A DNA stretch of 64,000 nt, taken from Pempheris klunzingeri (lineage: Eukaryota; Chordata; Actinopteri; Acropomatiformes; Pempheridae). The position numbers were made by a program, and so were the translations under genes. Every line of letters starts with the position of its first letter. Positions within the stretch are counted from its first letter, which is position 1. Positions 1 to 64,000 of this stretch are shown here, in pieces. Where the stretch lies: contig NC_092020.1 in NCBI RefSeq assembly GCF_042242105.1, positions 13,395,288 to 13,459,287 on the forward strand, written 5' to 3'. Below the pieces are notes generated by a model. That model did no database searches. It had not been told where the DNA came from and was given only the letters and a program-made list of their open reading frames with translations.

Positions 1-1958
1 GTGCTCGTTTTCTGTTGGATGAGGCACACGATGGAGACATCGGAGAAAATGCTGTTCAGGGCTACTCACTTCAGCAGAATGATCATTTCAAACTAAATAT
101 AAACACTAAAGCAGGTGGACGAAAATATGGCGAACTGGTTTTAGACAAAGAATTAGACAGAGAGGACAAACAAGAGATGATGTTATTGCTTACCGCATTT
201 GATGGAGGCTCTCCTCAGAGATCAGGTACTGTAGTCATACACGTCACTGTACTGGATGCTAATGATAACGTACCAGTGTTCAGCCAGGCCGTTTATAAAG
301 CCAGTCTGCCTGAAAACTCTCCTCTGGATACATTAGTGATCACAGTGAGTGCAGCTGATGCAGACGAAGGTTTGAATAGCGAAATAACTTATGGATTTGA
401 TCATGTTTCAGATGAAAGTAGCAACGTGTTTTCTTTACACCCTAAAACAGGTGAAGTGAGAGTAGCTGGATCTATTGATTATGAGAAAGAATCGTCATAT
501 GAAATGCAGATTAGTGCCAAAGATGGTCTCGGATTGGCTTCATACGCGACGTTAATTATTGAAATCACTGATGTAAATGACAACGCCCCAGTGATATATC
601 TGAAGTCTGTGACTAACCCCATACCTGAGAACGTGTCACCTGGTACAGAGGTGGGCATCATTAACGTGCAGGACAGAGACTCTGAGAGTAACAGACAGGT
701 CCGCTGCTCCATTCAGCAAAACGTCCCTTTTAAGTTGGTTCCTTCCATTAAAAACTATTATTCTCTGGTGACCACAGGACAACTGGACCGTGAACTAGTG
801 TCTGATTACAACATTACAATCAGCGCCACTGACGAGGGCTCTCCACCTCTGTCCTCCTCTAAAAGTGTCCAGTTATCTGTAGCAGACATCAACGACAACC
901 CGCCTGTGTTTGAGGAACAGTCGTACAGCGCATATGTGAGTGAAAACAACAAAGCTGGCTCCACTTTATGTTCCGTTGCTGCTCGAGACCCCGACTGGAG
1001 ACAAAACGGCACAGTGATTTATTCTCTGTTAGCCGGTGAGGTGCAGGGCGCCCCGGTGTCCTCCTATGTGTCTGTTAACGGAGACACGGGGGTGATCCAC
1101 GCTGTGAGGTCGTTTGATTACGAACAGTTGAGGAGTTTTAAAGTCCAGGTGATGGCCAGAGACAACGGTTCTCCTCCGCTGAGCAGCAACGTGACCGTCA
1201 GCGTCTTCATATCGGACGTGAATGACAACTCTCCTCAGATCCTGTACCCCACCCCGGAGGGCAACTCCTTCATGACCGAGCTGGTCCCCAAAGCTGCACA
1301 CGGAGGCTCTCTGGTGTCCAAAGTGATCGCGGTGGACGCGGACTCCGGACAGAACGCCTGGCTGTCCTATCATATAGTGAAATCCACTGATCCGGGACTT
1401 TTCACCATTGGTGTCCACAGCGGAGAGATCAGGACACAGCGGGACATTTCTGAGTCTGACAGCATGAAACAGAACCTGATTGTGGCAGTGAAAGATAACG
1501 GACAGCCCTCTCTGTCTGCCACCTGCTCCATGTATCTCCTTATTTCTGATAACTTGGCTGAGGTGCCGGAGCTGAAGGACATTTCTTATGATGAGAAGAA
1601 CTCCAAGCTGACCTCATACCTGATTATCGCTCTGGTGTCCGTGTCCACGTTTTTTCTGACCTTCATCATCATCATCCTGGGTGTGAGGTTTTGTCGCAGG
1701 AGAAAGCCCAGACTGTTGTTTGATGGAGCAGTAGCCATCCCCAGCGCTTATCTCCCTCCTAATTACGCAGATGTTGACGGCACAGGAACTTTACGCAGCG
1801 CTTACAATTATGACGCCTACCTGACAACAGGGTCAAGAACCAGTGACTTTAAGTTCGTGTCATCTTACAATGACAACACACTGCCTGCTGACCAGACTCT
1901 GAGGAAAAGTCCCACTGACTTTGCTGAGGTGTTTGGAGATTGTGATGCTTCTCCTGAG
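1..1958 (+). CDS. V1: clustered protocadherin variable exon, group 1 (5' partial)
   Basis: This is the 3' part of a variable exon for a neuronal homophilic adhesion protein of the clustered protocadherin family. The window opens inside EC2 (reading frame from base 3), so the signal peptide and EC1 are missing. EC2-EC6 follow with cadherin calcium motifs (LDRE, DANDN, DVNDN, DADSG). A membrane span of about 23 residues follows ([13 protein letters not shown]...), then a basic CRRRKPR stop-transfer and the group 1 tail ending GDCDASPE. The exon ends at a GAG|GTAGGA donor in phase 0. The frame stays open for 42 more codons into the intron (to 2087). EC2-EC3 are nearly the same as in V4, and EC4 to the tail are nearly the same as in all group 1 exons. 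The tail recalls zebrafish pcdh2ab; that paralogue label is from memory. Confidence 0.93.
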
Positions 1959-2292
1959 GTAGGAACAACCAAAAACAATGGCTCTGTTATCTTTATCACA
2001 ATGCCTTCTTCAGAGATGTCTTTTGGACGTGATAGTTTGGTCTTTAAAACGTCATACAAAACGAAGCAATTGCTGGAAGGAAGTTAATAGAACATTAACA
2101 TGTTTTGACATAGTGAGGAGAAAGTTTTTTTTCAGAATATTGACAAAATCTGATTGCTGCATAATTTAATACTAAGTTTGGGGGAGGATATCTGACAAAG
2201 AATTTTTAGGGCATTCTTCTTATGTTTGATAAATGTAGACCGTGTGGCATCACTTAAAGCTTTGTTACTTCTTTCTCACATGCCTTAACATA

Positions 2293-2517
2293 CACTGTTG
2301 CCCATAAAGTTGGAATAAAATGTTTTTTACCTCCTCTCATGACAATGTGATTTATTCTTGATAAATAAAGTGTATATCTTCTCAACTTTATTGATCAAAC
2401 TCTTCCAAACATATCACAGTGAAACTTAAACCACAATTAACCTTTGCAAACTGTGTATTCAGGCTTTAACAAAATTGGGGGTATTGAACAATTATTCCAA
2501 CTTTATGGGCAACAGTG
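2293..2517. mobile_element. TA-flanked MITE, copy 1 (Tc1/mariner-like)
   Basis: A 225-bp palindromic-ended element. The left end CACTGTTGCCCATAAAG is repeated inverted at the right end (CTTTATGGGCAACAGTG), and TA lies immediately outside both ends, as expected for a Tc1/mariner target-site duplication. It has no coding capacity. A second copy lies at 24083-24318. Confidence 0.85.
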
Positions 2518-2693
2518 TATATACAGATATTGATGAAATAGGTTAATCAGTCAGTCAGTTATTCTCTGCTCCAGTTGACATCAGGGACTCTTTTCAGGCC
2601 TTGGCTCTTGGGTCTGGAGGAATTTTAGTGGAAGCTATCTCATGGGTTGGATCTAAATCTCTTATGAATGTAAATTATCATTGGGCAACTGCC

Positions 2694-2764
2694 TAAATCT
2701 ATCTATCTATCTATCTATCTATCTGTCTATCTATCTGTCTGTCTGCCTGTCTGTCTGTCTGTCA
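2694..2764. repeat. (TCTA)n/(TCTG)n microsatellite
   Basis: A tetranucleotide tract of TCTA units passing into TCTG units, about 70 bp. Confidence 0.9.
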
Positions 2765-3274
2765 GCGCTTTCATTGGCATGGCTGCATGTAACACAACGA
2801 TGCTAAAGCATATTAATACAAACTGCTCTCTCTCTGTCTCACACACATATTATTGTTCCAGTGAGTTCTGATTACATGGACTGATCCTTTTCAAGACATT
2901 CCTCTTTTTTTAGGGTTTGATGCATTCTATATATTTTTTTACGCTTTTCAATAGATATGATTTGTTTGGTTTTATCAGTATCTGTCAACATTTGTCTATC
3001 ACTGTCAATCTTTTCTCATTTCATTCCGTTGGAGACAAGCTGTGATGTTTCAGATTAATGAGTGCAATTTATCTGTAAATATCACAACTCTTTTCTCACA
3101 CAAACGGCTTTTGTAGTGTTATGACAGTGCATGCAGCTGTAAATCAATTAATATCTATTCCTCTATTCCACAATGCCTCTTGTACTTAAACAACAGAGAT
3201 TATCCTACTTCTGCTACTACTACTACTACTACTAAGAGTAGTTGTACATATAGTCTGTCCTTTCTTTATCGCAC

Positions 3275-3300
3275 TCATGGTGTCGCCATTCACCAGTCTA
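3275..3300 (+). promoter_or_regulatory. CSE-like CTCF element of V2
   Basis: GGTGTCGCCATTCACCAG lies about 210 bp before the V2 start codon. The same block recurs upstream of V3, V5 and V6. Position and core match the conserved sequence element of clustered Pcdh promoters, which binds CTCF in mammals. Confidence 0.75.
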
Positions 3301-3338
3301 CGTGAATCATTTCCACTCCACCCTCCAGTGTATTGACC

Positions 3339-3347
3339 AATAAAAGG
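3339..3347 (+). promoter_or_regulatory. TATA-like box of V2
   Basis: AATAAAAGG lies about 55 bp after the CSE core and about 150 bp before the start codon. V3, V5 and V6 have TATA-like boxes at comparable distances. Confidence 0.5.
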
Positions 3348-3492
3348 GTTTTTTGTTCAGTTGCTGTTGGCAGTCGGGTACACCCAGAGTAACTGTGGAT
3401 TGCTGTCACTTTTCTTGTGACTGAGCTGTATATTTCTTATTGAATTTGGAATCTAAACGAGGATATTGTTCGGTCACAAACGCTTTGCCATC

Positions 3493-5853
3493 ATGGGGCT
3501 GAAACCGAGCTGCTTCGTTTTCTTTCTAATGTGGCAAGCCGCGAATGGAGACGTGAGCTATTCCTTTCAGGAGGAAATGAAGCGTGGATCTCTCATTGGG
3601 AACATAGCGAAGGATCTTAACCTGGACCCCAGTAAACTGTCTGCCAGAAATGCCCGCGTTGATGCCGCAGGGAATCGCAAACGTTACTGTGACATCAGTG
3701 TGAGTAGTGGAGATTTGGTTGTTGCCGACAGGATTGACCGAGAGGAGCTTTGTGGAGAAAAGCTGTCGTGTGTAATCAAACGCGATCTTGTGTTGGAGAA
3801 TCCTCTGGAACTGCATCCTTTCAGTCTTCACATTCAAGATGTTAATGATAACTCACCACTATTTAATGAAGAATCGATCAATTTTGAAATTCGAGAGTCT
3901 GCAGGCAGGGGAGCTCGTTTTGTGATAGAGGAGGCGCACGATGCGGATGTAGGACAGAATTCAGTTCAGCAGTACCGCATTGAAAAGAATGACAATTTTA
4001 TTTTGGCTGCTAATGGAAACACAATAGAGCTTGTTCTTGATAAAGAGCTTGATAGAGAAAAGCAAAAAGGGATCAATTTGCTCCTCACAGCTTTAGATGG
4101 AGGCTCTCCTCAGAGATCAGGTACTGTAGTTATACACGTCACTGTACTGGATGCTAATGATAACACCCCAGTGTTCAGCCAGGCCGTTTATAAAGCCAGT
4201 CTGCCTGAAAACTCTCCTTTAGACACTGTTGTGGTCACAGTGAGCGCTACTGATGCAGATGAGGGAGTCAATGGAGATGTGACGTATGACTTTGGACATG
4301 TTTCAGAGGATGTGAAGAAGATATTTAGTATCGATCGTAAAAATGGCAAAATAAAAATTAATGGTGTGATTGACTTTGAAACCGTTACAACATATGACTT
4401 GCGAATTAAAGCAAAGGATGGTTTAGGATTGTCGTCATACACAAAGGTAACTGTTGATGTCACCGATGTCAATGACAACATACCTATAATTTATGTAAAA
4501 TCTCTGTCAAATCCAGTACCTGAGAACGTGTCACCTGGTACAGAGGTGGGCATCATTAACGTGCAGGATGCCGATTCTGATAATAACCAACAGGTCCGCT
4601 GCTCCATTCAGCAAAACGTCCCTTTTAAGTTGGTTCCTTCCATTAAAAACTATTATTCTCTGGTGACCACAGGACAACTGGATCGTGAACTAGTGTCTGA
4701 TTACAACATTACAATCAGCGCCACTGACGAGGGCTCTCCACCTCTGTCCTCCTCTAAAAGTGTCCAGTTATCTGTAGCAGACATCAACGACAACCCGCCT
4801 GTGTTTGAGGAACAGTCGTACAGCGCATATGTGAGTGAAAACAACAAAGCTGGCTCCACTTTATGTTCCGTTGCTGCTCGAGACCCCGACTGGAGACAAA
4901 ACGGCACAGTGATTTATTCTCTGTTAGCCGGTGAGGTGCAGGGCGCCCCGGTGTCCTCCTATGTGTCTGTTAACGGAGACACGGGGGTGATCCACGCTGT
5001 GAGGTCGTTTGATTACGAACAGTTGAGGAGTTTTAAAGTCCAGGTGATGGCCAGAGACAACGGTTCTCCTCCGCTGAGCAGCAACGTGACCGTCAGTGTC
5101 TTCATATCAGACGTGAACGACAACTCTCCTCAGATCCTGTACCCCACCCCGGAGGGCAACTCCTTCATGACCGAGCTGGTCCCCAAAGCTGCACACGGAG
5201 GCTCTCTGGTGTCCAAAGTGATCGCGGTGGACGCGGACTCCGGACAGAACGCCTGGCTGTCCTATCATATAGTGAAATCCACTGATCCGGGACTTTTCAC
5301 TATTGGTGTCCACAGCGGAGAGATCAGGACACAGCGGGACATTTCTGAGTCTGACAGCATGAAACAGAACCTGATTGTGGCAGTGAAAGATAACGGACAG
5401 CCCTCTCTGTCTGCCACCTGCTCCATGTATCTCCTTATTTCTGATAACTTGGCTGAGGTGCCGGAGCTGAAGGACATTTCTTATGATGAGAAGAACTCCA
5501 AGCTGACCTCATACCTGATTATCGCTCTGGTGTCCGTGTCCACGTTTTTTCTGACCTTCATCATCATCATCCTGGGTGTGAGGTTTTGTCGCAGGAGAAA
5601 GCCCAGACTGTTGTTTGATGGAGCAGTAGCCATCCCCAGCGCTTATCTCCCTCCTAATTACGCAGATGTTGACGGCACAGGAACTTTACGCAGCGCTTAC
5701 AATTATGACGCCTACCTGACAACAGGGTCAAGAACCAGTGACTTTAAGTTCGTGTCATCTTACAATGACAACACGCTGCCTGCTGACCAGACTCTGAGGA
5801 AAAGTCCCACTGACTTTGCTGAGGTGTTTGGAGAATTGGATGAGTCCTCACAG
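3493..5853 (+). CDS. V2: clustered protocadherin variable exon, group 1
   Basis: A 787-residue variable exon. The start is ATG 3493, giving a signal peptide of about 19 residues that ends ...WQAANG before DVSYSF. EC1 carries the family's Cys-X5-Cys pair (LCGEKLSC). EC2-EC6 follow to about residue 660, then a membrane span at about 674-696 and a 91-residue tail ending GELDESSQ. The donor is CAG|GTATGA, phase 0. The protein should sit at neuronal contacts and mediate homophilic recognition, with EC1-EC4 forming the trans interface in the family. EC3 is distinctive ([16 protein letters not shown]). From EC4 onward the exon matches its neighbours almost base for base, except for a short private patch at 4567-4590. 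Downstream sequence to 8.9 kb is paralogous to that after V4. Confidence 0.95.
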
Positions 5854-6329
5854 GTATGAATACCGTAAGCAGCATCGGAATTTATTCATAAAAATTTGTT
5901 TAAGCAAAGATGCATTATGCTCACACGTTTGGGGTTCATTTTCACAGTCCACTATTTTTTCTAAAATAATTCACAAAAGTTACACTATGACCACTCTTGG
6001 TCCTAAAACTGTTTTGAAACTGTTCTTAGTTGTGTTCGGCTATTTCAATTGTTCTTGTTTGACTTGTTGATTGAACACAGCTGAAAGTTTGTAAATTTTG
6101 CCAAAACACTTCATTTGCAATGGGGGTTGGATAATTTTGAGTGCAACTATACATCTTGATAGAAACATGCAGTCTGTGGTGTGAATGAGTCTCAGTCATC
6201 AGCTTAGAGATATAGACAGTGGATGAATAATTAGATTTCTCCTGCAATCACATGGTCATTGTTAAAGAGCAGATAATGTGGCCACAGAAGTCATTTACAG
6301 TGGATGACTTTGTGTCTGAATATTTCTGG

Positions 6330-6852
6330 TGTCGTATCTTCTCTGATGATGATGATGTGCAGTTGATGAAAGGAAACTTCCGCTGACAATGACTTAGTGA
6401 ATAAAATAGGTTTATTGCAAAAAGGTCAGTTGTCTAACAGGCACCATGGAAGCCTGGGAAGACATTTAGCCAATTGTAGGAACAGACAGCGTAACCCTCA
6501 GCCAAATCTGCAGTGTCTCTGTCCCCGTCTTCCTCGAGCCACCTCTCTGGTCACTTCTTTATACCCATTTGACCATCCATCCCAACATCTGGTTTTCATC
6601 CATATAACAGTTCTATTCTTTGTTTTAGGGGTACAAGATATATTAGAAGGACACCATCCCCCAGTATCTAGTGAGGGGGAGCAAAGGTCAGATCTCCCCT
6701 GCCTAGGTCAAGCAGTTCCCAGTTCTCCAGATAATCGATCACAGATCAGAAACATACAAACAATGGCCAATACTACATCATATGCCCTAAAGGCACATAC
6801 CAAACACTACATACTTATTTATACTCACTAAAGGCACATATCAGACACTACA
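6330..6852. mobile_element. Solo LTR of an LTR retrotransposon (fossil)
   Basis: A 523-bp segment starting TGT and ending ACA, flanked on both sides by CTGG as a 4-bp target-site duplication. The paralogous spacer after V4 has a single CTGG at 15597-15600 and no insert. The element consists only of an LTR, with no internal region, so it is a remnant. Family unknown, LTR-retroelement type. It probably inserted after the flanking block was duplicated. Confidence 0.6.
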
Positions 6853-7951
6853 CTGGCAACTATAGTGATCTATAGTCCCATTAAATATGTTACTATATGG
6901 TATCGAAAAGCCAGATATATTTATTTCACAGGTTGGATGAACCCAGTGGTTCTCAAACTTTTTCAAGCCAAGGAACCTTAAACTTACACAAATTAAACCG
7001 CAGACCCTTATCTGATAAGATGTTGTCCCAGGGTCCCCCATCCCAACTCAGACCTTTGGGCAAACTAGTGATTTTACTACGAAGGCTCTTTATCACATTT
7101 TGGCTGTCTGTTGGTTGTGTGTGTTCTTGAGTGGATGCTCACTGTCAGACTGTTTCATGTATCTCTTTTGTGACTTTCTGGGAGGCGATGTTTTTCCATC
7201 TCTAAGAAGAAAGACATTTCTGTGAGGTTTAGGCTGGGCCCTATATCCGCTTCTCTATATGTGGTGGAGTAAGATGAATTAACTGCAATAATTCTAAACC
7301 ATCAGAACATTTGTAGATTGCCAGTGTTATGTAACTTTGTAGTTGTATAATAGTGACAAAGTCGTGATAAGTGTTTCCCAGCAGCCAGTTTTCTGACTTT
7401 TTGATGTGTTGCATTGAGTTTTCTCTTAATTGTTTTCAGTTCTTTGTCATAAGATATAGTGATAAAACATATTGTTTGTTAGTCAGAATTCAAACAGATT
7501 TGCAGTTTATTTTCCATTTCAGATCTCAATTCATGTCTCTTACTCTTTCTGGAACTTGAATAATTTAACTTTTGTCGGTGCAAGTTGAAGCTGATTGTAA
7601 GATGTCAGGCTAAGTGGGAGCAAAGACAGACCTTCTTTCTACAAGACCGAGTTCCAAATTGTTGATGTCAGGATTTCCAGAGCCTACAGACACAAGTCAC
7701 GTGCATTTAAAGTAAGTTATTTATTACAATACATTGATTTAAATTATGGCTGTATCTTTAAGTAAGACTGCAGCAAATAAGAAAATTTAAAACAAAAATC
7801 AAATAATCCACCCAATGTGTGGTGGAATAAAGAGGGGATTTCTATGGGGGGGGTACTTTCTTAATCACACTGTAGACAATATTATTCAGTATACTAAACT
7901 TGTACAGCTCTGTGATATGATGATAACGGTGACAAAGATTTGGTGTGATTC

Positions 7952-8235
7952 GGGCGGCTGTGGCTCAGTGGTAGAGTGGGTTGTCCCTCAATCAGAAGGT
8001 CGGGGGTTCGATCCCCAGCTCCTATGGGTCAACATGTCGAAGTGTCCTTGAGCAAGACACTGAACCCCAACTTGCTCCTGAAGCATGGCTTCAGAGTGTG
8101 AATGAGTATGAAAGAATAGTCTCCTCCAAATTACATTTCTCCTGTATGATTGATGGGTGAATGAGGATGTCATGTAAAGCGCTTTGAGTAGTTGAAATAA
8201 CTAGAAAGGCGCTATACAAATACAGACCATTTACC
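7952..8235 (+). mobile_element. tRNA-derived SINE
   Basis: The head carries a pol III A box (TGGCTCAGTGG, about 7961) and B box (GGTTCGATCCC, about 8005). The body has the fish SINE signatures GTCCTTGAGCAAGACACTGA and AAAGCGCTTTGAGTAG, and the end reads GCGCTATACAAATACAG. ATTC flanks both sides (7948-7951 and 8236-8239). The paralogous site near 17715 is empty, so this is a clean insertion after block duplication. Confidence 0.9.
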
Positions 8236-8894
8236 ATTCTAATATCAACTCCAAACATGCATGGATGCTTTTGATACAGCAATACCAGCTCCCTGGAGTT
8301 CTGCCACTGCCACAATACATTTAGACTGCAAGCTTAACTTTAAAGAAGGTACATGTTCAGTAGCACATATACATGTTCCTGTGTCCTAAATACCAACTCA
8401 GCCTAACACAAGCAAATTCATAGCAAAACAAAACAAAATAACACAAAACTGTTCAGTTCAGGGTTCCACGCTTTCTGATGTATCATCATGGTTGTTTTGA
8501 CCACAACCTTTCAGTTTTTCATAGCCTGTTTTACCAGACCACATACAGTGGAGTTGGACTGAAACCTGGTCTACTCCTTGCAAGAGTGCTGAGTTTGATC
8601 ATTTAAAGAGAACTTGAGCTCATTTACAAGACTTGTTTAGTGTGTAGCTTGCTAATATGGTGCACGCTGTGTTAAGACCTTGATGTAAGCCTGTCTTTGA
8701 TGCATTGAACTAAGTGCATACACTGTGGTACTTGTTGCAAGGGGTCTCCTGGTTTTTTTTTTGACTGATGGTGGGTGACAGGAGGTGCAAATGTTGTAAA
8801 CACTATGATAAATGTACTGTTTGTTTTATTTAGAGGCATAGTGGACAAGGTTGTGAATGCTACAACCATTTTAACCAGTGTAATTGTTGAACTT

Positions 8895-8922
8895 AACTCA
8901 CGGTGTCGCCATACACCAGCCT
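8895..8922 (+). promoter_or_regulatory. CSE-like CTCF element of V3
   Basis: CGGTGTCGCCATACACCAG lies about 180 bp before the V3 start. It is identical in the V5 promoter and one base from the V2 element over its core. Confidence 0.75.
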
Positions 8923-8981
8923 CACGACGGTTTCATTCCTCTATCCTGTCTGTACAGTCTTGTACGCCCATTGACCGATCT

Positions 8982-8990
8982 AGATAAAGG
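8982..8990 (+). promoter_or_regulatory. TATA-like box of V3
   Basis: AGATAAAGG lies about 75 bp after the CSE core and about 100 bp before the start codon. It is conserved in V5. Confidence 0.45.
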
Positions 8991-9086
8991 CACAAACACG
9001 CTGAATTGCTGTTGCTAGTCGTGTTATGTGGTCTAACTGTGTTTATTGCGTGGATTCTTTGCCGTCTTAGGAGCTCATCTTTCACT

Positions 9087-11465
9087 ATGGATACAAAAAC
9101 GACCGCGTTTCACCAGTGCAGCTTCTATTTCCTGCTTCTTTTTGTGCGTGCCGCATATGGAGACATGAGCTATTCTTTTCCCGAGGAGATGAAACGAGGA
9201 TCAGTTATTGGAAACATGGCCAAGGATCTCGGGCTGGAGACGCTCGCTCTCTCTAACAGAAGAGCCCGCATTGACACCGACGGGTCTGACAAACGTTACT
9301 GTGACATCAACCTGAATACCGGAGAAGTGATTGTTGCCGACAGGATTGACAGAGAGGGGCTTTGTGGAGAAAAGGCTTCGTGCATGCTAAAGCATGAGCT
9401 TGTTCTGGAGAATCCTCTTGAGCTCCATCGTATTAGTCTTCACATCCAAGATATTAATGATAACTCGCCACAATTTAAGGAGGAACTGATCAATTTAGAA
9501 ATTCAGGAGTCTGCAGTCAAGGGAGCTCGTTTTGTGATAGAGGAGGCGCACGATGCGGATATAGGACAGAATTCAGTTCAGCGATACAGCCTAAAAAAGA
9601 ATGCTAATTTCATTTTGGCTGCTAATGGAAACACAATAGAGCTTGTTCTTGATAAAGAGCTTGATCGTGAAAAACAACACGGAATTGATTTGCTCCTCAC
9701 AGCTTTAGATGGAGGCTCTCCTCAGAGATCAGGTACTGTAGTCATACACGTCACTGTACTGGATGCTAATGATAACACCCCAGTGTTCAGCCAGGCCGTT
9801 TATAAAGCCAGTCTGCCTGAAAACTCTCCCTTAGACACTGTTGTGGTCACAGTGAGCGCTACTGATGCAGACGAGGGAGTGAATGGAGATGTATCTTATG
9901 AATTTGGACATATTACTGAAGACGTGAAGAAGATATTTAGTATCGACCGTAAATCGGGTGAGATACGAATAATTGGCACTGTGGACTATGAAACTACCAC
10001 ATCATTTGAAATACGCGTTAAAGCAAAGGATGGATTAGGGCTATCATCTTATGCTAAGGTGATTATTTCTGTCACTGATGTGAATGACAACCCCCCTGTA
10101 GTCAACCTGAAGTCTGTGACTAACCCCATACCTGAGAACGTGTCACCTGGTACAGAGGTGGGCATCATTAACGTGCAGGACAGAGACTCTGAGAGTAACA
10201 GACAGGTCCGCTGCTCCATTCAGCAAAACGTCCCTTTTAAGTTGGTTCCTTCCATTAAAAACTATTATTCTCTGGTGACCACAGGACAACTGGACCGTGA
10301 ACTAGTGTCTGATTACAACATTACAATCAGTGCCACTGACGAGGGCTCTCCACCTCTGTCCTCCTCTAAAAGTGTCCAGTTATCTGTAGCAGACATCAAC
10401 GACAACCCGCCTGTGTTTGAGGAACAGTCGTACAGCGCATATGTGAGTGAAAACAACAAAGCTGGCTCCACTTTATGTTCCGTTGCTGCTCGAGACCCCG
10501 ACTGGAGACAAAACGGCACAGTGATTTATTCTCTGTTAGCCGGTGAGGTGCAGGGCGCCCCGGTGTCCTCCTATGTGTCTGTTAACGGAGACACGGGGGT
10601 GATCCACGCTGTGAGGTCGTTTGATTACGAACAGTTGAGGAGTTTTAAAGTCCAGGTGATGGCCAGAGACAACGGTTCTCCTCCGCTGAGCAGCAACGTG
10701 ACCGTCAGCGTCTTCATATCGGACGTGAACGACAACTCTCCTCAGATCCTGTACCCCACCCCGGAGGGCAACTCCTTCATGACCGAGCTGGTCCCCAAAG
10801 CTGCACACGGAGGCTCTCTGGTGTCCAAAGTGATCGCGGTGGACGCGGACTCCGGACAGAACGCCTGGCTGTCCTATCATATAGTGAAATCCACTGATCC
10901 GGGACTTTTCACCATTGGTGTCCACAGCGGAGAGATCAGGACACAGCGGGACATTTCTGAGTCTGACAGCATGAAACAGAACCTGATTGTGGCAGTGAAA
11001 GATAACGGACAGCCCTCTCTGTCTGCCACCTGCTCCATGTATCTCCTTATTTCTGATAACTTGGCTGAGGTGCCGGAGCTGAAGGACATTTCTTATGATG
11101 AGAAGAACTCCAAGCTGACCTCATACCTGATTATCGCTCTGGTGTCCGTGTCCACGTTTTTTCTGACCTTCATCATCATCATCCTGGGTGTGAGGTTTTG
11201 TCGCAGGAGAAAGCCCAGACTGTTGTTTGATGGAGCAGTAGCCATCCCCAGCGCTTATCTCCCTCCTAATTACGCAGATGTTGACGGCACAGGAACTTTA
11301 CGCAGCGCTTATAATTATGACGCCTACCTGACAACAGGGTCAAGAACCAGTGACTTTAAGTTCGTGTCATCTTACAATGACAACACGCTGCCTGCTGACC
11401 AGACTCTGAGGAAAAGTCCTACTGACTTTGCTGAGGTGTTTGGAGATTGTGATGCTTCTCCTGAG
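9087..11465 (+). CDS. V3: clustered protocadherin variable exon, group 1
   Basis: A 793-residue variable exon. I chose ATG 9087 because the frame upstream (to 9006) has no ATG. Residues 1-25 form a signal peptide ending FVRAAYG before DMSYSF. EC1 has the Cys-X5-Cys loop (LCGEKASC), EC2-EC6 run to about residue 665, the membrane span is at about 679-702, and the tail ends GDCDASPE. The donor is GAG|GTAGGC, phase 0. The ectodomain is almost the same as V5, differing near the EC1-EC2 junction ([12 protein letters not shown] versus [12 protein letters not shown]) and at one Pro/Ala in a DVNDN linker. Its EC1 is shared with V6. An RE1-like site lies about 500 bp downstream. Confidence 0.95.
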
Positions 11466-11968
11466 GTAGGCAAACGTCTCATATTATTTCTCTCCGACTT
11501 CTAAGTAACCTCTGATGAGACATTCCTCAGCTTTGCTGTCAGTATTAGATACTAAATTGGCCTCACAAGATGTTTTTTTTGTAATTAGAACGGGGAAAGT
11601 GAAATTTGACGGGTCTAATGTTTGCAGTACCTGGCGGCCAAAGTTTGCGCATGAGGGTTTGTTTGGTCTCATATGACAACATGGCTGTTTTAATATAAAA
11701 TATCTGGCAAATGGCTTTTTTTTAACCAATCAAAGCTTTCTGTTCTGGTGCAGACCAGCTGAAAAGCTGTTTAAGGATCCACTGGAAGGGTGTTGAGGTC
11801 AACCTCCTTTCCTTTCTACCATACATTCATGTTCATTATTCCAATGCTGTTAAATCTTTGGATAGCTACTCAAAAATATTCAGTCTCTTCAGTGTTTTGT
11901 CGTGGTCCACATGTCTGTGTGAAGTTGCTCTCGTTCCCTGAAGAAAACTTTAGATTTTCACTCGGCGT

Positions 11969-11989
11969 TTCTCTGTCCATGGTGCTGAA
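11969..11989 (-). promoter_or_regulatory. RE1/NRSE-like silencer site after V3
   Basis: On the minus strand the site reads TTCAGCACC, AT, GGACAGAG: both half sites of the REST/NRSF element at the canonical 2-base spacing. It is the only such site I found in the group 1 region. Confidence 0.65.
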
Positions 11990-12499
11990 AGCAGTTTTAG
12001 CTCCAGCTGCATTTTTTAGATCCAGTTCACCTGGCAAATCATTACTGCCTATTCGGTCACTGTTTCACTGTTCGTGTATTTTAAATTTTACCTATTTTGC
12101 TTTCATATTATTTATTCTTTCTTTGATTTATTTTCCATTCTACTGTTATATTAACCTCAATCATATTTTATGTATCAAATTGTTGGATTCTTTTCTGGAT
12201 CCAGGCATCTATAAATGTCATCCCTTTCACCTCCGTTTTCCATGTTGTTAGTGGAATAACATATAGCCACGTTACGTTATTGTGTAGAACACATTATTTC
12301 TGGTTTGAATGATTTATCTTTTTCTCTTTTTTACTATAAATGAGATGGAATAAATATGTCACTGTCTGTAGTTGTAGTAAATCCTTTCTACATGGTGGCA
12401 TAACAGTTATTTTAGGATTCACAAGTTTGTCTGTAAAGATTTGTCTTTTAGTTCCGTTTAAAGAAAACCACACATTGTAGTGTTATACCTCAAAAAGTA

Positions 12500-12522
12500 C
12501 TCAAGGTGTCAGTGTGCACTAA
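12500..12522 (+). promoter_or_regulatory. Degenerate CSE position of V4
   Basis: AAGGTGTCAGTGTGCACTAA lies about 215 bp before the V4 start, where V2 has its CSE. The flanks GGTGTC and CAC-A are kept, but the CGCC core is gone. No other CSE-like core is visible in this promoter. Confidence 0.45.
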
Positions 12523-12726
12523 TATACGAGATTGCACGTTCTCTCCCCACCCATTTATGTCGACACACTGAAAGCCAGTTTCCAGTAGTGTGCAGCATTG
12601 GACTAAAACCGCTTGGTATTACGAGTGCAATGTGACGATTTTTGAATATCCAAGGAATTCACGAATACATCGTTGATATATTTTGCTTCAAACTCGAATA
12701 TCAGTAGTTTTGTTCTCGCAGTAACA

Positions 12727-15120
12727 ATGGGATACAGTAGAATTGCGCTGCACTGTTGCGGCCTTGCTTTTCTTTTCCTCGTCCTCCACCCCGTCCAGGG
12801 AGACGTGAGCTACTCTGTTCCGGAGGAGATGAAACGTGGATCTGTGATAGGAAATATCGCAAAGGATCTGGGACTTGATTTGGGCAGACTGTCCGCTCGC
12901 AAGGCTCGTATTGATACTGAAGACGGCAACGGTCAATTCTGCAGCGTAAACCTCAACACTGGAGACTTGATTGTGCAAGAGAGGATTGACAGAGAAGGGC
13001 TTTGTGCGAAAAAGGCATCGTGTGTTCTGAAACAGGAACTAGTCCTGGAAAATCCTTTAGAACTGCACCGTATTAGTATCCGAGTTCAAGATATTAATGA
13101 TAATTCACCACAATTTAAAGAGGAGTCACTTAAGATTGAAGTCCAGGAATTGGCGGTCAAAGGTGCGCATTTACTTCTTGTAGAGGCACACGATGGAGAC
13201 ATCGGAGAAAATGCTGTTCAGGGCTACTCACTTCAGAAGAATGATCATTTCAAACTAAATATAAACACTAAAGCAGGTGGACGAAAATACTGTGAATTGG
13301 TTTTAGACAAAGAATTAGACAGAGAGGACAAACAAGAGATGATGTTATTGCTTACCGCATTTGATGGAGGCTCTCCTCAGAGATCAGGTACTGTAGTCAT
13401 ACACGTCACTGTACTGGATGCTAATGATAACGTACCAGTGTTCAGCCAGGCCGTTTATAAAGCCAGTCTGCCTGAAAACTCTCCTCTGGATACATTAGTG
13501 ATCACAGTGAGTGCAGCTGATGCAGACGAAGGTTTGAATAGCGAAATAACTTATGGATTTGATCATGTTTCAGATGAAAATAGCAACGTGTTTTCTTTAC
13601 ACCCTAAAACAGGTGAAGTGAGAGTAGCTGGATCTATTGATTATGAGAAAATCCCATCCTATGAGATGCAGATCAGTGCAAAAGATGGTCTGGGATTAGT
13701 TTCATATGCAACGTTAATTATTGACATTACTGATGTAAATGACAACGCCCCAGTGATATATCTGAAGTCTGTGACTAACCCCATACCTGAGAACGTGTCA
13801 CCTGGTACAGAGGTGGGCATCATTAACGTGCAGGACAGAGACTCTGAGAGTAACAGACAGGTCCGCTGCTCCATTCAGCAAAACGTCCCTTTTAAGTTGG
13901 TTCCTTCCATTAAAAACTATTATTCTCTGGTGACCACAGGACAACTGGACCGTGAACTAGTGTCTGATTACAACATTACAATCAGCGCCACTGACGAGGG
14001 CTCTCCACCTCTGTCCTCCTCTAAAAGTGTCCAGTTATCTGTAGCAGACATCAACGACAACCCGCCTGTGTTTGAGGAACAGTCGTACAGCGCATATGTG
14101 AGTGAAAACAACAAAGCTGGCTCCACTTTATGTTCCGTTGCTGCTCGAGACCCCGACTGGAGACAAAACGGCACAGTGATTTATTCTCTGTTAGCCGGTG
14201 AGGTGCAGGGCGCCCCGGTGTCCTCCTATGTGTCTGTTAACGGAGACACGGGGGTGATCCACGCTGTGAGGTCGTTTGATTACGAACAGTTGAGGAGTTT
14301 TAAAGTCCAGGTGATGGCCAGAGACAACGGTTCTCCTCCGCTGAGCAGCAACGTGACCGTCAGCGTCTTCATATCGGACGTGAATGACAACTCTCCTCAG
14401 ATCCTGTACCCCACCCCGGAGGGCAACTCCTTCATGACCGAGCTGGTCCCCAAAGCTGCACACGGAGGCTCTCTGGTGTCCAAAGTGATCGCGGTGGACG
14501 CGGACTCCGGACAGAACGCCTGGCTGTCCTATCATATAGTGAAATCCACTGATCCGGGACTTTTCACCATTGGTGTCCACAGCGGAGAGATCAGGACACA
14601 GCGGGACATTTCTGAGTCTGACAGCATGAAACAGAACCTGATTGTGGCAGTGAAAGATAACGGACAGCCCTCTCTGTCTGCCACCTGCTCCATGTATCTC
14701 CTTATTTCTGATAACTTGGCTGAGGTGCCGGAGCTGAAGGACATTTCTTATGATGAGAAGAACTCCAAGCTGACCTCATACCTGATTATCGCTCTGGTGT
14801 CCGTGTCCACGTTTTTTCTGACCTTCATCATCATCATCCTGGGTGTGAGGTTTTGTCGCAGGAGAAAGCCCAGACTGTTGTTTGATGGAGCAGTAGCCAT
14901 CCCCAGCGCTTATCTCCCTCCTAATTACGCAGATGTTGACGGCACAGGAACTTTACGCAGCGCTTATAATTATGACGCCTACCTGACAACAGGGTCAAGA
15001 ACCAGTGACTTTAAGTTCGTGTCATCTTACAATGACAACACGCTGCCTGCTGACCAGACTCTGAGGAAAAGTCCCACTGACTTTGCTGAGGTGTTTGGAG
15101 AATTGGATGAGTCCTCACAG
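12727..15120 (+). CDS. V4: clustered protocadherin variable exon, group 1
   Basis: A 798-residue variable exon. ATG 12727 sits in a strong context (ACAATGG). The signal peptide of about 25 residues ends LHPVQG before DVSYSV. EC1 has [10 protein letters not shown]2-EC3 have the extra residues and sequence shared only with V1 ([15 protein letters not shown]). From EC4 the exon follows the homogenised group 1 sequence, with the membrane span at about 684-707 and a tail ending GELDESSQ as in V2. The donor is CAG|GTATGA. The mosaic is therefore a V1-like N-terminal half joined to a V2-like 3' end and 3' flank. Its promoter lacks an intact CSE core, so it may be regulated differently from its neighbours. 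Confidence 0.95.
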
Positions 15121-15635
15121 GTATGAATACCGTAAGCAGCATCGGAATTTATTCATAAAAATTTGTTGAAGCAAAGATGCATTATGCTCAAACGTTTGGG
15201 GTTCATTTTCACAGTCCACTATTTTTTCTAAAATAATTCACAAAAGTTACACTGTGACCACTCTTGGTCCTAAAACTGTTTTGAAACTGTTCTTAGTTGT
15301 GTTCAGCTATTTCTATTGTTCTTGTTTGACTTGTTGATTGAACACAGCTGAAAGTTTGTGAATTTTGCCAAAACACTTCATTTGCAATGGGGGTTGGATA
15401 GTTTTGAGTGCAACTATACATCTTGATGGAAACATGCAGTCTGTGGTGTGAATGAGTCTCAGTCATCAGCTTAGAGATATAGACAGTGGACGAATAATTA
15501 GATTTCTCCTGCAATCACATGGTCATTGTTAAAGAGCAGATAATGTATGTGGCCACAGAAGTAATTTACAGTGGATGACTTTGTGTCTGAATATTTCTGG
15601 CAAGTATAGTGATCTATAGTCCCATTAAATATGTT

Positions 15636-16636
15636 AATTCAATTCAATTCAATTCAATTTATTTTGTATAGCCCAATATCACAACAGAGTGTCTCATAGT
15701 GCTTTACAAAGTTCACTGAAATAAACAAGTGTAAGCGAGCAAACAATCTAATAAAGAGTCCAGCAGTCGATGAGACCAAAGGATCGGTCCGATGGATCTG
15801 TCCAAGGCATCACCTGCCCTTTATGACCCTCCTTCTTCGGGAAGGAAAAACTCAAAAAACCCAGTGGGAAAAGAGAAACCTCCGGGAGCACCACAGTGAA
15901 GGAGAGATCCAGCTCCCAAGGACGGACAGGCTGTAGCCTTGGACAGACGCACATCCATTGGCTGGTGGAGAACCACATCAGCGGGGCCAGGACCAGGATC
16001 CATAGGAACCACGGAACCACATCAGCAGAACCAGGATCAGGATCCACAGGAACCAGAGAACCACATCAGCGGGACCGGGACCAGGACCCACAGGAACCAG
16101 AGAACCACATCAGCAGGGCCAGGACCAGGATCCACAGGAACCTGAGAGATGAGAAAGCACAGAAACGCTGCGGGGAAGATAACAAGTTAGAGGCAGACAT
16201 TTGGCTGACATGAGACATAACGATGGAGAGGAAGAGGAGGAGAGAGAATAGAGGAGCTCAGTGCACCATAGGAGTCCCCCGGCAGTCTGAGCCTATAGCA
16301 GCATAACTAGGGGCTGGTCTAAGGCCTGAGCCAGCCCTTAAATATATGCTTTGTCAAAAAGGAAGGTTTTTAGTCTACTCTTAAATGTAGAGAGGGTGTC
16401 TGCCCCCCGAACCCAAACTGGAAGGAGGTTCCACAGGAGAGGAGCCTGATAGCTGAAGGCTCTGCCTCCTGAACTACTTTTGGAGACTTTGGGAACCACC
16501 AGTAGGCCTGCATTCTGGGAGCGCAGTGCTCTAGTGGGGTAGTACGGTACTATGAGCTCTTTAAAATATGATGGGGCCTGACCCTTAAGAGCCTTGTAGG
16601 TGAGGAGAAGGATTTTAAACTCTATTCTAGATTTTA
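15636..16636 (-). mobile_element. 5'-truncated LINE (L2/CR1-like), 3' end
   Basis: The minus strand has an open frame from the truncated 5' end at 16636 to a stop at 16338-16340. It encodes the C-terminal end of a fish non-LTR reverse-transcriptase protein; motifs seen are TRALRSQNAG, GGRAFSYQAPLLWN and LKTFLFDKAY. A 3' UTR with a minisatellite follows, then a (GAATT)n tail at 15636-15660. ATGTT flanks both sides (15631-15635 and 16637-16641). The paralogous site at 6887-6891 is empty. About 1 kb of a multi-kb element remains. Confidence 0.85.
15971..16146. repeat. Minisatellite, about 44-bp unit, 4 copies
   Basis: Four units begin AACCACATCAGC at 15971, 16014, 16059 and 16103 and continue with CCAGGA and GGATCC-like words. 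It lies inside the LINE 3' UTR. Confidence 0.85.
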
Positions 16637-18373
16637 ATGTTACTATATGGTATCGAAAAGCCAGATATATTTATTTCACAGGTTGGATGAACCCAGTGGT
16701 TCTCAAACTTTTTCAAGCCAAGGAACCTTAAACTTACACAAATTAAACCGCAGACCCTTATCTGATAAGATGTTGTCCCAGGGTCCCCCATCCCAACTCA
16801 GACCTTTGGGCAAACTAGTGATTTTACTATGAAGGCTCTTTATCACATTTTGGCTGTCTGTTGGTTGTGTGTGTTCTTGAGTGGATGCTCACTGTCAGAC
16901 TGTTTCATGTATCTCTTTTGTGACTTTCTGGGAGGCGATGTTTTTCCATCTCTAAGAAGAAAGACATTTCTGTGAGGTTTAGGCTGGGCCCTATGTCCGC
17001 TTCTCTATATGTGGTGGAGTAAGATGAATTAACTGCAATAATTCTAAACCATCAGAACATTTGTAGATTGCCAGTCTTATGTAACTTTGTAGTTGTATAA
17101 TAGTGACAAAGTCGTGATAAGTGTTTCCCAGCAGCCAGTTTTCTGACTTTTTGATTTGTTGCATTGAGTTTTCTCTCAATTGTTTTCAGTTCTTTGTCAT
17201 AAGATATCGTGATAAAACATATTGTTTCTTAGTCAGAATTCAAACAGATTTGCAGTTTATTTTCCATTTCTAATCTCAATTCATGTCTCTTACTCTTTCT
17301 GGAACTTGAATGATTTAACTTTTGTCGGTGCAAGTTGAAGCTGATTGCAAGATGTCAGGCTAAGTGGGAGCAAAGACAGACCTTCTTTCTACAAGACCGA
17401 GTTCCAAATTGTTGATGTCAGGATTTCCAGAGCCTACAGACACAAGTCACGTGCATTTAAGTTATGAATTAGTAACGTAAGTTATTTATTACATTACATT
17501 GATTTAAATTATGGCTGTATCTTTAAGTAAGACTGCAGCAAATAAGAAAATTTAAAATAAAAATCAAATAATCCACCCAATGTGTGGTGGAATAACGAGG
17601 GGATTTCTATGGGGGGGTACTTTCTTAATCACACTGTAGACAATATTATTCAGTATACTAAACTTGTACAACTCTGTGATATGATGACAACGGTGACAAA
17701 GATTTGGTGTGATTCTAATATCAACTCCAAACATGCATGGATGCTTTTGATACAGCAATACCAGCTCCCTGGAGTTCTGCCACTGCCACAATACATTTAG
17801 ACTGCAAGCTTAACTTTAAAGAAGGTACATGTTCAATAGCACATATACATGTTTCTGTGTCCTAAATACCAACTCAGCCTAACACAAGCAAATTCATAGC
17901 AAAACAAAACAAAATAACACAAAACTGTTCAGTTCAGGGTTCCACGCTTTCTGATGTATCATCATGGTTGTTTTGACCACAACCTTTCAGTTTTTCATAG
18001 CCTGTTTTACCAGACCACATACAGTGGAGTTGGACTGAAACCTGGTCTACTCCTTGCAAGAGTGCTGAGTTTGATCATTTAAAGAGAACTTGAGCCCATT
18101 TACAAGACTTGTTTAGTGTGTAGCTTGCTAATATGGTGCACGCTGTGTTAAGACCTTGATGTGAGCCTGTCTTTGATGCATTGAACTAAGTGCATACACT
18201 GTGGTACTTGTTGCAAGGGGTCTCCTGGTTTTTTTTTTTTTGACTGATGGTGGGTGACAGGAGGTGCAAATGTTGTAAACACTATGATAAATGTACTGTC
18301 TGTTTTATTTAGAGGCATAGTGGACAAGGTTGTGAATGCTACAACCATTTTAACCAGTGTAATTGTTGAACTT

Positions 18374-18401
18374 AACTCACGGTGTCGCCATACACCAGCC
18401 T
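18374..18401 (+). promoter_or_regulatory. CSE-like CTCF element of V5
   Basis: CGGTGTCGCCATACACCAG lies about 180 bp before the start and is identical to the V3 element. A TATA-like AGATAAAGG follows at 18461-18469. Confidence 0.75.
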
Positions 18402-18565
18402 CACGACGGTTTCATTCCTCTATCCTGTCTGTACAGTCTTGTACGCCCATTGACCGATCTAGATAAAGGCACAAACACGCTGAATTGCTGTTGCTAGTCG
18501 TGTTATGTGGTCTAACTGTGTTTATTGCGTGGATTCTTTGCCGTCTTAGGAGCTCATCTTTCACT

Positions 18566-20944
18566 ATGGATACAAAAACGACCGCGTTTCACCAGTGCAG
18601 CTTCTATTTCCTGCTTCTTTTTGTGCGTGCCGCATATGGAGACATGAGCTATTCTTTTCCCGAGGAGATGAAACGAGGATCAGTTATTGGAAACATGGCC
18701 AAGGATCTCGGGCTGGAGACGCTCGCTCTCTCTAACAGAAGAGCCCGCATTGACACCGACGGGTCTGACAAACGTTACTGTGACATCAACCTGAATACCG
18801 GAGAAGTGATTGTTGCCGACAGGATTGACAGAGAGGGGCTTTGTGGAGAAAAGGCTTCGTGCATGCTAAAGCATGAGCTTGTTCTGGAGAATCCTCTTGA
18901 GCTCCATCGTATTAGTCTTCACATCCAAGATATTAATGATAACTCGCCACAATTTAAGGAGGAACTGATCAGTTTAGAAATCCAAGAGTCTGCAGATAGA
19001 GGAGCTCGTTTTGTGATAGAGGAGGCGCACGATGCGGATATAGGACAGAATTCAGTTCAGCGATACAGCCTAAAAAAGAATGCTAATTTCATTTTGGCTG
19101 CTAATGGAAACACAATAGAGCTTGTTCTTGATAAAGAGCTTGATCGTGAAAAACAACACGGAATTGATTTGCTCCTCACAGCTTTAGATGGAGGCTCTCC
19201 TCAGAGATCAGGTACTGTAGTCATACACGTCACTGTACTGGATGCTAATGATAACACCCCAGTGTTCAGCCAGGCCGTTTATAAAGCCAGTCTGCCTGAA
19301 AACTCTCCTTTAGACACTGTTGTGGTCACAGTGAGCGCCACTGATGCAGACGAGGGAGTGAATGGAGATGTATCTTATGAATTTGGACATATTACTGAAG
19401 ACGTGAAGAAGATATTTAGTATCGACCGTAAATCGGGTGAGATACGAATAATTGGCACTGTGGACTATGAAACTACCACATCATTTGAAATACGCGTTAA
19501 AGCAAAGGATGGATTAGGGCTATCATCTTATGCTAAGGTGATTATTTCTGTCACTGATGTGAATGACAACGCCCCTGTAGTCAACCTGAAGTCTGTGACT
19601 AACCCCATACCTGAGAACGTGTCACCTGGTACAGAGGTGGGCATCATTAACGTGCAGGACAGAGACTCTGAGAGTAACAGACAGGTCCGCTGCTCCATTC
19701 AGCAAAACGTCCCTTTTAAGTTGGTTCCTTCCATTAAAAACTATTATTCTCTGGTGACCACAGGACAACTGGACCGTGAACTAGTGTCTGATTACAACAT
19801 TACAATCAGCGCCACTGACGAGGGCTCTCCACCTCTGTCCTCCTCTAAAAGTGTCCAGTTATCTGTAGCAGACATCAACGACAACCCGCCTGTGTTTGAG
19901 GAACAGTCGTACAGCGCATATGTGAGTGAAAACAACAAAGCTGGCTCCACTTTATGTTCCGTTGCTGCTCGAGACCCCGACTGGAGACAAAACGGCACAG
20001 TGATTTATTCTCTGTTAGCCGGTGAGGTGCAGGGCGCCCCGGTGTCCTCCTATGTGTCTGTTAACGGAGACACGGGGGTGATCCACGCTGTGAGGTCGTT
20101 TGATTACGAACAGTTGAGGAGTTTTAAAGTTCAGGTGATGGCCAGAGACAACGGTTCTCCTCCGCTGAGCAGCAACGTGACCGTCAGCGTCTTCATATCG
20201 GACGTGAACGATAACTCTCCTCAGATCCTGTACCCCACCCCGGAGGGCAACTCCTTCATGACCGAGTTGGTCCCCAAAGCTGCACACGGAGGCTCTCTGG
20301 TGTCCAAAGTGATCGCGGTGGACGCGGACTCCGGACAGAACGCCTGGCTGTCCTATCATATAGTGAAATCCACTGATCCGGGACTTTTCACCATTGGTGT
20401 CCACAGCGGAGAGATCAGGACACAGCGGGACATTTCTGAGTCTGACAGCATGAAACAGAACCTGATTGTGGCAGTGAAAGATAACGGACAGCCCTCTCTG
20501 TCTGCCACCTGCTCCATGTATCTCCTTATTTCTGATAACTTGGCTGAGGTGCCGGAGCTGAAGGACATTTCTTATGATGAGAAGAACTCCAAGCTGACCT
20601 CATACCTGATTATCGCTCTGGTGTCCGTGTCCACGTTTTTTCTGACCTTCATCATCATCATCCTGGGTGTGAGGTTTTGTCGCAGGAGAAAGCCCAGACT
20701 GTTGTTTGATGGAGCAGTAGCCATCCCCAGCGCTTATCTCCCTCCTAATTACGCAGATGTTGACGGCACAGGAACTTTACGCAGCGCTTATAATTATGAC
20801 GCCTACCTGACAACAGGGTCAAGAACCAGTGACTTTAAGTTCGTGTCATCTTACAATGACAACACGCTGCCTGCTGACCAGACTCTGAGGAAAAGTCCTA
20901 CTGACTTTGCTGAGGTTTTCGGTGGATTGGAAGAGTGTTCAGAG
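18566..20944 (+). CDS. V5: clustered protocadherin variable exon, group 1
   Basis: A 793-residue variable exon from ATG 18566, the exact counterpart of the V3 start. Signal peptide, EC1-EC6, membrane span (about 679-702) and most of the tail equal V3. The last residues differ (GGLEECSE instead of GDCDASPE). The donor is GAG|GTATGA, phase 0. Because the specificity-bearing EC1-EC4 are nearly the same, V3 and V5 would be expected to recognise each other unless the few EC2 differences matter. The promoter (CSE and TATA-like box) is also a copy of V3's, so the pair may be close to redundant. Confidence 0.95.
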
Positions 20945-23900
20945 GTATGAATACCTATGACATAATTATTTTTACAAATGAAAAACATTCCGTTCAAACA
21001 CATTTTACTTTAAGACATTTCATTTTAAATGGTTTTATAACTATCAGCTGGGTTATTCGCATATTTATTTTTTCCTTCGTGTCTATCTCTGTCTGTGTGT
21101 CTATCTATGTCTGTCTCAGTCAGTTGTTGCAGAATATGTTGTTTAGTTAATTTCAGTCCACTTCCTTAAACATTTCTAAAAATCAATGTAATTTAAACCA
21201 TAATCACTTAGATTTTTATGCCAAGATGCCAAGATGTGATGTCGATCTTTTGAAGTATTAAGAAGTATTTGTAGATGTGATAACCTTTGACAGATTCATC
21301 ATCTTAAGTTTCTCTTGATGCTAAGTACATCTTCCACACAATGAGGCAGATCATCATTGCTACAAAGGAAACAACATCTGTATCCATATATGCTATCATA
21401 TGTATTTTTTTATATGACTGTCTCTCTCATCTAAAAAATACAGACAAAAAAACAAACCTCTTTTACATTTACATCTCCATTCACACACCTACACTCTTGT
21501 ATCACTTGTCTCAGGAGGAATTTCACACTGAACTTTGTGACACTTATTCTTGATGGCTTTTCCTTGATTGGCCGTGGCTTGGATTTTACCTCATTCTTAT
21601 ATTGTTTTAGACAGAAGTGTCTTCCACATGTCAAAGTACACGTTGGTCTTACACATATTTTTGGGAAATCAATGCTATAGTGATACATATCTCACCCATT
21701 AATACACTTTAAAAGCTGAATGACTGAAACTGTAAAGGTATGCTGTCTAATGCTGGTTCATCGGGTGAATGACCACGGCTCTTTATGTTTGAATGCAGTC
21801 CATTATGCTTTATCAACAGGTCTGTTTGATCATGCCTTCGTTTTGTTTGACCTTTGTTATGGTTGATTGCTCTTGGGTCTCAGAACTGAGATTGTGGTAG
21901 AAAGATAATACAAATATATAGAGAAAATAATGTTTTTAATGCCGCATTATAGTGTCGGTTTGTTTGACACCTCTGCAGTGAATGTGCTAGGTCAATCATA
22001 CATGCTGAATTAATGACCCATATTTCATTCACAGCATTATGAATCATATGTATTTTACCCACTCTGTGTTTTCACTGTGAAGATCCAGACTTGGTCAGTG
22101 TTGTAGGCAATAATGCAATTTTCTCAGGCTGTAAAATGACAAATCATCAGTCACATTTTTCATTAAAATACAGTCTGAGCGTCATACAGGTGGTCTGCAT
22201 AGGTCATGCTGACAGAATGAGGGACTTTCCCTTCCAGGTAACCCAAATAGTTTTTCTAGTACAATGATTTTGTGAACAGCTGTTTTACCTGATCTTTTTT
22301 CTGTGTATTGACCAAGGTTTAAAGTGACTGGTCTTAACTACCTGTGTTTATGCTGCCATGTCCCATTTTGGCATCTCTTTTATAGAAAATGTTGGATCTA
22401 ATGCATCTGCTGTTGTCTTGTTGATGCTCATTGACAAACTTGACTCTGCACATTTACTCTGTGATGGTAGGAGTTCATTATTTTCATGAGAGGGCAAAAG
22501 CTTGTTCAGTCTACTTTTATTGTTTTGCGATCACCATAAATCACCATAGTGCTTGTAGATCTGCAGTGTTGAATAGGTTTGTACTTGTATTCTTTGTGCA
22601 GGTGGAATTTAATAAAAATTGTGGCCTTTTTTCTTACCTAACAAAACACAAAAAATTTCTGCATAAAGTATCAAAAAAGAGAGCCCCTCACTTTGCTCTT
22701 GTATTCAAGACATTTATTGAATCGGCACGTAAAATTGTCATTTTGGTCTCCACAGACCCTTTTAATAGTATGAGTCCTTCTTGAATGCAAAATCAGTGAA
22801 CAGGAATTACCCTTATTTTGAGATTTTTAGCTTTTCTTTGATTTACTTGCGTGATTATATGTAAGTTACTATATATGCATGTGTTTTGCCTATAAAATAC
22901 AAAGTCAGACAGTTAAAAGTTAGAAGACATCAGTCCTGTTGTGAGGAGATTCCTCTCTCATATCAGGGTTTATGTGGTCTATAACTCCCAACCTGAAGAA
23001 GAAGCAGGCTGGAGAGTGATATCTTTTCAGCAGCTTTCGGTTTAGTTTCCCCCACCTTTTCATCACCTCCACTGCTTTATTTTCTTCCTGATATGTGATT
23101 GAATAAACCAGTCAGAAGTTGGGAAGTCCAAATGTGAGTTAATGTGATGATAGAACCACACAGACACATTCAGTGCATTTAGTGTTAATGCTTTATGGTG
23201 CAGGTAAAATGTATGAACAAAAAAATATGTAAATTGTTAAATCTGTAAATATTAGCCCCTCAGTATAACTGCATAAATTAACTTCCCTGTCAGATGTTAC
23301 AGATAGCTACTTCCCTTTTTTAATCCAAGTAACACAGGCACTCAGTATTCTAAATTTATATAAACCCAGCGGACATTCACGTCCATATCACAGAGATAAC
23401 AGCCAATGTTGCTTCACCACAGTAACAAGCAGCAAGCTTAACTCAGGGAACTACTAACAAGAGTTAAAAATAACTGGTGGTTTTGTTTTATTTTATTTTA
23501 TGGTCATGCAGGATAAAATCCAACAGCATCACATGATAACATCCGACAGTTAAAGAGGATATAAACAATCTATCACACTGGCCTTGGCATACAAGCAGCT
23601 GAAGCTAAACATTTTAGGGCCAAGATATTCAGTGTGACAAAATTCATACAGACCTGCAGTTAAGTATTACATCCGAAGGGAGGGGGGGGGGTGTAGACCT
23701 TTACTGGGATCACTACATCAGGTTACCTTTGTGGATCATAGGGAACACACCTCTGTTCCAGTTATTTCTATGGAGATTACCTGCATGGAGCTATGCTTTG
23801 GTGATCATGAGGCAAGGAGATTGGCACTGTGTGAGGAAATCAAGTCTGCAGCACAGAACCAAGAATGGATTCTCACAGTAAAATAAATGGATGAAAATAA

Positions 23901-24443
23901 AAAGAGGCTAGGCTTGAAAACACATCAGTCATAATTCTGTAAATATTCATATTAGATTCATAACCTGGAACCTGTTATGAGTCTGCATTTTATGCATCCT
24001 CGAAGACTTGCTTGGTGCTGGCTTCTTGATTGTTTCCTGATTTGAATCTCAAGGATAACTGCAGTTACAAATATTGTATATACACTGTTGCCCATAAAGT
24101 TGGAATAAAATGTTTTTTACCTCTCCTCATGAAATGATTGTGACAATGTGATTTATTCTTGATAAATAAAGTGTATATCTTCTCAACTTTATTGATCAAA
24201 CTCTTCCAAACATATCACAGTGAAACTTAAACCACAATTAACCTTTGCAAACTGTGTATTCAGGCTTTAACAAAATTGGGGGTATTGAACAATTATTCCA
24301 ACTTAATGGGCAACAGTGTATACACCATAGTTGTTAGTTGCCGTGTCTGTTTCAGAGAAAGATAAACAACAGCTACAGACACGCTACAGCCAATTTGAAG
24401 TGTTCATTTTATTTTTTTCTATGTCAGTGTTTTTGCTTAACTT
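20945..24443. other. V5-V6 spacer, no gene seen
   Basis: 3.5 kb of AT-rich sequence with a MITE near its right end. The frame at 22431-22784 (117 codons) shows no domain I know and has AT-rich, non-coding-like composition. I see no CSE other than the one at 24.45 kb, no RE1-like site and no constant exon. Confidence 0.65.
24083..24318. mobile_element. TA-flanked MITE, copy 2 (Tc1/mariner-like)
   Basis: Second copy of the element at 2293-2517, in the same orientation, with the same terminal inverted repeats and flanking TA. It has about 11 extra internal bases near its left end. One terminal base differs between its own ends (CTTAATGGG versus CCCATAAAG). Confidence 0.85.
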
Positions 24444-24471
24444 AACTCACGGTGGCGCTATGCACCAGCCT
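24444..24471 (+). promoter_or_regulatory. CSE-like CTCF element of V6
   Basis: CGGTGGCGCTATGCACCAG lies about 180 bp before the V6 start. It is a variant of the group 1 element with GGTGGCGCT in place of GGTGTCGCC. Confidence 0.72.
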
Positions 24472-24530
24472 TAAGATGTTTGAATGTCTCCATCATTTGG
24501 TGTGGAACCACAGTCTTGTGCTCTTGTGTC

Positions 24531-24537
24531 TATATAG
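24531..24537 (+). promoter_or_regulatory. TATA box of V6
   Basis: TATATAG, about 75 bp after the CSE core and about 100 bp before the start codon. Confidence 0.5.
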
Positions 24538-24632
24538 GGACAGTCACTCTGGAATCGCAGTTGCTTTTCGTCTTGTGTGGTTGAGCTGTCTTTGTTCGCT
24601 TTATTCTTCAGCTGGTTTGGGACTCATCACTG

Positions 24633-27014
24633 ATGATGGAACCGAAGCTGATCTTGTTTCAAACGTGCGGGTTCTATTTCCTGCTTCTTTTTGTGCGTGC
24701 CGCATATGGAGACATGAGCTATTCTTTTCCCGAGGAGATGAAACGAGGATCAGTTATTGGAAACATGGCCAAGGATCTCGGGCTGGAGACGCTCGCTCTC
24801 TCTAACAGAAGAGCCCGCATTGACACCGACGGGTCTGACAAACGTTACTGTGACATCAACCTGAATACCGGAGAAGTGATTGTTGCCGACAGGATTGACA
24901 GAGAGGGGCTTTGTGGAGAAAAGGCTTCGTGCATGCTAAAGCATGAGCTTGTTCTGGAGAATCCTCTTGAGCTCCATCGTATTAGTCTTCACATCCAAGA
25001 TATTAATGATAACTCGCCACAATTTAATGAAGAATCGGTCAATTTAGAAATTCATGAGTCTGCAGATAGAGGAGCTCGTTTTGTGATAGAGGAGGCGCAC
25101 GATGCGGATATAGGACAGAATTCAGTTCAGCGATACAGCCTCAAAAAGAATGCTAATTTCATTTTGGCTGCTAATGGAAACACAATAGAGCTTGTTCTTG
25201 ATAAAGAGCTTGATCGTGAAACGCAAAAAGAGATCAATTTGCTCCTCACAGCTTTAGATGGAGGCTCTCCTCAGAGATCAGGTACTGTAGTTATACACGT
25301 CACTGTACTGGATGCTAATGATAACACCCCAGTGTTCAGCCAGGCCGTTTATAAAGCCAGTCTGCCTGAAAACTCTCCCTTAGACACTGTTGTGGTCACA
25401 GTGAGCGCTACTGATGCAGATGAGGGAGTGAATGGAGATGTGACGTATGACTTTGGACATGTTACAGAGGATGTGAAGAAGATATTTAGTATCGACCGTA
25501 AATCGGGTGAGATACGAATAATTGGCACTGTGGACTATGAAACTACCACATCATTTGAAATACGCGTTAAAGCAAAGGATGGATTAGGGCTATCATCTTA
25601 TGCTAAGGTGATTATTTCTGTCACTGATGTGAATGACAACGCCCCTGTAGTCAACCTGAAGTCTGTGACTAACCCCATACCTGAGAACGTGTCACCTGGT
25701 ACAGAGGTGGGCATCATTAACGTGCAGGACAGAGACTCTGAGAGTAACAGACAGGTCCGCTGCTCCATTCAGCAAAACGTCCCTTTTAAGTTGGTTCCTT
25801 CCATTAAAAACTATTATTCTCTGGTGACCACAGGACAACTGGACCGTGAACTAGTGTCTGATTACAACATTACAATCAGTGCCACTGACGAGGGCTCTCC
25901 ACCTCTGTCCTCCTCTAAAAATGTCCAGTTATCTGTAGCAGACATCAACGACAACCCGCCTGTGTTTGAGGAACAGTCGTACAGTGCATATGTGAGTGAA
26001 AACAACAAAGCTGGCTCCACTTTATGTTCCGTTGCTGCTCGAGACCCCGACTGGAGACAAAACGGCACAGTGATTTATTCTCTGTTAGCCGGTGAGGTGC
26101 AGGGCGCCCCGGTGTCCTCCTATGTGTCTGTTAACGGAGACACGGGGGTGATCCACGCTGTGAGGTCGTTTGATTACGAACAGTTGAGGAGTTTTAAAGT
26201 CCAGGTGATGGCCAGAGACAACGGTTCTCCTCCGCTGAGCAGCAACGTGACCGTCAGCGTCTTCATATCGGACGTGAACGACAACTCTCCTCAGATCCTG
26301 TACCCCACGCCGGAGGGCAACTCCTTCATGACCGAGCTGGTCCCCAAAGCTGCACACGGAGGCTCTCTGGTGTCCAAAGTGATCGCGGTGGACGCGGACT
26401 CCGGACAGAACGCCTGGCTGTCCTATCATATAGTGAAATCCACTGATCCGGGACTTTTCACCATTGGTGTCCACAGCGGAGAGATCAGGACACAGCGGGA
26501 CATTTCTGAGTCTGACAGCATGAAACAGAACCTGATTGTGGCAGTGAAAGATAACGGACAGCCCTCTCTGTCTGCCACCTGCTCCATGTATCTCCTTATT
26601 TCTGATAACTTGGCTGAGGTGCCGGAGCTGAAGGACATTTCTTATGATGAGAAGAACTCCAAGCTGACCTCATACCTGATTATCGCTCTGGTGTCCGTGT
26701 CCACGTTTTTTCTGACCTTCATCATCATCATCCTGGGTGTGAGGTTTTGTCGCAGGAGAAAGCCCAGACTGTTGTTTGATGGAGCAGTAGCCATCCCCAG
26801 CGCTTATCTCCCTCCTAATTACGCAGATGTTGACGGCACAGGAACTTTACGCAGCGCTTATAATTATGACGCCTACCTGACAACAGGGTCAAGAACCAGT
26901 GACTTTAAGTTCGTGTCATCTTACAATGACAACACGCTGCCTGCTGACCAGACTCTGAGGAAAAGTCCTACTGACTTTGCTGAGGTGTTTGGGGATTGTG
27001 ATGCTTCTCCCGAG
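24633..27014 (+). CDS. V6: clustered protocadherin variable exon, group 1
   Basis: A 794-residue variable exon from ATG 24633; a second ATG follows directly. The first 13 residues ([13 protein letters not shown]) are unique. From [13 protein letters not shown] through all of EC1 the DNA equals V3 and V5, a tract from about 24671 to 25024. EC2 is a mix of V2-like and V3-like words ([17 protein letters not shown]). EC4 to the tail are the shared group 1 sequence, with the membrane span at about 680-703 and a tail ending GDCDASPE. The donor is GAG|GTAGGC. One private change in EC4/EC5 (SSSKNVQLS for SSSKSVQLS) breaks the otherwise uniform run. It is the last group 1 exon. Confidence 0.95.
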
Positions 27015-27171
27015 GTAGGCAGACATTTGATAGTATCTGTCTTAGATGTTTAAAACCTCTTCAATATTTAGTTTGATTTATCTCAAATGGTCAGACTATA
27101 CTCTGTGGTACTCTAGTGCATCTCATTAGACTGCATTGTAGCTAAAAACACTAATTCTGTGGAGATGACTA

Positions 27172-28997
27172 CACTGTAAGCCCGGATAAGTAGAGTTTAC
27201 TTAAAAAAATTGATGCAAGTGATTGCACTTAAATTATTTGAGTAATGATCAACTAATTAATTGGTTGAAGTAGGTTTAACTTTAATGCTAAAAGTATTGG
27301 ACTTAAATTATTAAGTAGAAAAGACAAGTTATTTGTACTTGAAATGCTGAGTTGAATGGTTGGATAGTGGGGTTGATTTTACAACAGATTTAAAGGTAAA
27401 CTGACTAATTTTCTCAATTGCAATCAGATTAATTCATCATTGATTAAACAACTTTTTTTAAGTTAATCCAATTCAAAATCCTATCTCTAACCAAAATAGT
27501 TATTTGTGTTAATAAAAAACATTTAATAAACACAAAATGCAGGGATTTAAATTCTATTTAATTCTATTTAACATTGCCAAATAAAAAGTAGCTATGTAGC
27601 AATAGGCCAAAAAAACATTACATGAAAAAGTTTTGTGGTGCTTGCTCTTGCACAGAGTAGAACAAAGCTTTTTCAACCTCTGTAGATGTAAGATATCTCA
27701 ATTTAAAACATTTTTGTATTTTGAACATCAGTTGCAACTCCTAATATTCTTGAGAACAAGAAAGGAAGAACAGAGTTTAACCTCTGACAAGACAATGAAC
27801 AATTATCTAAACAAATGCTTATAGTGCAAGATGTGATAATGCTAGTGTTGTCCATCACATGAAAAGGACCCTCTGTCAAGGACTTACATTCTTTGTGCAC
27901 CTTTTAAGGTCTTATGCTTGCTGCTCACCAGTCAGCATGAACTCTTTTATGAAAATAAAACATGTTTCTATTATATTGTTGAACTACAACATAGACATAT
28001 AAATCTAGCTTGAACTAAAACTTTACGTACACAATGAACACTCTGGTGCTATGATCAATCTTACAGGGCAAGCGCATTCTTTAGAGTCTGAAGTTTGGGT
28101 GGTAGCACACTTCGACCCAGGTTTAGCATCACTTGCTGAATGAAGGTGAGTGTATTCTTCATACACTTTGGATACTCCAAATGGAGGGCATATGTTAGGC
28201 CAAACAAAACACACATCGCCTGAGGTAGGTTGATGAGGTCATCGATCACAAGGCTGCCCTCTATGATGACCCCTGCTCTGTGTGGGTTCAGCAGCGATGG
28301 GTTTTGGGCACCACTTTCTTCAGAGCAGAGGATACCCACTGGAAAAATCAAATCTTCAATAAACTTTTAGTTGTGGGGACACAATAGCAAAGGAAACAAT
28401 AGTTTTCAAACTCCATACTTTTCATACTTTTTCATACTCCATACTCCATTCATACTAACCCTATTTCCAAAGCATTTAGGACTGATGTTCAAAATATCTA
28501 CCTTTTGAATAAAATTAGAAACTTTGCTTGTTGGGAAGTGTGTAACCTCTAGGGCCCAAAAAAGGAAAATGATTTGTTTTTACTGTCAACTACCTTGACC
28601 AAATAACGTGACAATATTTTGAGGTTACACGACAGGATGTGTATGCACCACAATGAACAGAAATTAAAAATTTCTCAGTTAAATTTTAGGCTTCAGTGAC
28701 AACATTTAAATATACAAGAGAAAACGACTCACCAAATTCCAGAATGTGAAGAATTTATGGTGGAAGCAGCCAATCAGATTCAAACACCTCACTTCAGTTG
28801 TTTCAAAACTTCAGTTTCAAGTTGGTTAAACTAAACATTTTTAGTGAACCCTGTATTTGGGTTAAAAATTGATACTATAAGTTTTCATAACTCAGAACTC
28901 TGAGTGCACTCTGCCATCAGTAATCCAACAAAAATTTTTTTTTTAATTAAACCTTACTTAGAAAATTTGCTTATAAACAATTTCGGGGTTAACAGTG
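27172..28997. mobile_element. TA-flanked DNA transposon of about 1.8 kb with a captured exon
   Basis: The ends are CACTGTAAGCCCGG on the left and, inverted, CACTGTTAACCCCG on the right. TA lies immediately outside each (27170-27171 and 28998-28999). An inverted partial copy of the flanking host DNA at 30861-30996 lacks the insert and keeps a contiguous TGAC-AATGAGTGTC junction, which confirms both boundaries. No transposase is seen. The minus strand carries one exon-like frame (28061-28338). Probably non-autonomous Tc1/mariner-type, or a related TA-targeting family. Confidence 0.75.
28061..28338 (-). pseudogene. Captured terminal exon inside the transposon (SAMD3-like protein of fish, tentative)
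   Basis: The minus strand has a splice-acceptor-like stretch (TTGATTTTTCCAG) followed by about 92 open codons to a TAA. Residues seen include GVIIEGSLVIDDL, LPQAMCVLFGLTYALHL and LPPKLQTLKNALAL. I recall this C-terminal pattern from uncharacterised and SAMD3-like proteins that recur in many copies in teleost genomes. No earlier exon is visible inside the element, so this is most likely a fragment carried by the transposon rather than a working host gene. The identity is from memory. Confidence 0.5.
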
Positions 28998-29016
28998 TAT
29001 GAGTGTCAGATGAAAC

Positions 29017-29018
29017 CC

Positions 29019-29052
<34 letters not shown>
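29017..29052. repeat. (AC)n microsatellite
   Basis: About 16 AC units just right of the transposon. An inverted counterpart (GT)n lies at 30861-30887. Confidence 0.9.
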
Positions 29053-29054
<2 letters not shown>

Positions 29055-30860
29055 GTCTTTGTTAACATTAGTGCTCTGTTGTGCAGCACGGGATTATCTT
29101 TTTTCAACTGCAGTGGCTAGTGTCTCTGTCCTTGGTGCTGAACTTTGGCCTCTATGTTCTGGTCTGTTGTCACTTTTTGTCTTGCCGAGGTTTGTTCCTC
29201 AGTTTGACTATGCAAAATATATTCCAAAATCTTATGGGTTTCTTTGTTTTAATTCTTTAATGAGTGTATGTTTTTTGTCACAACAGAATATGCGTCATCT
29301 TCATTTTCCAGTTATAAAGCACATAGTCATTTAGTCACGTGGACATCGATGGAATATTTATGTTTCTCATTTTTCTTGTACTTGAGTTTTTTTCATTTTA
29401 CTTCATTGAATAAAATTGTAGTTGTAATTTGTAGCTTAATACAGACATTTAGTTATGATTTGTCACTTATGCCTGTTAAACTGATTAAAACTGAAACTGT
29501 TGGCTATGATACAATAGACTGCAGTGTTACTGTATGTATACTCCTGCAGACAGCTTTGTCAACATCACCTCTTGCCATCAGTATCACTGAATATTAGCCC
29601 TGGTTAATGGACTAATGGACGTATATTTCTTATCTTGTTATAACTCAGTTTTTAAGTAGTCAAAAAAAGTTGTTTCCCTAAACTTTGGGATTTTGGATTG
29701 AGATTAGACACAAAGACATCTAAACATCCTTATACATATAATTTACATTGATAATTATGATTATGATTTTACAGTTACATTTCATCAACCTTTTAAAGAT
29801 GGGACATGTTGTTTTCAACATAACACTGTTCATTAATTTAATATAGTCAACATCAAACATAACAGACTTGTAATAAAGTGACATAGTAGTGTGCATTTGT
29901 CAAGCAATAACCTTCTATTCTTTCAGTCATTTTAAGTGGTATCTCATACGAATTTCCATGCAGTTTACTTCATCTCAGCAACACTAGAAATATTTAGAAC
30001 ATATCCAATGACAAAACCATTCAGTCTTAACAGTGATCTCTTTCATATTACCAAATTCTGTATTGAACACTTTCATTATGGAATTCTCATACATATATCC
30101 ACTTGCATATTTGTCATAAACCAGAAAAAAAATCTTCTCATCGTCATGATACATTTTCCGTCAAATATACTCCATAATAGTGTGTGGATAATACATTACT
30201 CTTCATTCAGAGTCGGTTTTATGTGCATATATTGATGGCAGAGTACATAATCAGAATATACAGTCAGACCTGTGTTTGATAATGAGTGAATATTATATAA
30301 TTGTTACTGCATAATGCTTATTTAACTGTATAATATACAGAATAGAAATGTAAGATGATTTTGCAGTGTTATTACGTAGAAATTGTTTGTACATCTCTCA
30401 TGGCTGACTGAACTGTGAGTGTGATGGCATGTGGGGGAAAAAGCGATTCTGTTGGTTGTGTGGGTGTAAAGTGCTCTTTAGCACCAACCACAGGGAAGAA
30501 GTAGAATCAAGTAAAGCTCAGGGTGTGAAATGTCTGCTCTGGTTTACTACTTTCCTGATTCTGGAGGTGTACACGTTCTGGGTACTGGGCATTTGGCACC
30601 ACTGATATTTTCTGCAGACTTAATCTGTCTTTTCCTGTCCGGTTTAGACACAGACCAGACTGTGATCACTGTGCAGACAACAAACTCTCTCTGAACTCAG
30701 TGACTAAACTGTAGAACTCAATAAACAGCTAAACTTACTCAGCAAAAAGTAGCTTCCTACTGGACATTTTTAATAATGTAGTCTGTGCTGCAGGCCCAGG
30801 TTTCCTGGAAGAATGTATGTCTCCATGGCAAGAATGTATGTCTCTTGAGTATGGTGAGCT

Positions 30861-30996
30861 GTGTATGTGTGTGTGTGTGTGTGTGTACTCGGCTTCACCT
30901 GACACTCATTGTCATCTCCACAGAATGAGTGTTTTTAGCTACAATGCAGTCTAATGAGATGCAGTAGAGTACCAGTCTGACCATTTAAGTTAAATC
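30861..30996 (-). repeat. Inverted copy of the transposon's host flanks
   Basis: The reverse complement matches about 27083-27170 joined directly to about 28998-29035: the words TGGTCAGACT, CTCATTAGACTGCATTGTAG and GAGTGTCAG, then an AC-rich tract. The 1.8-kb transposon is absent here. Confidence 0.8.
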
Positions 30997-31301
30997 ATTG
31001 TGTGACAGGCATTAATCAACACATCTCTGACAGTGTTAACAAAAATCAAGCATTGTAACATTTACAACCGCGCAATTCATTCATTCAAATATTGTATGTC
31101 ATCGCATTACATGGTCCAGCTGTTGCTCTTACTGTTTCCACCCACTTTTGCTTCAAACATGAATGTTTTTTAGAATATTAAGTTACCACAACCTGATTTT
31201 TGCCTAGTCTCATTTTGGCCACAGTGCGAGATGATAATAAGAATATCATCAGATTGTATGCATGTGTCTCATGCTGCCACTGTAGTTGTTGTAATTATCA
31301 T

Positions 31302-31329
31302 CCCAGTCTCTTGGTGGCGCACTTTAATA
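31302..31329 (+). promoter_or_regulatory. CSE-like CTCF element of V7
   Basis: CAGTCTCTTGGTGGCGCACT lies about 400 bp before the V7 start. The GGTGGCGC core aligns with the V6 element and is in the same orientation. The longer distance and lack of a TATA-like box set it apart from group 1. Confidence 0.6.
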
Positions 31330-31437
31330 ATGTCTGACTCATGGATGCTATGTCGTGTCTCACCTTATCTGTGTCAGTGGAACTGGAGTATTGGGTTAGA
31401 GCCCAGGGCTGTGTAGGCATGCGTGCTCTTGTATGTG

Positions 31438-31588
31438 TGAGGGAGAGGAGGAGAGAGAGGCTGTCCGTGCGTGTGTGTGAGTTAGAGAGTTAGAGAGAGA
31501 GTTGGAGAGAGGGAGAGAGACAGCCGGAGAGTGGGAAGAGAGAGAGGGAGGGAGAGCAGTGGTGAAATGGGGATGGAGAGAGAGGAAT
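31438..31588. repeat. GA-rich tract in the V7 5' region
   Basis: About 150 bp of GAGAGA-rich purine sequence between the CSE-like element and the V7 start. It is simple sequence; a GAGA-type regulatory role is possible but unproven. Confidence 0.7.
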
Positions 31589-31711
31589 CCAAGCTGACAG
31601 CGTCCCTAATAGAGCATGATTAACTCAGCTACAGAAGCAGGGAAACGTTGGATTGCAGCAGCAGCAGCATTTTCGGTTCGATATTTTGATGTCCGTGTTT
31701 AGGATTTAGCT

Positions 31712-34138
31712 ATGATGTCGACAGTGCATCTGTTTCTGAAACCGTGTTTAATAACGGAGCAGCGAATAAACTTAAAATGGTGGCTGCATATTTTACTGCT
31801 CAGCCTCCTTTTTGATGTTTCGTTTGGAGAAGTCCGTTACGTCCTTCCAGAGGAGATGCAGCGGGGATCTGTTATCGGAAATGTTGCTCGGGATCTGAGG
31901 CTGGAAGTGGCAGAGCTTGACGCTCGTCGAGCCCGCGTTGTGGCGGAGGGAACCAGCCAGCTGTGTGAACTGGACACTGCGTCAGGCAATCTTTTGATCA
32001 GCCAGCGGATAGACCGAGAGGAGCTCTGCGCACAAGCCAGTGTCTGCATCCTACAGTATCAGCTCTTACTCGAAGACCCCCTTCAAGCATACAGCTTAGT
32101 TTTGGACGTTGCAGATATAAATGACAACAGCCCAGTCTTTGCTGCAGGGGAGATAAAGCTAGATTTAGTCGAATCCACAGTTCTGGGGAGGCGTTTTCCA
32201 CTGGAGAGCGCGCATGACCCCGATCTGGGAACCAACTCAGTCTGTGAATATAAACTGAGCCCGAATGATCATTTTGCACTGGAAATGAGCACCCAGATAA
32301 ACGGCAATGCTTATCCGGAACTAGTTCTTCAAAAGGCATTGGACCGGGAGGCACAAGCTGAACATGTACTGAAAATCAATGGAATTGACGGAGGGAACCC
32401 AGTCAGAATAGGAACTGCCTCTATCCACATCCGTGTTTTGGACGCCAATGACAATGTCCCAGTTTTTAGCCAACGAGTTTATAAAGCCTCTATACCAGAG
32501 AACTCGGCCGTAGGGACTGTCTTAGCAACTCTGAATGCCACGGACTTAGATGAAGGTGTTTATGGAGAGATAACGTACTCTTTCAGCCACCTGTCAGACA
32601 AGATGGGAGGAGTTGTCGAAATTGACCCTCTGAGTGGAGAAGTTCGGGTGGCAGGTCTTATTGACTATGAGGAGGCTAGTACGCACGAGCTGGATGTGCA
32701 GGCTAAAGATGGCGGTGGTCAGGCCTCCCACTGTAAACTTATTATTGATGTAATTGATGTAAATGACAACGAGCCTGTGATAGAGATAAAGTCTTCCTCT
32801 GCTAACGTGGCTGAAGACTCTAAACCAGGAACTATGGTGGCTCTGATTAATATTTATGACCTGGACACTGGGAGCAGCGGGCGCGTCACGTGTACGATCT
32901 CAGATAATGTTCCTTTTAACTTTGTGTCAGAGGTAAAAAACTATTACATGCTAGTGACTGACGGGATACTAGACAGAGAATTTCAACCTGAGTATAACAT
33001 CACAGTTACTGCCACTGATGCGGGCTCCCCCTCTCTGTCTAGTGTAAAAGTTCTAACAATTGTGGTAAATGATATAAACGATAACACCCCGACTTTTACG
33101 CAGAGCCAGTACACTGCCAACATTTTGGAAAACCAACCCGTTGGCACGTTTGTGATGACAGTTAAAGCAGAGGACCTTGACGACGGTTCTAATGCTAAAA
33201 CACTGTACCAAATATCGAGGGACACAAACTCAGAGGTGTCCTCCTTCCTTACCATCAACTCAGAAACAGGGGAGCTCTTCACATCCCGCCTCTTCGATTA
33301 CGAACAGTCAGTTCACTTCCAAATTAAAGTGACAGCTAGGGATGGAGGAGACCCTCCACTCTCCACCACCTGCACTGTAAACGTGTTTATTAAGGACCAA
33401 AATGACAATGCACCCGTTGTCCTATATCCTGTCCAAACCTCCGGGTACATTGCTGAGGATATGGTGCCAGCTGAAGCGCCTAGAGGTTACCTTGTTACTA
33501 AGGTGGTAGCTGTAGACGCCGACTCTGGCCATAACGCCTGGCTCTCCTACAGAATAATCAAAGCAACGCGGCCTAACCTGTTTGTGGTCGGTCTGCACAC
33601 AGGAGAAATCAGAACCGTGCGAGCGTTTGTGGAGGACGACGAACCGAAACAAACTGTGGTCATTTCAGTGACAGATAACGGGCGCGAATCTCTGTCCGCC
33701 ACCGCCACGGTCAGCGTAGTAATTGGTGACGGGATCCCTGTTTTAAACGAACTCTTTGAGTTCGCAGGCGAATCACAGGACAGCAACAACTTAAGGCTGT
33801 ACCTGATTATCGCCCTGATATCTGTTTCCTCTCTTTTCATCCTTTTAATCAGTGGAGTGTTTTATTTTAAGCTCTGCAGGCGTGGATATGTTTACCGTTC
33901 AACCACCACTAATCTCCCTGTTTTCCCCACGACCTACTGTCCCCCTAGTTTTACAGACTTAAGCCGTTGTGGGACCCTGCTGAAAGATGACCGCTATGAT
34001 TCCTTCTTGACCACTGGGTCGTGGAGAGGCGATTTTCGTTTCGGTTCAAATACAGACACTGACACACTGAAGAAAAGAAGTGCAGCTTATCAAAAAAACA
34101 CAATAAGACGCGCCAGTACAGATAGAGCTAGTCTGAAG
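31712..34138 (+). CDS. V7: divergent, C-type-like protocadherin variable exon
   Basis: An 809-residue variable exon from ATG 31712. The long leader of about 39 residues ends LLFDVSFG before EVRYVL. EC1 has LCAQASVC, EC1-EC6 run to about residue 680, the membrane span is at about 694-719, and the 90-residue tail is unlike either neighbouring group (YVYRSTTTNLPVFPTTYCPP...LTTGSWRGDFRF...QKNTIRRAS). The donor is AAG|GTGAGG, phase 0. It shares none of the homogenised tracts of the two groups, so it has escaped conversion. C-type exons behave this way and are often expressed constitutively in mammals. EC2 (RFPLESAHDPD) and the tail faintly recall mammalian gamma-C3 from memory. The position between groups would also fit zebrafish pcdh2ac. 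The subtype is unresolved. Confidence 0.92.
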
Positions 34139-35213
34139 GTGAGGGCAGCTGCACCGCATCCCTGTTACGTGATCAAATGAGAGGCGGTAATAACGCATTG
34201 TAATTATGTTGTAAAAATAATCTCTCTGGTATATTTCATTTGGACCCTCTGACTACCAAATATGTTCTAACTGCATTCATCGTCTCATGGTTGTGTTGAA
34301 TTAGTAAAAAATGCCTATTATGGTTGTGTATGTTACATTTTTTCTACGAAAGTATTTGTGCATGAATATAGTATCAAGGCATCAATATGTTTTGCATTAT
34401 TCTTGGAGTTTTACATATAACGTATAATAAATCGTAACCTTGCAGATGGCCTGTCTTCTGGAATATGTTTCAAAGTAGTTACAAAAATAATTAGTTTATC
34501 TACATCTGTTTTGTTTGAGATTGTGTTTATCAAAGACTGCAAAAGTTTGCAGCAGATATCTTTGTTGTAACTTTATAACCTATTAGATACCTAACATATG
34601 GTTATTGTGTCTCATTCCCTGCATTTAAATGCATGGTAGGTCTTTCTGACTACTCTTTTTATCACCATGTCTTCTGATCTCCTGAGAGCTATACAGTTAT
34701 ACAGGCACTGTAGTCCTAGCTGTTCATCGTTTTGCTTTGTTTCTGTGCAAAAAACCTTTACACTTTTATTTATTCATTTCCCATTTTTGACTTTAAAATA
34801 TACTGCAGCCATGTTTTGATAATGATACATTATGTTTTTAACAAAATAGTACATGAACTGTTGTGTGACAGGGACATAATAAAAACTTTGCACTACTATG
34901 AATTGAAAAATGTGAACAAACTATGACTGTATACTGATGAAAAATAAACTTGAAGCAAAATTGTGTTTTACTTTCCTGTCTGCCCAGAATGTGTAAAGGA
35001 CATGAGTGAAGGACATTTATAACAGAAACCATAACTGATGGTCATCATAATAAAATGCAAGGCAACTGTAATTGACAAGAAAAAAAAAGCCCTGACAAAG
35101 ACTTGCATGCATGTCTATGCAGTACAAAATGCCTCCTGTCAGGTTTGAGCAACAAGCTGACCTCCTCTCTCAGCCGTCCTCTTGTCCTTTTATTCTCTTA
35201 CTTCTCTGCACTT

Positions 35214-35216
35214 TCA

Positions 35217-35262
<46 letters not shown>
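35214..35262. repeat. (TATC)n microsatellite
   Basis: About 12 perfect tetranucleotide units. Confidence 0.92.
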
Positions 35263-37048
35263 GAGATCAATTCTTGTATAGTCTCTTCTAAGGCCTCTTT
35301 TAGCATCAATAATCCATAAATGGTTTGAACATACAACAGTAAAGAAACGGATAAAACAGGTGTACAAAAACAAAGTACATTTAAAGTCCTGTAAACAGCA
35401 GAAAACAAAATATTTCTATATGTATGAATGTTGGCATCATGGTGTTTTGCATGCCCCGAGCGCAACCTTTAAACTGCACTTCCTTTTGTATGTTTGTTTA
35501 TAACACAAACAATAGAATATCTTTCATCAAGTACTTGTGTAGACATCAGTTTCTTTTTCTTGTCACTGAAGTAGATGATTCTTGCAGATCATTAAACTTT
35601 GGTTCTAATGTGATACGCTGTCATTGAATTTGAAAATGTGATTTGATGAATGTGATATTAATATTTGACAGTTCTAAATGATGATATCTTTGGATGCAGG
35701 CTGCTATGTTAAGCTGATTATAGAATAAAGTAAGCTTAAGTGCTCAAAAAATAGACTAAAGCCTAAAAGCTACCAAAATAGTCATTCAGACCCTGGTTGA
35801 CACAGAAGTGGGAGCTGTGGGAACAGTCCAACACACCTAAGGTACCTGCCTGAACTGATAGTCAGAGTAAAAAAAGGAAAACACAGCTCCATTTCTGGTG
35901 TGCTGACAGTGCTCTGGAGTGAGGAGGGGATGGAGCAGAACAGAGCTGAGCAGGTTGAAGCTTTATGCTTGGTTGACAATATGTTTATTTTTATTTCCTA
36001 AAAATAGCAAAGTAGTCCTACTTAATTAAGTCAAGACATAGACTGCATTATGCAACTGACGATCAATATGGAGTCAGACTATTTGTTTGATCTATGTTTA
36101 GTGTGAGTGTGTCCTGGTTAAAGCAGCTCCTGGAAGTTATCCATTTTTTAATGTTGTGTAACTTCCCCAAAGAAGTCAACATGAGCAGTGACTGATATGT
36201 CACGAGATCAAACCATTATATTACTCAGTATTTCACTGTGGATATGTATATAATACATATGAAAGTAAAAGAGTGTGACAAGATCAGATTAATTGGTTTT
36301 TAAGGACTGATACTAACTGTGTTCTTTTTTCTCCTTTCTTTTCTTGGTGCACTCACTCAATGAAACGTCCATTTTGATCCAGCAGGTAAGAGCATTTTAA
36401 TTTTCCTCTCTCTTTGAATCTCACACAGCACTCCAACGTTTATTACTCTGTAATGTTAGTGTAACAGCCACATCAAAACCACACTCAACTCCCACAACAC
36501 AGTTGACCCAGAATGAGTCTTCATCCATTTCATCTTCTATTTTTCTCTTCATCTCTTTTTTTTTACTGACGAAACCAACTAAGAAACATACCATTATGAA
36601 TGTTTGTAAGACACACATCTTCCCAAATGAAAGTCATATTCATGCAAAACTGACATTTTAGCCAGCAGTCTTGTAACACAGGCAGCTGCTTTGCTCTTAT
36701 TTGTGTGCTATGTTATTTTACCCGAGGCTGCATGAATATTAATAACCTTGGCTGCTGCTGTGCAGTCATTGCCTGAATAATGCACAATCATGATGTGCAG
36801 AATGTTACGCTCTGCAGCAGTACATGCTAATATTATGTATGAACAGGAGGACGATGTACTGTGACCCAATAAAGAATTAGACATTCCTACCTGTGCAGAC
36901 ATAATTTTAGCTGCATAGAGAAGAAATGTGCTGCTGTGAAATTTATCAGTATTCATTCACGCTTGTGGATGAGTGTTGCAGTAGAACTAGATGTTAATTC
37001 CACTGACCAAATATAGGTCACTGGATTTATCAGTCAGACTGGATGATG

Positions 37049-37131
37049 AGAGAGAGAGAGATTATCTATCTATCTCTCTATCTCTCTCTCTATTGCTCTC
37101 TCTATCTCTCTACCTATCTCTCTCTCTCATT
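37049..37131. repeat. (CT)n/(TATC)-rich tract upstream of V8
   Basis: Pyrimidine-rich simple sequence about 180 bp before the V8 CSE-like element. Confidence 0.85.
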
Positions 37132-37306
37132 CTGAAAATATCGGCAATTACTTTTTTTTTGGCACTTTTATTCTTCACTGGATTTTGATGTTGTAGATTT
37201 TCGACATTAAAGGTTAGGCAGGAGTGGCTCGTTCAGTTTGAATACACTGGACTATTCAGACCAGTCAGTTCACATACTGATGATGATGTTGTTTTACTTA
37301 GTCACT

Positions 37307-37330
37307 GTTGGTGGTGCTGTTGCCTAGGCA
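37307..37330 (+). promoter_or_regulatory. CSE-like element of V8 (TGCT variant)
   Basis: TTGGTGGTGCTGTTGCCTAG lies about 220 bp before the V8 start. It aligns with the group 2 element GACGCTGTTG but has TGCT in place of the CGCT core. Confidence 0.6.
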
Positions 37331-37537
37331 GACTATTTGTCTAACATCAGCTTTATCACAAGTCACCGCCCGTCTTCGTCTTCTGAACTGGCGATGTTTA
37401 TGCTCAGTACGGCTCTTCTGTGGATGCCACTGTAAGGATTTGACTGACGATTAGAAAATACGGTCTCTCTCATATACGCGCGCTCTCTCTCTATGCGGAT
37501 AGCTGCGTAATTTTGGATCTAGTATTTATGAGAAGGA

Positions 37538-39940
37538 ATGGATTTCCTGAAGACCAAAAGGACTTCATTGGATTGGAGGGTCTCCATTTTTCTTTTCTGT
37601 GTTGTTGCTGTGGTTAGCGGACAAATCCGTTATTCTATACCAGAGGAGATGAGGAAAGGGCTGTTTGTGGGAGACGTTGCAAAAGACCTGGGTTTGGATG
37701 TAAAAAGGTTGGTTTCTGGTCGTGCTCGTCTTGTTATAGACGATGAAATCCAGTACGTCGCGCTGAACCAGAACAAAGGACATATGGTTGTCAATGAAAG
37801 AATCGACAGAGAAAAATTGTGCGCCAAGAAATCACCCTGTAGCTTTAGTCTAGAGATTGTCCTCGAAGATCCACTTGAACTGTTTTCCATTACCATCGAA
37901 GTACAAGATATAAACGACCATGCTCCTGCTTTTCCCAAAAGGGAAATTAATTTGGAAATAAGCGAATCGACGCGCACGGGGACTGCATTCTTGCTTGATA
38001 GTGCAGCTGATCCTGACGTAGGAATAAATTCATTGCAAAGTTACTCTTTAAAAGCAAACGATCATTTTGTTCTGAAACAGCACAGTCGCGTAGATGGAAG
38101 TAAATATGCTGAAATGATGCTTCAGAGCGGTTTGGACCGCGAGAAGCAGAGCGAGCATACGCTCATATTAACCGCTGTAGATGGCGGTGAACCACAGAGG
38201 TCTGGAACAGTCAAGATACATGTATCTGTTCTGGACGCAAACGACAACGCACCGGTTTTTACGCAGCCCGCATATAAAGCGTCTGTCTTGGAGAATGTAT
38301 TGCGAGGCACAATTATTGCTAGAGTCACTGCCGTAGATGCAGACGAAGGTTACAATGGTAACGTTACATATTCCTTCACCCACTTAGAGGATGATTCATC
38401 ATTTCCTTTCCAAATAAATTCTCACACGGGAGAGGTAAAACTCACCGGTGACATCGATTACGAGATTTCTCCAAATTACGAAATAAATATTCAAGCAAAA
38501 GATCCATGGGGAGTAGCGGGCGCCAGCAAATTGATAATTGAGATAGCAGATGTGAATGATAACAGTCCAGTAATCACAATGGCTTCATATTCGGGTAAAA
38601 TTTCAGAGGATTCTACCCCTGGCACAGTCGTGGCGCTGATTAGTGTCCAAGATAAAGATTCCGGTAAAAATGGACAGGTTCATTTAAATATAGGTGAAAA
38701 TCTCCCTTTCAAAGTTAAGTCGTCTCTCAGAAACTATTACACGTTGGTCACGGAGCAAAATCTGGACCGAGAAAAGCGCTCCAAGTACAACATTACTCTC
38801 ACTGCCACCGACGAGGGCGTGCCTGCCTTATCAAGCAGAAAGTCTGTTGTTTTAGACGTTACTGATATTAATGACAACGCACCAGCTTTCAGCCAAAGTG
38901 TTTACATCACCCAGGTAATGGAGAACAATTCTCCTGGTGTCGCTCTGTTGCAGATCCACGCCACTGATCCAGATCAGGGTCAGAATGCACGGATATCATT
39001 TTTTCTTGTTGATGGTGAGGTTAATGGAAACCCCGTATCCGCATATTTCTCCATTAATACAGAGACTGGAGTCATTCAGTCTTTACGTTCACTGGACTAT
39101 GAACAAGTCAAAGAGTATAAAATACGAGTTAAAGCGCAGGATGGAGGCTCCCCTCCACTCAGTAGTAATGTGACGGTGAAAATACTGATCCAGGACCAGA
39201 ACGACAACCCCCCTCAGGTTCTGTACCCAGTCCAGACTGGAGGCTCTCTGGTGGATGAGATGGTGCCTCGTTCAGCAGATGTGGGCTACCTGGTGACTAA
39301 AGTGGTGGCTGTGGATGTGGACTCTGGACAGAATGCCTGGCTCTCCTATAAAGTGCAGAAAGCCACAGACAGGGCGCTGTTTGAAGTGGGCTCACAGAAC
39401 GGAGAAATCAGAACTATCCGCCAAGTGACTGATAAAGATGCTGTGAGACAAAGACTGACTGTGATAGTGGAGGACAACGGGCAGCCCTCTCGTTCAGCTA
39501 CAGTCATTGTTAACGTGGCGGTGGCGGACAGCTTCCCTGAAGTGCTGTCGGAGTTCACTGACTTTACTCACGACAAGGAGTACAACGACAACCTGACTTT
39601 TTACTTAGTGTTGGCTCTGGCTGTAGTTTCCTTCCTCTTCATCACGTGTGTGGTGGTTATTATCTCAGTGAAAATCTACAGATGGAGACAGTCTCGCATC
39701 CTGTATCACTCCAACCTGCCTGTGATTCCATATTATCCACCACGTTACTCAGACACTTTGGGGACAGGGACTCTCCAACACGTGTACAACTACGAGGTGT
39801 GCAGGACGACTGACTCCAGAAAGAGTGACATCAAATATGCTCAGCCAATGAGTCAAAGTTTGGTTAGTGTGGATGACGCTGGAACTGAAACTCTGCAGAA
39901 TAGGGGGCAGTCATCAGCAGTATCTCACACGTCTACTCTG
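37538..39940 (+). CDS. pcdh2g-like: V8: clustered protocadherin variable exon, first of group 2, variant tail
   Basis: An 801-residue variable exon from ATG 37538 (GGAATGG). The leader of about 28 residues ends VAVVSG before QIRYSI. EC1 has LCAKKSPC. EC1-EC5 are well diverged from the other group 2 exons. From the start of EC6 (about 39131) to TTDSRKSD in the tail (39829) the DNA is nearly identical to V9-V15. The tail then turns private (IKYAQPMSQSLVSVDDAG...HTSTL) and ends at a CTG|GTAAGT donor, phase 0. The membrane span is at about 686-711. An RE1-like site on the minus strand follows at 40070. The gamma-A-like tail core YNYEVCRTTDSRKSD supports a gamma assignment. Confidence 0.94.
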
Positions 39941-40069
39941 GTAAGTTGGAATCATATCAGCTCTTACTTCATTGAAAATTAAAATAATTGTAGGTTCACG
40001 TTCATGTTTTTGTATTGACGTTATTGATTGTAGCTGGGACAGAGGGCATATAGACCATACTGGAGCTCT

Positions 40070-40090
40070 TTCGCTGTCCATGGTGCTGAA
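40070..40090 (-). promoter_or_regulatory. RE1/NRSE-like silencer site after V8
   Basis: On the minus strand: TTCAGCACC, AT, GGACAGCG at canonical spacing. It lies 130 bp after the donor. This is the best match in the window, and it is inverted relative to the sites after V9-V14. Confidence 0.75.
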
Positions 40091-40466
40091 GTGCTCCTGA
40101 ACTGGTCTACTGCTGTTATATGAGGTCGTTGGGTTCGAATGACTTTGAACAGAACCTGGTTGAATTTCTTTCAACAATTTTGAATAATAATGATAATGAT
40201 GATAACAATAATAATAATAATAGCCAGTAGCAGTAGTATTCATGATATTTTATGGTATGTTTTCAATGGACTGCTAATAGGGCAAGACTGTCTCTTTAAT
40301 TTTCTATTTATTTTTTCTATTCTAGAGACACAAAGGCAATGTCAAGAGACATATCACGCAGATTTTGAAGTCTAACTTTTCTATGACATATGCAGTATCA
40401 AAGTCATCCTACTTACCAAAACGGCATACAAATGATCAGCCATGTCCATTCCATACTTTTTCCCTC

Positions 40467-40518
40467 TCTCTCTCTTTCTCTCTCTCTCTTTCTCCCTCTC
40501 ACTCTCTCTTTCCCTCTC
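40467..40518. repeat. (CT)n tract
   Basis: Simple pyrimidine repeat with TTTC and CCCTC interruptions. Confidence 0.88.
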
Positions 40519-40664
40519 TTCTAACCAGGCGTTGGTTGGTCGTCTTACACATCTATAATTTTGTCAAGAGAAAAAGGAGCTTTAAAGATTAAATATTACC
40601 TATACCGCATTTTTATGTTGAGTGCATCATCTGAAACACAGTGGTTATCTGAGTTTCATGTTTT

Positions 40665-40692
40665 AGCCTCTAAGTGACGCTGTTGCCTGGTA
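40665..40692 (+). promoter_or_regulatory. CSE-like CTCF element of V9
   Basis: CCTCTAAGTGACGCTGTTGC lies about 235 bp before the V9 start. It contains the CGCT core of the group 2 promoters. Confidence 0.78.
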
Positions 40693-40914
40693 AATCAATT
40701 CTGCTTGACATTGTGAGGCAGTGCTGCTCCCTCCCCTGTTACTGCATTTTACAAGAGGACATGGTCTGTGTTCCGTGCGAGCTGGGGCTCATCGGATGCA
40801 CAGTTGATTAACACTTCTATCGTTGATCGACATTGATCTGGAATTTATACTTTTTTCCTCACTGAGTTGAAATATTCAGTCAATCTTTCAGTTGGCTTGA
40901 GGACCCTCTTTAAC

Positions 40915-43344
40915 ATGGCATTTAAAAATCATCGAGACAGCGGAGTAAGACGGCGATTGCAAGGGGCAGCGTGTCTGTCTATTTTTCAGCTTATTTTTCT
41001 TAATCAAGCAGGTGCGCAGATCCGGTATTCGATCCCAGAGGAGATGAAAAAAGGGTCCCTTGTTGGTAACGTTGCACAAGACTTTGGTCTGGATCTGAAA
41101 AGGCTCCGTTCTGGCCGGGCCCGTATCGTGACCGGAGAAAACATCCAGTACACCGAGCTGAAAATAGACAAAGGGATTCTAGTCGTCAAAGAGAGAATCG
41201 ACCGAGAGCAGCTGTGTGGAGACGTAACACCGTGCAGTTTTGCCTTTGAGATTTTACTGGAAAAACCAATGGAGTTGCACCCTGTGACTATAGAAGTGTT
41301 GGACGTCAACGACAACGCTCCCACTTTCCAAAACAGTCACTTGGAATTTGAAATAAGCGAATCAGCTGCGCTTGGTTCCCATTTTGTTTTGGAGAGTGCG
41401 GACGATGCTGACGTTGGGGAAAACGGTCTGCAGAACTACGTTTTAACTCCGAACGAAAATTTTGTTTTGAAACAGCACGTAAATCCAGACGGCAGTAAAT
41501 ACGCCGAAATGGTGCTTCAGAAACCCTTAGACAGAGAGGAACAGCCACGCCTGTCTCTAAAGCTGTTGGCTGTGGACGGTGGAAATCCCCAGAGATCTGG
41601 TACAGTAAATATAGACGTCAACATTTTAGATGCCAATGATAATGCTCCTGTGTTTAATCAGTCTGTGTATAAGGCCACGGTGGTTGAAAATGCACCAAAG
41701 GGCACATGCATCGTTGCTGTGAATGCAAGCGACATAGACAGCGGTTCAAACGGACAAGTAACTTATTCCTTTTCAAAATCAAAAGCAGGAATAGCTGATT
41801 TGTTCGATATCGATGCAACTACTGGAAGAATATATGTGGCAAAGGAAATAGATTTTGAAAAAGACAAAAAAATTGAGTTCAGGGTTGAAGCTAAAGATCA
41901 AGGCGGACTGACAGACTCTAGCAAAATTGAAATTGAGATTTTCGATGTTAATGATAATGCTCCGGTCATAAGCGTCATGTCGTTCACGAGCCCGGTTTCA
42001 GAAGACTCCCCGGTTGGTACCACCATTGGCATAATTAATGTTAAAGATCTTGATTCGGGTGAAAATGGACAAGTAAGATGCATGATCGAAGGCAATGTTC
42101 CTTTTAAAATTAAATCCAATGTGAGAAATTATTATGCGTTGATTACTGATGCTGCTTTAGATCGCGAAAATCTTTCTGAATGTAATATCAGTGTTATAGC
42201 CTCGGACGCAGGATCACCTCCCCTCTCAACTAAAAGAACCTTTAATCTAAAGGTCTCAGATGTGAACGATAATGCTCCGGTATTTCCACATGGCTCGTAC
42301 AGTGCATTTATCGCAGAAAATAACTCTCCAGGTGTATCTATAGTAAGTGTAAATGCTAAAGACCCTGATGAAAACCAAAACGCCCGCGTTTCCTATATTT
42401 TGGAAGAGTGTGAGATCGGTGGATCTCCAGCTACTGAATACGTTTCTGTAAATGCAGAAAGTGGAGTGATACACGCAGTGCGCTCATTTGATTATGAGCA
42501 GATAAAAAAGCTGGTTTTCGTCGTCAAGGCGCAGGATGGAGGCTCCCCTCCACTCAGTAGTAATGTGACGGTGAAAGTACTGATCCAGGACCAGAACGAC
42601 AACCCCCCTCAGGTTCTGTACCCAGTCCAGACTGGAGGCTCTCTGGTGGATGAGATGGTGCCTCGTTCAGCAGATGTGGGCTACCTGGTGACTAAAGTGG
42701 TGGCTGTGGATGTGGACTCTGGACAGAATGCCTGGCTCTCCTATAAAGTGCAGAAAGCCACAGACAGGGCGCTGTTTGAAGTGGGCTCACAGAACGGAGA
42801 AATCAGAACTATCCGCCAAGTGACTGATAAAGATGCTGTGAGACAAAGACTGACTGTGATAGTGGAGGACAACGGGCAGCCCTCTCGTTCAGCTACAGTC
42901 ATTGTTAACGTGGCGGTGGCGGACAGCTTCCCTGAAGTGCTGTCGGAGTTCACTGACTTTACTCACGACAAGGAGTACAACGACAACCTGACTTTTTACT
43001 TAGTGTTGGCTCTGGCTGTAGTTTCCTTCCTCTTCATCACGTGTGTGGTGGTTATTATCTCAGTGAAAATCTACAGATGGAGACAGTCTCGCATCCTGTA
43101 TCACTCCAACCTGCCTGTGATTCCATATTATCCACCACGTTACTCAGACACTTTGGGGACAGGGACTCTCCAACACGTGTACAACTACGAGGTGTGCAGG
43201 ACGACTGACTCCAGAAAGAGTGACTGTAAGTTCGGCAGAGCTGGTAGTCAGAACGTGCTGATTATGGAGCCCAGTTCAACAGGGACGATGCAGCGGATAC
43301 AGAGTGAGAAGAGCATCCTGGATGAACCAGACTCTCCTCTAGAG
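40915..43344 (+). CDS. pcdh2g-like: V9: clustered protocadherin variable exon, group 2 (gamma-A-like)
   Basis: An 810-residue variable exon. ATG 40915 is the first ATG of the open frame. The leader of about 34 residues ends FLNQAGA before QIRYSI. EC1 carries LCGDVTPC, and from FGLDLKRLRSGRARIVTGE onward matches the other group 2 exons. EC2-EC3 are distinctive (ALGSHFVLESADDADVGENG). The membrane span is at about 692-717. The 93-residue tail contains YNYEVCRTTDSRKSDCKF and ends DEPDSPLE. The donor is GAG|GTGAGT, phase 0. A family-typical calcium motif is altered in EC4 (LDRENLSECN, with Cys replacing the usual Tyr). An RE1-like site follows at 43403. Confidence 0.95.
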
Positions 43345-43989
43345 GTGAGTTAAGTAATGCAGCTTCGTCTCTTTGCCGTTATTTCTCTATGTGCGTAGTC
43401 AGTTGCAGCACCAAGGACAGCATCGCAGTCCGTTTGGATCAGTCCTAGGAAGCATGTGTCTCTATTCATAGTCAGAGCTCCAAAAATGTATTGGCTTCAT
43501 GCTCTTTCAGCTGTTTTATTGTCTTACACGTTGATTGCGTTAATACTTCGTCGTATTTTATGTTACCTTGAGTGATCTACAGAGTCTCTTGATGTGCATT
43601 CACTCATTATTGTTGCAGAAAACTGGTTTACATGTGACTTAAATCGTGATAGTGACCAAAAATGCTCCTTTTAACATCAACTGGTTTTACCAGACTCCCA
43701 TTGATTTCCTTCCCTGCGCCTCCCGATACATTTTGATGGTATTTTGTTTTTCATTCATTTGTCTGCAGTGTATTGCAGAGCAGCGTTTATTCACATATTT
43801 GTTCATTATGAGAGCGGCATTCACATAAAGTTCAGGTTTAGTCTGTTTCTTATCTTAGTGTTTTTTGATTAATCATTGCCCTCAAAGTATCCTAATGTTT
43901 AGTTTATTTGATTATTCACCAGTGAAATGTAATATACCGCCTCATATTTGCACAAATCGTTCTAAATTGCATGAAGTTACTGATTTTGA
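43345..43989. other. V9-V10 spacer
   Basis: RE1-like site at the left, otherwise no feature. The spacer is nearly identical to the V10-V11 spacer (46712-47356), so the duplication unit includes it. Confidence 0.75.
43403..43423 (+). promoter_or_regulatory. RE1/NRSE-like site after V9
   Basis: TTGCAGCACC, AA, GGACAGCAT at canonical spacing, 58 bp after the donor. The left half has one extra mismatch compared with V10's site. Confidence 0.6.
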
Positions 43990-44015
43990 ACTCTAAGGGA
44001 CGCTGTTGGCCAATC
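43990..44015 (+). promoter_or_regulatory. CSE-like CTCF element of V10
   Basis: CTCTAAGGGACGCTGTTGGC lies about 270 bp before the V10 start. Confidence 0.8.
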
Positions 44016-44272
44016 CAACATAATCTTTGAAACATTACCACACTGTCCCCTCCCTCACCGCCGTGGCCTCTGAGAGAAAAGGAGATGTTGTGCATTATGT
44101 GGGCTGACATCCGAGGAAAACAGACTCGCATTCATTCATCCTTCTTTTCAGATATATACAGTAAATTAAAAGGACAAGATTATTCTCCACTTTAGAAGTA
44201 CATTCCCTTTTTTAGAGTTGTTATCGTGCCCCTGGATCTTTGTCGAACATATTTTCGTGTTTTTCTTGTGCT

Positions 44273-46711
44273 ATGGCATGTGGAGTACCACCCTACACTC
44301 GGTGCGTAAAATGGCGCTTTGGCTGCGGACAGAATTGGCAGCTTCTGTTTTTCCTTGTATATTTCATCCATATGGTCAGCGGACATATCCGATATTCAAT
44401 CCCAGAAGAGATGAAGAAAGGCTCCCTGATCGGTAATTTAGCTCAAGATCTTGGTCTGGATCTGAAAAGGCTCCGTTCTGGCCGGGCCCGTATCGTGACC
44501 GGAGAAAACATCCAGTACACCGAGCTGAAGGCAGACAAAGGGACTCTAGTCGTTAAAGAGAGAATAGACCGAGAGCAGCTTTGTGGAGACGTAACACCAT
44601 GTAGCTTCAGTTTTGAAGTGATTTTAGAAAACCCGATGGAGCTACATCAAATTACGGTTGAAATAACAGACATAAATGATCATTCGCCCACATTCAAAAG
44701 AGATAATATCCATTTTGAAATCAGCGAAATAGCTAATAGTGGGGCTCGATTTCCTTTGACCGGTGCAGAAGACCCAGATGTGGGTGTCAATGGACTGAGG
44801 GAATATTTACTGAGCGAGAATGAACATTTTGTTCTGAAACAAACCTCTCATGCAGATGGAAAGAAATACGCAGAGATGGTTTTACAGAAGCCTTTGGACA
44901 GAGAGACAAATCCTCATCTGTCCCTAAAGCTGATAGCCGTAGACGGTGGGACTCCGCAGAGATCTGGTACAGTAAATATAGATATAACTGTTCTTGATGC
45001 CAATGACAACGCGCCTGTATTTAATCAGTCTGTGTACAAAGCTACAGTGATGGAAAACTCTCCCAGAGATTCCTACGTTACCACTGTTAATGCTAGTGAC
45101 GCAGACTCCGGCTCAAATAGTATTGTAACGTATTATTTCTCAGATCTAAACAGTGGTCTCAGTGATTTGTTTATGATTGATGAAAAAACTGGTATTATTT
45201 TGATAACAGGTTTAGTTGATTACGAAAAAGAGAAAAAGTACGAACTTAGAATCGAGGCCAAAGATCAGGGAGGTTTGACAGATTCAAGCAAAGTGATAAT
45301 TGAAGTAACTGATGTAAATGACAACGCCCCTACCATAAGCGTCATGTCATTCACTAGTCCTGTGTCAGAGGACTCTCCTCCTGGTACAACTATTGGGATT
45401 ATTAATGTCAAAGACCTCGATTCAGGTGATAACGGACAAGTAAATTGTAGGATAGAACAAAATGCTCCTTTCAAGATTCAGTCTAATTTAAGAAATTACT
45501 ACACTTTGGTAACAGATACTGTATTAGATCGTGAAAGTGTTTCAGAGTATAACATCAGTGTAGTTGCGACAGATGCAGGGATGCCTCCTCTCTCTACTAG
45601 AAGAAGCTTCCAGTTAAAGGTCTCTGATGTGAACGACAATGCTCCAGTGTTTTCACAGGGTGTTTATAATGCGTTTATCACAGAGAATAACTCTCCAGGT
45701 ATTTCTGTTCTCACGCTGAGGGCTAAAGATCCTGATGAAAACCAAAACGCCCGAATATCTTATATTCTGGAGGATTCTGACCTTGATGGATCTCCTGTGT
45801 CTCACTGTGTGTCAGTTAATGCAGAAAGTGGAGTGATACACGCAGTGCGCTCATTTGATTATGAGCAGATAAAAAAGCTGGTTTTCGTCGTCAAAGCGCA
45901 GGATGGAGGCTCCCCTCCACTCAGTAGTAATGTGACAGTGAAAGTACTGATCCAGGACCAGAACGACAACCCCCCTCAGGTTCTGTACCCAGTCCAGACT
46001 GGAGGCTCTCTGGTGGATGAGATGGTGCCTCGTTCAGCAGATGTGGGCTACCTGGTGACTAAAGTGGTGGCTGTGGATGTGGACTCTGGACAGAATGCCT
46101 GGCTCTCCTATAAAGTGCAGAAAGCCACAGACAGGGCGCTGTTTGAAGTGGGCTCACAGAACGGAGAAATCAGAACTATCCGCCAAGTGACTGATAAAGA
46201 TGCTGTGAGACAAAGACTGACTGTGATAGTGGAGGACAACGGGCAGCCCTCTCGTTCAGCTACAGTCATTGTTAACGTGGCGGTGGCGGACAGCTTCCCT
46301 GAAGTGCTGTCGGAGTTCACTGACTTTACTCACGACAAGGAGTACAACGACAACCTGACTTTTTACTTAGTGTTGGCTCTGGCTGTAGTTTCCTTCCTCT
46401 TCATCACGTGTGTGGTGGTTATTATCTCAGTGAAAATCTACAGATGGAGACAGTCTCGCATCCTGTATCACTCCAACCTGCCTGTGATTCCATATTATCC
46501 ACCACGTTACTCAGACACTTTGGGGACAGGGACTCTCCAACACGTGTACAACTACGAGGTGTGCAGGACGACTGACTCCAGAAAGAGTGACTGTAAGTTC
46601 GGCAGAGCTGGTAGTCAGAACGTGCTGATAATGGAGCCCAGTTCAACAGGGACGATGCAGCGGATACAGAGTGAGAAGAGCATCCTGGATGAACCAGACT
46701 CTCCTCTAGAG
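44273..46711 (+). CDS. pcdh2g-like: V10: clustered protocadherin variable exon, group 2 (gamma-A-like)
   Basis: An 813-residue variable exon. ATG 44273 (GCTATGG) is the first ATG in the open frame. The leader of about 37 residues ends FIHMVSG before HIRYSI. EC1 has LCGDVTPC, EC1-EC6 run to about residue 685, the membrane span is at about 695-720, and the tail ends DEPDSPLE. The donor is GAG|GTGAGT, phase 0. It is a near copy of V11, with differences such as NLAQDL/NVAQDL, SEIANSG/SESANSG and LDANDN/LDNNDN. Its EC4-EC6 block (from SFTSPVSEDSPPG) also recurs in V13 and V15. Confidence 0.95.
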
Positions 46712-46770
46712 GTGAGTTAAGTAATGCAGCTTCGTCTCTGTGCCGTTATTTCTCTACGTGCGTAGTCAGT

Positions 46771-46791
46771 TTCAGCACCAAGGACAGCATC
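46771..46791 (+). promoter_or_regulatory. RE1/NRSE-like site after V10
   Basis: TTCAGCACC, AA, GGACAGCATC at canonical spacing, 60 bp after the donor. Confidence 0.7.
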
Positions 46792-47356
46792 GCAGTCCGT
46801 TTGGATCAGTTCTAGGAAGCATGTGTCTCTCTTCATAGTCAGAGCTCCAAAAATGTATTGGCTTCATGCTCTTTCAGCTGTTTTATTGTCTTACACGTTG
46901 ATTGCGTTAATACTTCGTCGTATTTTATGTTACCTTGAGTGATCTACAGAGTCTCTTGATGTGCATTCACTCGTTATTGTTGCAGAAAACTGGTTTACAT
47001 GTGACTTAAATCGTGATAGTGACCAAAAATTCTCCTTTTAGCATCAACTGGTTTTACCAGACTCCCATTGATTTCCTTCCCTGCGCCTCCCGATACATTT
47101 TGATGGTATTTTGTTTTTCATTCATTTGTCTGCAGTGTATTGCAGAGCAGCGTTTGTTCACATATTTGTTCATTATGAGAGCGGCATTCACATGAAGTTC
47201 AGGTTTAGTCTGTTTCATATCTTAGTGTTTTTTGATTAATCATTGCCCTCAAAGTATCCTAATGTTTAGTTTATTTGATTATTCACCAGTGAAATGTAAT
47301 ATACCGCTTCATATTTGCACAAATCGTTCTAAATTGCATGAAGTTACTGATTTTGG

Positions 47357-47382
47357 ACTCTAAGGGACGCTGTTGGCCAATC
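47357..47382 (+). promoter_or_regulatory. CSE-like CTCF element of V11
   Basis: CTCTAAGGGACGCTGTTGGC lies about 270 bp before the V11 start, identical to the V10 element. Confidence 0.8.
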
Positions 47383-47640
47383 CAACATAATCTTTGAAAC
47401 ATTACCACACTGTCCCCTCCCTCACCGCCGTGGCCTCTGAGAGAAAAGGAGATGTTGTGCATTATGTGGGCTGACATCCGAGGAAAACAGACTCGCATTC
47501 ATTCATCCTTCTATTCAGATATATACAGTAAATTAAAAGGACAAGATTATTCTCCACTTTAGAGGTACATTCCCTTTTTTTAGAGTTTTTGTCGTGCCCC
47601 TGGATCTTTGTCGAACATATTTTCGTGTTTTTCTTGTGCT

Positions 47641-50079
47641 ATGGCATGTGGAGTACCACCCTACACTCGGTGCGTAAAATGGCGCTTTGGCTGTGGACAG
47701 AATTGGCAGCTTCTGTTTTTCCTTGTATATTTCATCCATATGGTCAGCGGACATATCCGATATTCAATCCCAGAAGAGATGAAGAAAGGCTCCCTGATCG
47801 GTAATGTAGCTCAGGATCTTGGTCTGGATCTGAAAAGGCTCCGTTCTGGCCGGGCCCGTATCGTGACCGGAGAAAACATCCAGTACACCGAGCTGAAGGC
47901 AGACAAAGGGACTCTAGTCGTTAAAGAGAGAATAGACCGAGAGCAGCTTTGCGGAGACGTAACACCATGTAGCTTCAGTTTTGAAGTGATTTTAGAAAAC
48001 CCGATGGAGCTACATCAAATTACGGTTGAAATAACAGACATAAATGATCATTCGCCCACATTCAAAAGAGATAATATCCATTTTGAAATCAGCGAATCCG
48101 CTAATAGTGGGGCTCGATTTCCTTTGACCGGTGCAGAAGACCCAGATGTGGGTGTCAATGGACTGAGGGAATATTTACTGAGCGAGAATGAACATTTTGT
48201 TCTGAAACAAACCTCTCATGCAGATGGAAAGAAATACGCAGAGATGGTTTTACAGAAGCCTTTGGACAGAGAGACAAATCCTCATCTGTCCCTAAAGCTG
48301 ATAGCCGTAGACGGTGGGACTCCGCAGAGATCTGGTACAGTAAATATAGATATAACTGTTCTTGATAATAATGACAACGCGCCTGTATTTAATCAGTCTG
48401 TGTACAAAGCTACAGTGATGGAAAACTCTCCCAGAGATTCCTACGTCACCACTGTTAATGCTAGTGACGCAGACTCCGGCTCAAATAGTATTGTAACGTA
48501 TTATTTCTCAGATCTAAACAGTGGTCTCAGTGATTTGTTTATGATTGATGAAAAAAATGGTATTATTTTGATAACAGGTTTAGTTGATTATGAAAAGGAG
48601 AAAAAGTACGAACTTAGAATCGAGGCCAAAGATCAGGGAGGTTTGACAGATTCAAGCAAAGTGATAATTGAAGTAACTGATGTAAATGACAACGCCCCTA
48701 CCATAAGCGTCATGTCATTCACTAGTCCTGTGTCAGAGGACTCTCCTCCTGGTACAACTATTGGGATTATTAATGTCAAAGACCTCGATTCAGGTGATAA
48801 CGGACAAGTAAATTGTAGGATAGAACAAAATGCACCTTTCAAGATTCAGTCTAATTTAAGAAATTACTACACTTTGGTAACAGATACTGTATTAGATCGT
48901 GAAAGTGTTTCAGAGTATAACATCAGTGTAGTTGCGACAGATGCAGGGATGCCTCCTCTCTCTACTAGAAGAAGCTTCCAGTTAAAGGTCTCTGATGTGA
49001 ACGACAATGCTCCAGTGTTTTCACAGAGTGTTTATAATGCGTTTATCACAGAGAATAACTCTCCAGGTATTTCTGTTCTCACACTGAGAGCTAAAGATCC
49101 TGATGAAAACCAAAACGCCCGAATATCTTATATTCTGGAGGATTCTGACCTTGACGGATCTCCTGTGTCTCACTGTGTGTCAGTTAATGCAGAAAGTGGA
49201 GTGATACACGCAGTGCGCTCATTTGATTATGAGCAGATAAAAAAGCTGGTTTTCGTCGTCAAGGCGCAGGATGGAGGCTCCCCTCCACTCAGTAGTAATG
49301 TGACAGTGAAAGTACTGATCCAGGACCAGAACGACAACCCCCCTCAGGTTCTGTACCCAGTCCAGACTGGAGGCTCTCTGGTGGATGAGATGGTGCCTCG
49401 TTCAGCAGATGTGGGCTACCTGGTGACTAAAGTGGTGGCTGTGGATGTGGACTCTGGACAGAATGCCTGGCTCTCCTATAAAGTGCAGAAAGCCACAGAC
49501 AGGGCGCTGTTTGAAGTGGGCTCACAGAACGGAGAAATCAGAACTATCCGCCAAGTGACTGATAAAGATGCTGTGAGACAAAGACTGACTGTGATAGTGG
49601 AGGACAACGGGCAGCCCTCTCGTTCAGCTACAGTCATTGTTAACGTGGCGGTGGCGGACAGCTTCCCTGAAGTGCTGTCGGAGTTCACTGACTTTACTCA
49701 CGACAAGGAGTACAACGACAACCTGACTTTTTACTTAGTGTTGGCTCTGGCTGTAGTTTCCTTCCTCTTCATCACGTGTGTGGTGGTTATTATCTCGGTG
49801 AAAATCTACAGATGGAGACAGTCTCGCATTCTGTATCACTCCAACCTGCCTGTGATTCCATATTATCCACCACGTTACTCAGACACTTTGGGGACAGGGA
49901 CTCTCCAACACGTGTACAACTACGAGGTGTGCAGGACGACTGACTCCAGAAAGAGTGACTGTAAGTTCGGCAGAGCTGGTAGTCAGAACGTGTTGATAAT
50001 GGAGCCCAGTTCAACAGGGACGATGCAGCGGATACAGAGTGAGAAGAACATCCTGGATGAACCAGACTCTCCTCTAGAG
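47641..50079 (+). CDS. pcdh2g-like: V11: clustered protocadherin variable exon, group 2 (gamma-A-like)
   Basis: An 813-residue variable exon, the tandem copy of V10, with the same leader (start ATG 47641), EC1-EC6, membrane span (about 695-720) and tail. One cadherin linker reads LDNNDNAPV instead of the usual LDANDNAPV, from a cluster of changed bases at about 48364. The tail has SEKNILDEP where V10 has SEKSILDEP. The donor is GAG|GTTAGT, with T at +3, weaker by consensus than V10's GTGAGT. The 3' flank equals that of V13, not V10, so the unit boundary between the two duplications falls at or near the donor. Confidence 0.95.
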
Positions 50080-51065
50080 GTTAGTTAACAGTTTAACCTT
50101 GTCTGTGTTTCCTGAGTGTTGTAGCTTGATTAATTACGAACAGTTGCAGTTTGTACGGTCACTTTCAGCACCATGGACAGCATCTCAGTCTGTTTGAATG
50201 ACTTGATAGAAGTGCTACTTCTGTCAAACCCTATGCTGTTTTAGTGGTGGAAACCAAACGGTGTCTCAACGTATCTCCTCCAAACAGACAAATGTCTTTG
50301 CATTTAAATGGTGGCGAGAAGATTGTTTGGGTTGTTTAGCTAAAAATACCACTTACATTTTGGACATGTAAATGTTTGTTGTCATCATGAATTAGTAAAT
50401 TTATTAACTCTTAGTAATCCCAAGAAATAGAACACGAATCGATGAAGCCTGATGTTAAAGGCATCACATAGACCCATCTATGTCCCATACCTCTACAGCG
50501 TTCCTTCCTCCTTCACATCAGTGTATCAAAGTCACACTCTAGACTTCCTCCTTCATGGGTTTTTTGACTGCATTATACACTCACAAAAAGTCTTTTTCCC
50601 AGAGACTTTTCTCATCATGAGACAGTTTCATTTCTGTATTAGTTTCCATGTATTCCATGAACTTGTAAGCGATTGTAATGTTGTAGGGAATCATTACTGT
50701 GGTTCCATAATGAAAACACAACTATTTTCACATGGACCTCTGGTTATTGGATCATGTTGATCTTTTACTTCATTTAAGAATGGATGTTATGGGCTGCATT
50801 TTAAAGATATTGTCTGGACTGAAGATTTCACTTTTATTTTAGGTTTTTACTTTGCACTTGCAGTTTTTACACGTCATTGTTTACTTTTCCAGTGAATGAA
50901 TCACAGCACAATGTGTTGTGTTGAAAATTGCCATAATTAGTCATTTTAGTGTTGAGAAATCAACATTTAGGTGTTTTTTTCTAATAAATTAGAGACGTTT
51001 TAAACCATCAGTCTACAATAGGGTGCTAACACTGTGGTCTTGGTCTCATTTGATCTTCATCTTTT
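50080..51065. other. V11-V12 spacer
   Basis: RE1-like site, then about 0.9 kb without other features. The 102-codon frame at 50452-50760 also occurs in the duplicate spacer (57522-57830) but has no recognisable domain and is probably chance kept by recent duplication. Confidence 0.7.
50164..50184 (+). promoter_or_regulatory. RE1/NRSE-like site after V11
   Basis: TTCAGCACC, AT, GGACAGCATC at canonical spacing, 85 bp after the donor. Identical after V13. Confidence 0.72.
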
Positions 51066-51091
51066 AGACTCTAAGGGACGCTGTTGGCCAG
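51066..51091 (+). promoter_or_regulatory. CSE-like CTCF element of V12
   Basis: GACTCTAAGGGACGCTGTTG lies about 260 bp before the V12 start. Confidence 0.8.
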
Positions 51092-51150
51092 TATAATATT
51101 TTCTGTGTCTTGTCGTCATTCAGTCCTTCCCCCTTACTGACTACACGGTG

Positions 51151-51498
51151 ATGAAGGCTCTCTGTGTTTTGTCGACGTTTAAGGCACCTAACAGAGAACA
51201 TGGTCTCACAGACTTACGGGTAAAGATTGAAGGCGTTTTAGATGCAACCAGGAAACTGATATATCACAACCAGATTTCGCGTCATATCAAGTGGATATTA
51301 ATCTCTTTCTGCTATTTTTGTTGCCACGATGGCAACTCTAGGATCTCTCACCTACTTGTCTTTAAGATGGCGATTGTTTTCTGGATTTCGACGGCAAACA
51401 GGACTGCTGTTGATGCTGCTTCATGTGGTGAACCTGGTAGGTGGGCAGATTCGTTATTCGGTACCGGAGGAGATGAAGAAAGGCTCTGTTATTGGTAA
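51151..51498 (+). other. Upstream ORF overlapping the V12 start
   Basis: An ATG about 80 bp after the CSE opens a 115-codon frame that runs out of frame across the V12 start codon (51329). It has no recognisable domain. If transcription starts upstream of it, it could reduce V12 translation. The same frame occurs upstream of V14 (58219-58566). Confidence 0.35.
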
Positions 51499-53779
51499 CG
51501 TGGCGCAGGATTTGGGTCTGGATCTGAAAAGGCTCCGTTCTGGGCGGGCCCGTATCGTGACCGGAGAAGACATCCAGTACACCGAGCTGAAGGCAGACAA
51601 AGGGACTCTAGTCGTGAATGAGAGAATAGACCGAGAGCAGCTTTGTGGAGACGTGACACCATGTAGCTTCAGCTTTGAGGTGATTTTAGAAAACCCGATC
51701 GAACTGCACAGAATAACTGTTGAGGTTTTGGATATAAACGATCACGCTCCTGTTTTCCCAAACAAAGATAAGCCTATCCGCCTCGAAATAAGTGAATCTG
51801 CTGTCGTTGGAGTTCAGTTTCCACTGCAGAGCGCAGAGGATTTAGATGTGGGGCAAAATGCATTGCAAGATTATGTTTTGTCACCAAACGACAATTTTAT
51901 ATTGAAGCAACATACAAATCCAGACGGCAGTAAATATGTTGAAATGGTTCTCCAGAAACCTTTAGACAGAGAGCGACATCCACATTTGTCTTTGAAATTA
52001 ATCGCAGTTGACGGAGGAACACCGCAGAGATCTGGTACAGTAAATATAGATATTACTGTTTTAGATGCCAACGACAATGCTCCAGTTTTTAACCAATCAG
52101 TGTATAAAGCATCTGTGAAGGAAAACTTGATGAAAGGCACGAACATAATAACAGTAAACGCCACAGACGCTGATAGCGGTTCAAATGGCCTTATTACTTA
52201 CAGTTTGTCTAAAACGAAAGGAAGTGCAGCAGATGTATTCAGTATAGATGAAAACACCGGAATCATTTCTGTATCTGGTCTGATAGATTATGAAAAGAAC
52301 AGAAAATACGAGGTCAGAGTAGAGGCAAAGGATCAAGGTGGCCTAACCGGAACAAGTAAAGTTATATTTGATGTTGTAGATGTGAACGATAATGCACCAA
52401 TTATGATTATGATGTCATTTTCCAGCCCCTTATCTGAGGATGCACATCCTGGGACAACAGTTGCTGTTTTTAACGTAAAAGATGCAGATTCTGAGAAAAA
52501 TGGGCAAATAAAATGTTCTATAGATGGAAAACTTCCATTTAAGATCGAGTCATCTCTGACAAACTATTACAATTTGATCTCAGACCAACGTTTTGATAGA
52601 GAATCAGTATCAGAATATAACATAACAATAACAGCCACTGACTTTGGGTCTCCCCCTCTTTCCAGCTCAACAAAATTACATCTTAAAATTTCTGACGTAA
52701 ACGACAACGCGCCATTATTTGATAAAAGCGTTTATTCTGCTTACGTCACAGAGAATAATTCCCCTGGAATTTCCATATTCGCTGTGAGCGCGCGAGACTC
52801 TGATTGGAATCAGAACGCGAGAATATCATATCTTTTAGAGGACACACAAGTCAGTGGTAGTCCAGTTTCTACTTATGTGTCTTTGAACGCAGAAACTGGA
52901 GTTCTCAGCGCGGTTCGTTCCTTTGATTATGAGCAAATGAAAGAGCTTCAGCTAGTAGTCAAAGCGCAGGATGGAGGCTCCCCTCCACTCAGTAGTAATG
53001 TGACCGTGAAAGTACTGATCCAGGACCAGAACGACAACCCCCCTCAGGTTCTGTACCCAGTCCAGACTGGAGGCTCTCTGGTGGATGAGATGGTGCCTCG
53101 TTCAGCAGATGTGGGCTACCTGGTGACTAAAGTGGTGGCTGTGGATGTGGACTCTGGACAGAATGCCTGGCTCTCCTATAAAGTGCAGAAAGCCACAGAC
53201 AGGGCGCTGTTTGAAGTGGGCTCACAGAACGGAGAAATCAGAACTATCCGCCAAGTGACTGATAAAGATGCTGTGAGACAAAGACTGACTGTGATAGTGG
53301 AGGACAACGGGCAGCCCTCTCGTTCAGCTACAGTCATTGTTAACGTGGCGGTGGCGGACAGCTTCCCTGAAGTGCTGTCGGAGTTCACTGACTTTACTCA
53401 CGACAAGGAGTACAACGACAACCTGACTTTTTACTTAGTGTTGGCTCTGGCTGTAGTTTCCTTCCTCTTCATCACGTGTGTGGTGGTTATTATCTCAGTG
53501 AAAATCTACAGATGGAGACAGTCTCGCATCCTGTATCACTCCAACCTGCCCGTGATTCCATATTATCCACCACGTTACTCAGACACTTTGGGGACAGGGA
53601 CTCTCCAACACGTGTACAACTACGAGGTGTGCAGGACGACTGACTCCAGAAAGAGTGACTGTAAGTTCGGCAGAGCTGGTAGTCAGAACGTGTTGATAAT
53701 GGAGCCCAGTTCAACAGGGACGATGCAGCGGATACAGAGTGAGAAGAACATCCTGGATGAACCAGACTCTCCTCTAGAG
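51329..53779 (+). CDS. pcdh2g-like: V12: clustered protocadherin variable exon, group 2 (gamma-A-like)
   Basis: An 817-residue variable exon from ATG 51329 (CGATGG). The leader of about 39 residues ends HVVNLVGG before QIRYSV. EC1 has LCGDVTPC, and EC2 has a two-residue longer entry (FPNKDKPIRLEISES). EC4 is private to V12/V14, with the calcium motif FDRESVSEYN in place of LDRE. The membrane span is at about 699-724 and the tail ends DEPDSPLE. The donor is GAG|GTTAGT. V12 and V14 are duplicates 7068 bp apart. They are almost the same except for a dense patch at the EC3-EC4 junction (about 52376-52480), where V12 reads IMIMMSFSSPLSEDAHPG. Confidence 0.95.
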
Positions 53780-54475
53780 GTTAGTTAAATAATGTCGTTT
53801 TGCTTCTGTGACTGTATTTGCGTCTCTGTTTATAATTTGCGTTTGCACTCATAGAGAACAGTTTGTCACACTGAGGTCAATTTCAGAACCATGGACAGTA
53901 TCCCAGTTAGTTTGGTTCCTTTCATGAAAAACCTTCTTTTCCAAAAATCTTCGTAGATGCAATACTGGCTTTCATACTGTGTGCTATGGAAATTAAGCAA
54001 ATATTCACCCATTAAGCATTTCTAAAATATGAAATTATCACATATATATGCACAGCATATACTACCAAGTTTTGGAATTTCGCTCTTACAGTGTTCACAC
54101 TTCTAATTTAAAGCAAGGTCAAAGTGTTAATCAATGTAAGCAACTAAAGGCACTTGGGTGAATCTTTGGGGAAATTTTAATCACTAAGATGGAGATTTTA
54201 TACAACTATGTTTTTGTTCTTTAGTGCGCAGTGATTGTCTGCTTTCTGTAATTCACGTTTTTATTTTTTTATTAAATACATAGTATAGTATGGAATCATA
54301 CATGGTGAGGGTCTCGGTGTACTAGGTAGTTCGGCATATGCTAATTCATGTATTTATTCTCGGTTTCATTTATTTGTGTTGGTATCGTCTCTGAAAATCC
54401 AGAATTCCGCTTGCAGATGTAATGAACATTGAATTTACAATTGTTTTCTCTACTTAAATTGATATTCGTTGACTG
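53780..54475. other. V12-V13 spacer
   Basis: RE1-like site then AT-rich sequence without other features. It is unrelated to the V14-V15 spacer apart from its regulatory sites. Confidence 0.7.
53882..53902 (+). promoter_or_regulatory. RE1/NRSE-like site after V12
   Basis: TTCAGAACC, AT, GGACAGTATC at canonical spacing, 102 bp after the donor. The left half has one mismatch (GAACC for GCACC). Confidence 0.58.
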
Positions 54476-54500
54476 GGCTCTAAGGGACGCTGTTGGTCAA
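54476..54500 (+). promoter_or_regulatory. CSE-like CTCF element of V13
   Basis: GGCTCTAAGGGACGCTGTTG lies about 240 bp before the V13 start. Confidence 0.8.
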
Positions 54501-54722
54501 GTAAAAAAAATCCGAGCCGAGGTTTAGGCGGTGCCTCTCTCCATGATGCTCTGTGCAGACTGAATGTGCTTCAGACAGTAAACGGCGTTGAAGCGACCGC
54601 ATAGACTGTGTTTGAGGTGAGATTTTTCACTGCGAGGGAAAGGAAGCAGGATAATACATAATCCGTGGTTTTTCTAAGGGAATTATTTCTGTAGCATCAT
54701 TTCATGTGATTTATTTGGTAAC

Positions 54723-57149
54723 ATGGATAACGGAAAACAGACTCCAAGATGGCGTTTGTGCTACAGACTGACATGGCAAAGCATTCTTTTTCTTCTTTTT
54801 TTCAATCATATTGCCAATGGTCAAATACGTTATTCAGTCCCAGAAGAAATGAGGAAGGGATCCGTTATTGGTAACGTCGCACAAGACCTTGGCTTGGATC
54901 TGAAAAGGCTCCGTTCTGGCCGGGCCCGTATCGTGACGGGAGAAAGCTCTCAGTACACCGAGCTGAAGGCAGACAAAGGGACTTTGGTTGCTAATGAGAG
55001 GATAGACCGAGAGCAGCTTTGTGGAGACATAACGCCTTGCAGCTTCAGCTTTGATTTGATATTAGAAAAGCCGATGGAGCTACATCACGTTACAGTAGAA
55101 GTATTGGACATAAATGATAATTCACCGTCTTTTCATCAGCACGACATGCAGTTGACGATTGGAGAATCAGCAGCACCGGGAGCACGTTTTGTTTTGCCAA
55201 AAGCAAATGATCCTGATGTAGGAGTCAACGGGCTTCAGGACTATAATCTGTCTCCGAATGAAAATTTTGTTTTGAAAAAGCATTCAAATTCGGACGGTAG
55301 TAAACATGCGGAGATGGTCCTTGAGAAACCGCTGGATAGAGAGCGATATCCATTTCTGTCTCTAAAGCTGATAGCAGTGGATGGTGGGACGCCACAGAAA
55401 TCTGGTACAGTAAATATAGATATCACTGTCCTGGATATTAATGATAATTCTCCTATTTTTAATCAGTCAGTCTACAAGGCCACTGTAATGGAAAATGCCC
55501 CAAGAGGTACCTATATTGCTACTGTGAATGCCACTGACGCAGATACCGGATCAAATGGTTTGATTCATTATTCTATTTCCAAAATGCAAGGACGTATTGA
55601 CAGTATATTCGAAATTAACAAGACAACGGGAGCGATATTTCTGTCAGGGCAGGTTGACTATGAGAAAACAAAGAAATATGAAATACGTATTGAAGCAACG
55701 GACCAAGGAGCTTTAGCAGACTCGAGTAAAGTTATAGTCGAGGTGACTGACGTGAATGATAACCCACCTATCATTAATGTGATGTCATTCACTAGTCCTG
55801 TGTCAGAGGACTCTCCTCCTGGTACAACTATTGGGATTATTAATGTCAAAGACCTCGATTCAGGTGATAACGGACAAGTAAATTGTAGGATAGAACAAAA
55901 TGCTCCTTTCAAGATTCAGTCTAATTTAAGAAATTACTACACTTTGGTAACAGATACTGTATTAGATCGTGAAAGTGTTTCAGAGTATAACATCAGTGTA
56001 GTTGCGACAGATGCAGGGATGCCTCCTCTCTCTACTAGAAGAAGCTTCCAGTTAAAGGTCTCTGATGTGAACGACAATGCTCCAGTGTTTTCACAGGGTG
56101 TTTATAATGCGTTTATCACAGAGAATAACTCTCCAGGTATTTCTGTTCTCACGCTGAGGGCTAAAGATCCTGATGAAAACCAAAACGCCCGAATATCTTA
56201 TATTCTGGAGGATTCTGACCTTGATGGATCTCCTGTGTCTCACTGTGTGTCAGTTAATGCAGAAAGTGGAGTGATACACGCAGTGCGCTCATTTGATTAT
56301 GAGCAGATAAAAAAGCTGGTTTTCGTCGTCAAGGCGCAGGATGGAGGCTCCCCTCCACTCAGTAGTAATGTGACAGTGAAAGTACTGATCCAGGACCAGA
56401 ACGACAACCCCCCTCAGGTTCTGTACCCAGTCCAGACTGGAGGCTCTCTGGTGGATGAGATGGTGCCTCGTTCAGCAGATGTGGGCTACCTGGTGACTAA
56501 AGTGGTGGCTGTGGATGTGGACTCTGGACAGAATGCCTGGCTCTCCTATAAAGTGCAGAAAGCCACAGACAGGGCGCTGTTTGAAGTGGGCTCACAGAAC
56601 GGAGAAATCAGAACTATCCGCCAAGTGACTGATAAAGATGCTGTGAGACAAAGACTGACTGTGATAGTGGAGGACAACGGGCAGCCCTCTCGTTCAGCTA
56701 CAGTCATTGTTAACGTGGCGGTGGCGGACAGCTTCCCTGAAGTGCTGTCGGAGTTCACTGACTTTACTCACGACAAGGAGTACAACGACAACCTGACTTT
56801 TTACTTAGTGTTGGCTCTGGCTGTAGTTTCCTTCCTCTTCATCACGTGTGTGGTGGTTATTATCTCAGTGAAAATCTACAGATGGAGACAGTCTCGCATC
56901 CTGTATCACTCCAACCTGCCTGTGATTCCATATTATCCACCACGTTACTCAGACACTTTGGGGACAGGGACTCTCCAACACGTGTACAACTACGAGGTGT
57001 GCAGGACGACTGACTCCAGAAAGAGTGACTGTAAGTTCGGCAGAGCTGGTAGTCAGAACGTGCTGATAATGGAGCCCAGTTCAACAGGGACGATGCAGCG
57101 GATACAGAGTGAGAAGAGCATCCTGGATGAACCAGACTCTCCTCTAGAG
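54723..57149 (+). CDS. pcdh2g-like: V13: clustered protocadherin variable exon, group 2 (gamma-A-like)
   Basis: An 809-residue variable exon from ATG 54723 (AACATGG). The leader of about 33 residues ends NHIANG before QIRYSV. EC1 has LCGDITPC. EC1-EC3 are individual (HDMQLTIGESAAPGARF; LDINDNSPIF linker). From about 55785 (SFTSPVSEDSPPG) to the end the DNA equals V10/V11, so EC4-EC6, membrane span (about 691-716) and tail come from a shared conversion tract. The donor is GAG|GTTAGT, and the 3' flank equals V11's. V13 therefore looks like an original 5' half fused to a recently copied V11-like 3' half and flank. Confidence 0.95.
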
Positions 57150-58134
57150 GTTAGTTAACAGTTTAACCTTGTCTGTGTTTCCTGAGTGTTGTAGCTTGAT
57201 TAATTACGAACAGTTGCAGTTTGTACGGTCACTTTCAGCACCATGGACAGCATCTCAGTCTGTTTGAATGACTTGATAGAAGTGCTACTTCTGTCAAACC
57301 CTATGCTGTTTTAGTGGTGGAAACCAAATGGTGTCTCAACGTATCTCCTCCAAACAGACAAATGTCTTTGCATTTAAATGGTGGCGAGAAGATTGTTTGG
57401 GTTGTTTAGCTAAAAATACCACTTACATTTTGGACATCTAAATGTTTGTTGTCATCATTAATTAGTAAATTTATTAACTCTTAGTAATCCCATGAAATAG
57501 AACACGAATCGATGAAGCCTGATGTTAAAGGCATCACATAGACCCATCTATGTCCCATACCTCTACAGCGTTCCTTCCTCCTTCACATCAGTGTATCAAA
57601 GTCACACTCTACACTTCCTCCTTCATGGGTTTTTTGACTGCATTATACACTCACAAAAAGCCTTTTTCCCAGAGACTTTTCTCATCATGAGACAGTTTCA
57701 TTTCTGTATTAGTTTTCATGTATTCCATGAACTTGTAAGCGATTGTAATGTTGTAGGGAATCATTACTGTGGTTCCATAATGAAAACACAACTATTTTCA
57801 CATGGACCTCTGGTTATTGGATCATGTTGATCTTGTACTTCATTTAAGAATGGATGTTATGGGCTGCATTTTAAAGATATTGTCTGGACTGAAGATTTCA
57901 CTTTTATTTTAGGTTTTTACTTTGCACTTGCAGTTTTTACACGTCATTGTTTACTTTTCCAGTGAATGAATCACAGCACAATGTGTTGTGTTGAAAATTG
58001 CCATAATTAGTCATTTTAGTGTTGAAAAATCAACATTTAGGTGTTTTTTCTAATAAATTAGAGACGTTTTAAACCATCAGTCTATAATAGGGTGCTAACA
58101 CTGTGGTCTTGGTCTCATTTGATCTTCATCTTTT
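57150..58134. other. V13-V14 spacer
   Basis: Near-identical copy of the V11-V12 spacer. No feature beyond the RE1-like site. Confidence 0.75.
57234..57254 (+). promoter_or_regulatory. RE1/NRSE-like site after V13
   Basis: TTCAGCACC, AT, GGACAGCATC at canonical spacing, 85 bp after the donor. A copy of the V11 site. Confidence 0.72.
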
Positions 58135-58160
58135 AGACTCTAAGGGACGCTGTTGGCCAG
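58135..58160 (+). promoter_or_regulatory. CSE-like CTCF element of V14
   Basis: GACTCTAAGGGACGCTGTTG lies about 255 bp before the V14 start, identical to V12. Confidence 0.8.
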
Positions 58161-58218
58161 TATAATATTTTCTGTGTCTTGTCGTCATTCAGTCCTTCCC
58201 CTTACTGACTACACGGTG

Positions 58219-58566
58219 ATGAAGGCTCTCTGTGTTTTGTCGACGTTTAAGGCACCTAACAGAGAACATGGTCTCACAGACTTACGGGTAAAGATTGAAG
58301 GCGTTTTAGATGCAACCAGGAAACTGATATATCACAACCAGATTTCGCGTCATATCAAGTGGATATTAATCTCTTTCTGCTATTTTTGTTGCCACGATGG
58401 CAACTCTAGGATCTCTCACCTACTTGTCTTTAAGATGGCGATTGTTTTCTGGATTTCGACGGCAAACAGGACTGCTGTTGATGCTGCTTCATGTGGTGAA
58501 CCTGGTAGGTGGGCAGATTCGTTATTCGGTACCGGAGGAGATGAAGAAAGGCTCTGTTATTGGTAA
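58219..58566 (+). other. Upstream ORF overlapping the V14 start
   Basis: Counterpart of the 115-codon frame upstream of V12, open over the same length and out of frame across ATG 58397. Confidence 0.35.
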
Positions 58567-60847
58567 CGTGGCGCAGGATTTGGGTCTGGATCTGAAAAGG
58601 CTCCGTTCTGGGCGGGCCCGTATCGTGACCGGAGAAGACATCCAGTACACCGAGCTGAAGGCAGACAAAGGGACTCTAGTCGTGAATGAGAGAATAGACC
58701 GAGAGCAGCTTTGTGGAGACGTGACACCATGTAGCTTCAGCTTTGAGGTGATTTTAGAAAACCCGATGGAACTGCACAGAATAACTGTTGAGGTTTTGGA
58801 TATAAACGATCACGCTCCTGTTTTCCCAAACAAAGATAAGCCTATCCGCCTCGAAATAAGTGAATCTGCTGTCGTTGGAATTCAGTTTCCACTGCAGAGC
58901 GCAGAGGATTTAGATGTGGGGCAAAATGCATTGCAAGATTATGTTTTGTCACCAAACGACAATTTTATATTGAAGCAACATACAAATCCAGACGGCAGTA
59001 AATATGTTGAAATGGTTCTCCAGAAACCTTTAGACAGAGAGCGACATCCACATTTGTCTTTGAAATTAATCGCAGTTGACGGAGGAACACCGCAGAGATC
59101 TGGTACAGTAAATATAGATATTACTGTTTTAGATGCCAACGACAATGCTCCAGTTTTTAACCAATCAGTGTATAAAGCATCTGTGAAGGAAAACTTGATG
59201 AAAGGCACGAACATAATAACAGTAAACGCCACAGACGCTGATAGCGGTTCATATGGCCTTATCACTTACAGTTTGTCTAAAACGAAAGGAAGTGCAGCAG
59301 ATATATTCAGTATAGATGAAAACACCGGAATCATTTCTGTATCTGGTCTGATAGATTATGAAAAGAACAGAAAATACGAGGTCAGAGTAGAGGCAAAGGA
59401 TCAAGGTGGCCTAACCGGAACAAGTAAAGTTATATTTGATGTATTTGATGTGAACGATAATGCCCCCGTTATAAACATTATGTCATTTTCTAGTCCTGTA
59501 TCTGAGGATGCACATCCTGGTACCACAATTGCTATTTTGAATATAAAAGATGCAGATTCTGAGAAAAATGGGCAAATAAAATGTTCTATAGATGGAAAAC
59601 TTCCATTTAAGATCGAGTCATCTCTGACAAACTATTACAATTTGATCTCAGACCAACGTTTTGATAGAGAATCAGTATCAGAATATAACATAACAATAAC
59701 AGCCACTGACTTTGGGTCTCCCCCTCTTTCCAGCTCAAAAAAATTACATCTTAAAATTTCTGACGTAAACGACAACGCGCCATTATTTGATAAAAGCGTT
59801 TATTCTGCTTACGTCACAGAGAATAATTCCCCTGGAATTTCCATATTCGCTGTGAGCGCGCGAGACTCTGATTGGAATCAGAACGCGAGAATATCATATC
59901 TTTTAGAGGACACACAAGTCAGTGGTAGTCCAGTTTCTACTTATGTGTCTTTGAACGCAGAAACTGGAGTTCTCAGCGCGGTTCGTTCCTTTGATTATGA
60001 GCAAATTAAAGAGCTTCAGCTAGTAGTCAAAGCGCAGGATGGAGGCTCCCCTCCACTCAGTAGTAATGTGACCGTGAAAGTACTGATCCAGGACCAGAAC
60101 GACAACCCCCCTCAGGTTCTGTACCCAGTCCAGACTGGAGGCTCTCTGGTGGATGAGATGGTGCCTCGTTCAGCAGATGTGGGCTACCTGGTGACTAAAG
60201 TGGTGGCTGTGGATGTGGACTCTGGACAGAATGCCTGGCTCTCCTATAAAGTGCAGAAAGCCACAGACAGGGCGCTGTTTGAAGTGGGCTCACAGAACGG
60301 AGAAATCAGAACTATCCGCCAAGTGACTGATAAAGATGCTGTGAGACAAAGACTGACTGTGATAGTGGAGGACAACGGGCAGCCCTCTCGTTCAGCTACA
60401 GTCATTGTTAACGTGGCGGTGGCGGACAGCTTCCCTGAAGTGCTGTCGGAGTTCACTGACTTTACTCACGACAAGGAGTACAACGACAACCTGACTTTTT
60501 ACTTAGTGTTGGCTCTGGCTGTAGTTTCCTTCCTCTTCATCACGTGTGTGGTGGTTATTATCTCAGTGAAAATCTACAGATGGAGACAGTCTCGCATCCT
60601 GTATCACTCCAACCTGCCCGTGATTCCATATTATCCACCACGTTACTCAGACACTTTGGGGACAGGGACTCTCCAACACGTGTACAACTACGAGGTGTGC
60701 AGGACGACTGACTCCAGAAAGAGTGACTGTAAGTTCGGCAGAGCTGGTAGTCAGAACGTGCTGATAATGGAGCCCAGTTCAACAGGGACGATGCAGCGGA
60801 TACAGAGTGAGAAGAACATCCTGGATGAACCAGACTCTCCTCTAGAG
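58397..60847 (+). CDS. pcdh2g-like: V14: clustered protocadherin variable exon, group 2 (gamma-A-like)
   Basis: An 817-residue variable exon, duplicate of V12, with the same leader, EC1-EC3, private FDRESVSEYN in EC4, membrane span (about 699-724) and tail. Differences include ENPMEL/ENPIEL, VVGIQF/VVGVQF, GSYGLITY/GSNGLITY and the EC3-EC4 patch (VINIMSFSSPVSEDAHPG with TTIAILNIKD). The donor is GAG|GTGAGG; without splicing the frame would run 20 codons further to 60907. Its RE1-like site has the expanded half-site spacing, and its 3' flank is not the duplicate of V12's, so the copied segment ended at the donor. Confidence 0.95.
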
Positions 60848-60963
60848 GTGAGGTGCAATACGCAAAGTATTTACTCGTGTAAACATTGTTTTTCTAAAGT
60901 GACATAAAATTACAATACATCGTTTTTTGCAGTTTAATCCACAACACATGGATCAGGTTCTTT

Positions 60964-60989
60964 TTCAGCACCACAGTGCGGACAGTTCC
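60964..60989 (+). promoter_or_regulatory. Expanded-spacing RE1/NRSE-like site after V14
   Basis: Left half TTCAGCACC and right half GGACAGTTCC are separated by 7 bases instead of 2, which is 16 bp centre to centre. REST is known to accept such expanded spacing. Confidence 0.55.
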
Positions 60990-61066
60990 CTTTTTATCCG
61001 AAAGTGTTTTCTGAATTTAAAACTTCCAAGTTTCCTCATAACTTCAAAGAAATGTTACTGTGTCCA

Positions 61067-61127
61067 TACTGCTACCACTGTCACCACCACTGTTACTACT
61101 ACTACTACTGCTACTATTGCTACAAAT
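61067..61127. repeat. (ACT/ACC)n trinucleotide tract
   Basis: TACTACTAC-type repeat with CACCAC interruptions, about 60 bp. Confidence 0.88.
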
Positions 61128-61316
61128 AACACTGATTTCTGCTGATGGTAATTCTTTTCTTGCCATTCTTGCCATCATTTCCCCCTTCTTGAATTTATTT
61201 ATCTATTTATTTAATTTAAAGACAGTCACAAATTGCAGACAGCAGGACTTATTCACTTTCATTGTTTTACAAACCGGCTTCATTATTTACTTCCAAACCT
61301 TTTGGTGTTCACGTTT

Positions 61317-61343
61317 TGGACTCCAAGTGACGCTGTTGGTCAA
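61317..61343 (+). promoter_or_regulatory. CSE-like CTCF element of V15
   Basis: GACTCCAAGTGACGCTGTTG lies about 250 bp before the V15 start. It has the AGTGACGCTG form also seen at V9. Confidence 0.8.
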
Positions 61344-61577
61344 GAATATAATGTCTACCCATAATCTCTGTGTTGCAGTTCAGAGGCGCTCTTTGTAAGA
61401 TCACGTCGAAGCAGGCTTAGAGGAAACAGAAGGAAGCATATATGTCGGGAAAGAAATTATTTTCCAGTTTGTAGCGGCTTTGTTTCTCATTTCTGATACG
61501 TTGGCAATGCACATCTGGAAGAGTGGATGTTACTGAATTGAGATCAGAGGACCTAGTTTCTTTTTTTTCTCCGGAAA

Positions 61578-64000
61578 ATGCCCCTTTCTGACATGGCGTC
61601 CCAGCAGCCACTCTGCAAATGGCGTTTGTATTTTGGACATCAGCGGGTAATGTTTCTGTCTTTGCTTTACTTTGTTAATATCGTCGCTGGTCAGATCCGT
61701 TACTCTATCCCAGAGGAGATGAAGAAAGGCTCCCTGATCGGTAATGTAGCTCAGGATCTTGGTCTGGATCTGAAAAGGCTCCGTTCTGGCCGGGCCCGTA
61801 TCGTGACCGGAGAAAACATCCAGTACACCGAGCTGAAGGCAGACAAAGGGACTCTAGTCGTCAAAGAGAGAATAGACCGAGAGCAGCTGTGTGGAGACGT
61901 AACACCATGCAGTTTCAGTTTTGAAATAATTTTAGAAAATCCGATGGAGCTACACCACATAATGATTGAAGTGTTAGATGTGAATGATCATCCTCCGGTA
62001 TTCAAGAAATCCAATATTATGTTAGACATAAGTGAGTCAGCTAACGTTGGGGCGAGATTTGTGCTGGACAGTGCGGAGGATCCCGATGTTGGCATCAACG
62101 GCCTGCAGAATTACGTTTTAACCTCAAACGACAATTTCGTTTTAAAGCAGCATGTGAATCCAGACGGGAGTAAATATGCAGAGATGGTGCTGCAGAAGCA
62201 GTTAGACAGAGAGGAGGTTCCCCGTCTCGCTTTACAGCTCATAGCAGTAGATGGTGGGAATCCACAGAGATCTGGCGCCGTAAATATAGACATAAATGTT
62301 TTAGATGTAAATGACAATGCGCCCGCTTTTAACCAGTCAGTTTATAAAGCCACGGTGATAGAAAACGCAGCAAAGGGCACTAATATCGTTACTGTTAATG
62401 CTACAGACGCAGACAGTGGATCAAACGGTTACATCACATATTCACTTTCAAACGTGAAGAGCAACATAGCTGACTTGTTATCGATTGATCAAGTTTCTGG
62501 TGCATTATTTGTTTCAGGTCCGATTGACTTTGAAAAAGATAAAAAATTTGAGCTCAGAATCGAGGCCAAAGATCAGGGAGGTTTGACAGATTCAAGCAAA
62601 GTGATAATTGAAGTAACCGATGTAAATGACAACGCCCCTACCATAAGCGTCATGTCATTCACTAGTCCTGTGTCAGAGGACTCTCCTCCTGGTACAACTA
62701 TTGGGATTATTAATGTCAAAGACCTCGATTCAGGTGATAACGGACAAGTAAATTGTAGGATAGAACAAAATGCACCTTTCAAGATTCAGTCTAATTTAAG
62801 AAATTACTACACTTTGGTAACAGATACTGTATTAGATCGTGAAAGTGTTTCAGAGTATAACATCAGTGTAGTTGCGACAGATGCAGGGATGCCTCCTCTC
62901 TCTACTAGAAGAAGCTTCCAGTTAAAGGTCTCTGATGTGAACGACAATGCTCCAGTGTTTTCACAGAGTGTTTATAATGCGTTTATCACAGAGAATAACT
63001 CTCCAGGTATTTCTGTTCTCACGCTGAGGGCTAAAGATCCTGATGAAAACCAAAACGCCCGAATATCTTATATTCTGGAGGATTCTGACTTTGATGGATC
63101 TCCTGTGTCTCACTGTGTGTCAGTTAATGCAGAAAGTGGAGTGATACACGCAGTGCGCTCATTTGATTATGAGCAGATAAAAAAGCTGGTTTTCGTCGTC
63201 AAGGCGCAGGATGGAGGCTCCCCTCCACTCAGTAGTAATGTGACAGTGAAAGTACTGATCCAGGACCAGAACGACAACCCCCCTCAGGTTCTGTACCCAG
63301 TCCAGACTGGAGGCTCTCTGGTGGATGAGATGGTGCCTCGTTCAGCAGATGTGGGCTACCTGGTGACTAAAGTGGTGGCTGTGGATGTGGACTCTGGACA
63401 GAATGCCTGGCTCTCCTATAAAGTGCAGAAAGCCACAGACAGGGCGCTGTTTGAAGTGGGCTCACAGAACGGAGAAATCAGAACTATCCGCCAAGTGACT
63501 GATAAAGATGCTGTGAGACAAAGACTGACTGTGATAGTGGAGGACAACGGGCAGCCCTCTCGTTCAGCTACAGTCATTGTTAACGTGGCGGTGGCGGACA
63601 GCTTCCCTGAAGTGCTGTCGGAGTTCACTGACTTTACTCACGACAAGGAGTACAACGACAACCTGACTTTTTACTTAGTGTTGGCTCTGGCTGTAGTTTC
63701 CTTCCTCTTCATCACGTGTGTGGTGGTTATTATCTCAGTGAAAATCTACAGATGGAGACAGTCTCGCATCCTGTATCACTCCAACCTGCCTGTGATTCCA
63801 TATTATCCACCACGTTACTCAGACACTTTGGGGACAGGGACTCTCCAACACGTGTACAACTACGAGGTGTGCAGGACGACTGACTCCAGAAAGAGTGACT
63901 GTAAGTTCGGCAGAGCTGGTAGTCAGAACGTGCTGATAATGGAGCCCAGTTCAACAGGGACGATGCAGCGGATACAGAGTGAGAAGAACATCCTGGATGA
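61578..64000 (+). CDS. pcdh2g-like: V15: clustered protocadherin variable exon, group 2 (3' partial)
   Basis: The frame is open from ATG 61578 to the window edge. A second in-frame ATG at 61593 (GACATGG) has the better start context and may be the true start. The leader ends FVNIVAG before QIRYSI. EC1 has LCGDVTPC, with the shared LKRLRSGRARIVTGE block. EC2-EC3 are individual (FKKSNIMLDISESANVG; LLSIDQVSGALFVSG). From about 62570 the DNA follows the V10/V11/V13 tract through EC4-EC6, membrane span and tail. It is cut at the codons for KNILDE, about 20 bases short of the expected donor. I checked the frame by hand through EC1-EC3 and saw no interruption. Confidence 0.93.
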   Translation, partial: MPLSDMASQQPLCKWRLYFGHQRVMFLSLLYFVNIVAGQIRYSIPEEMKKGSLIGNVAQDLGLDLKRLRSGRARIVTGENIQYTELKADKGTLVVKERIDREQLCGDVTPCSFSFEIILENPMELHHIMIEVLDVNDHPPVFKKSNIMLDISESANVGARFVLDSAEDPDVGINGLQNYVLTSNDNFVLKQHVNPDGSKYAEMVLQKQLDREEVPRLALQLIAVDGGNPQRSGAVNIDINVLDVNDNAPAFNQSVYKATVIENAAKGTNIVTVNATDADSGSNGYITYSLSNVKSNIADLLSIDQVSGALFVSGPIDFEKDKKFELRIEAKDQGGLTDSSKVIIEVTDVNDNAPTISVMSFTSPVSEDSPPGTTIGIINVKDLDSGDNGQVNCRIEQNAPFKIQSNLRNYYTLVTDTVLDRESVSEYNISVVATDAGMPPLSTRRSFQLKVSDVNDNAPVFSQSVYNAFITENNSPGISVLTLRAKDPDENQNARISYILEDSDFDGSPVSHCVSVNAESGVIHAVRSFDYEQIKKLVFVVKAQDGGSPPLSSNVTVKVLIQDQNDNPPQVLYPVQTGGSLVDEMVPRSADVGYLVTKVVAVDVDSGQNAWLSYKVQKATDRALFEVGSQNGEIRTIRQVTDKDAVRQRLTVIVEDNGQPSRSATVIVNVAVADSFPEVLSEFTDFTHDKEYNDNLTFYLVLALAVVSFLFITCVVVIISVKIYRWRQSRILYHSNLPVIPYYPPRYSDTLGTGTLQHVYNYEVCRTTDSRKSDCKFGRAGSQNVLIMEPSSTGTMQRIQSEKNILD

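What the first reader, a model, noticed from the sequence alone, without database searches (positions are those of the whole stretch)
40070..60989. RE1/NRSE-like site after every complete group 2 variable exon
TTCAGCACC-NN-GGACAGC-type words lie within about 60-130 bp of the donors of V8 (inverted), V9, V10, V11, V12, V13 and V14. One more lies about 500 bp after V3 (11969, inverted). REST/NRSF sites are known in mammalian Pcdh clusters, but a near one-per-exon array at a fixed place just past the splice donor is striking. It would tie each isoform to neuron-restricted silencing, and being intronic it would travel with the exon in duplication.
Basis: partly seen in the sequence, partly recalled or inferred. 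Interest (0 to 1): 0.75.

Follow-up and report, generated by a model that had tools for sequence, protein, structure and literature searches.

The report
REST silencer sites between protocadherin exons
A fish-like cluster of neuronal cell-identity genes carries a near-perfect binding site for the neuron-gene silencer REST in most of the gaps between its interchangeable exons; this kind of control is already known for these genes, but here the sites sit in a set place in one exon family and are copied together with the exon that follows them.

Summary
The window has 8 sites with at most 1 mismatch to the RE1 core TCAGCACCnnGGACAG (shuffle mean 0.02); a ninth, after V14, is split by 7 bp. All 7 complete group 2 exons (V8-V14) have one 59-129 bp past the splice donor.

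In 310 kb around it, 45 of 65 gaps following γ-side exons hold a site, and none lies in coding sequence. Half-site gaps are 2, 7, 8 or 9 bp, never 3-6 or 10-18, which is REST's spacing rule. Donor anchoring is a trait of one subgroup (17 of 30 units); V15 has no site.

The idea that the site travels with the exon it follows fails: of 18 near-identical inter-exon pairs, 17 share the downstream exon and 0 the upstream one.

REST control of clustered protocadherins is published: fugu promoters (PMC3601302, citing Tan 2010) and human α/γ alternate exons, in coding sequence (PMC8096226). So this is a new member of a known kind with an unusual layout. REST binding and silencing here are inferred, not shown.

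The parts
40070..40090 (-). RE1 after V8, perfect core, inverted, 129 bp past donor
43404..43424 (+). RE1 after V9, one core mismatch, 59 bp past donor
46771..46791 (+). RE1 after V10, perfect core, 59 bp past donor
50164..50184 (+). RE1 after V11, perfect core, 84 bp past donor
53882..53902 (+). RE1 after V12, one core mismatch, 102 bp past donor
57234..57254 (+). RE1 after V13, perfect core, 84 bp past donor
60964..60989 (+). split RE1 after V14: both half-sites intact, 7-bp gap, 116 bp past donor
11969..11989 (-). RE1 after V3, perfect core, inverted, 503 bp past donor
29122..29142 (-). RE1 after V6, perfect core, inverted, 2107 bp past donor; not in the finding
37538..39940 (+). variable exon V8 (unit E25), donor GT at 39941
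40915..43344 (+). variable exon V9 (E26), donor 43345; start is the first in-frame ATG
44273..46711 (+). variable exon V10 (E27), donor 46712
47641..50079 (+). variable exon V11 (E28), donor 50080
51329..53779 (+). variable exon V12 (E29), donor 53780
54723..57149 (+). variable exon V13 (E30), donor 57150
58397..60847 (+). variable exon V14 (E31), donor 60848
40666..40685 (+). CGCT-box promoter element (CSE-like) before V9
43989..44008 (+). CGCT-box promoter element before V10
47356..47375 (+). CGCT-box promoter element before V11
51067..51086 (+). CGCT-box promoter element before V12
54476..54495 (+). CGCT-box promoter element before V13
58136..58155 (+). CGCT-box promoter element before V14
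61319..61338 (+). CGCT-box promoter element before V15

Best explanation
Each element is an RE1/NRSE, a binding site for the repressor REST. It sits at the head of a duplicating module: RE1, then CGCT-box promoter, then the next variable exon. In non-neuronal cells and progenitors REST would bind these sites along the cluster and keep nearby promoters shut; when REST falls in neurons the promoters become open to the usual isoform-choice machinery. Shown here: the sites, their excess over chance, REST-type gap sizes, absence from coding sequence, donor anchoring in subgroup B, an RE1 island in otherwise unalignable flanks of several units, and co-duplication with the downstream exon. Inferred: REST binding, silencing, and which promoter is the target.
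For: 8 sites against 0.02 expected. Half-site gaps in 310 kb: 43 at 2 bp, 2 at 7, 6 at 8, 1 at 9 plus one overlapping a canonical site, none at 3-6 or 10-18. Genome-wide exact counts: gap 2 297, gap 5 1, gap 7 6, gap 8 26, gap 9 26, gap 12 2. 45 of 65 units have a site, permuted-motif mean 0.04, maximum 3 (300 permutations), no site in coding sequence. Without using the consensus, RE1 words lead the list of shared 8-mers after subgroup B donors: TTCAGCAC 9 of 24, shuffle maximum 6. Donor anchoring: 14 of 19 sites within 200 bp, 4.26 expected, 0 of 100,000 placements reach 14. Blocks duplicate with the downstream exon, 17 of 18 pairs. Function in relatives: deleting NRSEs from Pcdh constructs turns expression in tadpoles from neural to ubiquitous (PMC3601302, passages).
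Against: No binding or expression data. 20 of 65 units have no site. Among 25 non-redundant blocks, short local matches fall on the RE1 in 4 cases against 51 on the promoter element, so the RE1 is less constant. V9 and V12 have a mismatched left half-site, and the V14 site has a 7-bp gap, a class with only 6 exact genome-wide matches and inactive in a human reporter assay where only 8 and 9 bp worked (PMC9903721, passages). In the window itself only 5 of the 7 sites are distinct.
Confidence: 0.82

Rival explanations
1. Passive hitchhiking: one ancestral RE1 was copied by tandem duplication and the copies persist only because they are young.
For: V9/V10 and V11/V13 downstream regions are 98-99% identical; 12 families of near-identical blocks exist in the cluster.
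Against: RE1 words are the most shared ones among 24 non-redundant post-donor regions whose flanks differ; the inverted V3 and V8 sites share only the 19-22 bp core with other units; no site fell in the coding part of exons.
Confidence: 0.08
2. One reading: the site silences mainly the exon it follows and is part of that exon's unit.
For: In subgroup B it lies a tight 94 +/- 25 bp (14 non-redundant sites) past that exon's donor, while its distance to the next ATG varies more.
Against: 0 of 18 near-identical blocks share the upstream exon, 17 of 18 the downstream one. The promoter of the upstream exon is about 2.7 kb away; the next promoter element is about 0.2-1.1 kb away for the donor-proximal subgroup B sites.
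Confidence: 0.1
3. The conserved word is an RNA-level element just past the donor, such as an intronic splicing enhancer for joining to the constant exons.
For: Tight spacing from the donor in subgroup B.
Against: Near-donor sites on the opposite strand in V8, E33 and E35; sites far from donors in subgroups A and C; the gap spectrum fits a zinc-finger DNA reader.
Confidence: 0.03
4. Chance matches.
For: One mismatch is allowed, and at 2 mismatches 4 of 500 permuted motifs also reach 8 hits in the window.
Against: 0.02 expected at 1 mismatch; 45 of 65 units against mean 0.04 for permuted motifs.
Confidence: 0.005

Closest known systems
NRSEs of the fugu protocadherin cluster (Tan et al. 2010, NAR 38:4985, PMC2926608; text not held; known here from passages of the review PMC3601302)
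   Same: Multiple canonical and non-canonical NRSEs in a fish protocadherin cluster, placed in promoter regions rather than coding sequence.
   Different: The passages read do not mention anchoring past the donor, subgroup-specific orientation and gap size, or linkage of the site to the downstream exon in duplication. Whether the paper itself reports any of these could not be checked.
Human PCDH alpha/gamma NRSE repertoire (PMC8096226; introduction, results section 'A repertoire of NRSEs' and discussion read)
   Same: At least one NRSE for each alternate alpha and gamma exon; canonical and split motifs; directional binding.
   Different: There the sites are inside the variable exons; here 0 of 53 matches lie in the coding part of exons.
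Non-canonical NRSE of the mammalian HS5-1 enhancer (PMC8096226, PMC3601302 passages)
   Same: Half-sites with an enlarged gap, in a protocadherin cluster.
   Different: Here split sites recur between exons, above all in subgroup C (5 of 8 units, all with 7- or 8-bp gaps), not in one distal enhancer; enhancers of this cluster were not looked for.
CSE/CGCT-box promoter element of clustered protocadherins (PMC4978886, passages)
   Same: A CGCT-containing element about 250 bp before the ATG of V9-V15, as the described element lies about 200 bp before it.
   Different: Not the RE1; it is the other conserved island of each subgroup B block.

Membership tests
RE1/NRSE element | Two half-sites TCAGCACC and GGACAG in this order with a 2-bp gap | tested here: met
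   8 window sites with at most 1 mismatch, 6 perfect; V14 does not meet this one
RE1/NRSE element | Non-canonical sites only with enlarged gaps, not 3-6 bp | tested here: met
   Gap spectrum in 310 kb and genome-wide exact counts for gaps 2, 5, 7, 8, 9, 12
RE1/NRSE element | Split sites active with 8 or 9 bp (human reporter, PMC9903721) | tested here: inconclusive
   V14 has 7 bp; elsewhere in the cluster 6 sites have 8 bp and 1 has 9 bp; activity not testable
RE1/NRSE element | REST binding in vivo and REST-dependent silencing | not testable with these tools
   No ChIP or expression data at hand
REST-controlled clustered protocadherin locus (fugu type) | Variable exons of a clustered protocadherin locus with constant exons downstream | tested here: met
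   Pfam and PDB matches for 5 and 2 of 15 window exons; constant-exon motifs, recognised from recalled words, at 13302620, 13593279 and 13598692
REST-controlled clustered protocadherin locus (fugu type) | NRSEs outside coding sequence, in promoter or inter-exon DNA | tested here: met
   0 of 53 matches in the coding part of the exons
REST-controlled clustered protocadherin locus (fugu type) | Loss of the NRSE makes expression ubiquitous | not testable with these tools
   Reported for Pcdh constructs in tadpoles (PMC3601302 passages)
Mammalian exon-embedded NRSE arrangement | NRSE lies inside each variable exon | tested here: not met
   No site up to 1 mismatch in coding sequence; only a 3-mismatch coding word in V1-V6

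The most novel reading that the evidence does not exclude
The RE1 is the head element of the duplicating unit: breakpoints fall in the homogenised 3' end of the exons, so each new isoform is born with its own silencer, promoter and ectodomain. Paralogue clades then keep different REST grammars (A: minus strand, far from the donor; B: plus strand, just past the donor, mostly 2-bp gap; C: plus strand, 7- or 8-bp gap). Because split sites silence more weakly than canonical ones (PMC9903721 passages), clades could be released at different REST levels, giving a built-in order of isoform onset during neurogenesis.
Probability: 0.25. Interest if true: 0.65.

Novelty: new member of a known kind. Interest (0 to 1): 0.4.

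Why it matters
One REST site per isoform, known from human coding exons, is approached in this genome by a different placement, which argues that isoform-level REST control of clustered protocadherins is selected for. Natural variants within one cluster (with a site, without, split, inverted) make it directly testable which promoter a site controls and whether site strength sets when an isoform comes on.

Tried and rejected
Chance was rejected. A shared transposable element as carrier was considered: at the threshold used, the V3 site matches other blocks only over 19-22 bp of the core (to V8, V11, V13), and the V6 site matches none; no repeat library was searched. A mammal-like exonic site was considered: a 13-of-19 match recurs in coding sequence of V1-V6 but has 3 core mismatches and was not counted. 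No Rfam family reaches its gathering score in the window.

Controls against me: half-sites in swapped order gave 7 hits over gaps 0-30, and with the right half inverted 17, of which 11 at gap 21; the four of these that were printed are one repeated sequence, at places inside exons mapped. In one search the flank identities partly rest on short overlaps of an aligner with free ends, so only those agreeing are used. No position weight matrix was used.

Literature: searches listed no paper whose title or abstract start reports donor-anchored NRSEs in a fish cluster. Of the listed papers I opened eight in part: sections of PMC8096226, and passages only of PMC1852091, PMC4978886, PMC3601302, PMC3531662, PMC9903721, PMC7811963 and PMC4777549; PMC2764143 was opened by its DOI, passages only. 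The word NRSE is absent from PMC1852091, PMC4978886 and PMC2764143. The key paper, Tan et al. 2010, is not held; what I recall of its abstract (fugu, in silico NRSEs, 5' intergenic location) comes from no call, so absence of prior report is not claimed. The second protocadherin locus expected in a teleost was not found: a protein search scored 55 of 379 candidates, all on C9. The REST gene of this genome was not looked for.

Full report
What the window is. It lies at C9:13395288-13459287 of a 646-Mb genome. It has 15 long + strand open frames; the 5 of 15 scanned against Pfam show cadherin repeats, a protocadherin-type N-terminal domain and a cadherin cytoplasmic segment, and the 2 of 15 compared with solved structures match protocadherin gamma B4 best. 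Neighbouring DNA shows an alpha-type constant exon upstream (13302620), then 66 long exons E2-E67, then gamma-type constant exons (13593279 and 13598692). The constant exons were recognised by recalled short motifs. Window exons V1-V15 are E18-E32.

The observation. With the core consensus used for zebrafish (TCAGCACCnnGGACAG; PMC3531662, passages) the window has 6 perfect and 2 one-mismatch sites, against 0.02 on average in 100 dinucleotide shuffles. V14 has both half-sites intact but 7 bp apart. The 7 sites after V8-V14 start 59-129 bp past the donor. Sites also lie after V3 and, unreported, after V6. V15 has none.

REST signature. Over 310 kb, allowing one mismatch, the half-sites in REST order occur 43 times with a 2-bp gap, 2 with 7, 6 with 8 and 1 with 9 (a second gap-9 hit overlaps a canonical site), and never with 1, 3-6 or 10-18; single hits at gaps 0, 23 and 27 look like background, and hits at 19, 22, 25 and 26 overlap or adjoin canonical sites. 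The swapped-order control gave 7 hits and the inverted-half control 17 over gaps 0-30, 11 of these at gap 21. Genome-wide exact counts repeat the pattern: 297 (gap 2), 1 (gap 5), 6 (gap 7), 26 (gap 8), 26 (gap 9), 2 (gap 12); other gaps were not counted genome-wide. Human REST accepts 2 bp and enlarged gaps but not 3-6 (PMC8096226, discussion read), and in human reporters only split sites with 8 and 9 bp silenced (PMC9903721, passages). The protein reading these sites is therefore very probably REST; the V14 7-bp case is the weakest.

Layout in the cluster. 45 of 65 units (E2-E66) have a site between one exon and the next, against a mean of 0.04 (maximum 3) for 300 permuted motifs. None of the 53 matches (52 places) falls in the coding part of the exons, counted without the last 260 bp of each frame, although that part is 148 of 310 kb; the few matches inside those last 260 bp lie past the donors. 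Three layouts follow exon subgroups defined by their 3' tails. Subgroup A: 16 of 22 units with a site, all 19 sites on the minus strand, 0 of 22 units with one within 200 bp of the donor. Subgroup B (30 units whose donor my pattern found): 20 with a site, all plus strand, 17 of 30 within 60-148 bp of the donor. Subgroup C: 5 of 8, plus strand, all split (gap 7 or 8). V8 and its look-alikes E33 and E35 have an inverted site 133, 114 and 114 bp past the donor, counted from the core; E33 and E35 were left out of the 30 because my pattern missed their donors. E1, E24, E58 and E67 belong to none of the three. An 18-kb piece of the alpha cluster has 6 sites, all minus strand, around 5 exons.

Constraint or hitchhiking. 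After V9/V10 and V11/V13 the DNA is recent copy. Among the other pairs of V8-V14 blocks, local matches at E 0.001 or better cover only two islands: about 40 bp around the RE1 (4 pairs among V10-V13) and 22-42 bp at a CGCT-box promoter element about 250 bp before the ATG; V8 and V14 match the others of this set only at the second. To avoid circularity I collapsed subgroup B to 24 non-redundant units and counted words in the first 200 bp after the donor: TTCAGCAC (9 of 24) and TCAGCACC (8 of 24) lead, with a maximum of 6 for any 8-mer in 200 base-shuffled sets. Against this, among 25 non-redundant blocks short matches fall on the RE1 4 times, on the promoter element 51 times and elsewhere once, with 4 longer matches, so the RE1 is less constant than the promoter element. 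Of 19 sites in the 24 units 14 lie within 200 bp of the donor, mean 94 bp, s.d. 25 (4.26 expected; 0 of 100,000 random placements reached 14).

What it travels with. Of 18 near-identical inter-exon pairs (90% identity over at least 70%), 17 have near-identical downstream ectodomains (95% over at least 80% of the first 1400 bp) and 0 have near-identical upstream ones. From the exon side, 17 of 25 near-identical exon pairs share the upstream block, 8 share neither and 0 share the downstream block. The pairs form 12 families, so they are not 18 independent events, and 3 of these families (E19/E21, E38/E42/E43, E44/E46) have no RE1; the remaining 13 pairs, with an RE1, all share the downstream exon. 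Exon 3' ends are nearly identical across V9-V14 while most ectodomains differ, so breakpoints plausibly fall in the homogenised 3' end, and the RE1 becomes the first feature of the new module. This overturns the idea that the site moves with the exon it follows.

Mechanism and precedent. The best reading is REST silencing of promoters in the array outside neurons. In fugu, canonical and non-canonical NRSEs lie in Pcdh promoters, and deleting NRSEs from Pcdh constructs makes expression ubiquitous in tadpoles (PMC3601302, passages, citing Tan 2010). In human each alternate alpha and gamma exon holds at least one NRSE inside the exon (PMC8096226, section read). So the kind is known. The placement past the donor, the clade-specific orientation and gap, and the module linkage are what this case adds; whether Tan et al. 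already reported any of these could not be checked.

Noticed in passing
window 46765-46806, 53875-53914, 57228-57269: Conservation around the V10, V12 and V13 sites runs about 14 bp past the 3' end of the 21-bp RE1 (CAGTCYGTTTG-like), beyond the known motif; perhaps a partner site or extra finger contacts.
   Followed up: partly
C9:13555144 to about 13578500, some 96-120 kb past the window: Exon subgroup C carries split RE1s with 7- or 8-bp gaps in 5 of 8 units, and a perfect 8-bp split site on the minus strand precedes its first exon.
   Followed up: partly
C5:3910286, 3951041, 3954232, 3957289: Four RE1s (gaps 8, 9, 2, 2) lie within 50 kb on another contig, possibly another REST target cluster.
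   Followed up: no
window 243, 4138, 9750, 13405, 19229, 25299 (minus strand): A 13-of-19 RE1-like word recurs in coding sequence of V1-V6; 3 core mismatches, probably just conserved coding sequence.
   Followed up: partly
window 44273-50079 and 51329-60847: V10 and V11 exons are 99-100% identical in all bins and V12 and V14 93-100%, very recent duplications; 3' ends are nearly identical in all of V9-V14, as expected of regional gene conversion.
   Followed up: yes
window 39941-40090 and C9:13460229-13469308: V8, E33 and E35 share a different 3' tail from subgroup B and an inverted RE1 past the donor, interspersed among subgroup B exons.
   Followed up: partly
window 40460-40522: CT-rich simple repeat between V8 and V9.
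   Followed up: no
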